DNA from: Lumbricus rubellus | Taxonomy: Eukaryota > Annelida > Clitellata > Crassiclitellata > Lumbricidae | Direction of reading: 5' to 3' | NCBI GenBank assembly: GCA_945859605.1 | Contig: OX243814.1 | Span: 31,326,673 to 31,390,672, forward strand | DNA: 64,000 nucleotides | In this document: positions 1 through 64,000 of the stretch, in pieces | Layout of the letters: each line of letters opens with the position of its first letter | Numbering within the stretch: the first letter of the stretch is position 1 | The notes under the pieces: generated by a model | What the model saw: only the letters and a program-made list of their open reading frames with translations | What the model was told of the DNA's origin: nothing | Database searches by the model: none | Position numbers and translations under genes: made by a program

Positions 1-481
1 TTGAAATACATGAGATGAAATACATGAGAAGTCTGGTATGAGCTTGGAGGCGCTAAGAGAGGCGACAAGAGAGAGGAAACACTGGAGAGGATACATCGTA
101 ACTGTCACCAGAGCTCCAAGAGCTGATGGCACCAGGTGACCAGGTGTGCCATTTTGTGTGAATTATTTTTAACAGTAAGCCATTTTTTGTTTTGGGTTTA
201 AATGCTATTCCAGGACTAGATTTTTAGGAAACCATCTGTCTGGCAGACTTAAGTTTAATTTTTGTCGAATGTAATTGATTTTTGATGTGCTTTAAAGGTG
301 CTAGCATGTACCGTATTCATGCATATGCATGTGACTCAATTATAACCAACATACAAGCGTTACTCGATCCACTTATGGTGTTCACATTTAGATTGCTGTC
401 TCTGAATGTATTAGTGATTTTAAAGTGTTTGTTTCCAGAAAGTTACAGTATTTCTAAAATATGTTGTTGTTTAAAACTCAG
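1..481. other. NAT10 intron sequence, no exon seen
   Basis: This stretch ends in the pyrimidine-rich acceptor before the exon at 482. I found no reading frame that continues the NAT10 protein upstream, so the preceding exon should lie left of the window. Confidence 0.6.
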
Positions 482-3400
482 GTGTCGCTTGAAGGTAAAA
501 TTGCGAAGGATTCAATTGCAAACATTCTGCGACGTGGAATACGTTCGGGTGGTGATCTTATTCCATGGACAATTGATGAACAGGTACGTCTTATTACGTC
601 TGTCCTTAGCATGCAACTTGTGCAGACACTTGTTAACTGATGTATGTTGCACTATGATATCAATTACGTGTGTTTATGGACAATTGGACATTGATGAGGG
701 ATTTCACAAAAATGGTGTGGAATAGTAACTTGTGAAATCATTCATTTGTATTTAAAAAAATAGAAATTCAGTGTTGAGTGACTATCGATTTATTTGCCCA
801 AGGCCCCACATAGTAACTGAGGAATCACTTGGATTTGTGTGCTATTTTAAAACATTTGACATTTGATTGGCTCTGTAGATGATATACGTTTATTATACCA
901 TGTCTGTAGTAGCTTACACCAAAATGCAGATAGACATTGGTCAATTAAAGAATATTCTTGCAATTTTTGCAGCTGTTTTCCTTGTTTACCTACTTATTAA
1001 TTTTGTATTTATGCTATCATTTCAGTTGTTTGCATTTGTATGCATCTCGTGATTAGTTTACTTGACTGCTTTTAGTTTGGTGAAAGAGAGTTTGCCAGCA
1101 AGTCTGGTGCAAGAATTGTTCGCATTGCAAGACACCCTGACTTCTATGAAGTAAGTCAATGTTGCCAATTAAAGGATTTTAAATGCAGATAGAATTTATA
1201 TATTGTCACTTCAAGAAAAAAACTAATCAAAGCACTGGACTATGTGATGTTTAACTCTTACAAGCGTGTACTAAAGTGACTGCGAAACACAATGTAGCTT
1301 GTTGTTAAAAGATTAAACAGTAAAGTTAGCTGTGTTAGAAGTTGCTGAGTAACTTCTGCATAATTTAGAAAAGTAATTCTCCAAAAATTTCATAATTGAC
1401 CGATTTTTTCTGTGTACTGTGTAGCAACCCGTCTCTTGAATGGCTGTGAATCAGTTTGCTTTATGGAAAGGTTTATTGTATAATGTATATGCTATTGCTA
1501 TACGCAACTTAGGTTTCCAGCTTCCTAAATTTGAGAAGAATTTGTTGAACTGCCTTCTTATCAGATTAAGTGCAGTTTTTTCTTAGCCATGCCAGATTGA
1601 CATCATCTGTTCAACTTTATGCTTTTGGTATCGTATTTGGTAATTTTTAAATTCATGTTTTCAAATATTTGATATGATGTTATGAAATTTTCAAACATTT
1701 GATTTGATTTTGGTGTAGAGAGGCTATGGAACAAGAAGTGTGCAGCTCTTACAAGAATACTATGAAGGAAAGCTTAAGCACGATGGTGCGATTCAAATGC
1801 GTAGCAGTTTCAATGAGAAAAAGATGCTGATAAAAAGTGTAAGTGACTGTTTACTTTATATTAAAACTCCTCAAGGATTTCATGATACTTTTACTGCAGA
1901 AAGTGCTTGAATCTAGTATCTACCTTTGTATGAATTATTTTTTAGGGCTGTGGTAGTAGTAGAATTTTCATTTGTTTACAATAATCTATAATGTCACACT
2001 GCATCCAGCTACAGGCTATATGAAAAATAAGATTCTTTGTTACCATAATTGCTCTCATAAGAGAGGTTTGTTTGCTATTTTCTATGTAAAACTCTTACTT
2101 TATAGTTTATGTTATCTTTAGCTTTGTTTCATTGTATGCTGCAAACATTGCTAGAAACCAAGAGTCTGTTTGCAAGTTAATGTGATTGATTTAAGTTCTA
2201 AAATGTATCTTGTTTAAATCTTAGGCGAATGGTACAACGACGGAGAAAGATTTGATGCCACTTCTGCGTGTCGAATATCGTCATCCTGAGCTGCTTGATT
2301 ATGTCGGTGTCAGCTATGGATTGTCAATGAATGACCTCAGGTTCAATCCGGTCATCTGTTGAGTCAAACTAAAAAAATTATGGTCTTTTTGGATTCATTC
2401 ATTCACACCTTCGTCCAGTCATTGGCAGTCCAATTTTTGTACTGTTTTGCTCATAGCAACCACTTCTTCATCATGGCTGGTGTGAGTTTGGCTTTCTTAA
2501 CAGGACACCGAGCAGTTAATCCAGCATTACACAACTCACGTCTCACAGTTCTGGGTGAAACCTTTACGCCATACTCTGATACCTGAGGAGAAAGCTCGCA
2601 ACTTGTTGCCCTACGATTGGATTTACAGAGTGATTAGAATTCGTCTGGTCCGAGTACAAAATCTTGATTTCATGCCACTGCGCTTCCTGTTCTTGGTTCT
2701 TTCTTCACAGAAATAATCTTGTCCAAGATCTAATTCTCTTTTAACTCTGTTAACAGAAGCTGCACACTTCTTAGCAATCTCCCTCTGACTGTAGCACTGC
2801 CCCTTAATCAAAGTTTTCACAGCAGAAACCTTACACGGTGTTAAATCTTTAATTTTACCCATTTTCGATGAAAAAAGTAAAACTTTCAGTGGATAACAGT
2901 TATTTCAGTGACAACTGACCTTCACCTACATAAGCAAAGAACATGATCTACTCAAAAAACATCGATATCACTAGCGCAGAGCATTGATAATATTATTTCA
3001 TAAATTTTTTACAGTTTCATTCGTGTGTTTCTAATGTTCTGTCCATGTACTGAATTTAGTGAAAAGAAGAAAAATTTCCTGGAAAAATATTTTTTCCCAA
3101 TTAAAACTAACCTCCACCTATAACCAAAAGATATAATCTATTCAAAAAAACCTAATATTACTAGCGCATAGCATTGAAAATGTAATTTCACACACTTTTT
3201 AGTGTTTTTTTCATGTGTTTCTAATGCTCTGGCCAGCACTGTAGGTCTGTACGTTGGGCAACGCACTTCCTTTACTCCTCCTTGTCCATCGCCAGTTCTT
3301 CATCCTGTTCTCATGATGCTTCAAACACATGTCGTTAAATCCAGGATCATATATCTATGTGATTTTTTCATTATTTATATAAGACAAGTGATGTATTTTG

Positions 3401-6400
3401 ACGTTTATGCCATCTGAGGTTAGTTTCGGTTATTTTTCATTTTACGGCTAATCATTTGTCTCATTTGGTAACAAATTTTAAAGTGCTGATTGCTTGTATC
3501 ATGACTGTACAAGTTTATTGTATTCTTACCGGTGTTTCATCCTTGTTGTTTCGTTAGTGGGTTCGAAGATGGGCAGCAAGTGACGCTACGTGATTTGTAA
3601 TTCAGTTGCCTATTCCAAAGTAATTTGTGATTGAATACATTTTAAAAATTTATTTTACCTTCTCGGATTGAGTTAAAGGTTATGAAGTTTTATCGTTACT
3701 GAGGCCACTTCCTTAAATTGCATGACCAGTGTGACATTTGCTTTAATACTTGACAGTTGTAACTTACAGGTATGCTGTTTGTAGGTTTTTCAAGCGTTTG
3801 GAGATGACTCCAGTTTATGTGGATCCTGTTTCAGTGAGTCTGTTTTGTCTGCTTATTCTTCAATTCATGAACAGATATTGAATTTTGTTTTGCTGTATTA
3901 TTGCATCGATTGTAAAAAAAATATTGCATTTTCTTTACTCTGCTTGTTGTATTAATTTTTTAGATATTTCATAAAATTTTGGTAGTTTCTAAATATTCAT
4001 ACAGTAAACCATTACAGAACAAATTTTGCAGCTCCTTTTTGATTTCTAGAAGTGATCATAGCTCTGTCTTTGTGCTTTGTCTCTGTTTGTCTCTATCTGT
4101 TGCATTTCTGCCTTATACCAACTGATCAGTATGCGATTTGCATGCGAAACATCATCTGTGAATTCGTGAAGTTCTTGATGGCAAACACTCAGGCATGTCT
4201 TTTCATCTTTTCTGTTTATATTCTTTCAGAATGAGATAACGGGAGATCATTCATGCATCATGCTTAAAGTGTTACACAGAAAAGAAGACAATGAAGATGA
4301 CATTGACAAAGACGACGTCAAAAATGAAGATAGCTGGTTGACTGATTTATGGATCGGTAAGATCTACTGCCTGGCTGTCAGCTGTGTACAATATTTTCTA
4401 AATCAGTAATTAACTGCAAGTGTATTATATAATTTTTATTTACATCACACTTTGTTTCACACATGGCCTCCCACTAAATTTGCGACTTATGCCTAGACTA
4501 AATTCACCTGCTTTTTATAAGTTGTTCAACCCTATTATTTTAGCTGTGGCTGGACTGGGAGCGCCTCTGAGTAGATTTCTTGAAGAGGCCCTATATAAAT
4601 TCACGAAATGAATGAATGAATGTTTAATCATCTGTCTACAGTATAAATAGATTTCATTTTAAAATCATCATGCTTTTGAGAAGTAGCTGTAAAGTTTATT
4701 AAGTGGAATGAAAATGTCGTTTTGTTTAGATTTTCGAAGGCGACTGATAGAGCTTGTACCGCTACATTTCCGCCACTGGTCGGCCGCACTGGCCTACGAA
4801 CTTCTAGATCAGCCTCATGTCAAATTAAATTCAACGGAAGGTTGTTTTTTGTGATAAATTGCTCTGTTTTGTTATCAAGTATACACACTGCAGGACTGTT
4901 TTTAAGCAATTTTTAGAACTGCACAATTACTTCTTTCCCTTCCCATCCTCCATGGTAAATTACTTCCAATCGGAGGACAATGAATTTTTTTGCTAGTTTT
5001 AACTGTACAGAAGTGCTTCTACAACTGCACAAATCCATTTAGAACTGCACATTTTGTGTACAACTGCACGTTAAAAAAAGCCATGATACACCGTCACACA
5101 CTTGCATGCTCATTGCTTCTGCTGTGGTCTTTTCGTATGTTCACTTTGGTTTATTTATGCACTGTTCAATGTGTTCATCCAGGTTCAGATATGTTTGTGA
5201 CCCTGTTGTTTGATGTCATTTTATGAGGTTGTTTTGCGGTTCTGTAATTTGTGTCATTTTTTTGTGTTAGGTATTACGTAACTTGGAATACAATTTCATG
5301 TGTGTGCACTTTGCAGTATTGATTTTTATTTAATCCAACTTTGTGGCCTATACATCACACATTTATACCCAGTTACAAGTTAGTTAGAAGGTTGAGATAG
5401 GTAAGTCTTATGACTTTGTTTGCTTTGCACAGCGTGGTTTAATAATCATAATAATAATAATAATAATACAATTTATTAAGCGCCGAAGGAAAGGGCGCTG
5501 TACACTGGATCGCATGTTACTGTCAATTGTATGATTGTTTAAACAAATAAGTCAAATAAGTTTAATTTGCAATGACTGTTTTCAGTGATGACTAAGGACC
5601 AAATCAGTTGGGAATTCAGTCCATACGACCTCAGACGGTTGGAGAAATATTCATCTCTGCAAGCCGATTATTTGCTCGTTAAAGACCTCGTCGCTCGACT
5701 CAGTCGCATCTACTTTGTCGGTCGGCTAAATGCAACGTTGAAGATCACTCAATCGGTCAGTGGAATCAATCATTCAATTAATCAATTAATCATTCAGTCA
5801 TTCAATTAATCATTCAGTCAATCAATTAATCAGTCAATTAATCAATCAATTAATCAGTCAGTCAATCAATTAATTAATCAGTCAGTCAATTAATCATTCA
5901 ATTAATCAATCAATTAATCTTTAAGTCAATTAATCAATTGATCATTCAGTCAATCAATTAAGCATTCAGTCAATCAATTAATCAATCAATTAATCAGTCA
6001 GTCAATCAATTAATCAATCTGAGTCGTACTGGTCTTCTTATGAAATGCTGACTTGTGTTTGCGGAGTCAAATGGTTGTGGCAGATAGTAAGAATACTACA
6101 TTTACAAATCACTGCAAGTCAAGCATTTGTTATGCACACCTTTTCATCGCTTGCAAATGTTGAATAAAGCACCACAAAGGAATGTGAAAAGTGCCTAATC
6201 TGTACGCATCCATCTGAATATTTACAGTTGTTGTATTATGGAATTAAAAGGTACAACAATGTCTTTGATTAAATTATCATTTGTTACTATGATTATTTTT
6301 TTACTCGAGCTGTTATGGGTAACTGGAAAGTCAAACTTCATCCTCCGCAACATCAGTGCATTCATTTAGAAATGCTGTGACGGCTGAAGCTTTTTAAAAT

Positions 6401-9400
6401 TTGAATTACTTTCTGTTTGGTTGTATATGAATTTAATTTATAAAAGTGAAATATGTTTACTATTTACAGAAAGTTCTGATGGGGATTGGTTTACAAGGTA
6501 AATCAACGACAGATTTAGTTGTCGAGACGGATTTGTTTAAAGATGGCGAAGGTCTGAAAGAAGGCAAAGAAAGTCAGATCATTGATTACTTCAATCAGTC
6601 GATCAAAGTTCTCTTAGAGGTAACGGCAAAATTGTGATTTTTGGTCATATTTTATTTATTTTAACTTATTAGGCTTTTCTAAATTTTATTTATTTCTCCA
6701 TTTCTATGGCGCCCTTTCAAGCTCTCTACTCAGAGGTGCTCCAGACTACAGCGCGGACACTGCATTGGAGTTTCACGCCAAAGCACCAAAGCAGTTGCTG
6801 CTAGTGAAGGACTTGCTCAAGGTCACTATGTGGCGGCTTGAGGTGGATACGAACCTTGACCATTCCAGCTACAAGGCGCCGACACCGCCACTACACCACT
6901 ATGCCCCACAAAATGTCTGTTTTGTGTTTCAATGATGACTAAATGTCAGTCAACTAGATTTCCAGACTACAACATCAACTTAGACAGTCATTAATTACCC
7001 TTTTTATGTCATAATCGCAGGGCTGACTTTACAAAGTAATTATGGAGGAATTAAATTTATATATTTGAATAAGGCACCGTATTGCAGGGGTTCTCAAACT
7101 GTGGTACGCGTACCCCTAGGGGTACGCCAGGCGCTGGTAAGGGGTACGCGAAAAATTCCAGAAATATAAAATTTTCTTTGAGTTTATGGAGTTTGTATCC
7201 ATCATTCTTTGATTAGCAATGATTTTTAACGTTACAACATATAACAGCATCGTAATTTCTTTCTTTCACAACATATAATTAGACTCACATACTATACTGG
7301 TAGGCTACAATACCTGCAGCATAGGCCTAGTTATTTTTAGGTCAATTACTATAATTTTGAAACAAATAATGTATGAATGGTTGAAAGTAACCTACCAAAG
7401 TCAGAAATTCTCAGCCTATAGTAGGCCTTTAGTCTAATTATAGAGCTGAAATGACAGAGAATTGAATTGGCTTAAGGATTAATTTCTGATCGAGCTCTAA
7501 ATTTTGTAATTCCCAGTAGTGTAGTCCTAAAAAATGAAGTGGGGGAACGCTCTTTATAATAATAATATTATTAGTAGTATTATTATTAATATTCCATTAT
7601 CCCTGGAAAAAAGCGGGGGAACGGCGTTCCCCGCGTTCCCGCCCCACTACACCACTGGTAATTCCTTTAAGTTAAGTTTCAGCACGTCATATCTGGGTGA
7701 AACTGGTTTTTAAACTATTCTTGCTATCAAAAGCAAACATGCATGGGGTAAATTTGCGTTTGAAATTGACGAATACCAAACCAGATATTTCAAATCTTTG
7801 CTAATCTAAACAAATCCACAGCGTTAGGCCTACATGTTGGCTCTTTCGTAAGGGGTTTTAGAACAATTTGTTGATAAGATTATATGATTCAAACTAATTT
7901 TTGCTCCCTTATAGGCCTATACGACACTGCTAAACGATGTCACCAATGATTAAATGGACTTTTAGTTGTCACTGCAAGGGGTTCTCGCAATGGCATTTTG
8001 TTTCTGACATAACTTTGCTGGGGGTACGCCGTCATTCAATTTTTTATTTGGGGTACAATAAAAATAAAGTTTGAGAACCCCTGCCGTGTTGTGTTTCAGA
8101 GCAATACTTGTAAAGCTCCAAAGTTATCATTTTTCCATTTTAAGATAATGTTATTTATTTCCATTGTCGGCTTTAAGATGATATTATTTCCAAGTGACCT
8201 TCTTAAATTATAATTACGTTTTGCCACATTTTGCTGCAAATTATAATTACATGAGTTATCTTATGTCTTTCCAAGCTGACTTTCATGGATTCAGTTTAAA
8301 CATTTGCTGTTTTTAAAAAAAATTCGTTTTTTTACTATTCCATTCTGATATCTATTTAAGAGTCTGCGTTCCATTCAAAATCACGAAGAAGCCGAAAGGA
8401 TGGATGAAATCGAAGACGAAAAAGATGAAGTGAATGCAGAGCCGCAGGATAAGCAAGAGGAGCCGCTGACAGAGCAACAGCTGCTTCTGGTACGTCCCTA
8501 TGTCATCAGACAACACCAAGCCTTTTCTGTTGTGGGTCCCGCTATCTTATCGTGGTATCCGTAAATTTATTATTCATAATTCGTGATCTGGATGTTGGTT
8601 TCTGGGTTAAATGATCTTTCAACTGAATTTCTTTGCTATGTATTGAAGTGAATTGTAGCTAGGCATTGTCACGACCCAAAGATCAGTAGTAAACGGATAA
8701 TGCCTGTAGCACATAATACATTTCAGCTCTGTGAACCAGTACTCTGGCATGACATCAGGGCTTAAAGTGTGGCAGGACGGTCATGGACGGCGTCCTGGTA
8801 CTTGTTTTCAAATCTCTATGCCGTCCTGCCACTTATTTGGCCAGCACACCTGAAAACGCAAGGGGCGTCCTGACACTTCTTTTTGAAAGGTAAGGGGCGT
8901 CCAGACACTTCTTTTTTACAATTTTAGCACTTCATGACAATGTTATATTGTTTCAAGGTAAACTGTTGAACTCTGTTTCTTTTCTGTTTTGTCAGACTCT
9001 TGCTGCGAAAGGATTTGCGATTAAAACGAGAGAAGACGACTGGAAGAAAGCGTTGTCACACGGAATTAATTCCATCGTCAGCGTGCCTACCAGGTGCTGT
9101 TCAGTATCTTTGTGAATTCCATGTCTACACATTTAGTCATTGCATAGTTGTCATAGCAACCAGGAACAATGTGAATTATAAGCGCTTTCCAAAGCACTGC
9201 TTTACTACAAAGCTGATATATTTTATGTCTAGGACTGCCTTAAATTAGTCAATAGTACTACAAATTGTGGTGGGTGGTTTTCAATTTGTTTCCTTTAGAT
9301 CATTTCTTATATTTGACTTTTATGTATTGTATTTCATATTAATAACTAACAGATGTTCAAAATGTGTGAAGAAGTGTTTTCACTAAAGAAAAACTTTATT

Positions 9401-9672
9401 TCTATTGTATTATGTAGTCTTTGAGACAATTTATAATAGGAAATTGTTTTCAAACTCTTTAACTGAGTCTCGTACATGAGTTGCAGGTGGACAAATTTTG
9501 CATCTTGATTCTTTCTTTCAAGTACACCACTTTTTGACATTTACATTTTTTATACTGTTTTGTTTCTTTTAGACCCGACCAGAAGCGACGAATACTGGCG
9601 GAAGAAGTGAGCTACGAAAGGAAAGACGAGAAAAAGAAGTTTAAGAAATTTAAGAAACATCGTACGCAGTAG
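482..9672 (+). CDS. NAT10: RNA cytidine acetyltransferase NAT10/Kre33 homologue, C-terminal 448 residues (5' part outside window)
   Basis: NAT10/Kre33 proteins use acetyl-CoA and ATP to make N4-acetylcytidine in 18S rRNA and tRNAs in the nucleolus. Twelve exons join in frame: 482-583, 1076-1150, 1719-1838, 2225-2340, 3785-3833, 4230-4356, 4730-4840, 5586-5755, 6470-6619, 8361-8489, 8996-9093, 9573-9672 (stop TAG). All introns are GT-AG. The peptide begins VSLEGKIAKDSI and continues GDLIPWTIDEQ, RIVRIARHPDFYE and RGYGTRSVQLLQEYYEG. That is the GNAT acetyl-CoA-binding region, with the G-Y-G-T/S-R loop. LDYVGVSYGL, GDHSCIMLK, SPYDLRRLEKY and LSRIYFVGRLN follow, all typical of NAT10. The end is a basic tail (KKKFKKFKKHRTQ) like the family's nucleolar tail. 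The family is about 1,000 residues long, so roughly 44% is present. No exon that could precede 482 is visible in 1-481. The family assignment is secure; individual exon borders are predictions. Confidence 0.93.
840..965 (+). repeat. Dispersed repeat, copy 1 (pair of 46838-46955)
   Basis: The stretch with 'gattggctctg', 'acaccaaaatgcagatag' and 'aattaaagaatattcttg' recurs in the same order at 46838-46955. It is a diverged interspersed repeat in NAT10 intron 1 of this window. No coding capacity or clear termini were seen, so its class is unknown. Confidence 0.6.
2345..3241 (-). mobile_element. Tc1-like transposon fragment with transposase N-terminal half
   Basis: On the minus strand, translation from 2862 gives MGKIKDLTPCKVSAVKTL, YSQREIAKKCAASVNRVKREL and, after a frame break near 2620, VSPRTVRRELCNAGLTARCP, KKAKLTPAMMKKW and AKQYKNWTANDW. 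This is the paired helix-turn-helix DNA-binding half and the entry to the catalytic domain of a Tc1/Tc3-type transposase. It contains stops and stops homologous before the rest of the DDE domain. The outer end is at 3241 (reads CAGTGCTGGCCAGAGCATTA on the minus strand), next to a TA dinucleotide at 3242-3243. The other end is missing. It sits in the NAT10 intron just after the donor at 2341. Confidence 0.82.
2935..3241 (-). repeat. Duplicated terminal repeat of the Tc1-like element
   Basis: About 187 bp at the element's end is present twice in direct orientation. For example 'tgtgttctaatg'-type blocks with 'gtgtttctaatg' occur near 3024-3040 and 3213-3230, and 'actagcgca.agcattga' occurs near 2970 and 3160. 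It resembles the IR/DR arrangement of Tc3 and Sleeping Beauty type elements, which carry two transposase-binding sites per end. Confidence 0.65.
4552..4622 (+). repeat. SINE tail (family 1), truncated
   Basis: The stretch 'gggagcgcctctgagtag' followed by 'aggccctatataaatt' and a (GAAT)n tail is the 3' part of the abundant SINE described at 44830-45040. Only the tail region is present. Confidence 0.7.
4891..5085 (+). mobile_element. hAT-like MITE family B, copy 1
   Basis: This 195-bp element is rich in 'aactgcac' blocks. It begins CAGGACTGTTTTTAAG and ends in the complement of a similar end. The flanking 8-mers 'acacactg' and 'atacaccg' match at 6 of 8 positions. It is nearly the reverse complement of 35446-35636. 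It lies in the NAT10 intron after the exon ending at 4840. No protein is encoded. Confidence 0.65.
5764..6020 (+). repeat. AATC/ATTA tetranucleotide-derived minisatellite
   Basis: About 260 bp of variants of 'aatcaattaatcagtc', starting 8 bp after the NAT10 donor at 5756. A similar AATC/GATT block is at 56508-56690. Confidence 0.9.
6706..6907 (-). repeat. Full-length tRNA-derived SINE (family 1)
   Basis: Read on the minus strand it starts near 'gtggtgtagtggcggtgtcg' (A-box-like), then 'aaggttcgtatccacc' (B-box-like). It continues 'ttgagcaagtccttcact', 'cagtgtccgc' and the tail 'ctctgagtagagagcttg' plus 'gcgcc'. This is the head-to-tail order of a Pol III-transcribed tRNA-SINE. It is inside a NAT10 intron. 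Confidence 0.82.
7085..8083. mobile_element. Non-autonomous hAT element
   Basis: Both ends carry the 16-bp inverted repeat CAGGGGTTCTCAAACT, a classic hAT terminus. The flanking 8-mers are ccgtattg (7077-7084) and ccgtgttg (8084-8091), 7 of 8 identical, as expected of an old hAT target duplication. The 999-bp interior has no transposase frame. A second element is nested at 7514-7657. Confidence 0.88.
7514..7657. mobile_element. hAT-like MITE nested inside the 7085-8083 element
   Basis: This 144-bp element has inverted ends CAGTAGTGTAGT and CAGTGGTGTAGT. It is flanked on both sides by the identical 8-mer gtaattcc (7506-7513 and 7658-7665). The host element must therefore be older than this insertion. 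Confidence 0.87.
8756..8932 (+). mobile_element. hAT-like MITE family A, copy 1
   Basis: It begins CAGGGCTTAAAGTG and contains 'ggacggtcatggacg' and 'gccgtcctgccacttatttgg'. It is flanked by catgacat and catgacaa, 7 of 8 identical. Related copies are at 17776-17922, 35817-35963 and about 43183-43335. It lies just upstream of the NAT10 exon at 8996. Confidence 0.8.
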
Positions 9673-9847
9673 TAGAGACAACATAAGAAAAACTGTATGA
9701 TCAGGAAATACACTTTTTGTGGCATCATGAAACTTTTTCTAGGAAATGTTTTCTCCTCGTCAGTAGTTTTACATCTGAGATATGAATATCCAATGTGAAT
9801 GTGGACAGTGGGTGTTTGTTGCTACTGTCTATTTGTAATTGTAAATT

Positions 9848-9900
9848 TGAATTTATATAGCACCACTTTAGAGAAACTCCTAAAGGCGCTCCTGACCCGA
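9848..9900 (-). repeat. SINE tail fragment (family 1)
   Basis: The stretch 'tttatatagcaccact' followed by 'aaaggcgctcctgac' is the reverse complement of a decayed family-1 tail. Confidence 0.5.
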
Positions 9901-10225
9901 CTGGCCACAGAACCAAATCACAATCAAAGAGAATAATTTTCAAACCTAAACATATTTTGGAATCAACTGCATGAGTAGCAGTTGCAATTAACCAAGTTTT
10001 AGATGTTTAACAAAAGATTTTAAAAGTAGCCTGTGGTAAAATACATGTTTGATAGATGAACTGTAGCTAATTGACTTTTATAAGGGTAGAGAAGCTTACC
10101 TTTACGAACTGTGTGGAGGTGTCCATGTAATCGATGAAGTGCAATACAGGGAAGGGGGTTGAAAATACGACTTTTTTGCATACTGAATATATGAATGGGC
10201 TCTTGATGAAGGACATTATTTTCAG

Positions 10226-10230
<5 letters not shown>

Positions 10231-10269
<39 letters not shown>
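10231..10269 (+). repeat. (GT)n microsatellite
   Basis: An uninterrupted GT run of about 19 repeats. Confidence 0.95.
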
Positions 10270-10273
<4 letters not shown>

Positions 10274-10599
10274 GTGGTGTTGCACAGATGCTCAGAAGAA
10301 TTACATTGAATTCAGATTTGAGTGGAATAAACAGAGTTAATGAATTCTAATGAACCGATCTGGTGCGACATAAATTGCTTTGCGCTAAGGTTTGAAGGGA
10401 ACCATAATAATATTATGCCCAGGGCTTGTCCGAAATAATTGGAGGCAGCTTTTTCCCATTGACATCAATGTCACATCATCAGCGTGGCAAAATTGCAAAA
10501 TTTAATCAAACTTGTGAAGTTTCTGGCAGGTAGTTGAAGGACGGTAATACTAATAATAAAAACACAGTCTGATTCCAAAAATTAATGGGTCAGGTCAAA

Positions 10600-11184
10600 G
10601 GTAGGTTCGTCGCTGGCGTCATCGAAACGACGTGCGTACGAAACGACGACAAAAGGTAGACGTCATCGCGTGCGTCATATAAACACGAGGACGGATGACA
10701 TAGAAGCGCACGCAGACAGATGCACGCATACGAAAGCAGTGACTCAGACAGACATCCACACGAACACTTGGACTGACAGAGATATGCGCTGGTTGCCTGC
10801 TTTACTAGCCGAATTGTCATCCGGCCCAGTTGACCCGCTATAGGGTACCAGCTTGTAGGCGGTGTCGTTGCGCCAACGAGCGTACACCACCACCAGCACC
10901 ACCATCGTCACAAGCATCTGCAAGCGACTGCCGAGAAGAAGTAGACGGACACAGACAGACAAAGAGACAGACAAAGAGACAGACAAAGAGACAGACATAG
11001 TAAGCATTCGCGGCGTCTTGTAGCAGACTAGCATCGCAATCGAGCAGCAGCGCTTCAACAATCGAGAGAGAGCGATTTGGAAACCGTTGCGTTTAATATT
11101 ATATTTGTGTAATTGTCGCGTTCGCAATCGTCAACTAAAGAGTATTTTCTGCTTCTGATTCTTCCTCTTCTCCTTCTAACAATC
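10600..11184 (+). promoter_or_regulatory. Putative NDRG promoter/5'UTR region
   Basis: CpG dinucleotides are much denser here (for example 10610-10700 and 11000-11130) than in the AT-rich surroundings. A CRE-like 'gacgtcat' lies near 10661. The stretch directly precedes the likely NDRG start codon at 11185. That start has A at -3 and G at +4, a good initiation context. A 'gacagacaaaga' direct repeat is at about 10953-10997. The transcription start cannot be placed from sequence alone. Confidence 0.4.
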
Positions 11185-13514
11185 ATGGCCGATCGTCTGA
11201 GGTCGCTCCAGGTCTGTACCTCTTCCGTTCTTATAATTGTTGCGTCGAGTGTGTGTGTGCTTTGGAAACAGTTTTTTCCCCCAAAACGGAACTCATTTAG
11301 CGAAATTTTGCCAACATTGAAACATTATCGAGGGTTGGCAATTGGCTGGAATTGTCACCAGATGCATTAAAATATGCCTCGTGTATGTACGTATATGTGT
11401 GTGTAGTAGTAAGCAAGGCGAGGGTCTTCCCGGCATTTGGGGCTTGGATGTTTCGACTGGGAGCGTGGCTCGCCCCTCCCACCAAGCGGCTATTGATCCG
11501 CATCACAATTGATGCTGGCGGAGAAGCTGCTGGTGGTGGTGGTGATGGTGGTACTGCTAGCCGCTATTTTCTGTTGCCTGGATCATGATGATGATGACGA
11601 TGATGATGATGATGATGAGTGTGGGAATGATTATTACGATGATGATGTGGGGGGGGGCAGTCCGGATTGCGTGTCAGTCTGCACCATTTCCATTTCCAGG
11701 CCATGGCATTAAATGCCCCTCCCCTGGACGCACTAGACCATTGCCTCGTGGAGCATGAATAGAGGAGATGAGCCTCATATCCAGGTCATTTATATCCAGG
11801 CAGGTCAACAGCCGACTCGGTAAAGCTGGGAAAACATCAGGGGGTCAACATGGGGTTAGAAAGTTCAGGTTATGGGTCCCTGGATTTATGATGGATTTAT
11901 GAGGTTATGATGATGGCAGAGTCCGTGCAAGCCAATTGATTGTTTTGTTCATTTATTGCCGTGTGAATTGTTACACTGGAAATAGGAAATTCTGTTACTT
12001 ACAGACATCTGACATTCATTTAATAAACTGTTATGATCTCTTAATTTATGCAATGTTGCAGTTGTTCTATTTTGAGGAACAGGTGCATACATACATACCG
12101 TAAGCTTACGTAGAGGTTTTATATATAGGGCTGAAAGTGGTTTGGAAAAGTTGCTGGGTCGACGAGCCGATGCCTTTAAGCCAAAAAAATTTCTGAGGAC
12201 CTTTTTTAAGCATTTCCAGAAATTTTTCCAAAATCTGACCATTTTTACCTAGTTTTGGTAGCCTACGTGACAACCTTTCTTCTTAATGTTTGCCCCAAAT
12301 GGTTAAACACGCGACTCGGCTGAGACCCTGCACCAGCAGGTCACGAAAATCAATGCAGGGTCGCAGACCCGTCACCCCGACAGACCCGGCTCACTTTCAG
12401 CCCTGCATTATATGCAGAAGGCCAAAAGGCTAATACAGGCATATACATTATGAACCTTTGAGTGAGGCTGATGAAGTAGGTCTATGACATGCATTATCCC
12501 TGGACAGCTGTGAAGGTTTTCAAGTTTTAGAATTTACTTACCCGACACCCGTTAACGTAAACATTTCGATGACTCTTCAAAATAATAGTGAATAATTCTG
12601 TGTACAAATTATGTTGAGGCTATATTTTGTCAACACTGTGGTCATAAATGTCTGCTGCACATAAATGTCTGTTGCAGATGGACATGGTTGACCTCAAGTT
12701 CGCTCCTAAACTCGAGGCACACGAGATTATCTGTCCAGTGATCGGCAAAATCAATGCCTACATTCAGGTGAGTTTACGGGAGTCTTGCCAATTTTGTAAA
12801 TTAAATCGTGGCACACGGTCTGAACTTAGGTCTACTGTTATGTGTTGTTATTATTGTGCGATGGTTTAGTGATTAGTTTGCAGGGCTGTGAAACTGGGGT
12901 CCAAGTTCCACCAGGGCTGAAAATGTTTCTAAAATATCTGCTCCAGATGCACCCCCCTAGCGGAGGGGTGGTGCATGAGTGCAATGAGTACACTGATCAT
13001 ACATTGTTAATGAAGGTATGCTGAGTCTAAAAAAATTAAAGTTGCAAACATTTCGTTGTCATGTCTGATTGTAGACACTTTAACGATGAGCTGTATTGGT
13101 GAAAGTATATTTTTCTGACTTTACTTGGGGATATAAGAAAGACTGCGGGTTGAAGCCCTCCCAACTCCCCTGGCAATTCTCAGCCTGTGTTTAAGTGCAT
13201 TGCGAGCTATTCACCACCATAGACCACTGTGCATAGATCTCATGAAGCTTAAGACCCTTGTAAATAGGGTTTGGCATAGTATGAATTGCTAGTTTGAACG
13301 TTGCACTCGTAGGATTTCGATCTGGAGCTACACTGAAATAATATCTGTCCACTTTAGAAGCGAAGGCAACCGCGCATGCGCCGCAATCCATGTGAGGAGC
13401 TGTTTGCAGACTGCTCCATATTTGCATCCACGAGCGAATGATTAATTTCTCCCTCTAGCGGTGGCATTGGCTTCATCGTTAGTCGAGCATTATATTAATT
13501 ACCCTCTCATTGTC

Positions 13515-13546
<32 letters not shown>

Positions 13547-16500
13547 AGCTGAGTAGCGTGCTGACCTCACCACCGGAATTAATTTCTGCTATAACTGGAC
13601 GCTGCCGCCGACAACATTAAACCTGAACGGAATCGACCAGACGAGAGGTCCCTCCTCCACCCACCCACCACCCACCCTGGCACCCACCCACCACCCACCC
13701 TGGCACCCACCCACCACCCACCCTGGCACCCACCCACCACCCACCCTGGCACCCACCCACCACCCACCCTGGCACCCACCCACCACCCACCCTGGCACCC
13801 ACCCACCACCCACCCTGGCACCCACCCACCACCCTGGCACCCACCCACCATCCATCCACCACCATCCACCCATGTGTAACTGATATGGTGTGTTTGTCTC
13901 ACTTGGACCACCAGGCTGTTGATCACTGGCAACAAGTGTTTTGCAATGTTTGCCCTCCTCTTTCGACCATGCAGTGTTTATTCACAGTTCGGATATATAA
14001 TTATATATATATATATATATATATATTATATGCATAAGAGTGCAGGGATATATATATATATATATATTATATATGTGTGTATACTTTATATACATACACG
14101 GTGATTCATAAAAAAACGTTACCCTACATAAGTCAGCATAACTCATGTCGATGACCATCAAATTCAATGAAATTTCAGAATAGTATGGCTTGATGATCTA
14201 GCCAGGTGATATATAAATTATTTCACATTCGGAGTTATAATGACGTAACGCGGATGACAAAACTAATGACGTCACGATAATCTCGAGAAACAAGCAAGAT
14301 TCCAACGTTCCTGTCAGTCACTGAGGTTGTATCATGCAAACCTGGGCAATTTCATCTGGTTTAGCCACCTGGTGAGAAATTGTGTACTGTGGCAGCACCC
14401 AGTAACAATCAGGATGTTCGCAATCACGTATCTGCCGGTGCACAGAAGAGGGACGTTTCAGCAAATCGTCTTTTGCGGAATCGACCAATTTTCAGCAAAT
14501 CCCTTATGGCATCGGTCGGGTCTCTGCACTTGGTAGTACGAACATATGGATTTCATCAAACCAGATGTTGAGGTCAATGGACAATATTACAGAGATATTC
14601 CAGTTTGCCATTCATTTGTGACATTACGGAGTAGGCTTATTTCATCGTCCATCATAATAGCGCTCGTGCGCACAGAGCTCGAGAGACCGTTGCGTATTGG
14701 AAACTGAAACTCTTGATTTCACCCCGCCTATCTTGTGGCTGCCCAATAGTCTTGATTTAAATCTAGTAGACTAAAAGATACATGCATGTAGTATTATGCA
14801 AGAAAATGTTCACATAAGTTGAATATGAGAGGTCAACGAGTTGTGTCGTCGAATTGTGGAGGCATCGGACACAATGGATCAGCGCATCATTGGTGAATCA
14901 TCCAAGAAATGCGTATGCGTCTTCGCGCATGCGTATCTGCCAAATGAGGGTACTTTCGAAAATAAATTTTAACTTCCATAATGTTCATAAATGAATCCTC
15001 TATCTTCACCTAAAATTTCGTCATCATAACCCAATGTTTGGCGGAGTTACAGTAAAATATGTAGGGTAACGTTTTTTTATGAATCACCGTGTAGTTATAT
15101 GCATATGCATGATATAGTCTTGTCCAGACTGTCCAGTGAATGTTTGAAGGGGAACACTCTCAATACTAGCAGGAACCATTCGTGTCATGTTGAGAGACTT
15201 CTAGAATAATATATCTGCTGCATGCACTTCATCCAGCAGCGTCTGTGGCTCTCCTCATTGGTCAGTCTGGACTCTGTCGTCATATTGATATTAAATCCGG
15301 AGGGCCATAGTCTGGATGACGACATTATTTCTCAAGATATGCATTCCAATGTCACCTTTGACCCAGGTCTCTTTCATTAGACACTGCTGCTGCTGTGAGT
15401 GTGCGTGCCACAGTGCCACAGTGTGAGGTATGGATTACTCTACCTGTTGTTGTGGGCATGGGCGTCCACAGCGGGGCGCAAGGGGGCGCAAGTGCGCCCC
15501 TCTGGATTTTTCGCATAGTTTGCACATAAATTTAGATTATTTTGTTGTGATTGTTACAACGCGATTTTCAATGTTTCTTTGGGCGCATAACGTATAGGTA
15601 GGCTATAGTATTCTCTCGTGGTAATATGGAAATTCAAACTGGTAATATGGAAATTCAAACTGGTAATATGGACATTCAAACTGGTAATATGGAAATTCAA
15701 ACTGGTATTATGGAAATTCAAACTGTCACCCATTAAATTTAGACCATGTGACAATTATTTAGAAGTTTGCGCCCCCCTAGAAAAATTCCTGCGGACGCCC
15801 ATGGTTGTGGGAAATGCAGAACTTGTTACCTGGCTCAGGTGAACATGTAATGGAGTTGCCTAGATATCAAATCTTGTCTACAGACAAACGAGCTCAGCTT
15901 ATTATTAGCTGTTCGATCCATTAAGACATATGATAGGCATTACCGTCTTTGCATTGCATTGCTGGTGTATTATTATTATTGTCATGACAGTCGGCCTTCC
16001 ATTGAAACATGCACAATGTCATGTGACAATGATGTTGGTAGTGGTGGCAACATTGTGGTAACAAGGATATGTGTGGTGTTGCCCTCCTCCTTTGTTGTGG
16101 ATTGGGACTGGCACCACCTGGAAGCGACTGTGGCAGAGTTGAGCAATGAGTGTAGTGGCCAGTTGACTCTGTTTATGACACAGTGGATGAGGTGTAGCTG
16201 TTTACGCTGTTGTGTTGGAGGTTAGGAACCTATTTAGTGTGTCATGTGAAATTGGTGATTTTTGTCAAGTCAAACCAGGTGAATGGGATGATACTTAAAG
16301 AATGATATCACAAGATCAAGAACAGGGTTGAAAGCATGACAATCTATTTTATAGTAGGCTTTCTGACTGTTTGAGAGCCATGTTGTAAGCTTATTCCATT
16401 TAGAAATTTTCTCAATTAAATTACTCGTACTTAATTGAATTGCAACAGCGATCTTTATTAAGGAAGTGACTGTTTATAATGCACATTCCTAAAGTCTTGT

Positions 16501-19500
16501 CATATATATGCAGGCTGCAATTGGAACCATTTGCACTCACTGACTTCAGCTGGTGCCTAATGCTCTTGTCAGTCTGACAATCATTGCTGCAGATACACAG
16601 CCTACTCTAAGTGATGCAAGTCTAAGTGATGCAAGTCTAAGTGATGCAAGTCTAAGTGATGCAAGTCCGCAGTGTTTTTGTCAAAAGAAGAAACGAGAGA
16701 AGCCACTAAATGCTTGTGGCACTCATGGCGTCTGCACCAGAATGTAAGCCTTAACTGTAAACACAGCTGTTTATTCAGAACCCCAGAAGAGCTATTTCAG
16801 GGCAACCAGCTGAACGATTTGTGCCCCGTTTAGTTTAAGATCCATTACATGCCAAGCAGAGTTTTTTGTATGCATATCCAAAAGTGGCCCGCCAGGCCTA
16901 AAAATATGGCCATCATCTCTGAAAGAATTAGCAAAAATGTATGAAAAGCATTGACAATTTGGACAGGATAGAACACATAATTATTTTCTATTACAAATTA
17001 TTTTATTTCGACGTCCATAAACAACATCAAACATTCTTTTTTGATTCAATTATGACAATTTTATATGCTTTTAGTTAATTAAACTTTAGCCTTGTGGCCC
17101 CCTAATGTTCTTCAGCCAAGAAAAAGTGGCCCTCATGTTCTCAAACTTGGAAAAAGTGTCCCTCAAGTCAAAAAAGGTTGGGAACCACTGATGTAGGCCT
17201 ATTCATGTATAAAGATACTTAATATATATATAGCACCCTTTAAACTGTGCAGCACAAAGCACAGCACACATGACTGGCTATCTGTCAGATCTAAGCTACC
17301 GTATTGACTTCTATGAAGCACAATTATTGATGGCTGCAGTGGATGTAAAGCCGCTGCAGCTGTTGCCATCTTTGCTTTCATTTTCATAAAGCTCTGTTGT
17401 GTTTTACCACATAAAGCTCTGTTGTGTTTAACCCTTTACCGACCAAAGTGTAGTAAATGTATTGGAAATTCTACACCCTCGGTCAGTAAAAGGTTAAGGG
17501 GAAGCCATCAATCCATAGTGGTGAGCATTATAACACATGAAGACAATTAACACTCGCTGACCAGTATCTAATGCATTTAAGTATATATCTAATGTATTTA
17601 AGTATATATCTAATGTATTTAAGTATATATCTAATGCATTTAAGTATGCCTGGGCTTCTTTCTATTACGCATCTTTGGGAAACCTCTCAGAAGCGCAGTA
17701 GATACATTTATTTCACCACGAAGGTAGAAAGTAAAAGAAACACAATTATGTACATACAGATCTGTGCAAAACTGGCAGGGCTTAAAGTGTGCCTGGACGG
17801 TCGTGGACGGCATTCAGGCACTTATTTTAAAATCTGAACACCGTCCTGCCACTTATTTGGTCCAAACAGCAGAGAACGGTAAGGAGCGTCCAGGTGCTTC
17901 TTTTTCTACATTTTAAGCACTTAAAACCGGCATATATAAAAACGTTCACTCCTGCAATGTAATGTGGGTAGATATATATTAACACCATAATCATATTACA
18001 ACGAGGTACAAGTTCAACATTATAGCTGTATCCTCTGCCACATACTTGGAGGACACTGGTGCTTGCTATGCAATGCAAGATATCAACCAATCAAAACAAG
18101 ACTTATTCAAGATCCTCATACAGAGTAATTAATTATTTGAGAGCCAAGACTCTCTGAAGTGCATGTTAACACTGCAAAGCGTTTCCTGATGTGGGGGAGT
18201 GGGTTTCTGAACATGGTTGCCTAATTTGCCTTGTAGGAGGTTTGAACCTAGTACACGTTACTTGACATGTAGGCCTACTTGCCCAAAAGCTGCTAAGTCG
18301 CTTGTTAACTGACGCGTGGTATATTACAGGGGCGTCTATCCTATGGGGGGGATGGCGCGGAATGCGCCATTGCAAAAATTGGGGGGGAATAAATTTATTG
18401 CAGTTGGGGGGGACATAAGATTTTTGTCCATATAAAAAGAAATTAGCACTGCACTTGTTGTAGTATATTTATTTGATAATGAACAAAATAGTATCCTATT
18501 CCCCCCCCCCAACTGGAGCAAAACCTGTGCAAAGCGTCTATAAGCTTACCGGCCATAAGACGCCAAATAGCCTACTCCGCTCACTCCCCTGCGCTTGCGT
18601 GCTTACGCACAACAGATCATATTACTTACTTACTGACCAAAATGAAACAAGCAGTGCCTGTGCCAGATTACGTCATTACCAGTCAACTCTACTTTAATTA
18701 CTATCTATCATCTATGGTTAAAATTTATTGTTTTCGTCCGATTATTGGATTATAATATTGAATTTAAAATGCCTCGCGAAAAACAACAGTATAAATATCA
18801 ATGCAAAGAACCCAGCTGTAATTTAATGGTTCGTAGCGACAAATGGAACGACCATTGCAAGAATAAACATGGATACAAATTTCTAAGGTAAATCAATTAC
18901 TAACATTAATTATTAGTATAGTCTGTAACATCACACGCGGACTAATAATATCCATAACTCGTAATCTCGTATTCATGAACGCTGCATTTGTAGACACAGA
19001 GTACAGACTAGCCACTATAATCCTTCAGCTCTCTCTATTGACTGTGACTGTGAGGGTTATCAGAAAAAATTATTGAAATGAAGATGAGTAGTTTTGTAGG
19101 CCTATCATCTGCCGAGTCATGTAACCCGTGTTGCCTCTGTGTGGCCGAATGGATCACGTCGCACCGACTCGCACGTCTTTCGTGCCGGTCGGCGCGAAAG
19201 GGCCTGGGTTCAACTCCATAATTCCATCATCCATGAAACCGTCTTGTGGAGTGGAGCAACTTTTAACCATAAAAGTACAGCTGTTAAACGATTTGACATT
19301 GACATATAAGTGGTAGTTAGCCTAATCATAATGATCTTGGCGTCTATCTTACTTACTATGATTACGAGTTGAAAAAGAAACTGGCACTGGTCCTATGTGA
19401 TCCCCTGCATCTACACGGTTGTATATATTCGCCAGCTCAACCCGCGTTTTCCACTCCTATTCTATTGATCCGCCACCGTTTCTTCATTCCTTGAATCCTT

Positions 19501-22500
19501 GTTACGTCTTATCTTATTTTCAGAGATTTGGAAATCAAGTACATCGTTGTACAAATACGCAGAAATGGAGCCTGGGAGAAATTTACAACTGGAAACCCAA
19601 GGTCGCCAGCACCAGATAACAGTCATGAAGACGTTCCTGGTTCTAGTAGTTTAACAAGGGATGTTGAAGATAATGCTAGGCAGTGGCAACTGTCCAACTC
19701 GCTACAACCAACTACCGCGGACTTGACTGTTGCATCAACTGAAAGGCTAGACGATGTGGACATGCCGATTTCATCTGTTGCGCGTGGTATTCTAGCAGAT
19801 CATATGTCACTCGAATCACCAATGCATCCAGCTGCTGCTGGTCTTGCCAGTGAAGACAGTGATCAACCTACCACCGACCAACCATCTGATGATGAAACAG
19901 ATGCACAGCTTGAAAACAACAGTACAGTCAGTACTGCAAGTCCAGTTCAAGGGAGGGCGTCCAACGAAGCTTCGACTTATTCTGAGTACGATCCAGTTAA
20001 AGTGGCCAGACAGCACATTGATGGATCAGTCATAACTATGTTCGTAAATAATTCTTGTCAACCAGATTCATCTTTCGTCTTTCCCAAATCCGACACCCGG
20101 TCATTTCTTCATTCCTGGTTTTTTCGCGAAATGCCAGACGGATCTAAAGAACGGCGATCTTGGCTATCGTACAGTACATCGACCGACAGGGCATATTGTT
20201 TGGACTGTTTGCTTTTTGGTGGTCCATCTGCTGCAGAAGTATGGACTAAAAGTGGATTCCAGGGCTGGGTACAACGTCATGGAATTCGCGACATTTGTTT
20301 ACATGAATCCTCAACATGCCACCGAGACGCCGAAATGGCCCATCTGCGCTGGGTTGGAAAAAAAAGAATTGACCAGCATCTTGCCAACCAGCGGAATACT
20401 CAGATTGAGCAAAACAGACAAGTTGTTTATGTTGAAATCAAAGCCATCAAATATCTTGCCAAGGAAATGATGGCACTCCGTGGCCATTTTTCATTTTATG
20501 GAAAGTTTTTGAACTTGTTTAAATTGCTTGCCGAATTTGACCAGAGTTCTGCCCTGTATCTTGCAAAGTTGGATGCAATGCGAGAAAACGACACTAAGAG
20601 GAAACCAGAGGTAAATTTCCTGAGCCCCGGAAATGTTCGTCGTCTTCTTGGCATCATTAAGTCAATGATTGTGGAAAACATTGTCAGTGACATCCGTCGA
20701 CAAGGCAGGTGCTCGCTTATTAGCGATGGGACACAAGATAAGTCGAAACTTGAAGCACAATGTGTTATTATGCGGTACATCGAAGGATGTGGTGACGACT
20801 TGCACCCCGTGGAGCGTCTCGTTGATGTCTTCACATCTGGAGAGACTAGTGGAAAAGTACTTGCTGATACGATTATGAAAAGTTTAGACGTCGCTGGTAT
20901 TGATCTCAATTGGCTAGTTGGTCAAAGTTTTGATGGGGCTTCGAATATGCGGGGTAACATTTCCGGATTGAAAACACAAATTCAACAGCATGCCAAGAAA
21001 GCTATCTACATCTGGTGTCATGCGCATAGACTAAATCTTGTCGTTGAATCTGTGCTCGCATGCAGTGTTGAAAACAGTAAGACGATTGGTCTGATGCAGG
21101 AGTTGCACACATTCTTCAACGGCCACAAACGTCATGCTGTTCTGGTTAAAATGCAGACTAATCAACGGTACTGCATGACACTTAAGCGTGTCTCCGAGAC
21201 AACTCGCTCATGGCGAAGCGTCGAGGATGGCATTAACACTCTTATTGAGTGTTATGAAGTGGTTACTGATGCACTCGAGGCACTGAAGACATCTAGAACA
21301 TCAGACGCAGTCACTGTTAGTGGGGCATCCGGCCTACTCAAGCGGCTTGATGAATTCGACGTCATTGTTTGTATGTTCGTTTTGCGTTCAATCCTGCGCG
21401 TGACAGGACCGGTCTCCAGGATGCTACAGGGCGTAGGCACAGATCTCGCAATAGCGTCCACACTGATCGAAGCCTGCATCAACCAGTTTCGTAAATGCAG
21501 AGGTTCTGTTGATGACGCATGGGAGAAGGTACTGTCAGATGCTAGAGCATTTGCTGCAAAGCATGGTATAGAGCCAAAGTTGCATCAGAAGAGGCAACGC
21601 AAGACAAAGAAGATGCCAGGTGAACAGTGTTCGGATGAGCGCGTCGTTGACGATGATCAGGCACTGAAGGTTAATGTTTACATTCGATCCCTTGATACCG
21701 TCCTTGTCGCCTTAGAAGATCGGTTTTCAGACGAAAATCTCCTTTTTCTAAAGCAGATACAACTATTCACGCCGAAGAGCTTATCAAAAGGAACTCGAGT
21801 CGCAGAGGATGACATTGCTGAATTGTGCGAGTTCTATGGACTTTCGGCTGTCCAACTTGCCAGAGAGCGAAACGATTTCCTCGATGTGTATTCCGATTTG
21901 GAGCAGGTTGTCACAATTGACCACCAAACTCAAACTGCAAAGCATGACCAGTCTGAGACGATTGCTGTCGCTGATGATGACGACGAATGTGAATGTGACT
22001 CAGAAGAACCAGGATCTGATGCCAAATGGATGGAACAAAGTTTCATCAAACCACTACGTATTGTGCAACAAATTTCGTCGTATCCTCATCTGTCGTCTTT
22101 GTACAAAGTGTTATCTACGTTGGCAGTATCGAGTTGCAGTGCGGAACGGGTGATGAGCCGTATCCGTATCGTCAAGAACAGACTTCGATCAACAATGGTT
22201 GACGACTACTTTTCGGCATTGTTGGTTCTCTCAACTGAGAAAGACATTCTCGACAAAATCGTCATCAACGACATCATCAATCGATTTGCAGCACTGTCTA
22301 GACCACTCAGCAAACACCTCATTTATTCATGAACTTTTAGACTTTTGGTCGACCGTCCACTCTATCGAACTGATGTCCGGACGGTATATTGAATTAAAAT
22401 TGGATAGGTCTGGATTGTTGCATTTGTAAAAACATCTTTTTTCACTCCAAGTGTTACCTACGCGCACTTCGCGCAGCAAAAAATTTAAAAATCTAGGCGG

Positions 22501-25500
22501 GAGGGGGTGTCCCCCTTCCGCACCCACCCCCTTGGGGGGGAAGGCGCCATGAACTCACTTTTAAGTTGGGGGGGATAGACGCCCCTGGTATATTATGATT
22601 AAAAATGTTACAATTATCTATAAATGTTTTGCCTTGCAGGCTGCTTAGTATGTAGTTAGCAGTCTTATCATGTCAGTATTGAGCAGCACCTATTGCACCT
22701 GCATTTGCATTTGCACGATGATTTGATAGATTGATGTAGTAATGATAATTATAAATGAAAGATATTGCAATGCTTTGATGTCGTCGCCCCAAAACGGATG
22801 TTTCGCATGATGAATGGAAGTGGCGATGGCAAAAAGAAGTTGTGAGATTTATTGATGATTCTGACATTCTGGAAATCAATCACGCTTTACGAATCTTTGA
22901 AGTCGTCGTACGTGACCGTGTAATGGCTGTCACCATAATTCAGTGATTTTTAAAGTGACAATCTTTGCAGGACAATCACCGCAATAGTTACTGCAGTTCA
23001 GGTTCAATTTTAATTACTATTCCTGATTAGTGTGCAGCAATAAAGTTAATGTTAATGTTAATTATCCAGTCGTTAGATGAAATTGTGTAAAAAAAGCCTT
23101 ATGTTGCAAATGTCTGCCTTTTCATGATTAAAATCAAATTTAATGTGAAATTTAGACATCTAAGATAGTTTAATCTATGATCTAATGTGAATTCTTGATT
23201 TAATCAAATTTATATACATGTAATTATTTCATCTACGAATCTAAGGTTATCAAAGATTTTTGATCTAATTTTAATATCTTTTAAAATTGATGTGTACATT
23301 AGCCTGAAAGGAAATACAGAAATTGCATTTTCATACTTAACTTAATTGCATGTGATGCCTGTTTTGTTTTCATGGTGAAAGTGAAGTTAGGTACTTAATT
23401 AAGTGAAGTTGGGCACTTGACTGTGGCTGATTTCTATCGATGACTGCCTCTCTCTGTCTTTTACAGCTAGATTCATTGTGCTCATTGCTGGTGGTTTCGT
23501 TGTTCCAGTGCCACTGGTGAGAACTGATGGCCTGGATAGATCTAATGTGAGCCCAACAAACATCAGCAGACCATTGTCTGCTAACACTCATTGTCTTGGA
23601 TCTGTCCAGGGGCGCAACCAGAAAATTTTCCTGGGGGGTGCTCAGAATTTTTATTGTAAGCGCCGAAGGTGCGAAGCAGCGAGTGCGGAGGGTTCGAGGC
23701 CAATGCCGACTAAGGGGTCTGCGGAGCGTCGTAAGCTTCCCCCAGCGGGGTCTGAGGAGGAACCCCAGAAACCAACGTATTTTTTACTTTTGACAACAGC
23801 TAGAGCGCGTTTCAGGCTCTTGTTTGACAGCTGTATTTATGAGCAAGCTAGTCATGAAAACTTCTGAAAAATATGGTTGATGACTTCAAAAATGTCCTTC
23901 CGGATTTGTTTAGATATGACAAAAGTCTTGGCGGAATTAATAACAAGTGTTTAATCTAGCCCCTCTCCCAATAACCAGTGTTTTATCAAGTCCATTCTGT
24001 GGGAATCAATTTTTCTGGTGAAAATCGAGCATCCGACTGAAAATCTCCACAGCACGTGGCGCCGAGAGGGCATGGGCTTTGGGAGGGGATGTGCCCCTTC
24101 GCATCAGAAATTGTCTAATTCCACTCTGCAATGGCAGCGTTTTAAGCTGTACCATTTTAAGATGTCAACTTAGCAAAATAACTTTATTAATTCAGTGCTG
24201 ATAAACAAGAGTTGTTTAGGATTTCAACTTAGGCCTAGCAGGGAAAGGGGTTTGGGCAGAGGGATAGGCTTTCTCCCCAGCACATAATTTTTATTTCCAC
24301 ACTTCAGTGGTATCATTTTAGGCTGTCTTTTGAACGAAATTTATCATATCATTGCTGAAAGACATGGTGTAAGACTTCAATGCCACTCTCCATTGTTTAA
24401 TTTTTTAATTTCCATACTGTAATGGTAGGCCTTTAAGCTGTCATCTGAATAAAATTGTTCATTTTCAATGCTGATAGTCACAGATTTTAGTTTAAAATTT
24501 CAGAGCGTTGCTTCGCAATTACTTAAAAGTTTGGGATTTGCACAATGCACAGTGCACCGTGACTCTTAAAGCTGTCGTTTTTACAAAATAGCTCATGATT
24601 TTAGTGCTCAGAGACGTTAGGCCTATAAGCTTATAAGATTTAAATAAATGTCTCTTCCATCGTCTAAGAATTTTCTATTTACACATGCGGTAATGACAGC
24701 ATTTTAGCCTGTGCCACCCTGTGGTCTTAACTCTGAGTATATATCTTGAAGAGGCGCTATATAAATTCTCAGAATGAATGAATGAATGAATGAATGAATG
24801 AATATTGTTCATTATGGATAAACAGTGGATTATACTGCAGAAATTTATAATAATATTCATGAGGTATTTATGACATATTGGAGGATATAAGCATCTCCGT
24901 TCCTTACCACAAACTTTGGGGGTTTAAAACTTCAGAAGTTCAGACTGTTGCCTCACAGTTACTTACTTCTCCCATATCGCCTTAAATTATATCCGCCATG
25001 ACAGTAAGTTATGCACATTATAATAGGTTATAGTAGGAAGCAAGATCATGATAGACCTATAGGCCTAATATGGCAGTTTATGTAATTCAATATAATAAAC
25101 AGCAACTAAAAACTACTATCATTTTGTCAAATTTGTGGGAAAATTTTCATTTGTGGACGCTTTCGCCGCAAGAAATGTCTCGATCAAACATAGCTGAATA
25201 TTTTATTTGAAGAAAAAGCAGTAACTTTTAGGCCTAAACAAAATAGCACACACGGCACTATCAATTAAGTCGTAACATAGGCCCTATTATCAATAAATTG
25301 GTGAGACACTGTAATGTAAAGGTACAGGCATATCGCTAATGCTTTTAATTGATCACTAGACAAACTCTCGAGACTCAGACAAACTCAGGTAGACCAGCTA
25401 AACACTGAAATCTAGTGCTTTATGAACCATGAATTTGACTAAGATTATAATAGGCTACAGAAGAATGAAGGAACTTGCTTGATTGTGTAATCTGAAAGAC

Positions 25501-27926
25501 TGAAATGCCGAAAGATTCCCTACCCCCCCCCCCCCCACTCCACCCACAAAAAACTCATCGGATTTGGAAAAATTGCGTGGGTCACCTTTGTAGCCCTGGG
25601 GGGTGCTCAAGCACCCCCCAGCACACCCCTAGTTGCGCCACTGGATCTGTCATAGGCATCTGCGTCGTAACCTACTTAGCTCTGTCTGGGTTAGCTGCTC
25701 ATTTCCTGAGGTCATTTCTGTGTTGATTAGCTGGAGTAAGTATGGCTGGTCAGTATGGCCTTGACTTCACGAAATATAATTGTGACAATAGTCATCACAT
25801 GAAGACATTTGCAATTGCAATACGCACATCTGTGACTTTCATTTTGTGTTGCTGGTGTATGACTCATAGTTTCCGGTCTGTTTCAGAACCTAGGATAATG
25901 AGTTGATATAGACCTATTCTAGGGTTTCTAGAGACATCATAATATCTATTGCCTACAGATGACATTTCCACTGTTCACAGTTAATGGAATCTCTAATGAT
26001 ATGTTGCTGTAGCATTTGCCTGTCTTCAAGTCTGAGATTACAGCATAATTGAAGATCAGCAGAACTAAGGGTGCAGATTTTTGGCATCCTCAAAAATTTA
26101 TGAATTCTTCTTAACACAGAAGTGGCATAATGCAGCAGATGCGTAGAAGATTGAGAAGAAAATGTTCTGGGAATCTCTTCGGCGACGTGTAGGAATTTAT
26201 GCATATCCGATTTTGTTTTCCTTATACGATGCAACTAAAGACGAATCCTCGAATAAACCTAATAACTGGTGGTCCTTTGAACGAGACTTCTATCGTTTCC
26301 AGATGAGTATTGGTTTACAGAGGAGGACAGCTTCAAAGTCTTTTGGTTTTGTTGTTGTCCTTGTTCAAATACTTCACTCGAGACCAAGACCATAGCTGGG
26401 AGGGAGGTGTTTTGGGTGTTTGCACACCTCCGAAATGAAATAATGTAAAAATGAAATAATGCATTTACTAGCACATGATGTAAGAACTACATTGTGATGT
26501 GTAATGCATTGGGCACCCAGAACCTGCTACGAGAGGTCACGGCGCTTCTCCAAACCTCGTAGTCAGTTGATTCGGTTGCTTGTTGCAACATAAAAACTGT
26601 TGCCACAGTTGCTTTTTGGCTTGCTTACGGTCGAGTAAACACCCCCCACTCCCAAGTCGAGTAAACACCCCCCCCCCACTCCCAAATAAGATCCTGACTG
26701 CGGCCTTGCTCGAGACTGAAGCAAGTTTTTAAAGCTAAAATCTTAAGGACTGTGAAGAAATGCAGATGAAGATGACATACTTTCAGTTTGTAATTTTGTC
26801 TGTTATAATTTAAATATGTGAATAATTTTTTAGCATGCCTTTTTATAGGCATGGGCAATTGGGCATTGTTTTCAGAGTTACAAATGAATGAACGAATGAA
26901 TAGGAGATGTTGTAATACTGTTTTAGCACCCTGGGGGACATGAGTGTCAAGTGAGTTCTGCCGTGATTTTAAAATGTAGAATTATTTTTCGTTCTTGGAC
27001 CTTTTCTCATTTCCTTAGGCTTAACTGGTGATGGATGACAAGTGTGCTGCATAGTTTCAAAACTCCACAATCAGAGATTCTTTTGTTAACCTTTCCAAAT
27101 TTTTTTTTTGGGGGGGGATTTTCGGAAAATATTTTGATATATTTTGTTCTAGACATGGGTGGAGTTTGGCTTCCGTTTTTTGGGGGGGCTAATGCCTTCT
27201 GGGGGGGGGGGGGGGCTAAGCCCGGAAAAAATACCATTTTCATGGTAAAAAAGCTGAATCTGGGCCTTCTTGGAGGGGGGCTTAGCCCCTTCCTAGCCCC
27301 TGATAAACTCCGCCCATGGTTCTAGATAACAACAATGGCAAGAAATTCAAAGAATTATTGATTGTGGAAAGAAGGACTTGCGTTGTGCAATTTTAATTTG
27401 TCTTACCCTGTAGAATGCAGTTTAAGAATGGTACATTTTGAATTGATATGAATAACAATGCATCCCTTTCCCATTATTTGTCAGATTGTGTTTGTGCTGA
27501 GTCTGTCTCAATGTCTCCATGCATGCAGAACTTTTCAGATATGATCTCTAATCATTTTAAGTTGACAACGTTTTACATTTAAATGCCTGTACATAACTTT
27601 TTATATCGATAGCTTGGATGTATTTGCCACCATTCACTGTGAAGGATATGCAAGTAAGAGCACCTGTTTTAGCACCCCTTCAAGATGTCTAATCAGAGGC
27701 GCTCCCGACTACAGTGCGGACACTGAATCGGTGTTTCACGTCGAAGTGCTTGAGCAGTTGCGAGCGAAAGACTTGCTCCTACTGAATGATGGGCAATACA
27801 TGAATCTGACGTTTATTTGAAAGTGCTACATAAATGTTGCTATTGGAAGAGTTCTTCTTGTGGTCAATATCTTCAGAACAGTGGTTGTTGTGGCAACGGC
27901 AGCCACTGCTTAGCACTGATGAGAAG

Positions 27927-27959
<33 letters not shown>

Positions 27960-30900
27960 AGGGCAGTTGCTGAAACAGGAGAATGCATTTTGACAAAACT
28001 ACATGGGATTGAGATTAAGGAGTTAGCCAAATTGACCAAAGCCCTGCCAATAGTTATATGATATGTCCCAGATATTTTGTCTCTTATTACGATCAGTCGA
28101 TCACGTTACTTGTATGCACCTGAAGTGCACGACCACACGGTTAATTAGTTTTAATTTTGTCAATGGTCCTTGGTTTTTTTTATGTACTGGAATTAACCAG
28201 TTGTTGAAAGTGCACTTTCTCAAATTTTTTTGTTACATGGACTCTCTAGAACGTCGTGCAGAAGCCTCAGTGAAATTCCCAAGCAAGAAATATGTAGGTC
28301 ATCATCATCTGTTAAGATTTGACCAGTAGGATATACTGCCTTATGTAACATATGGTAAAGTAATTGTTTACTTTTGTGCTGCATAAGTCAAGAGCAGTTC
28401 TGGCTGTGTGTATTATGTGCACTTGTGTGTGTGTGAGTCTGTGTGCATGTGCGTGGGCTTGTTTGTTGGACCTGTTTCTTTGTTCATATAGAAGATTGTG
28501 TATCATGTCTTTAAGTAACACTTTTGAATGATCCTTCCTAGGGTGTGACTTACTTAGAAATGTTGCACACGCACGCATGCACGCACACACACATGCATTG
28601 ACTTGTACATGCATTTTTATAGAAACAAAAGGCTTTATATTAGCGATGGTTCAGGTTAATTTGCCTTTCAATGCTAGTTCTTGTAAGTGGCTCCTGGATC
28701 TTTTGAGCTGAACGGCAAACATGACAAAGTCAACTCTACAGATTTAATACGGTAGCTGGCTTGTACTAGCTTTACATTCTGCATCATTTCTTGCACTGGG
28801 ATTTGAAACACAGAACCAGAAACCTAGGCAGCCGCATTGTTGTTGGTCTGTGTACACTGTACATGTACGCGTAGATTCACCTTGTTTTTGTTTATGCGAC
28901 AACGATTCATATGACATGTATGGACAAGTGCTTGGCAGCAGTAAAACATTGACCAACACTTCTTTTGTCTTTGCTTCTTTTGTCTTTGCTTCTTTTGTCT
29001 TTGCTTCTTTTGTCTTTGCTTCTTTTGTCATTGCTTCTTTTGTCATTGCTTCTTTTGTCTTTGCTTCTTTTGTCATTGCTTCTTTTGTCATTGCTTCTTT
29101 TGTCATTGCTTCTTTTGTCATTACTTCTTTTGTCATTGCTTCTTTTGTCATTGTCATGTTGAACTGATGCTAAAGTGTTATGTCGGTTATTAATTGCAGT
29201 TGCTTCTTTACAGTTTTTTATACCAGATATTCGGATTATTCTATGTGTATAAACGTACAAGCAAGCAACTTGTTACCATTTCTCAATCTCTTGCAGAATG
29301 ACTTTTCCAGATCTGGAAGTGTTGCATCCTGGCACATAGCAAAATCTAACTCTCCACATTAACGCGTTCTCCATTATACAAAATACATTTTTTGATGTCT
29401 CGAAACTAGCCTACTTCCTTTTTTCTGGGTCTTTCGCGTTGGGAGCGCCTCTGATGCACTGCGAGAGGCGCTTTGTAAATTTATGCAATAAATACAATAC
29501 AATAAGTTATGATTCACGGAGCAATGCATCTCTTTGGGTCTTAGGTAGTCAAATGGATAAAGTGCTTGGCCTGCTGTGCAGAAGGTATGGGTTAGATCCT
29601 CCACTCAAGCGGTTAATTAGTTACTGTGCTGAGATGTTGATTGCCTTTCAATGTCCTGCCTAATCGTCATCTATGCACGACTGAATTTTTGAGGGAAGGC
29701 AAAATGAATTAATAGAGTTTTGTAAATTGTATTATTATCGGTTGTTTACGGCCGATCTGCTCTGCGACAGAATGAATTTAATCAGCAATCATGCAAATCG
29801 GATATGCGTCTATGTCACGTTGTTGTTGTTGCTGTCGTGTCGTGTTTTTTTTGTCGACCGTTTTTTGCGTGCATTTGCAAACGAGACAAGGTTGACAGAC
29901 ATTCTAAGGACTAATGCATGTGCATGTGACAGCACATTATTGCATAATCTATATTCATTTAATTATATATATTCAATTATTCATACAAATATATATAATA
30001 GTATATATATATTATATAATTATATATATATATATATATATGTATATGTCTAACTTTCCTCTGGACACTTATTCCTGCTCTTTAAGACCAGAGGCAGAGT
30101 ACAGAGTAGCTTTTGTGGACTTCGTATCACTTACATGCAGCAGCAGCAAGAGGAAGGAGAGTAAGAAGAAAAAATGAGGATGGGAGGTGAGGAGGAAGAA
30201 GAGGAAAAAGAAAAAATGAGGATGGGAGGTGAGGAGGAAGAAGAGGAAGAAGAAAAAATGAGGATGGGAGGTGAGGAGGAAGAAGAGGAAAAAGAAAAAA
30301 ATGAGGATGGGAGGTGAGGAGGAAGGAGAGTAAGAAGAAAAAATGAGGATGGGAGGTGAGGAGGAAGAAGAGGAAAAAGAAAAAAATGAGGATGGGAGGT
30401 GAGGAGGAAGAAGAGGAAGAAGAAAAAATTAGGATGGGAGGTGAGGAGGAAGAAGAGGAAAAAAAACGAGGATAGGAGGAGAGGAGGAAGAAAAAAAATG
30501 AGAATGTGAAGAAAGGAGGAAGGAGGAGGAGGAGGATGAAGAGGAGGAGGAGAACATTGTTCTGTTCATTTAGAATTTGTTGCAGGTCTGTTCAGTTGAA
30601 GTTCAAAGTCGAGGTTTCTTTAATTACTCTTTAATTAATTATCAATTATTCATATCTTGACGCATGACTTTCTCAGCAACCACCCACATTTCTTCATCTG
30701 GAAAAGCTTCAATTTCTTTTTTACTATTAAAAAATTTAATCAGATAATATTCAAAAATCTTCAGTTTTCCCAAGTTTGTTATGTTGCGAAACTATTGCTT
30801 GCCAGTTTGTATGATCCAGCAGATTTGATTTTGTGTTGCATTTTTTGCACCTAGAGTTGAATTGCCTGTTGCTTTTTTTCTAAAGTTACTATTTGTAGGT

Positions 30901-32122
30901 GACTTTGTTAATTTTACTTTCCAGTAAAGTATTTACTGTTGCTACCGGTAGTTGATTTTGAATTTAAGAAACTTCCATCACTGACTACAGATGGAGAAAG
31001 TTTTCTGGTAAGACCTTCTTTGAATTTCCCGTGGTAAATTTTCCATGCCCTGTGGCGTGAAACTCTTATTCAGTGTCCGCACTATAGTCGGGAGCACCTC
31101 TGAGTAGAGAGCTGGAAGGGGCGCTATAGCAAATGTGTGAAATAAACAAAATAAGTGAATGAAGACCAGTTGTGAGACAGAATTTAAGAGATCTGTTATG
31201 TTGTGTAGAATGAAAAACCCTTATTTTTATCAGGGCACATATGAATTGCAGACAGTCGTCTTGTTGCTTTTAGGGAATTCGAGCTCCAAATGAGGTCGTC
31301 ATTCTGACAGTGCATGACTTGGGATGCGATCGTAAGTTGACTCCAGTTCATCTTATGTTCATAATAATTGTTCATAATAATTGTTCATAATAATTGTTCA
31401 TAATAATTGTTCATAATAATTGTTCATAATAATTGTTCATAATAATTGTTCATAATAATTGTTCATAATAATTGTTCATAATAATTGTTCATAATAATTG
31501 TTCATAATAATTGTTCATAATAATTGTTCATAATAATTGTTCATAATAATTGTTCATAATGATTGTTGGTTTCTCAATTAATCCTGTTTATTTATTCATA
31601 CCATTTATTTAACACAATTATCTTATTAACTTTCGTATCTTTCCAGCTTGAAATCTGTACAAATGTTAGTGAATTCTAGACGTGACTAAATGCACTGGAA
31701 CTAACAATCCGCTGCAAATTTTATCCAGCATGAAACCTTTGAAATGCTATAATACAACAAAATGTATCTTATAAATTTTGTTCCTTACAAAAAATACAAC
31801 ACAAACAATAACACAAAGATGCAAAATAAAAAGGTTAACAACAGAATAAAAATAAAACAGAAATTCAAATCCTCTGGGAACATGGGATGATACTGTGGCA
31901 ACTTCAGCAAGTTGTCAACTCACAATTTGGAGATTCATCATGTGAAACAGTCTTGAAAGATGGCTTCCTCATGTCACCAGAAAACATCCTTAATAAGTCA
32001 TTGATGAGATATGAGGCTGGCGAATTCATTTCCTGGAATCATATTCTTGAATGTCATCGTCTGCTTTTTCCATTTTCCGAGAACAGGTTTGAAAACTGAA
32101 GTCATAGGTTATAATTAAACTC

Positions 32123-32186
<64 letters not shown>

Positions 32187-32342
32187 GTCTTTGGTGATGG
32201 CGGATGCTTTGCTCTTCCTGTTCCTTTCAAAGATTTCCTGTCATCTTAGTCTTGTTGTTCCGATTTTTTACTATGCGCCTAGTAGAGCTGGTCTGTTTGT
32301 CTCCCTGTGTTGTGTATGTGCGTGTGTGTGTGTATGTGTGTG

Positions 32343-32391
<49 letters not shown>

Positions 32392-32394
32392 CTG

Positions 32395-32429
<35 letters not shown>

Positions 32430-35400
32430 AGCTGTGTGTAAAACTGTGTATGTTTGTGTGTAGGTGTGTGTGCTTGTGTGTAGGTGTGAGTTTGTGTGCT
32501 CGTGTATGTGTAGTTGTGATTTTGCATATTCTGGTAACATCTATCTATAAATGGGTCATCCTGAAAAGACCTCACATACAGAGCAATGAGGGTTCATCCA
32601 ACTATGGACATGGGAGGAACGTTACACCCATTTCAAATGTACATTTGTAATTTCTGTATCATACAATTTGTTCAACACAGCCCGTGCTTTAAACACAATG
32701 GTCAGCAAGACAGCATATATATTATATTATATATATATACATACTAGCTGAACCCGGCCACGCGTTGCTGTGGCTGAAAAGAGGCTCTCCCCCTTCCCCT
32801 CCCTCTCCCCTTCCCCCTCCCCTTCCCCACCCCTTTTTCCTCCCCCTCCCCTCCCCATCCCCCTCCCCTCCCCCTCCCCTCCCCCTCCACCTCCCCTCCC
32901 CCTTCACTCCCCCTCCCACTCCCCTCACCCTTCCCTCCCCTCCCTTTCCCCCTCCCACTCCCCTCCCCCTTCCCCTCCCCCTCCGTCCTTCTCCCCTTCC
33001 CCCTCCCCTTGACCTCCCCTCCCCCTCCCCCTCCGCTCCCTCCCCACCGTCTTCGTCCCGCTCCCTCCGCTCCTTTCCTCCGTCGCATCGTCCATTCCAA
33101 GCCCAAAGGCCGCTTTGGGAAAAGCTAGGCCTCTTTGGTAAATTAATCGCGACTCGCTTATGACGTCACAGCAGTCGACCTCATTGATGTTTCGGCTGCT
33201 GTGTTTGAAGATCGCGTTTATGAAATCTGGCAGCCGTGTGGGACGTGTTTAATTTGCAAATGGCGGGCGCACGGATTGCAAAGTTCACTTTTTGTGGAAA
33301 CGGTTGGGTTTTTTCGGGTGAAAACATCTTAACACACGGTTGTATGGGAATGGAAGGTGTTGTAAAATTTTCAAAACAATCGGTGCGTCACTTTCAGCGT
33401 GGTAATGCGACGAACTATTGGAAAGTTCATTTTTATTTACCCGGCCACGCGTTGCTGTGGCTGAAAAGAGGCTCCCCTCCCCTTCCCCCTCCCCCTACCC
33501 TCCCCCTCCTCCTCCCCTCCCCTTCCCCTCCCCCTCCCCCTCCCCCTCCCCTCCCCTCCCCTCCCCTCCCCTCCCCTCCCCTCCCCTCCCCTCCCCTCCC
33601 CTCCCCCTCCCCCCTCCCCCCCCCCCCCCCCCTCCCCCTCCCCTCCCCCTCCCCGTCCCCTCCCCCTTTCCCTCCCCTCCCCTCCCCTCCCACTCCCCCT
33701 CCCCTCCTTCTCCCCTCCCCTCCCCCTCCCCCTCCCTCTCCCCCTCCCTCTCCCTTTCCCCCTCCCTTCCCTTTCCCCCTCCCCCTCCTCCCTCTCCCTC
33801 CCACTCCCCTTCCCCCCTCCCTTCCCCTCCGTCCCCCTCCCCTTCCCCCTCCCCTTGACCTCCACCTCCCCTCCCCCTCCGCTCTCTCCCCACCGTCTTT
33901 GTCCCGCTCCCTCCGCTCCTTTCCTCCGTCGCAGCGTCCATTCCAAGCCCAAAGGCCGCTTTGTGAAAAGGCCTAAAAGCGGCCTCTTTGGAAAATTAAT
34001 CGCGACTCGCTTATGACGTCATAGCACGCCACCTCATTGATGTTTCGTTTTCTGTTTTTGGAGACGGCGTTTATGAAATCTCTGCAGCCGTGTGGGACGT
34101 GTTTAGTTTGCAAATGGCGGACGAAGGGATTGCAAAGTTCCCTTTTTGTGGAAACGGTTGCGTTTTTTCGGGTGAAAACATCTTAACACGCGGTTGAATG
34201 GGAATGGAAGGTGTTGTAAAATTTTCAAAACAATCGGTGGGTCACTTTCAGCGTGAAAATGCGACGAACTTTTGGAAAGTTCATTTTTATATATATAAAG
34301 ATATATATATATATGTATATATATATATAAATATATATATATACATGCCATCTGTACATGCCATCTGTACATGCTCGATCCAGTTAGAATCTCTTGTCTT
34401 TGGAAGTGACAGTTGCATACTACGCCACACCCAGCGAGATCAGTGAGGTTGCGTTAAGTATGCGTTGAGTACTCTCTGCTGGAGTGCAGCGGATGTCCAC
34501 AAAAGACGAGATGACAGTTTATGCCAACTACAGAGAGAGATGCCGACGCGAGAGGGAGACAGCGATCGAAATAGGCTGTTCTTTGAAGTTGTCCTTTATG
34601 GATGACCTGTGTATACTGTACAGTGTGTAGCATCGATAAGCTTACTGTTTTACGTATTCGATGGTCGCTTCCAAGTAAAATCACATTTTGTCATGTTAGT
34701 AGTTAATGCAAATGTCGCAAAACAACGGCATGATATTCAGATTGCTCTCCTGAGAAAGATGGTCCACTAAGACAGGTAGACTGCGGCCTGTTGAGAATAA
34801 ATAAATTGAAGAAGGTGGTCTTAAGTAGTTAACGGAATGTCATAAGTGATCGAGCAGGGCAAACAGATAGAGGAAGAGAGCTCTGAGGTTGTGGAATTAA
34901 GAATATCTATGGATGGACCATGTCTCATTCTATGCAAATATGTGCAAGGAGTATTGACAAAGAGCAGCTTTATTTTAAGGGAGCAAAATGTTTAACTGAC
35001 CAACTGATGAGGCTCGTAAATCTAACTGGGTCAGATTTTACTTCGTTGTTATTGACTAAAGGAAACAACAGAAAAAATTCAAGAAATAAATGCATAGGCA
35101 TCTCAATACAGGTGTTTGAAAATGTTCTACCTGATATATTATTTGATGGAAAATATTGTCATTGGTATCGCATAGAGTTAGAACACAATCAGCTTCCTCC
35201 TTTGATACATTCTTCCGTGTTGCTGATGGACGAAGGGACTCTTTTCGCTTTTTCAAGACCATTTTTTCTCTAGGTCTTTCACACTGGGAGTGCCTCTGAT
35301 TAGTGTGCACTGCAAGAAGTGCTATATAAATTTTATGGATACAATACAATGAATGAGTTGAATAATCAGAACAAGGAACCAAGCTTAAAAATTGAACAAG

Positions 35401-38400
35401 ACATCAGGTGGTGGTGATATAAACCATAGGAATGCTGCTTAAACTCAGGGCTTTTTTACGTGCAGTTGTACACAAAATGTGCAGTTCTAAATGGATTTGT
35501 GCAGTTGTAGAAGCACTTGTCTGCAGTTAAAACTAGCAAAAAAGTCATTGTCCTCCGATTGGAAGTAATTTACCATGGATGATGAGAAAGGAAGGAAGGG
35601 GTTGTGCAGTTCTAAAAATTCCTTAAAACAGCCCTGGATAATTAATTGTCCACAAATCAAGCCGGTACTTCTGTGCTTCAACAAAGACATTCCATCCATT
35701 ACTTCAGGAGAGAGACAACTTTTTTTTATCCAGCACTAATTGGCAACAGGTATAAATGGAATTGCTTATCTGATGAAACTTGTGAACAGTTGCTCTTACC
35801 AATGTTAACGAAAAACCAGTGCTTAAAGTGTAAACAAAGAAGTGTCTGGACGCTCTTTAACTTTGCAGTATGTGCTGGCGAAATGAGTGGGAGGACGGCG
35901 TTCAGATTTGAAAATAAGTGCATGGACGCCGTCCATGACCGTCCAGCCGCACTTTAAGCCCTGCTAAAAACTACCAATTGAATGGTAATACAGGACAATT
36001 GCAAGCTTTCTAGGTAATTATCTGAAAATGATAATGGTTAAATAGTTTTTAAATGGTCAAGTGTTATTTTTTTTCTCTGGTTCGTAGCCAATTGCTCTTC
36101 CATGTTTTTAATACTATTTAAATAGTTTCTTACAGGACTGGTAGTGTACTATTTGACATTTTATTTAAACTATTCACCCTGGCTATTCATTTATCCCAGC
36201 ACTGCTCCCAGGTTTTGTCAATTCTTGATTTCAGTATACCTACCATTGTTTTATTTACAGCAACAAGCACCAACTTAAAGGCAAAAATTGGAGTAAATTT
36301 TTGGCATAGGCCTACATAAAAGCTGTGATCTCTGATCAGACCTTTGAATGGCACTGTTGATGTGAATCTATTAGCAGTATATCATCGGGGTGTTGCCTTT
36401 GGTGGCACTTTCGGCCGAGGTTTTGGTGTCGCTTCATTGCATAACACTGGCTCAGTGGCAAAATTTTCAAGCATGTTGTGGACCCTGGTGCCTGAGCAAA
36501 ACGCAGGTTGGGTCTGGGAGAGCATGTGAATCCCCAGAAAATGTGTGTTCTTAAATGATTCATTTGTAAGCATACAAATAGTCAAGTTGGGCTTTCAAAA
36601 TCTTAATTTTGATCATCATTATCAGTTTTGGCCATCACTTGAATCTCATTATGCCTTAAAAATTACAAATTTCAACTTTTGTTCTCAAATTATGTAGTCT
36701 TTAGGCAACGTTCCGTGGATCAGAAAAACATTGTTTACAGGCCAGAAATGGTCTACGAGTTGACCCTTTGACATCCTAGATATATAGCACCTTTAAGAAC
36801 TTGAGAAATGCACTGTCAACGCACAGTTTTGTAGTGTGTGCCTTTGCTTGTATGTGACTTTGTATGCATACTTTAGTGTATGTTTTATACATGCATACTT
36901 TAGTGTATGTGTTTGCATTTGTGTGCCTTGTCTGCGTGTGAGGTTGCAGTTTACGTGTATTTGTCTACATCTGGACGTGTGTCTGCGTGTGTATCTGTGT
37001 GTGTCTGTGACACCATGTGTGTGTGTGTGTGTCTGTGAGTGTCTTTGTGTGTATGCCAGTTTCTGTATGTCAGTGTGTGTGTGTGTCTATGTGTGTCTTT
37101 GTGTGTATGTCAGTGTACGTATGTGTGTGTGCGTGTGTGTGTGTGTGTCTGTGAATGAATGAGTGTGTGTCTGTGTGTGTGTGTGTGTGTCTATGTGTGT
37201 GTCTTTGTGTGGTTTCAGTGTACGTATGTGTGTGTGTGCGTGGGTGTGTGTGTCTGTGAATGAATGAGTGTGTGTCTGTGTGTGTGTGTGTGTGTCTATG
37301 TGTGTGTCTTTGTGTGTATGTCAATGTGCGTATGTGTGTCCTTGTGTGCGCGCGCACAGCAGATGAGCCACGTTGAATCTTCTTAGTTTTCGATGATAGA
37401 AGCTCTTCTTAGGCTCCTCTTTCTGCACTTAGACGAGAGCGACAATCAATCACCTTCTCCTATTCAACGACCATCCATCCTGCCAATGCGTTTGGTCAAC
37501 AGTGGACCATCACTGGCCAGTGCCACTCCTCCTCTCCAGAAACGCGACCTCTACATCCTCCGCGCATCACTTTCATCGTGTCCTTCAGATCTTCTTCCAT
37601 CACAGGAGGCAGACAGACCTGCTGCTCTTGACTGCAATTACTGACGCTGCTGCTCTTCGTCACCTCTGTCTGCCGGTTTCTTGATTTTATTTGTTCGCAT
37701 CGAGATCTAAAGTGGGGAAGAAGACATTGAGGGAATTACATATGTTGACCTTGCTGTAGAAACCATCAGTATTATGCCAAAGATGCTCGTCACTGGAAGT
37801 TTTTCTTCAATTGCTTTTTTTAAAATCAATCTTTCTGTAAAAAAATTTCAAGGACTTCCCAACTTTCTGCCAAATGTACCTTGCTTAGGTGCAAATAAAA
37901 CTGATAGATAACTACAATATCTCTTTTCTTTGTATAGAAATATATATACTTTTTAGTTTTACTATCATACGGTTTTTTAGCTTTATATTTATTTATTTGG
38001 TTTACAACCATATATCAGAACAAGATAAAACCAAATCACCGAAGTCATTGAAAATGATAAAAGCTGATTTTAATTCACAGAGGGAAACTACAAGTAAAGG
38101 GTTGATCCAACTAACTAATACAATGCAGCTATACAACAACAGGAGAAACAACTCTTAACTAATGACTTAGACTAGCACATTCTACATATAGCATATACTA
38201 CATGTATTATACTAGTATACAGAATTATAGGTTTATTAATATGTATTTCTAAATATAATATATATATTTGTAAATTACAGATATCAAATTATATAATAAA
38301 TATACATAATTATGTATACATATTATATGCTGGTATACATTTATTACAACAGTTATTTTTATATATAATTGCACCCTTCTAAGTACCATACATTACAAAT

Positions 38401-38981
38401 ACCTTTTACTCACAAGAGTATTTATATGAACTTGTGTAAAGAATTTCTGACACCGCAGATACGATGTACCTGGAATTCGTTGAGCATCCAAAGATGGCTG
38501 CCATTCGCAACCGTACCATCTGGGTTCACGTTGACCTTCCCGGCCAAGGCGCTGACGCTCCAGATCTGCCAGCGGAGTAAGTACAAAGATCTCTTGCGGT
38601 TCATATAGCATGGCAATTTCTACAGCCTCTGTTAATGCGCAAAATGTAACCATACCTGATGGTTCCTTGCTCTCGTACATCGATGCGGGCTTGCCGTGCA
38701 TTTTCATGCATTGGCCCTTCATACTGGAACTGTCTTCCATTAACAATTCGCAACATTGCAGCGAATGCATCTCAGGAAACATGTTCTAAAGCTCTCAAAT
38801 CGCATCTGTTTAGATATGTTGAGTAGCTACGTTGAGCGCCTTCGTGAGATTCTTGTTGGGGCGCTATATAAATGTTCATATACATACATACATACATACA
38901 TACATACATACATACATACATACATACATACATACATACATACATACATACATACATACATACATACATACATACATACAT

Positions 38982-39062
<81 letters not shown>

Positions 39063-42000
39063 TACATACATACATACATACATACATACATACATACATT
39101 GGTGGCTGTACTTTAGTGGCTGCTGCTGTTTCCTGACATTTTTACAACTTCGTACCATGGACTTCATGAAGTGCCTCTCGTGCGCGATCTGTTTGCCTTT
39201 TACCGGCCTTACACTTTGTCGGCTTCTGGTTTAATACATGACATGCGTGTTGATTGAAACGGATCTTGATGCAGAGGTGGTCGTGACGTCGACAGCGGAG
39301 GCTATTCTGCTCACATGCTGATATTTATTGACATATTCTTCCGGATAAAATCCTATTGATCTCGTTATTCAATCGATGCATAAAATTATATAGCACTTCA
39401 TAAAGGTTGTTACTGCTCACCACTCACGTATGCCAATCCAATAACAACAGGATTTGCTTTAAGAAACTTGCAAGGAATAATAATTGGCCGTGACATTTTC
39501 TACCTGCAGGCTCCTACTGCATGTTGTTTTGTTGATAAGAAAACTGAGAAATGTTGAGACCACTGGTCACAGTGGCTTGACAGTCTATAGGTGTACCATA
39601 AATAGATTTTTTACAGTAAGCTTAGATCTGGAACGTCAGTTGATATTGATTAGCCTAGATGAAACGGCAACAGTAGATTAATGCAAATTCACAACAACAT
39701 TTGACTGGCACCATTTTTTATTTGCTTGGCCCCATTTCTTATTTGTCCGTACTCTGTTATATCAGATGTGACACACAATGGCTCAGTACATGACGTTCTG
39801 AGCTGTTGCTTTAAATAATGTGTTGCTAAAATGCCTACCATGGTAATTCTTTCTCCTCCATCTATCGTTCACTGCCTGACTTTACCATGATGCGGCAATC
39901 ACCTCTCCCTTGTTTCCCCTGCGCTATACCAGGACATTTTCCATTAACTTGTTGAGAATTTATGCCTGTCCTTTCGGTCGTCTGCCTGGGCTGGTTGTTC
40001 TACAAACAGAATTCCGTCTCAGGTTCAGACGACGCCGACCGGGGGTGGGGGGAGGAATGTAGAGAAAATCGATGCAGAAATCATTTCTGTGGCGTTTACA
40101 CATGCTTGCCGACACCGTTGCCATCGTCGTGCGCTCCGAAATAGCCCAAAAACGTCGCCGACGGCCATTGTCGAAATAGCCCAACTTAGCCCGCCGTCCG
40201 TCCCGCATCGGTGTACGGTGCTGCCCCCTCTGAGAGGTTTCCGTTATTATTCGTTGGTCATCTATTCTCAATCGACCTTTTCAGTCGATAATTTTATTGA
40301 TGCATTTCCATCATTGCTGCTGCTGAGTCGTCTTCTATTGCTGGCGAATGAATGATGCCTTCTGGGAATGCTTTTATTAAAAGTGGCTTTGTTTTGGATG
40401 AGTGCAGTGCAGGGTGGTCGCAGTGCGTATAGTGTCTGGTGCGTAATGTAGTGTACAATGTCTGATTGTGTGGTGATATGGTCAGGTGGAGGGAGCTGTG
40501 CTTTAGGCAGGCAGCAGTTGCAGCAGATGGAGATGAGCGAGTGCAACTGTCGTGGTGGTTACTGTGCTCATAGTCTGAAGAAATGATGATGATGATGATG
40601 ATGAGGATGATGGTGGTGGTGGTGGTGGTGGTGATGATGATGATGATGATGATGATGAGGATGATGATGATGATGGTGGTGGTGGTGGTGGTGATGGTGG
40701 TGGTGATGATGACGATGATGATGATGATGATGATGATGATTTCTCTACTCAAAGGCAGGTCCTCTGGTTTTTAGAGCCACCTGGGGATGAGATGAGTGAG
40801 GTGTGTGTGTGTGAAACTTGTCAAATATCACCAGACAGTGGCTTGAGAGAGATTCGAACCTGTGTCCCTTTGGTTACAAGGCACAAAACATGCTGCTACA
40901 CCACCGCATCCCATTTAAGAAAACATAGTGAACACATTATTCACACTCTCCCGCATTCTGATACAGGTCCGTATTCAACTATGCATAGACAATGTCGCAT
41001 AGTGAAATTATTATTTGTGTCTAGGAGGAGGAAGAGGAGGAGGAGGAGGAGAAGAGGAGGAGGAGAGGAGGAGGAGAAGAGGAGGAGGAGAAGAGGAGGA
41101 GGAGGAGATGAGGAGGAGGAGGAAGAGGAGAAGGAGGAGGAGGAGGAGAAGGCGTGCATCAACAGGTCTTTTCACTCCATAATCAGGTTAAATTAACCTT
41201 TGCGGAAATCATAAGCTTTGATAATTAATTCACTAGAAGATGTCCTCTGAAACAGCTACAGCAAGAAGAATTTGCACTCAGATTGAAAAGTGTGATTACA
41301 GGAGATTTAAAATCAGCGTCAAAAATTCGACAGAAAAACAGGAAGCGCTCGCTAAACTATCAAGGAGGAGGAGAAACGGAGACTGAGACAGCGCTTAACG
41401 TGTCATCTTTAATGCAATTTAACGACCTCTGTTGACCATAATAACATAAACATCAACTGCATTGCGGCGCTGTGACTGTGAGCCACACATAGAAAGGAGC
41501 TTGGTCGCAGCAAACGGCTCTTCAAATACACGATAAGCAGAATATATTATGAGCGCATAGGCTCTGCAGATTATTGTGTGTATTATTTATGCAATATGAT
41601 GAGCGATAAATCTCCTTATTGCGTGCAAGCAGGTGACGGAACAATAGTGGCAGTGCTGCTGTGTGTGGTGTATAAAATAAACAGGGCGTTTAGAATTAAT
41701 TAGTTTTATTTTCGTCGTAGATGTAATTTTTGCCCTTGCATGGCTATTGAGTTATTTGAGTGATGGTGGTGTGTTGATAATGCAATACAAATGGTGTCAC
41801 TTTATATGATTAACGCTGAAATTAGGAAAAAATTAATTGATAATATTTTATGTCACTATGCCTTATGCTGTTGCTGCTGTAATGTTATGTATTTAATGTT
41901 ATGTGTGTAATGTTATGTATTTAATGTTATGTATTTAATGTTATGTATTTAATGTTATGTGTGTAATGTTATGTATGTAATGTTATGTATTTAATGTTAT

Positions 42001-45000
42001 GTATTTAATGTTATGTATTTAATGTTATGTATTTAATGTTATGTATTTAATGTTATGTATTTAATGTTATGTATTTAATGTTATGTATTTAATGTTATGT
42101 ATTAAGTGTTATGTTTTTAATGTTATGTATTTAATGTTATGTATTTAATGTTATGTATTTCTTCTTTCTCCAGGCTTGGGACTGGTATTAATAACTTATA
42201 TAGCGCCACCCACAGCAGCAGACATTCATTCATTAGCGCTTCCAGCAAGGTTACCCAAAGAAAAGAAAAAGGTTTCAAGGAGAGAGAGAGACAGACAGAC
42301 AGACACACACACACAGACACAGACATAGATAGACACACAAAGAGAGACACACACAGACAGAGACAGACACACAGAAAGACAAACAGACACACAGAAAGAC
42401 ACACACAGACACAGAAACAGATAGACACACAGCACAGAGAGAGACACATAGACACAGACAGAGACAGACAGAGATAGAGACAGTCAGACAGACACAGACA
42501 GACAAAGACAGATAGAGACTGGGACAGAGACACAGAGAGAGAGAGAGACAGATAGAGACAGAGACAGACAGACAGAGAGCAGACAGACAGACAGACAGAC
42601 AGACAAGGATGCAGGAACAGATCCGGATTTTTTGGAACACATAATTATGGAAGAGGGTTGGAGGACACTCCACAGGACAAGACCAATCCTGGAACTGATC
42701 TAGTTTGAGGAAACTGGTTTACAAAAAAGCAAGCTGCAGACAAATCTATGCAATTGGAAACCATTTGCCAGAGATATCGTTGAGTGTTTGTGTGCCTAGG
42801 TGGTATTAATGTCTTCTTTCAGACTATGTACATCAGACAATGTTTGAGATGTGTCATACAAGCCTTGAGACCTTGTCTGACCCTAGCGGCCAATTTAGAT
42901 GTAATGACTACACTGACCACACACTCAAGGAACTGCTCTATTTTTCGTCTATTTAACCATGTTTGTCATCAAAAATCTTTCGGATGTAAATGTATAAGTG
43001 ATATGAAAGTACTGAGCAGAGGAATATAAACAAATAAAACGTGTGTTTTTTTGTCAAAATTGTTTTGTAACTATCCGTTGGTCAAAACTAAGCATTGTAT
43101 GCTTTAATATCACTGGACCTTTGCAAGAAAGTATTGTCCGTATGTGCCATCAAATGTGTATTTCCCTTTTTTTCCATCGGGGCATAAAGTGTGATAGGAC
43201 GGTCATGGACGCCGTCCAACCTTCAGGCACTCAATTTTCAAATCTGAATGCCGTCCTGCCACTTATTTCGCCAGCACAGCCAGGAAGGCTAAGGGGCATC
43301 CAGGCACTTGTTTTTGTACACTTTAAACACCGGCGTCTGTCCATCTTGTGCGTGCCTCCATTTGCCAATACCAGGTCATCTGCATCATGTCAGCGCAGTG
43401 CCAAGTCATCCGCATGTCAGCCCGGTGGTCTATTCATGTCAGACAAGAGAATTTGGTCCTTAACCCTTTAAAGCCGAGATGGTAGTAAATGGTATGGGAA
43501 ATTCTATACCCTACGGCATTAAAGGGTTAATGCGTTGCCACCACAGGAGGCAATCAATTATTATTTCATGTAGCTTGCCTAACATGCCCTGCAGAGATTG
43601 TTGCGGAGACCGAATATTCGTTTCGATAAAGGCAAGCACTTCCGGTTTTGCGTGGCATCATCCATCGATCCATCGTAAAAATCACGGATCATCGGATCGA
43701 ACGATCCATTTCTTCGGACGGGTTTAATTAGAATCGTTGCTTTCGTTGTCCGTCGGTTGCATAGCTGAAGGCTGTGTTGTCGGAACAACTGAAAGTGCTT
43801 CGGGGTTAGCTGTGAACACTGTGTGCATCCCTTGCCTCTGCAGTGTCTGCACCCAAGGAATGAAATCGGCTTCCGCTCTTTTTTAGTAGCTCAATTTCAC
43901 TTCATTCCTTCAAAAAGCGCCTTAAAACTCACTACTTCTCCTTGGCTTTCGAGCACATGGATCTCTGACTGCATCTTCCTCTGGTGGCTGAATATTCGTG
44001 CCTCAGATTCGCATTTTGGTGTGACCTTGCGTGCGTTACAAATTTATTTAATAATAATAATAATAATACAAATAATTTAGGTCGTCTGCTTGAAGTATTG
44101 TCTGGCCAGACGCTTGGTGAGAGACAAGAGAATTGTCACATAGTTGTTTTGGTTGGTGGCCTTTATGTCTGTAAATATCAGGACTTTTTGATATGCAGTT
44201 CTTGACAAAATGCTAAATGGATGTGTGCAGTTGTAAAAGCTCTTCTGTGCAGAGCTCTAGAAATAGTGAAAAAGGCCATTGTCACCCAATAAAGTCATTG
44301 TCATCCGTTATATTATTGTTGACATTATACGATTTTCATCGGGGGAATAAACATCATAGAAGCATATAGGCCTACAGGTATTAAAAAAGTCATCAGAAAA
44401 TGAGGAATCAGGAGTAGAAGAGACAATGCAAATGGAAAGGGTGACGAGAAACAGGGGCGGATACAGAAATTTTCATTGCCATGCAGCCAGAAGGTTCGAG
44501 GTTCGAATCCACCTCGCCACGTAAGGACCTTGGGCAAGTCCTTCACTCACAATTGCTCAGCGCTTCGGCATTAAACTCCGATGCAGTGTTCGCTCTGCAT
44601 TCGGGAGCGCCTCTGAGTAGGGAGAGCTTNNNNNNNNNNNNNNNNNNNNNNNNNNNNNNNNNNNNNNNNNNNNNNNNNNNNNNNNNNNNNNNNNNNNNNN
44701 NNNNNNNNNNNNNNNNNNNNNNNNNNNNNNNNNNNNNNNNNNNNNNNNNNNNNNNNNNNNNNNNNNNNNNNNNNNNNNNNNNNNNNNNNNNNNNNNNNNN
44801 NNNNNNNNNNNNNNNNNNNNNNNNNNNNNGGCGGATACGGAAATTTTCATTGCCATGGAGCCAGAAGGTTCGAGGTTCGAATCCACCTCGCCGCGTAAGG
44901 ACCTTGGGCAAGTCCTTCACTCACAATTGCTCAGCGCTTTGGCTTGAAACTCTATGCAGTGTCCGCTCTGCATTCGGGAGCGCCTCTGAGTAGAGAGAGC

Positions 45001-47699
45001 TTGAAGGGGCGCTATAACAAATGCACATACAAACAAAGGTCCTCATCCAGCTTTCATATGCCTGGTACTTGTCCTGGTTCTGATCCATGAATTGCAAGGA
45101 TAAAAAACCACAGACACGAGACAAATAGATGAACAAAACTATGACAAAATATTGCTGCTGAGCAGAATAGCAGACTACTGTGCTGATCTTTCATTGTCAT
45201 TAGGTCCCCAGTTACCTGTAGATCCAGCACCTGCTGCCTGACAGCATCGCATCATGTATTCTGACTACGTGCTGATTTCCTAAAGACTTGCGTGACGTTT
45301 TGTCATAAATAAGCAAGATGAGTGTGCGCTATTGCCATGTTTTTTTCACGATATTAGAGAAACATGATGACCTTTTAGTTAATTAACTGAACTGTTCTTC
45401 TGTCCTTCCATTAATAACAATAAAAAACCTTGATAACAACAGCAATTTCTATGGCGCCATGATGCCGCCATGCTGATACAGTGATGACTCACAGGGCAAA
45501 TGAGCCTTGTAGGACTTTGGAGCCTTATTGGTTGGGTTTTTTAAATCCCCCAACCCAGATATTCATTTAAAGATTTCTGTTCCATTCATTCATTCATTCA
45601 TTCATTCATTGAATGCATTTGCATAGCTCTGCTTCAAGGTGGCTACTCAGAGGTGCTCCCATCCTCAGCACGGCCATATAAAACTCTTAAGATTAGAGAT
45701 TAAAGCCCGGAAAAGACTTTAAGAAGATGATACAAGAAATGCACTTAATGACCTACAGCATGAAATGAGTACAACTGTACAATGTTGTTGAGAGGATCAG
45801 GCAAAAAGGGAGAGGACTTGTCACTGGTCATCGCATCTGCCGAGCTTAACAGACTGAAGCAGCTGACATGCAGACTTCATTCCGGTTGTCAGTTAGGATT
45901 AGCTTTCAAGGAGCTTCACCTTCTTCTTCTTCTTCTTCTTCTTCTTCTTCTTCTTCTTCTTCTTCTTCTTCTTCTTCTTCTTCTTCTTCTTCCTCCTCCT
46001 CCTCCTCCTCCTCCTCCTCCTCCTCCTCCTCCTCCTCTTCTTCTTCTTCTTCTTCTTCTTCTTCTTCTTCTTCTTCTTCTTTTTCTTCTTCCTCCTCCAC
46101 TGGCCGCAGTAACAGAGTTGGGTCATCTGCTGATCGCATCTTGTTGCCATCTTTGCATCATGGTCCATCTGATGCTGTTGTGCTTCGGTTTCTCGTTTCC
46201 TATCTTTTTTAGACTTCTGGAGCATTCTATTGTTTCTTGATATACAACTATGTTCATGCATCGCTAGACCTTTGTTGTAGTAGTATTCATAGTCGTGGTG
46301 GTGGTGGTGGTGGTGGTGGTGGTGATAGTGGTGGGGGTGATAGTGGTGGTGGTGATAGTGGTGGTGGTGATAGTGATGAAAGTGGTGGTGGTGATGATGT
46401 TGCCCTCCTCCTTTATCCGGGTTGGGACTGGCACTGTCTGAGTGTGCAAACAGTGGTGGAGTTATAGACTTTTGTGCTTCTGTTGTTTCCTTTTATACCT
46501 ACTCTATGGCCTTCACTTTCGCTTGGGGGAAGGGGAGGGCTGTGATCCTTGCCTCTGTTTTGTCTGTCAGATAGATTCTTTAAATGGTTCTTTCTGTGCC
46601 AATTCATGCGATGATGAATTGCATCATGGGAGATTGCTAAAGACTGGAGGATACATACAATGTTATACATGCACACTCGCATATGTACAGACATACCTAC
46701 GTGAGATTACATTTATTCTTAAACACTTGTGTATAGGATTTATCTTGTTTAAATGTCATGCAAACCAAAGTGCAATGTAAATAGTTGGTCATTAGTAGAA
46801 CATTGCTAGGCCTATAATTGGATAATTTATGATTATGTGTGTCATTTCAAAACATTTGAGTTTTGATTGGCTCTGGACAGTAGATAATGTACGGTTATTG
46901 TCTACAGTACACCAAATTGCAGATAGCAATTGGTTAATTAAAGAATATTCTTGTCTTATCCTATGCATATAAACACACACATACATCCACGTTGCACACA
47001 CACATAAAAGCACACATACATAAATACATGCACATGCAAATACATATAGTATATGCACACTCATGTATATGTATATATGCCGATAATATAATATATTGTA
47101 TATAATACTATATACATACGTGTATATGTATATATAATATCATTATATGTGTATGACACTGTATATAATATGCGTATAAGTATGTATAGCAATGAAGTGT
47201 GTTGTGTAGCATTGGGCTGTTTGCTATGCTTTCATATGATAGTTGCAATATTGCTGAGTGTGCCTACTTAGAAGACGGTCAGCCGCCCTCCCTCGTCCAG
47301 CCGGCGGCGGCGACCGGATGGCCTGCCGACCGCCTGATAGGATGGTCCACCGATGGCCCTTGGTCCGATGGTCCTAGTATCGATTGAAGTTCATGGGCAG
47401 CTAAAGAAGGAAGACTCTACTACGTCTGCTGTAGAACGATGTTTATTTCACTACACATGATATCCCTAGTCCTCCTTCTCCTCGTCTGTCCCTTTCATGT
47501 CACTTACTTCTGAAAATCTTTTTGACATTGCTTTAAGGGGCAGCCATACGTTGACTGACTAGGACAAGCAGTGTGATGCCATGACCTTGTCTGGATTGGA
47601 CCAACGCATAGGGTTACAGAAGCCAGGATAGCTTGGGCAAAACCTACTCACATGTAACTTAGTCTTAGGTAATTATCTCCGACTTGTTGCATTCCTGTC

Positions 47700-47734
<35 letters not shown>

Positions 47735-47737
47735 GCC

Positions 47738-47770
<33 letters not shown>

Positions 47771-48552
47771 TTCTGTGTCTCTGTCTGTCTGTCAATCAGG
47801 CGGTCAGTTACCGCAGCCGGCCTCTATGAATATATAATATGGATATATATGTATATTGTATGTACCGTATGTATATATCTACATATATATGTGTGTATAT
47901 ATATATATGCATATGTACATTTCAAACATCTAAGACCTAAGTCTGGATCCATTATTTCAAGCATATGGCCTACACAGTAAAGTACAAACAAGCGCTTACA
48001 TGAATGGATATATTAGCTTACATACATAGACTACATAATTTTTATCAGAGTAGATTCATACATGCAAAGATGCATTCATATCAGACTAAGTACATGTAAG
48101 TGTAATTCTGATATTTTTGTACGCACATTATGTACAAACATGTTTCTCATAACCTGGGCATATGCCAGGAAACAGTTTCGGAGTTTCCATTTTGTCGTTT
48201 TCCATCGGCCATGGTTTTAGGATATGGTTGGGGGCAACTGTTTTGATATTTTTCAGCAAATTGTTTAGGCCTATTTCCATTGATCTCAAGCCTATTAAAC
48301 CCGTAAATGCACCAATGTACATGCGTGTTTACATTAAAAATGTGTGAATACATCCTTACATACATACTTGCAGTAATTTATCCATGAATACTTTAAAGGC
48401 TACGATGAGAGTTGCATCTACTGGATTATTGGGAACCAAGGATATCTTGTATTTAGTTCCTCATTGGGGAACCCATATATGCCAGTGGTAACTCTCCAGA
48501 ATTTGATAGTGCTCATGAGCAGCACTCAAAACAGAAAAATTCAACCGCAGTG

Positions 48553-48584
<32 letters not shown>

Positions 48585-48680
48585 CACATACACGCACATA
48601 CACACACATACACGCACATACACACACATACACACACACACACACATACACGCACATACACGCACATACACGCACATACA

Positions 48681-48711
<31 letters not shown>

Positions 48712-51387
48712 GGGAGCAGAGAGTGAGACAGACAAAGATCGAGAAGGACAGGATAATTAACAGAAAGGTTTTAATGTCCTTGTCCAATGTTGAGACATTG
48801 ATCACCTCTGTAAATGGATATCTCCGGTTGGAACTACTTTTTGCTAATTTGTCATTGTCTACATGTCTACACTGCTATTGGTAGATCTATTCACCTAGAA
48901 ATTACCTGCCAGACCTGGATTGACAGACAGACAGACCGGTGCATTAATTTATTGTGTAGCATCTGAAAAGCGCTTCTCACAGCAAGAGCCTTGTCAGAAG
49001 TGCTCTCAGTGCATGCGACCCCGAAAAAAGCGGGAGGTGAGGCGAGAGAAAAATGAGGAAAGACAGAGTATTTGCCATGTGTTCAGGATTTGTGCTAATG
49101 ATAATCATTATTATATTTATTTATTCAAATTAACAAGTATGCAGTGAGATTACATATGGTAGTAACAGATGATGACCAACATTGACAACATTCTTATTGC
49201 CTCATTCTCTTTATAAATACAGCAATTGAGTACCCGGTAACTTTTGTGTCCTTCAAATGTTTTAGGGCTTCGATAAACTTCAATTTCTTTGAATGCATAA
49301 GGATCCCACTTCAAACCTGTGGAAGTCGAATTGCTTGGAATATCTTGTGTTTTGCATTCTTTATAAACAACTGAAATATCAACACAAGAGTATGAAAATG
49401 ATGATGGCACTTACACATAAATGGAGGCTCTGTTAGATGTCCCAAATACATGTGCACAAATTGGGTCAGTCAGTTTGATTTGATGACAAACTTCTAGGCT
49501 CATAGTACTGTGGTACTGTGCTATGGTAAATAATAATGATGATGCTTGTCATAAATGACAATGATTAACAATGCAGATATCGTTGTATAACTGTTATTAA
49601 AAGCTGTCCTGTCACTGGACCATTGCAGTTAAATATGTTTAGTTTGTTTACATGGGCACACAATATCTGTATACATACATTGTGTCTAGATATTTACATA
49701 GCTCCTTTACAAATCCCACAGAAGAATCGCAACAATGTCCCAGACTTCACAGATTGTGTTACCGTAAAACTTGATTGCAGTCATAATAAATTATTGTTTG
49801 CATGGAAATCCTTGGTGGTTGGGTTACTGGGTAATATAATATAATATAGTATAATAATATAATATAATAATATAATAATATAATATAATATAGTATAATA
49901 ATATAATATAATAATATAATAATATAATATAATATAGTATAATAATATAATATAATAATATAATAATATAATATAATATAGTATAATAATATAATATAAT
50001 AATGTAAGGCTCTGGTTTCATTTGTTTTCTTTCTCTCAGCTACCAGTTTCCCACAATGCAGCAGATCGGAGAGGATCTCGTTCACGTTCTTGACCAGTTG
50101 AAGTGAGTGTCTGATGAAGTTCTTCTTACATTTTAATCTCTCAATCAGTCAAGTTTCACGTGCAAGATATTCCTATCTCCTAGCGTAGATCAACGCTATG
50201 CATGCTCTATGAATTTTATTTCTTTTGAGACAGTTGAGTGATTAAATTATTTATATTCAGAATTTATGTAGCACCTATTAAAGATACCTACTCAGAGTCA
50301 TCAGATCTGTGTTGGTATTAAGCCAGGTATTTTTCATCGATTAAATATTTCCATGATGCTACAGTAACTATAGATGAAAATGTTTACATATGTATATTTA
50401 GACGTATGATTGTGTCTCGACTCTCGACTCTGGATATTAATTTTACGTAATATGCAGTTAGAATCATGTATATCATTTTAGGACCCACATAGGCCTCTAT
50501 GCAATTGCACACATGGCAATTAAGCTGTCTCCAATTTTGGGAAATAAGTGTGACTGTGTGAGGTCTTAGATTTAGCAGACATTATTGTATTAAATGCAAA
50601 AAAGGTGTCTGCTTCTGCCTGCTACTCTGTGGACATGGATTAGTTAGTTTGAGTAGCTTAGCACTTTAGCAGTGAACTGCATTGGCTCCCAGCCGCTTGG
50701 ACGGTGTACTCTTGTTGCTAAACTGTTTTGTAGTAACATTTGTAATAAAATTTGACTGGCAGGTTACGTTGCCACTTGCCAGTACCAAACTTTTGCGAAT
50801 ATTGCAGAGCTCTTGGATGTAATTGAACAATTGATTAATTGAACAATTGATTAATTGAACAATTGATTCTCATGAGTGTTGAGTGTGTTGTGACCTCTTA
50901 TAAATATTATGTTACAGTACTTAATTATATTAACTTTAGTCAAGTAAAATAATCTATGTGCCTTTCGTATTCAGTCAAGAAATATATGGTAACTTTTGCT
51001 GTTCCATATTATATTGTGTGATGTGGTGAATTTTGTCATTTAGAGTGAAGGAGGTCATTTGCTTTGGTGAGGGGGCTGGGGCAAATATACTGGCAAGATT
51101 TGCTGTAAGTTTGCTATCTTATCCATTGTGTCGTAATAAGTAGCCTAACGTTGATCATACCCACTTTCTCTCCCTGTCTGCTTGTCCTCTAATTCTAATG
51201 CTTAATACATTCGTACAACAAACACCTTATCTTTGCTCTTAACACAATTCATCATTTTTTTGCGAAATACTCCTACAATTCTTAAATCTGACAAATGTAT
51301 TCTCTCAATTCCCAAACCCGTAAACTTGTATTTTTTCAATTCACAAATCATTATATTTGCAGATGTATGCATATTACATACCCATTC

Positions 51388-51451
<64 letters not shown>

Positions 51452-54400
51452 TCCTACAATTCTTAAATCTGACAAATGTATTCTCTCAATTCCCAAACCC
51501 TTAAACTTGTATTTTTTCAATTCATAAATATATTTGCAGATGTATACATATTACTTACCCAACCCATTCTTATCTCTATTCTTCCCATTCCAAATCTTTA
51601 CAATGTTTTATGTATTGTTTCACTTCCTCATTTGCATTCGTACAATTCTTAACCCTTACACTTATATTCTAACCCTATCGCATATATTTTGTTCCTGTGC
51701 TTCCGCAATCCTTACATTCGTCTTCCTACTTTTCATTCGTCTCTTTTTCATTCGTTCACTCAACAATTCATATAGCTTCTCAACCAGGTAACTACCCAAA
51801 GGAGCTTCCAGCTCCAGCCCGTACAAAGAAGCAGGTTTTCAAAATAATGGCCATAGAAATTGTCAGTGCATCATGATCTATTAAGGACCAGGGATAGCTC
51901 CCAAGGGAAGAAGCCATTCCAAACCCTAGGACTAGCCACATGCTTTTGTTCTGTTGTCGTCTTGTCCACCTCCTCCTTTACCTATTTCTCCCACTCTGTC
52001 TGTTGTTGTCCTCCTGTTCCTCTTCCTCCTCCTTCTCTACCTGCTCATAACCTCCTCCGCCTCTTCCTCCTCCTCCTCGTCCTCCACGTTCTCCTCTCCT
52101 CCTCGTCCTTCTCATCCTTGTCCTCCTCCTCCTACTTCTCCTCTCCCTCTCCTGCTCGTCCTCCTCCTTCTTCTCGTCCTCCTCATTCTCGTCGTCCTCC
52201 TCCTCCTACTTCTCCTCTCCCTCTCCTGCTCGTCCTCCTCCTTCTCCTCATCCTCCTCATCCTCGTCGTCCTCCTCCTCCTACTTCTCCTCTCCCTCTCC
52301 TGCTCGTCTTCCTCCTCGTCCTCCACGTCCTCGTCGTTCTCCTACTTCTTGTCCTCGTCCTCGTCCTCCTCCTCTTTCTTATCCTCCTCCTGTTTGCTCT
52401 TCTATCTGTTTCCATTGCGTTCTTCTGTCTCGTGTCGTCTAAGAGGCATTGAAAGCAAATGTCTGTCGCGTCTTATAATTATTGACAGATGACTCACATC
52501 CAGCGTGTGCATGGCGTCTGTCTGCTCCACACAACTGGAACAGCTGCTGGACTTCTTGACTCTCTCAAAGACAAGGTATTGTCTTTCATTTCAAATCACA
52601 ATATTAGACACCGAATTTTCTGTGGAAGGTGCAATATGGATATGTGGCGGCAGGCGTTAAGATTGGAAAAAGTTCTACGTAGTTGAAAAACCAAAGAAAT
52701 GCGTCTGATTAAAGATAGCTGCATTTTGAGGAGTTACTATTTTTTATTTAATTAAATGGTGGAGACAATTATTTGAAATTTTGACTGTAGCTGAAATTTT
52801 TTTAAATGCCTTGCACAATCTTTGCACATATTATTATATGCACTTAGCACTTTTTAAGAATATATTTTGTCATTATATCATTTGCCTCAATTGGTCCTTT
52901 TCTTTTGAATGTACTTTCATCTTCTGTTCACTCTACAACTGTCTGGCAGTTTCTCTTCTTCCTTTTCTCTTCTCAAAGTTTGCTTCTTCGAGTGGGGTCT
53001 TGCGCACCAAGATCGCTTAGAACGAATATCTCACTCTACTAGAGGTGCTTTATAAATGCTTAATTTTTTTCAATACAATATTTTGGACCAATAGAGTAGG
53101 ATTACCGGTTCAAACCTACCTCATTGCGACCTTGGACAAGTTGCTCACACAGAATTGTCTGTGAGGAAGGTTCAAGAAACCACCTCACTCATCTCACCCC
53201 AGGGACATTCAAGCCAATGGACCTGCCTTTGGTCAGAGAAGTTATCATCATCATTACCATCATCATCATCATCATCATTTTATTTTAATTTTTGATTCTC
53301 ACTTTTCAAATCTGTCGTAGGTGATGAGTTGGAAGTTGGACACGATCGGAATGAATCCGTCGACTGAGAGCTATCTCGTTCTACATCGATTCGGTGCTGT
53401 ACGTATTTAACGAAATTGTTGTTGACTAACGGTAAAATAACGATTGATGATCACGAGCTGAGTTACAGTGACTGAGAAAAGGATCTTTTGATAATGACTC
53501 ACTGCAACATTGTTAGGCCTATACATGTGGGGGTAAACGGACATTATCCCCCCTGGACATTATCCCCCCCGAACACTATCCCCCCCGGACATTATCCCCC
53601 CCGGACACTATCCCCCCCGGACATTATCCCCCCCGGACATTATCCCCCCCGGTTTTTTGTAGGACATTATCCCCCCCGGACATTATCCCCCCTTCATGTA
53701 CAAATCAGGGTAAGCGTCGTGAGGGTCGGTTAGGGTCAGTGTGAGGGTCGGTTAGGGTCAGTGTAAGTGTCGTGAGGGTCGGTTAGGGTCAGGGTAAGCG
53801 TCGTGAGGGTCGGTTAGGGTCAGTATGAGGGTCGGTTAGGGTCAGTGTAAGTGTCGTGAGGGTCGGTTAAGGTTAGTGTTAGGGTTAGTGTCGTCATTAG
53901 ATGAATGAACGAATTGGAATCGTATACAGTCAGTAGGCCAACAAAAGTTTGTTAACGTGATTTGAACTTCGTAGACTTATTAGCGTCAATCATTTTTGGG
54001 TAATAGACTGGGGGGATAATGTCCTACTTCGGGGGGGATAATGTCCGGGGGGGATAATGTCCGGGGGGGATAGTGTCCGGGGGGGATAATGTCCAGGGGG
54101 GATAATGTCCTACAACCACATGTGGGATATGTTAAATGTTCAAGTGTTCACATGAATGTTACTTTACCATGAATACCCGTCTTCTGTAGTGCTCAGTGAC
54201 TTTTAGTTATAAGATTGTTTATTGTATATTTACACCAGAATTGTACTAACACATTCCAACTTTGCTGTTGTTGTTGGTGCTGTCATTAATAATTTCATAA
54301 CATGTTATTGTTTTCTGTTGTTCTGTTTGTTTTAACTACTGCTTCTGATTTATCAACAACAACATCAACAACAACAATGTTGGGCGTAAAGACTAAGGTG

Positions 54401-56834
54401 AGATTAAACGAAAATTCCTTTTAAATAGAGTTTGTTAACACTTTAGTGCTGTGGGTCTATGCCTACTGAAGTCACTGGAGAACCAATGCAGTGCGTCATT
54501 ACAGCATTAACCCTTTACCCGTTTGCCCAGAGAATATCCGCTGAAAACACGGGCATAACGGGAAAAGTGAACGGGTAAAGAGTTAAGCATTGTTTCTCAA
54601 CAGAAAAATGGTATTGTATTGATTAACACAGTCTCTGTTTTTTTGTTCTTTTCCTTTTGTCACTAATGGCTAAAACTCTAAAGGAGACGCTTAGAAATAA
54701 GTGTCGTACAATGTACATTGTACAATGTTGTACATTGCAGTCGACAACAGTAAGCCAGCGAAGCGGCATTCAACGCTCAGTTATTGTAGGATTATTACGC
54801 AGTAATTATGACAGGGATTATAGATTAGATTACAGTTATTACGCAGTAGCAATGACAGGGATTGTAGATTAGATTACAGTTATTACGCAGTAGCAATGAC
54901 AGAGATTCTAGATTAGATTACAGTTATTACGCAGTAATTATGACAGGGATTGTACATTAGATTACAGTTATTACGCAGTAGCAATGACAGGGATTATAGA
55001 TTAGATTACAGTTATTACGCAGTAGCAATGACAGAGATTCTAGATTAGTCTAGATTACAGTTATTATGCAGTAATTATGACGGGGATAATGAATTAGATT
55101 ACAGTTATTACGCAGTAGCAATGACAGGGATTATAGATATTACAGTGGCAGCCAGTTCATAATATTGCAGCTCTTTGTCTGAACATTGGATCAATGTTTT
55201 CATCTGCAATGATGCAATGATGGATGGACGACAGAAGCCATGGATGCAGCGGCAGACAGTATGTGCGCATAAAACAAACAGGTTCATGATTGGCATGCTG
55301 TTGAGTCTGATGGTGTGTCCTCCCGTGAGACATTAGTGCTCTGCGTTGTGGCGCCAACGCTTCATTATTTGTCGTGCGACAACCAACGTGCGGCGGCGGC
55401 TATGTTCTTTATGGTCGAAATTACGTGCGGTTGGGGAAAACGATGACTCGTGGTAATTGTTGCAATATGCACGTGTGTGTACTGAGAGTACTCGCATCTT
55501 TTGCTCTGTCTGTCCTCTATGGGATTGTGTGGACTACTATTAGGAATTCAGTATCCTCTGCGTCTGATATAATTGCAGGAATTTTCCTGTGTGGTTTTTG
55601 GTACTGCTATGAATGCTGTGCGTCATGTGTGATTGTTGTATTATGGTACTCGTACTATGAGCACTGGTACTGATCTATAATTGTGCTCAATTGGTACTGC
55701 TATGAATGCTATGCGTCATGTGTGACTGTCTATGGTACTCGTACTATGAGCACTGATCTATTGTGCGTCATGTGTGACTATCTAGGGTACTTCTCGTATT
55801 ATGAGCATCGCTGGTACTGATGCATTGTGCTCGGGAGCGCCTCTGAGTAGTTTTTTTACTTGAAGGAGCGCTATATAAATGTCCAAATGAATGAATGAAT
55901 GTGAAATTGTGAATGCATAGATTTAAATGTGCTGTTGTTGTACATAATTATAATTATAGCCTACAGATGAGTTATTGAGTATCTATGGACCCGTATCTAT
56001 GGTGCGAATGTAATTTTAATATCAATGACGCTGGTTCCCTGTCCTCTGTGTCACTGTAAGTGCCATCGATACTGCTGGCGCTGACACACGTGTTTGTTGA
56101 CTCTAGAGAAATCGCATGCAACATGTTGCAACATGCCTTCAAAAAATGATTTTAATATATAGGCCAGACTTGCCGTGAAAGAATTGTTATGTTTGATCGA
56201 TTATTTCAATCCATTTGCATTGTGTTTTTAATCCGAGCGCAGCCTGGAAAACGCAGATTTGTCACCTTCCAGTCTCCACGAGTCGGTGGTTGGCGACGTA
56301 GATTTGCATTTCCAGTTGCCATAGTATGGTCGTCATCTCACCTCTGCCCTCCCTCTGTCTCATCCCATCCTACTAACAATTGCTAAGATGCCGAATAGCT
56401 ACTTTGCAATTGGCTCTGCTTGGTCTAAAGCCTGTGTGCGGTCTGGTCCCAAGAATCGTCTGTGAGGTCATGGGTGACTTTGTTGCTGAATTATTGTTCA
56501 ATTGGTCATCAATCAATCAATCAATCAATTCGTATATTAATTGATTGGTTGATTGATTGATTGATTAGTTGATTGATTGGTTGGTTGGTTGGCTGATTGA
56601 TTGATTGATTGATTGATTGACTGACTGACTGGCTGGCCGGCCGACCGACCGACCGACCAACTGATTGATTGATGACCAACTGACCAGTGACCAATCATCA
56701 ACAATGTCACACATGACCTTGAGCATAGGTGTTTCTTGATTGTGGCCTGCTTCTAATTTTGGCACAGTGTGTTCAAATTCATGTGACAGAATTAGAATTT
56801 TTTTTGATTGATGCAAGACTGGCTGCTACTGCTG

Positions 56835-56876
<42 letters not shown>

Positions 56877-59800
56877 CTATGATGTCTGGCTTTATCACTT
56901 TAATGAGATGCTCCATTGGTTCCCAGTCACTTTTAGTGCACGTTTGTTGCTAAAGGGTTAAGGAAGTCCTGCGTTGATGAGCATGATGAGTGATGGTGTT
57001 ATGCATGCTTTTCATTAACCCATTAGCTGCATTGGTTGGTCATTGTTTGTTTGGTCAGCTCTTAGCTTTTATTGTTCTTGGTCAGCTGAATGATCGGACT
57101 TCGAAACTGTGCAGAACACTTCCGTTCAGTATTTGCAGTTCTCAGTTTATGTTCTAACTGTTGAAAAAGAGTTAATAAGATTTTTTATGCATGAGGTCCA
57201 GCATTCTTTTTACGAATTTGTTGAAAGGGTTTTTATGATCTGTGAGCAAAAGCCTTCCTCGCATGCTCCTTTTTAGGCCTACTCCAGGTTTTGGTTGATC
57301 GTCATGTGCTGTATCACTAACAGCTGCTCTTCACTCTCTTCACTGGCTTTCTATCTGTGGGCATTGCAGCATGACCTATGCCTTAGAAGATAGGAGATTA
57401 CAATTACCATTTTGAATGTATTGTATTGCAATAATTATATTGTCCCGTTTGTTGTTGTTCTACTGACATGGCTCATGGAGAGGGATGGTTGCCATGCCTC
57501 ATTATTATCTGCACCAAATGTATTGACCTGCTTGTTATTGCTCTCCTAACCTGGATCGTGGAGTGAGGGAGGGAGGGCTGGAGGGAGGGAGTTGCCATTC
57601 GGGAATATTTGGCATCAAGTGTATTGTCGGGCTTTATGTTGTTATTCTGATCTAGATCATGGAGGGAGGGTTGCCATCCCAGACCATTAATTTTGCCTAA
57701 AATGTATTGTTCTGCTTGTTATTGTTCTCCTGGCACTGGGTTTTATGACTGACTGTGCTGTTTTTCTTTCTGTCTGGCCCATAGTTCACTAAGGCAAGCG
57801 ACAAAGAGGAGCTGAAGACGATTGTGGAGAGCTACCAGGAGGCTCTGAGGAACAAGGCCAATGCAAAAAACCTGAAGAAGTTTGTGGAGGCATTCCTAAA
57901 GTAAGTGTGTTATGATGGTCTAGTCTGATGAAGTTCAATGACTGTTGTATCCCTTCAGAAAGTAGTCTTTGGCTAGTTCTTATGAGTAATTAGAGAAAGT
58001 ATTGTTTGGCAAGCTATCAGAATTATAAAGTATTCTCTGACAAGCTCTCTGGAGTAACTTAGTATGTGGTAATTGTTTTAGAACCTCATTAAAATGCTGC
58101 TTTCACGTGCAGTGTCATGGACCCACATCCAGAACTGCATGATAATGAGTGTAGTCAGTGTACTTTAAAATGAAGTAAGGTTATAGCTGATTTAAATTTG
58201 TGCCATCGCTGTGTTGTTGGAATTATTACTAAGATAAGTCATGCCATAAGCACGTTTGGTTTGCCTGACAAAAGTCTGAATTGTTTAGTTTTGATTTTGA
58301 CCATGGCTTAATTTAACATGTGAAGAATTTTCGACATATTGCTAAATTTTGTTGCTGTGTCTAATTCTGAAATTCGTGAGATGAAAATATCAAAGTCTGC
58401 CAGCTTCAGGGTGCTTGCTTAAGTCAGATTTCCATTCAGATAGGCCTATGCAAAAATGTAATGTAATGTAAATCTCTGAGAATTTCTCAGCGCCCACAAA
58501 AGCCATGTCAGGGAGACCAGCTCAGTCACCAGCGCTAAAATGAATCCCAAAGAGAGTAAATGTGAGCAAACAAAAGGTTATGGTTGTAATTCAATCTTGG
58601 TATGACATACGTCATGTGGCTAATGCCATTACTCTATTTTGCTGCTGTTGGCCTTCTACGGCTTGATGTTTTAGAAGCAACTTCTGGCTTTTACATTTTT
58701 ATTAGCCTGAATGTATTAATTTTGTTTCTGTTTCAGTTTTTTATTTAAATTTCTCTTTTAATTTTAGACGCACGAATATTGCAGAGAACATTGCAAAGCT
58801 GAAGTGAGTGGTTTAGATATGTTTCAATTTATATGAACTCCTGAAAAAAACTGCCATCGTAATTTAGTTATTTATGAAGATGTAGGCTTATTGTTTATAC
58901 TCGGGGCTTTATTAATGCTAGTGTGGCCTGAAAGCGATAATTAACCTCTAATAACATTCTATTACAACCCACTGGTCCACTACACACATATTTGCATAGG
59001 CGTAGGAGACGGGGGTTCAGAGGGGCAAATGCCCCCCCCCAAGTTTCGGGCAAGTCTAATTTTTTGGGCAAGCAGACCCGGAAAACTTTTTTTTTTAAAG
59101 AAAAAGTTAGAAAAAGTAACGGGAAATTTCAGAAGATTTCGGCCGCATGACTAAAAAAGGTCGTCAGAATTTTCGGGCAAACGTAAGTTACGTAACGGGA
59201 ATTTTTCTTAAGATTTTGGCCGGATGACAAAAACATTTTGGGCAAAAGTCTCATTTTTACCCCCCAAACCCTGAAATGTCCCCTACGCCTATGCATATTT
59301 GTAACTGCAAAGCCTTCAAAACTGCAGCTCCAGGTGCACCAACCTTGAAATTGGACCTGATTATAGAGTTAAAGATCTGTAACACTCTAATCAGTCTAAT
59401 GTGTAAGGTAATCGCATTTATTATAGTGTTTCGTAACTTAGCATAGAGATATGTATAAATGTTTTTCAACACTGCCCCAGTTGATGGATATACGCCCAAA
59501 ACGGCAGACAATGTAAGTATAAGAACAATAAGCTCGAAGCCGAAACAATGCATTCCATGCAAAGCATATATAATTGCTAGATTGGTGAAAGAGTGAAAGG
59601 CTTGCAGTTCTTAGCAATAGTCATAATCAAAAAATCAAAATCGATGACTGTGATACTTGTAATAATCAACATTTAAAACAAATGTCCATTTGGTATAGTT
59701 GGTTAGAAATGTTAATATTGTTGATCTATGAACAATCGATATTCCTTTGAAAAATAGCTTCTCATACCGGATCTCACTTAGAACTGAAATAGTCTCCCAC

Positions 59801-60142
59801 TTGATTTTCATAAATGCTCTTCCAACACCATATTTGTCAGCCACATGGTATGAATCCCACGAAGATCCCTATGATCCATATCCGTGGCTCCTCGGCATTC
59901 TTTGAAATCTAACCTCCACTGCTGTCAGATATCTAGCGTCGATTCATCCAGTTTACCTTCTTTCCATTTTTTCAACTTACATGTACATGCACTTGACTTA
60001 AATAGCTTCTGAACCTGATATTATGATTATGACACAGTTCAATATCAGACAAAGTCTAACTTTAAGAGTTAGACAAGCAGAGGATACTCATTAAGTTATG
60101 TGTATATGTTTTTTAATTAAACTTTGTGATTAAGCTGTGTGC

Positions 60143-60220
<78 letters not shown>

Positions 60221-61394
60221 TGCTGGTTTCGGTGTATATTCCACTACATTTAGTTTGTAGGAATTAATATTTTCTATGTTCTTTCTATATTTTCCGGAAG
60301 GAAAAGAAGAATATTTTCTATGTTCTGGTGTTGAGAAGTCCAGTGTTAATTTTTTAAGGTTCTGGTGTTCTGTGTTAATGTGTTTTGATGTTCTGGTGTT
60401 AAGGTGTCCAGTGTTAATATTTTTTAATGTTCTGGTGTTAAGGTGTCTGGTGTTAATATTTTTCTATGTTCTGGGGTTAAGGTGTTCGGTGTTAATGTGT
60501 TTTGATGTTCTAGTTTTAAGGTGTCCAGTGTTAATGTGTTTTGATGTTCTGGTGTTAAGGTGTCCGGTGTTAATGTTTTTAATGTTCTGGTTTTAAGGTG
60601 TCCGGTGTTAATATTTTTAGTGTTCTGGTGTTAGGGTGTCCGGTGTTAATGTTTTTTTATGTTCTGGTGTTAAGATGTCCAATATTGTTGGTGACGGGAC
60701 AGCACTCGCTGTTCAATGACACCACCCGTGCGTTGCACCAGGCCATCCTCAAGACGTGCACTGACAAGACCAAAGTGGAGTTCATCGAAGTTGGTGGCGT
60801 GGCGAATGTCCTCGAAGAAAAGGTCGGACATTTGGGCATTTTGGACATTTTTTTCTGTGTTTAATTAATGGCTTGGAGTAATGTTCTTCGCTTGGCTTGT
60901 CCTTTCATACTTTGATCTGGCATTTAACCTAATCTATCGTTCAGATGTCTAATTTCTGAGTCTTATTTTTAAGTCTAGTTTATTCTGTTACTTTTCACAG
61001 AGTTAATATTATCGCATCCGTGGCTCTCTCGATAAACACTGAGAAATTAGAAATTAAATTGTGTGATGTTAAATGCCTCTTGACTTGATGTTTCCCTATG
61101 GACTTCGTTCTGAATTCACAGACCTTTATTGCATGACTTTGTTTGTGATCGAGTCTGTGATCATAATTTCTACGCTGTGGAGCAACCATGCATTGGTATT
61201 GGAAATTTCTATGATGTAATACTGACGAGTCATTGTGCTGTTTACATGTTTGCGATTGACTGGTTTCTGCTGAATCCCAGGGTTTGTTGCAGAATTTCTG
61301 ATGCGATGGTTATCTATTTCGCGGAACCTTGATTTTGTTGTGATTGGTTGGTTTTGCTGGAGTGCGTTCACATGCAAATATTGAGTCTACATTG

Positions 61395-61441
<47 letters not shown>

Positions 61442-62708
61442 TGATGTGGTCATTGTGTTTACAGCCTGACAAGTTGGTCGAATGTTTCCAGTACTTCCTG
61501 CAAGGTCTTGGTCTAGGTGAGTTACTGGCATACAGCATCTTTACCCCTTCGTCTAGATTTCTGTTCCACTATAATAGCCAGTGTTTGATCATGTAGGTAA
61601 TACAGGAATTTATGAGCTTCAGACATCTAAGACCGATTTGATCAAATCTCAGGTGCAATTAGATGCAGGATAACCTTGTGCAAATGTCCTGTTATATGTA
61701 TTCGTTTGATTACAATTTATGAAACGCATGGATGACATAGCACACCCAAACTCACAATGCTATATGACAGCAAAAAGAAAGTTTAAAACATTAATAATTA
61801 TGGTAAAACTTTTAGGCTTATGATAGTAGAGAAATTCGTTTTTATAGGATCCTTGAAATGAAATTCTTAATATCTTTCAGTGGAAGTTCGAATTCGTGAA
61901 CACGACGGGCCGACGGCGAAGGTTAAAAATAATAATGTCACTGGATTGTAGGTGGGAAAAGGCAACGTAATACATGCGCAGTGCGCACCATTTCACACAA
62001 CAACTGCCTCTATCTGAAAGTTACATAGCGCCAGAGATCATTATAAGACTGATTCTGATATGACATTGCCAGAGGCATGGATCTGAAAAGTATATCCGCT
62101 GCAGAAAATGAACTCATTATAGCACACCTTCATTTACGAGGCAGTTCTTTCTAACGGTGTGTTAACGAGCTTTTGGTGTTATTTGGATCGCAACAAATGA
62201 AGCCAATCAGTTAACTATAATTTCATTCAAAGACGTCAATAACTTTCATCAAACTCTGTAGAGACGACGTAGGTAGAAATTATATGAATAGCATGTTTTG
62301 TATGCTCACACATGCACGTGCACATACACCATACACACACAACGCAAGCACGCACTCACACGCAGAATTGCTCAACCGCCCCTACGCATATTCTGAAGAT
62401 TGAGCTAGAATGGCCAAGGCTCAGTCCTGATCCTTTACATCAATTGGTCCCTCTCTTTGGAATATGTTGTCTCCATTTACTCGATCTCAAATTCTAACTG
62501 GTTTTTAATGAGAATGCTTTATGATGCCTAATTTTATGTAAACCAAAGTGTGGTTATGCAGTTGTATTAATAAAGAATATACTTACTTACTTTTACTTAA
62601 TTATTCTTCATCCTCATTTTCTATTCTCAAAACCTATTTCTTTCATGACCTTGCGCACTGCAGAATTCACCCTGGTAGAGGCGCTTTATAAATGTTTCGA
62701 TACAATAC

Positions 62709-62739
<31 letters not shown>

Positions 62740-63085
62740 GACCTTTTATATAGCACACCTTCAAGGTACCTACTCAGAAGCGCTCCCAGTTCAACAATAC
62801 AATACAATGATTGTTTTGCTTTGTTTGGGTTTAGTGTCGTCCGTTCCTATGCAGAACGTCGTTCGACCGCAGCGTGGCCGTTCGATGTCAATGCAGGAGT
62901 ACGACATTCCTCTGCGCCAGCGCATGAACAGTGCCCAGCTCTCCTACAGCCCCCCTGTGTCCTGCAGTCCCCCCAGCGCCGACGGGCACCACTCTGGATC
63001 AGGCGGGGGTTCAAGCCCCGGGTCCAGCTCCCCGACAATTCCAGACAAGGGATTTGCTCAGCAGCCACTGATGCAGTCCAACTGA
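11185..63085 (+). CDS. NDRG-family protein (N-myc downstream-regulated gene homologue), complete, 13 coding exons
   Basis: NDRG proteins are cytosolic alpha/beta-hydrolase-fold proteins linked to stress response, trafficking and differentiation, with no known enzyme activity. Exons: 11185-11211, 12678-12767, 31274-31331, 38459-38576, 50040-50102, 51044-51104, 52489-52575, 53321-53398, 57785-57900, 58768-58803, 60675-60822, 61465-61516, 62835-63085. They join in frame to 394 residues, the usual NDRG length. Hallmarks are [15 protein letters not shown] (about 45-59), [24 protein letters not shown] (from 98), [14 protein letters not shown] (126-139) and CPILLVTGQ. Gly129 occupies the nucleophile-elbow position where hydrolases have Ser. 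The C-tail is Ser/Pro/Gly-rich and contains RGRSMS (325-330), an AGC-kinase-type site. The start exon (MADRLRSLQ) is the least certain; Met10 is an alternative. Introns 2-4 are 7-18 kb and loaded with transposons. The NDRG paralogue type cannot be assigned. Confidence 0.92.
11586..11648 (+). repeat. (GAT)n microsatellite
   Basis: Interrupted GAT/GAC run. Confidence 0.85.
12127..12405. mobile_element. Probable hAT-like MITE, ends GGGCTGAAAGTG
   Basis: The left end (near 12127) reads AGGGCTGAAAGTG and the right end CACTTTCAGCCCTG. These are inverted repeats 279 bp apart. Flanking 8-mers match poorly, so the target duplication is not supported. No coding sequence. Confidence 0.55.
13517..13546 (+). 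repeat. (CTG)n triplet repeat
   Basis: About ten CTG triplets in NDRG intron 2. Other CAG/CTG runs are at 27930, 32125 and 56822. Confidence 0.9.
13657..13872 (+). repeat. 23-bp CACCC minisatellite
   Basis: About eight copies of a 23-bp unit made of CACCCACCCACC and CACCCTGG. The open minus-strand frames through it ([13 protein letters not shown]) are repeat artefacts. Confidence 0.93.
13991..14070 (+). repeat. (TA)n microsatellite
   Basis: Two TA runs separated by a short spacer, immediately left of the mariner insertion. Confidence 0.9.
14097..15091 (+). mobile_element. Decayed mariner-type element with both ends
   Basis: Both ends carry the long inverted repeat beginning CACGGTGATTCATAAAAAAA, flanked by TA on each side (14095-14096, 15092-15093). 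In the interior, plus-strand frames give [12 protein letters not shown], then after a one-base shift [15 protein letters not shown] (from 14727), [12 protein letters not shown] and [11 protein letters not shown]. These match the C-terminal catalytic half of mariner transposases ([10 protein letters not shown]...W-PxNSPDLNPVDY...DQRII). Stops, frameshifts and loss of the second catalytic Asp make it a dead copy. It lies in NDRG intron 2. Confidence 0.88.
15457..15803. mobile_element. hAT-like MITE, ends CATGGGCGTCC
   Basis: The inverted ends CATGGGCGTCC(A/G)C extend into G/C-rich arms ('gggggcgc'). Identical 8-bp target duplications gttgtggg flank it (15449-15456, 15804-15811). The 347-bp interior holds five 21-bp repeats (15630-15722) and no transposase. 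Confidence 0.88.
15630..15722 (+). repeat. 21-bp minisatellite inside the MITE
   Basis: Five copies of 'ggtaatatggaaattcaaac' plus one base. The 21-bp length keeps frames open, which explains the VIWKFKL repeat frame. Confidence 0.92.
16078..16140 (+). repeat. Dispersed repeat, pair of 46398-46465
   Basis: The blocks 'gttgccctcctccttt' and 'ttgggactggcac' occur in the same order at both places. Class unknown. Confidence 0.5.
16606..16666 (+). repeat. 15-bp minisatellite
   Basis: Four copies of tctaagtgatgcaag. Confidence 0.93.
17090..17190. mobile_element. hAT-like right end, left end not found
   Basis: The stretch ends AAGGTTGGGAACCACTG at 17190, a well-known hAT-type terminus (CAGTGGTTCCCAACC on the other strand). 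I could not find a matching left end or target duplication, so it is a truncated or diverged copy. Confidence 0.5.
17428..17497. mobile_element. TTAA-bounded hairpin MITE, copy 1
   Basis: It begins TTAACCCTTTACCGACC and ends with the complement (GGTCAGTAAAAGGTTAA). The 70-bp unit shares a core (gtagtaaatg, ggaaattcta, accct) with 43460-43530. TTAA boundaries and CCCTTT ends are typical of piggyBac-like elements. Confidence 0.65.
17565..17646 (+). repeat. 21-bp minisatellite
   Basis: Four copies of 'aagtatatatctaatgcatt' type units. Confidence 0.9.
17776..17922 (+). mobile_element. hAT-like MITE family A, copy 2
   Basis: It begins CAGGGCTTAAAGTG and is flanked by aaaactgg (17768-17775) and aaaaccgg (17923-17930), 7 of 8 identical. 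Its interior matches 8756-8932. Confidence 0.82.
18327..22587 (+). mobile_element. Complete, apparently autonomous hAT transposon
   Basis: The 4,261-bp element has perfect 15-bp terminal inverted repeats CAGGGGCGTCTATCC. The identical 8-bp target duplication gtatatta flanks it (18319-18326, 22588-22595). It encodes one long two-exon transposase in the same orientation as the NDRG gene, whose intron 2 it occupies. Perfect ends, a perfect target duplication and an uninterrupted frame argue for a recent insertion. Confidence 0.95.
18769..22332 (+). CDS. hAT transposase (ZMYM1-like, DUF4371 type), two exons, 975 residues
   Basis: Predicted exons are 18769-18887 and 19524-22332 (stop TGA), with a GT-AG intron. 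Exon 1 encodes a C2H2-like finger (C12-x4-C17-x11-H29-x4-H34). Exon 2 runs uninterrupted. Numbering from the TTG at 19528 (add 42 for the spliced protein), it has a TTF-type zinc-finger region around [10 protein letters not shown], then SDGTQD (Asp400), [10 protein letters not shown] (Asp469), a CHAHRLNLV motif and a C-terminal dimerisation block with [12 protein letters not shown] (Glu873). These are the three catalytic acids and conserved C-x2-H of hAT transposases. Such proteins bind the terminal repeats and excise and reinsert the element. A domesticated gene is unlikely because the frame lies inside intact ends. Antisense frames here are shadows. Confidence 0.92.
22596..23598. other. NDRG intron 2 segment, nothing recognised
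   Basis: AT-rich DNA between two hAT elements, without a convincing exon or delimited repeat. Confidence 0.5.
23607..25643. mobile_element. Non-autonomous hAT element with internal diverged repeats
   Basis: The ends are CAGGGGCGCAACCAG and, on the other strand, CAGTGGCGCAACTAG, each followed by a 'ggggggtgc' block. The identical 8-bp target duplication gatctgtc flanks it (23599-23606, 25644-25651). The 2,037-bp interior lacks a transposase. Diverged units ('attttaagctgt'-like) recur near 24130, 24320, 24432, 24570 and 24700. A SINE tail is inserted at 24735-24802. Confidence 0.9.
24735..24802 (+). repeat. SINE tail (family 1) inside a hAT element
   Basis: 'ctctgagtatatatcttgaa', then 'gaggcgctatataaatt' and a (GAAT)n tail. 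Confidence 0.7.
25652..26376. other. NDRG intron 2 segment, nothing recognised
   Basis: No exon or bounded element seen between two hAT insertions. Confidence 0.5.
26385..26708. mobile_element. hAT-like MITE, ends CAAGRCC
   Basis: Its ends read CAAGACCATAG and, on the opposite strand, CAAGGCCGCAG. The identical 8-mer ctcgagac flanks it (26377-26384, 26709-26716). G- and C-rich subterminal tracts lie near 26650-26685. 324 bp, non-coding. Confidence 0.82.
27154..27318. mobile_element. hAT-like MITE, ends CATGGGYGGAGTTT
   Basis: 165 bp with inverted ends CATGGGTGGAGTTT and CATGGGCGGAGTTT and G-rich arms. The identical target duplication gttctaga flanks it (27146-27153, 27319-27326). Confidence 0.88.
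27327..28959. other. NDRG intron 2 segment with a SINE and CTG repeat
   Basis: It contains the SINE at 27670-27800 and about nine CTG triplets at 27930-27957. Nothing else is recognised. Confidence 0.5.
27670..27800 (-). repeat. SINE (family 1), partial
   Basis: 'agcaccccttcaagatgtct', 'cagaggcgctcccgac' and 'cagtgcggacactg' are the reverse complement of the family-1 tail and body. The tRNA head is missing. Confidence 0.75.
28960..29157 (+). repeat. 15-bp minisatellite
   Basis: About 13 copies of cttcttttgtcWttg. All frames stay open, producing SFVFA/LLLSL and minus-strand TKEAM/DKRSN repeat frames that are not genes. Confidence 0.93.
29440..29505 (+). repeat. SINE tail (family 1)
   Basis: 'gggagcgcctctgatgc', then 'gaggcgctttgtaaattta' and an A/T-rich tail. 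Confidence 0.65.
29536..29612 (+). repeat. tRNA-like SINE head fragment
   Basis: A-box-like 'tggataaagtgcttgg' and B-box-like 'gggttagatcc' lie 36 bp apart, as in tRNA-derived SINE heads. This is not a functional tRNA: no cloverleaf was found. Confidence 0.4.
30150..30552 (+). repeat. Purine-rich minisatellite
   Basis: About nine copies of a roughly 40-45 bp unit containing 'gaggatgggaggtgaggagg' and 'aagaagaggaa'. Confidence 0.9.
31047..31165 (+). repeat. SINE (family 1), partial
   Basis: 'gtggcgtgaaactctt', 'cagtgtccgc', 'gagcacctctgagtagagag' and 'ggggcgctatag', with an A-rich/GAAT tail. It lies 109 bp before NDRG exon 3. Confidence 0.78.
31358..31560 (+). repeat. 13-bp minisatellite next to the exon 3 donor
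   Basis: About 15 copies of ttcataataattg, starting 26 bp after the NDRG exon 3 donor at 31332. Confidence 0.93.
32125..32186 (+). repeat. (CAG)n triplet repeat
   Basis: About 20 CAG/AGC triplets with one CAA interruption, in NDRG intron 3. Confidence 0.93.
32317..32512 (+). repeat. (GT)n compound microsatellite
   Basis: GT runs interrupted by 'tagctg' and 'taggtg'. Frames through it (CVCVCV, THTHTH) are artefacts. Confidence 0.93.
32753..34290 (+). repeat. Tandemly duplicated dispersed repeat with C-rich tracts (units from 32753 and 33440)
   Basis: Two head-to-tail units start with cccggccacgcgttgctgtg. Each then has a long CCCCT-rich tract (about 32787-33060 and 33472-33890), a conserved stretch with 'cttatgacgtca', 'gggacgtgttta' and 'aaaattttcaaaacaatcgg', and ends 'ttggaaagttcatttttat'. 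Unit 1 is 687 bp and unit 2 about 850 bp. The difference is mainly the C-rich tract. TA microsatellites bound the pair (about 32715-32740 and 34290-34342). A retroelement-derived repeat is possible, but no reverse transcriptase or integrase was seen. Confidence 0.75.
35278..35350 (+). repeat. SINE tail (family 1)
   Basis: 'gggagtgcctctgattag' followed by 'gtgctatataaatttta' and a TACAAT tail. Confidence 0.6.
35446..35636 (-). mobile_element. hAT-like MITE family B, copy 2
   Basis: Its ends are CAGGGCTTTTTTACG and (other strand) CAGGGCTGTTTTAAG. The interior is nearly the reverse complement of 4891-5085. Flanking 8-mers do not match, so the target duplication has decayed or the copy moved by recombination. 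Confidence 0.7.
35817..35963 (-). mobile_element. hAT-like MITE family A, copy 3
   Basis: The ends are CAGTGCTTAAAGTG (left) and CAGGGCTTAAAGTG (right, other strand). The flanks cgaaaaac and ctaaaaac match at 7 of 8 positions. 147 bp, reverse orientation to copies 1 and 2. Confidence 0.82.
35972..36830. other. NDRG intron 3 segment, nothing recognised
   Basis: No exon or bounded repeat seen, except a weak SINE-tail-like 'atatagcacctttaag' at about 36780. Confidence 0.45.
36990..37352 (+). repeat. GT-rich array with about 110-bp higher-order repeat
   Basis: GT runs containing 'ctgtgaatgaatgagtgtg' at about 37150 and again at about 37254, each followed by 'tctatgtgtgtgtctttgtg'. This shows a duplicated higher-order unit. 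Confidence 0.85.
37360..38458. other. NDRG intron 3 end, nothing recognised
   Basis: A roughly 300-bp open frame at 37393-37644 has no recognisable domain or splice context. The rest is AT-rich up to the exon 4 acceptor at 38458. Confidence 0.45.
38836..38885 (+). repeat. SINE tail (family 1)
   Basis: 'gagcgccttcgtgagattct' and 'ggggcgctatataaatgttc' run directly into the TACA array, which may have grown from the SINE's tail. Confidence 0.6.
38880..39100 (+). repeat. (TACA)n-(CA)n-(TACA)n microsatellite
   Basis: A 220-bp compound array; all frames through it are artefacts. Confidence 0.95.
39101..40570. other. NDRG intron 4 segment, nothing firm
   Basis: A GC-richer block (39960-40270) has open frames on both strands, but no recognisable domain and no splice context. 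Confidence 0.4.
40582..40740 (+). repeat. (GAT)n/(GGT)n array
   Basis: Alternating GAT and GGT runs at the tail side of the SINE at 40741-40915 (minus strand), probably expanded from its ATC-type tail. Confidence 0.9.
40741..40915 (-). repeat. tRNA-derived SINE, family 2
   Basis: Minus-strand order: A-box-like 'gtggtgtagcagcatg', B-box-like 'aggttcgaatctct', then 'cactcatctcatcccca', 'gaggacctgcctttgag' and an (ATC)n tail. 53096-53280 matches the same body and tail on the plus strand. Confidence 0.72.
41023..41150 (+). repeat. (GGA)n/(GAA)n array
   Basis: Purine-only triplet array. Confidence 0.92.
41884..42160 (+). repeat. 15-bp minisatellite
   Basis: About 19 copies of taatgttatgtattt. 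Confidence 0.94.
42275..42605 (+). repeat. (GACA)n-rich array
   Basis: Irregular GACA/CACA/GAGA tract. Confidence 0.9.
42606..43180. other. NDRG intron 4 segment, nothing recognised
   Basis: No bounded element or exon seen. Confidence 0.4.
43183..43335 (+). mobile_element. hAT-like MITE family A, copy 4 (degenerate)
   Basis: It has 'ggcataaagtgtgatagg', 'acggtcatggacgccgtcc' and 'gccgtcctgccacttattt' in the same order as copies 1 to 3. The ends are eroded and no target duplication is visible. Confidence 0.65.
43460..43530. mobile_element. TTAA-bounded hairpin MITE, copy 2
   Basis: TTAACCCTTTAAAGCCG...CGGCATTAAAGGGTTAA. The core is shared with 17428-17497. Confidence 0.65.
44180..44305 (-). 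mobile_element. hAT-like MITE family B, copy 3 (degenerate)
   Basis: 'aaatggatgtgtgcagttgt', 'aaaagctcttctgtgcag' and 'cattgtcatccg' match the order in 35460-35560, with decay and no recognisable ends. Confidence 0.5.
44452..44629 (+). repeat. SINE (family 1), cut by assembly gap
   Basis: It starts CAGGGGCGGATACAG and has 'gaggttcgaatccacc' (B box), 'accttgggcaagtccttc' and 'gggagcgcctctgagtag', then runs into Ns. It is almost identical to 44830-45006. Confidence 0.85.
44630..44829. other. Assembly gap of 200 N
   Basis: Exactly 200 unknown bases between two near-identical repeats. The true length is unknown. Open frames that cross it are meaningless. Confidence 0.99.
44830..45040 (+). repeat. 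Full-length-like tRNA-derived SINE (family 1)
   Basis: The best copy for the family: 'gcggatacggaaattttcat', B-box-like 'gaggttcgaatccacc', 'accttgggcaagtccttc', 'cagtgtccgctctgcattcg', the tail 'gagcgcctctgagtagagag' and 'ggggcgctataac', then an A-rich end. The B box suggests RNA polymerase III transcription. The shared tail probably recruits a partner LINE, which is not in this window. Confidence 0.83.
45578..45672 (-). repeat. SINE tail (family 1)
   Basis: A (CATT)n tract, then 'ggctactcagaggtgctccc', the reverse complement of the family tail. Confidence 0.65.
45917..46105 (+). repeat. (TCT)n-(TCC)n-(TCT)n polypyrimidine tract
   Basis: About 190 bp of pyrimidine-only triplets with near-mirror symmetry. 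The Ser/Leu/Pro/Glu homopolymer frames here are not genes. Confidence 0.95.
46294..46400 (+). repeat. (GGT)n/(GAT) array
   Basis: GGT triplets with 'gatagt' interruptions every 18 bp in the middle. Confidence 0.9.
46398..46465 (+). repeat. Dispersed repeat, pair of 16078-16140
   Basis: Shares 'gttgccctcctccttt' and 'ttgggactggcac'. Confidence 0.5.
46838..46955 (+). repeat. Dispersed repeat, copy 2 (pair of 840-965)
   Basis: Contains 'ttgattggctctg', 'acaccaaattgcagatag' and 'aattaaagaatattcttg', as in copy 1. Confidence 0.6.
47697..47775 (+). repeat. (CTGT)n microsatellite
   Basis: Tetranucleotide run with few interruptions. Confidence 0.93.
47776..48551. other. NDRG intron 4 segment, nothing recognised
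   Basis: TA-rich stretches (47830-47910) and unremarkable sequence. Confidence 0.4.
48552..48712 (+). repeat. (CA)n compound microsatellite
   Basis: CA runs with 'tacacgcaca' interruptions. Confidence 0.93.
48713..49826. other. NDRG intron 4 segment, nothing recognised
   Basis: No exon or bounded element seen. Confidence 0.4.
49830..50003 (+). repeat. AATAT higher-order array
   Basis: 'aatataat' and 'aataatat' modules, with 'atagtat' recurring roughly every 60 bp. It ends 36 bp before NDRG exon 5. Confidence 0.9.
50103..51043. other. NDRG intron 5
   Basis: A SINE tail fragment (minus strand) at about 50262-50318 ('atgtagcacctattaaag' and 'tactcagag') and three 'aattgaacaattgatt' repeats at 50819-50866. 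Confidence 0.5.
51385..51450 (+). repeat. (TTA)n microsatellite
   Basis: About 21 TTA triplets. The flanking 'ctacaattcttaaatctgac' block occurs on both sides (about 51272 and 51454). Confidence 0.93.
51950..52400 (+). repeat. Pyrimidine-rich TCC minisatellite
   Basis: A 66-69 bp unit containing 'cctactctcctctccctct' type text recurs near 52130, 52200 and 52270. The long Ser/Pro/Leu frames are artefacts. Confidence 0.88.
53096..53280 (+). repeat. tRNA-derived SINE, family 2
   Basis: B-box-like 'accggttcaaacctacc', 'gaccttggacaagttgctca', 'cactcatctcacccca', 'gacctgcctttggtcagag' and a (ATC)n tail. It ends 40 bp before NDRG exon 8. Confidence 0.72.
53532..54117. mobile_element. Foldback-type DNA element with repeat-built arms
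   Basis: Nine 16-18 bp 'ggacattatccccccc' units lie in the left arm (53539-53690). Six lie inverted in the right arm (54008-54110). The centre is a telomere-like 'gggtcggttagggtcag' repeat (53709-53880). The tips GGTAAACGGACATTATCC and GGTTGTAGGACATTATCC face outward. The identical 9-mer acatgtggg flanks it (53523-53531, 54118-54126). Nine-base duplications suggest a Mutator-like or Merlin-like origin, but no transposase is present. Confidence 0.8.
54507..54586. mobile_element. TTAA-bounded hairpin MITE, copy 3
   Basis: TTAACCCTTTACCCGTT and the inverted AACGGGTAAAGAGTTAA. Same boundary logic as the other two, with a different core. Confidence 0.6.
54790..55135 (+). repeat. About 45-bp minisatellite
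   Basis: About eight copies of a unit with 'gattacagttattacgcagt' and 'agcaatgacagggatt'. Confidence 0.93.
55136..56507. other. NDRG intron 8 segment
   Basis: Tyr/Cys-rich text around 55560-55800 repeats 'ggtactgctatgaatgct' and 'gtcatgtgtga'. A SINE tail is at 55826-55903. No exon seen. Confidence 0.45.
55826..55903 (+). repeat. SINE tail (family 1)
   Basis: 'tcgggagcgcctctgagtag', 'ggagcgctatataaatgtcc' and a (GAAT)n tail. Confidence 0.72.
56508..56690 (+). repeat. AATC/GATT/GACC tetranucleotide array
   Basis: (AATC)n followed by (GATT)n and (GACC)n; the first two can pair as a hairpin. Confidence 0.88.
56822..56876 (+). repeat. (CTG)n triplet repeat
   Basis: About 17 CTG triplets with two interruptions. 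Confidence 0.93.
56877..57784. other. NDRG intron 8 end
   Basis: Diverged blocks with 'ggttgccat' and 'tattgttctcctg' recur near 57480-57500, 57535-57595 and 57665-57735, suggesting an old tandem duplication of about 110 bp. No exon. Confidence 0.45.
58995..59293. mobile_element. hAT-like MITE, ends CATAGGCGTAGG
   Basis: 299 bp with inverted ends CATAGGCGTAGG(A/G)GAC. The identical 8-bp target duplication catatttg flanks it (58987-58994, 59294-59301). It lies in NDRG intron 10. Confidence 0.9.
59302..60145. other. NDRG intron 10 segment, nothing recognised
   Basis: No exon or bounded repeat seen. Confidence 0.45.
60146..60218 (+). repeat. (GT)n microsatellite
   Basis: About 36 GT repeats. 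Confidence 0.95.
60318..60674 (+). repeat. About 39-bp minisatellite ending in the exon 11 splice acceptor
   Basis: About nine units of 'gttctggtgttaag' + 'gtgtccggtgttaatg' + 'tttttat'. The last unit's 'gttctggtgttaag' is the predicted acceptor of NDRG exon 11, which begins ATGTCCAATATTG at 60675. Confidence 0.88.
61400..61437 (+). repeat. (TA)n microsatellite
   Basis: About 19 TA repeats, 27 bp before NDRG exon 12. Confidence 0.95.
61517..62670. other. NDRG intron 12 segment, nothing recognised
   Basis: No exon or bounded element before the SINE tails at 62672. Confidence 0.45.
62672..62706 (+). repeat. SINE tail fragment (family 1)
   Basis: 'gtagaggcgctttataaatg' followed by an ATT microsatellite (62711-62740). 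Confidence 0.55.
62746..62800 (-). repeat. SINE tail fragment (family 1)
   Basis: 'tatatagcacaccttcaagg' and 'ctcagaagcgctccc', in inverted orientation to the preceding fragment. Confidence 0.6.
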
Positions 63086-63233
63086 GTCGTCGTCATGGCA
63101 ACTGAGTAGTCGTCACGGCATCCGAGTCGTCATGGTAACTGGGTCGTTATGGCAACCGAGTCGTCTTGGCAACTGGGTCGTTATGGCAACCGAGTCGTCA
63201 TGGCAACTGGGTCGTCATGGCAACTGACTTTGG
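63086..63233 (+). repeat. 18-20 bp minisatellite in the NDRG 3'UTR
   Basis: About eight units of 'gtcgtcatggcaactgg' directly after the stop codon. Almost every unit contains ATGGCAAC or a one-base variant. Confidence 0.9.
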
Positions 63234-64000
63234 ATCTATTATGGTAGCACTGTCGGAAGATGCGAACAGTTGTGAACTGCTGACAGAAATGTTGCAAAGG
63301 ATTAAAGGCGGTTCGTCTGTGTTTTCTACGAACCTCGCATCGTCGTAGAGCGTCATTTCGAGACGATGAGAGTTTCTGGACATATTATTTGGTCATTGGA
63401 TACTTGGACATTTGAGCAGTTTAGTCATGTCTGGTGTTTATGATGTGTCCACTGAATAATGCGTTTGAATGTACAAGATGTTATCTTTAAAACAGATCCA
63501 TGTTAATTTTTTAGTATGTTTACTCTTTCGTTACCAACGACGGCGCTGTGCTTTTCTCGTGTGTCATTTTGGTCTCATGTATTTTTTCTCTACGTCCCAT
63601 TCCGCTGTTTTCTATTTTCTTACCAGTGTCCACTGTCCTTGTTTCTTTGCACGGGCTTTCTCGTCTTCCATTAAAGCAAACTATTTCTGTGTATGTCTTT
63701 GCTGAGTCACGGGTCACCTTCTCATCTTGTTTCTTTGGTTTACACTGTCTTTCTTCATTTGCTGTATTGTTGTACTTAGCTGCAGATGTCTGTTTAAAAA
63801 TTTCCTTCATTCACTCCCTTTTTACCTACGATTGCGCACTTGTGAATGGTTATCATGAAATAGATTTGTGTGAATAACTAATACATTGCATTTACCAGGG
63901 AGCATTGTGGGATTCAGGCATTCAGGTTGCTTATTAAAACAGCCAGTGTTGGTTAGTTACTTTACAAAAGTCTTTATTTTCGGTAACTAGTTGCTTGAAA
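63086..64000 (+). other. NDRG 3'UTR and downstream
   Basis: No AATAAA was seen. ATTAAA occurs at 63670 and 63933 and may serve as the polyadenylation signal. The first 150 bases are an 18-20 bp repeat array. No further gene was recognised up to the window end. Confidence 0.5.

Follow-up and report, generated by a model that had tools for sequence, protein, structure and literature searches.

The question raised by this locus is whether the window, that is, the whole 64,000-nt stretch of Lumbricus rubellus DNA analysed here, carries a transposon that is still complete, and how recently that transposon moved. We judge, with a probability of about 95%, that positions 18327–22587 are a structurally complete hAT DNA transposon, probably autonomous and of the DUF4371 (Tip-like) kind, which arrived or re-expanded very recently. 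This kind of hAT element is itself already known, and what is newer than the element are its target preference and the TA-GGC(C)-TA insertions found in its copies.

The element and its borders were located as follows.

18327..22587, plus strand: complete hAT element of 4,261 bp, recognised by its ends, its duplication and 39 further genome copies
18319..18326, no strand: left target-site duplication GTATATTA
18327..18341, plus strand: left terminal inverted repeat, 15 bp, CAGGGGCGTCTATCC
18344..18413, plus strand: subterminal G7 motifs of the left end, of the TTGGGGGGGA and TGGGGGGGATGGCGC types, with a run length that differs between copies
22533..22575, plus strand: subterminal G7 motifs of the right end, sharing the strand of those at the left
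22573..22587, minus strand: right terminal inverted repeat, the exact reverse complement of CAGGGGCGTCTATCC (15/15)
22588..22595, no strand: right target-site duplication GTATATTA

The perfect 15-bp ends and the perfect 8-bp duplication reported in a preliminary description were both confirmed, at 15/15 and 8/8 positions, respectively. Each terminal repeat occurred once in the window, and GTATATTA had one extra chance occurrence, at 56532. A passage of PMC3942097 gives terminal inverted repeats of 10–25 bp and a length of 2.5–5 kb for hAT elements, and the 15 bp and 4,261 bp determined here lie within both ranges.

Inside these ends, a two-exon transposase gene was recognised.

18769..18887, plus strand: exon 1, 119 nt, with the ATG at 18769 and a C2H2-type finger (C-x4-C ... 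H-x4-H); the joined frame is open and the N-terminus of P0003 matches
18888..19523, plus strand: intron of 636 nt, whose GT and AG borders are conserved in 11/11 full-length copies
19524..22332, plus strand: exon 2 including the stop, the remainder of the 975-aa transposase
20197..20322, plus strand: second zinc-binding motif, C224/C227/H259/H265 of exon 2, in nearly invariant alignment columns
20725..20727, plus strand: first catalytic Asp, D441 in joined-protein numbering and D400 counted within exon 2, invariant in 23 proteins
20932..20934, plus strand: second catalytic Asp, D510 in joined-protein numbering and D469 counted within exon 2, invariant in 23 proteins
22144..22146, plus strand: catalytic Glu, part of the SCSAER motif, E914 in joined-protein numbering and E873 counted within exon 2

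When the exons were joined, a 975-aa frame was obtained whose terminal stop was the sole stop, and D441, D510 and E914 were all located in it; the uninterrupted frame and the catalytic triad claimed earlier thus held. The exon-1 peptide aligned with the N-terminus of P0003 at 25/38 identical and 35/38 similar residues, ungapped, and counterparts were aligned in P0002, P0003, P0016 and P0018. As these homologues share the N-terminus and join it at the same place, the 119-nt first exon with its C2H2-like finger, which had also been proposed, appears correct, and exon 1 is probably spliced to exon 2 in Lumbricus rubellus. The intron carries a 10-bp insertion private to the window copy. By eye the intron had seemed tRNA- or SINE-like, an idea that was dropped, as a permissive Rfam scan yielded only weak ceN30 (E 0.14) and IS128 (E 1.2) hits; scanning the whole window for tRNAs and Rfam families gave no match at the usual thresholds. 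Regarding the host gene, none of ten chosen open reading frames had a Pfam match above the cut-off, and about 62835–63085 on the plus strand is plausibly a putative last exon; the element may share the orientation of this gene, as the preliminary description proposed.

The class of the protein was judged from its domains. DUF4371 scored just under the Pfam cut-off in the 975-aa protein (E 1.1e-6, 29.1 bits vs 32.1), and so did Dimer_Tnp_hAT (PF05699; E 2.9e-4, 21.0 bits vs 21.4); these sub-cut-off scores count against our reading. Across the family, DUF4371 was matched by 23/23 members and PF05699 by 15/23, both at E 0.01. The family profile aligned with the C-terminus of Hermes, in keeping with a C-terminal hAT dimerisation region, and E914 sits inside the C-terminal motif alignable with Hermes. 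The predicted fold of the protein is Hermes-like, its RNase H-like DDE core having the hAT fold. From its position, the C224/C227/H259/H265 motif would be a TTF-type finger, and a domain architecture with such a finger is described in passages of PMC3985635. DUF4371 together with the putative TTF-type finger points to the Tip-like class, an assignment made by domain content.

Under this reading, the spliced mRNA would be translated into a 975-aa transposase comprising an N-terminal C2H2-type finger, a TTF-type finger, the RNase H-like DDE core and a C-terminal dimerisation region. The transposase, which is probably an active protein, would bind the element ends, excise the element and join it to new sites through a staggered cut of 8 bp, with a preference for C/G at the two outermost positions (SWWNNWWS). 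Intact copies would also act in trans on copies with internal deletions or broken frames.

Besides the window copy, 39 further copies were fetched from the same genome, and the 40 copies examined comprised 11 full-length copies, 26 internally deleted copies with both ends and 3 without a readable left end. Identical 8-bp duplications flanked 33 of the 37 both-ended copies, the window copy included, and all 33 were distinct. The other four count against our reading; L018 continues into N, L039 is embedded in a run of C, and the duplications of L021 and L035 differ. The open frame was kept in 4 of the 11 full-length copies, and the broken frames of the other seven likewise weigh against it. One derivative was present as two copies 20 kb apart that were identical across 1,604 bp and had different duplications. 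The 8-bp duplication was further borne out by copy L032, which had entered a repeat with paralogous empty sites.

4891..5019, plus strand: paralogous empty site of the repeat entered by L032, with a single CATCCTCC
35510..35640, minus strand: second paralogous empty site of the same target repeat

Because the duplications are private, frames remain open and identical derivatives stand at different sites, we conclude that the family has been mobile very recently. Copies with broken or missing frames spread too, which points to movement in trans. The recent insertion proposed in the preliminary description is therefore upheld by the near-identical copies and by the L032 empty site, and the same copy evidence suggests that the family may still be mobile today. 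Coding differences between copies were near neutral, with 21 silent, 32 replacement and 6 stop changes when those common to L010 and L013 were counted twice, and with a silent share of 36% against 27% expected; thus, nothing shows upkeep of function in single copies, which also counts against our reading. Four stretches in viral contigs fitted a pattern, and none was confirmed as a relative.

The window copy might nevertheless be a dead or domesticated relic that merely looks intact, the recent movement having been carried out by other copies. Its three replacements among four coding changes from the majority and its private intron insertion could be inactivating, but no damage is seen in its frame, its splice sites, its ends or its catalytic residues, and it is as near to the other full-length copies (0.31–0.52%) as those are among themselves; we regard such a relic as unlikely. 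It is far less probable still that the family is a long-standing resident whose copies were given a young look by gene conversion or assembly duplication. That view could draw on one copy on the short contig C197 (16.9 kb) and on two pairs of neighbouring copies, on C15 and C5. However, all 33 readable identical duplications are distinct, and the copies are therefore separate insertions; the private mutations form a star pattern, which gene conversion would have mixed; and in a protein search of the genome, in which 49 of 1,089 candidates were scored, the next relatives with a score showed 26–28% identity, except one 80-residue piece at 43%.

As 33 distinct sites were available, a target preference could be read for a kind of hAT element in which, according to a passage of the BuT2 paper, that of the Tip group had not been investigated (PMC3942097). 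The 33 duplications followed SWWNNWWS, mainly through the outer C/G. A passage of PMC3878927 states NTNNNNAN as the hAT target. In our set, T at position 2 occurred in 9, A at position 7 in 10 and both in 4/33, and TA at positions 4–5 occurred in 4/33. The target of Ac is NTNNNNAN and that of the Buster group is NNNTANNN; the preference found here is neither.

The young hAT copies also recorded small insertions. Through 6–7 independent insertions TA had become TA-GGC(C)-TA, in 4-nt GGCC and 3-nt GGC and GCC forms; the full form, six letters long, was frequent among the near-identical copies. Plain TA stood at the insertion sites in 13 to 38 other copies, and a second TA was added each time, as target duplication by a Tc1/mariner parent would do. 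The resulting octamer TAGGCCTA was the most over-represented complex octamer of the sampled DNA (about 60-fold), with one per 2–4 kb across three samples, which by extrapolation suggests hundreds of thousands genome-wide. Outside the element, the GGCC, GGC and GCC forms were observed 53, 33 and 27 times against 0.85, 3.9 and 3.8 expected. While the hAT burst lasted, such insertions appeared at a rate of about 4 for every 100 substitutions.

18270..18277, no strand: TAGGCCTA a short way beyond the element; the window has 17 in total
19097..19104, no strand: TAGGCCTA within the element's intron, bounded by identical 12-bp flanks in 16 copies

Since the intron octamer is shared by 16 copies and plain TA is found in none, it predates the burst.

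On balance we favour, somewhat cautiously, a highly active DNA transposon that targets TA, has 5'-GG(C) ends and keeps inserting and leaving, whose repair scars TAGGCCTA, TAGGCTA and TAGCCTA are recorded by the hAT copies. A host DNA-repair or replication error could instead lie behind both the insertions and the octamer excess, and no GG- or GGC-ended parent was seen in the window, in the loci examined or in Tc1/mariner-like copies with ends read, a search that covered a small part of the genome. Such an error is nonetheless doubtful, as the second TA always accompanies the insertion, all three forms are enriched outside the element too, and the 4-nt and 3-nt forms fit repair of the 2–3 nt 3' overhangs that Tc1/mariner excision leaves, according to a passage of PMC3878927. 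The Tc1/mariner-like elements came from a genome search with 2,758 first-look candidates (150 scored, at least 30 loci); a second search had 82 candidates and 71 matches. Several candidate parents were rejected. ISL2EU ends usually start with GG, but its target, as given in a passage of PMC4482050, is AT within AATT, vs TA in mixed context here; the Tc1/mariner-like L067, L074, L075, L078 and L079 have CAGGGTGG, CACTGTG or CACCGTG after the TA, not GG; and the GG-ended inverted repeat in L004, judging from its flanks, lay within a longer inverted repeat. Among the papers listed in searches of an open-licence library, no title dealt with TAGGCCTA as an excision scar.

An intact, recently expanding animal Tip-like hAT element with several open copies is a candidate gene-transfer tool. 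Moreover, a young burst of near-identical copies makes very recent small mutations directly readable, and a specific, frequent insertion type would account for the extreme excess of one palindromic octamer. If the transposon explanation is true, a word excess that could be mistaken for a regulatory motif would be excision debris.

Compared with known systems, the transposase has 15% identity, where the two align, to that of Hermes, a member of a different hAT branch. Two Gordionus proteins, P0016 and P0018, named zinc finger MYM-type protein 1-like models in their source, have their parts arranged in the same sequence, N-terminal finger included, and are 33–34% identical in the alignment, P0018 being shorter and stopping ahead of the C-terminal part. 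By its published description (passages of PMC12511174), Tip100 of Ipomoea purpurea, of the hAT Tip group, is similar in size at 3.8 kb, with 8-bp duplications and one long 808-aa transposase frame, and its 11-bp repeat CAGGGGCGGAG shares the first eight bases, CAGGGGCG, with the element ends; unlike Tip100, the window element encodes its 975-aa protein in two exons, and this protein has an additional finger at the N-terminus. BuT2 of Drosophila, also of the Tip group, resembles the window element in its DUF4371 and hAT dimerisation region, its 8-bp duplication and its short internally deleted derivatives, thought to be mobilised by BuT2, whereas it differs in having 2,775 bp, five exons and 643 aa (passages of PMC3942097).

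The window finding is genuine, and the main reading in the preliminary description is correct. The perfect 15-bp ends and perfect 8-bp target-site duplication it had claimed were recovered, with the termini of the window copy matching at 15/15 positions and GTATATTA standing on either side; the exact end sequences were unique within the window. The uninterrupted transposase frame with two Asp and the Glu was likewise confirmed, as a joined frame of 975 aa. The features of the element are as follows:

18327-22587, plus strand, complete hAT element of 4,261 bp with matching ends and flanking duplication
18769-18887 joined to 19524-22332, plus strand, coding frame of 975 aa, split by a 636-nt GT-AG intron
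20725, conserved Asp, D441 of the joined protein (D400 of exon 2)
20932, conserved Asp, D510 of the joined protein (D469 of exon 2)
22144, conserved Glu, E914 of the joined protein (E873 of exon 2)

Elsewhere in the window, two further CAGGGGCG starts were located at 23607 and 44452, possibly marking the termini of other Tip-like elements. A possible last exon of a host gene was also seen on the plus strand at 62835-63085, where the frame is open after an acceptor-like TTTAG and ends in the stop TGA; this candidate exon gave no family match above the cut-off.

The genome (787 Mb, 368 contigs) contained at least 68 DNA matches to the element at 95–100% identity (40 of 41 candidates scored). Together with 39 copies fetched from the genome, the window copy formed a set of 40, of which 37 had both ends. 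Eleven copies were full-length, 26 with both ends were internally deleted or rearranged, and three (L019, L020, and L046) had no readable left end. Identical 8-bp duplications flanked 33 of the 37 two-ended copies and were all mutually different; the exceptions were L018 (running into N), L039 (in a C-run), L021, and L035. Moreover, the repeat interrupted by the copy L032 occurs uninterrupted at window 4891-5019 and 35510-35640, and the duplication is single-copy there. In L022-L033 and L041, a few bases were often shared between the two edges of the internal deletion (overlaps of 0 to 6), which resembles abortive gap repair. The copy L043 held an extra insertion of ~440 bp at ~530-973, bordered on each side by the same 8 bp of the element, and this looks like a nested hAT-type element.

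Substitution differences among the full-length copies were 0.02–0.71%, and the copies formed a near-perfect star. The joined frame was open in 4 of the 11 (the window copy, L009, L015, and L017), and exon 2 was likewise stop-free in L020, the copy on C14 that has a gap in place of its left end. Identical derivatives, that is, internally deleted copies, were found at different places. L042 (C5:38813535-38815138) and L041 (C5:38833649-38835252) are a 1.6-kb deletion derivative identical across 1,604 bp, in opposite orientation, 20 kb apart, and with different 8-bp duplications; this pair is a very recent local move. A 1.4-kb derivative occurred at four places (L033, L034, L036, and L037) with 0 substitutions between them and only 1–3 gap columns. 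In the genome protein search, the element copies were followed by relatives at 26–28% identity, with a single 80-residue piece reaching 43% (49 of 1,089 candidates scored). Taken together, the low divergence, the star, the open frames, the identical derivatives, and the distance of the next relatives mean that the family went through a very recent burst, perhaps following horizontal arrival. The recent insertion proposed in the preliminary description agrees with the near-identity of the copies and with the identical derivatives that have different duplications. Copies L010 and L013 lie in the same orientation 323 bp apart and have six substitutions in common, one of which creates a stop, along with insertions of 3 nt and 2 nt, the latter breaking the frame. 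What sets them apart is a single substitution and a few small insertions. Since this frame break is common to both while their duplications differ, the broken copy presumably moved using transposase supplied elsewhere.

The duplications showed a target preference whose signal lay mostly in an outer C/G pair. C/G was present at position 1 in 27/33 and at position 8 in 23/33, and A/T at positions 2, 3, 6, and 7 in 25, 22, 22, and 22 of 33, against a background A/T of ~60%. The information content was equalled by 0/2000 random sets of flanking octamers. The preference of the 33 duplications corresponds neither to NTNNNNAN nor to a target with central TA.

Compared with their majority, the copies carried many small insertions, mostly within G or C runs. 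Outside such runs, seven insertions at six places turned one TA into TA-GGC(C)-TA types: TA-GGCC-TA in L019, L040, L029, and L033-L039 (as a single inherited event), TA-GGC-TA in L025 and L040, and TA-GCC-TA in L017. L025 and L040 share the TA that was hit, and a single event with two outcomes may lie behind both, which puts the count at 6–7 recent, independent events. The plain TA with exact flanks of 12 bp per side (10 bp on the left at the L017 place, beside a deletion) was present at every one of the six places, in 13 to 38 other copies. Against 203 copy-substitutions in the 40 copies (178 distinct), the rate was ~4 per 100 substitutions. Short insertions of other sequence, such as CAC, TAAG, AATT, TGCCA, and TA, were also present. 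Insertions of 8–18 nt partly repeating adjacent bases, for example in L016 (reference 326), L025 (2216), and L017 (889), are possibly footprints of other hAT elements.

Beyond the element, TAGGCCTA was in marked excess. In 104,590 letters from the window and the flanks of hAT copies, a non-random sample including a small overlap of L003 and L006, TAGGCCTA was observed 53 times versus 0.85 expected from trinucleotides, the greatest excess of any octamer that passed the complexity filter and had 10 or more occurrences. TAGGCTA (33 versus 3.9) and TAGCCTA (27 versus 3.8) were also raised, TAGCTA was seen 14 times versus 17.5, and the wider context of TAGGCCTA in this sample gave nothing clear beyond TA. 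A second sample, 102,599 letters from 30 other places, contained 40 TAGGCCTA, 26 TAGGCTA, and 26 TAGCCTA, with 3, 1, and 0 for the comparison words TACCGGTA, TAGCGCTA, and TACGCGTA. In the window alone, TAGGCCTA occurred 17 times versus 0.32 expected (for example at 7322, 18270, 24230, and 58441); TAGGCTA (3 versus 4.2) and TAGCCTA (7 versus 4.0) were not clearly raised.

The simplest explanation for the TA-GGC(C)-TA insertions would be excision scars of a Tc1/mariner-type element. According to the available text of PMC3878927, such elements duplicate TA, and the repair of their 2–3 nt 3' overhangs yields the footprint. GGC overhangs on both sides would give GGCC if paired over GC, and GGC or GCC if paired in register with a mismatch; we infer that overhang pairing can account for all three forms. 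Alternatively, fill-in of a GG overhang followed by trimming would produce the same forms. Excision is advanced here as a hypothesis because the parent element was not found in the genome parts read and no element copy had it in place. Two Tc1/mariner-like loci were noted, L078 (C4:16297302-16299202; intact 366-aa frame, ends CACTGTG) and L079 (C1:26954350-26956250; intact 364-aa frame, ends CACCGTG), each from a family with several equal-scoring copies. The scar process and the target preference deserve a specialist's second look.

The element itself belongs to an already known kind of transposon. A search of 5.8 billion proteins with exon 2 yielded 23 relatives (7,998 candidates scored), two of them Gordionus gene models, and the top one, P0001, was 53% identical across the full query. 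The 119-nt first exon of the preliminary description has counterparts preceding the exon-2 part in relatives P0002, P0003, P0016, and P0018, while P0001 and P0005-P0008 start at, or slightly upstream of, the exon-2 start. Since the exon-1 peptide agrees with P0003 at 25/38 residues without a gap, these sequences support exon 1 and the putative splice joint. On the window protein, the Pfam domains DUF4371 and Dimer_Tnp_hAT both scored slightly below their cut-offs; across the alignment of relatives, they were found in 23/23 and 15/23 members, respectively. Solved structures gave no match to the single sequence, Hermes at E 3.9e-4 to the family profile, and Hermes far above the following rows to the predicted model (mean pLDDT 76.3). 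The available text of PMC3985635 describes DUF4371 proteins as having a TTF finger and an RNase H-like domain, often accompanied by additional fingers at the N-terminus and by a hAT dimerisation region, and the window transposase has its parts in the same order. Similarly, DUF4371 and hATC are both present in BuT2 of the Tip group, as stated in the available portion of PMC3942097.
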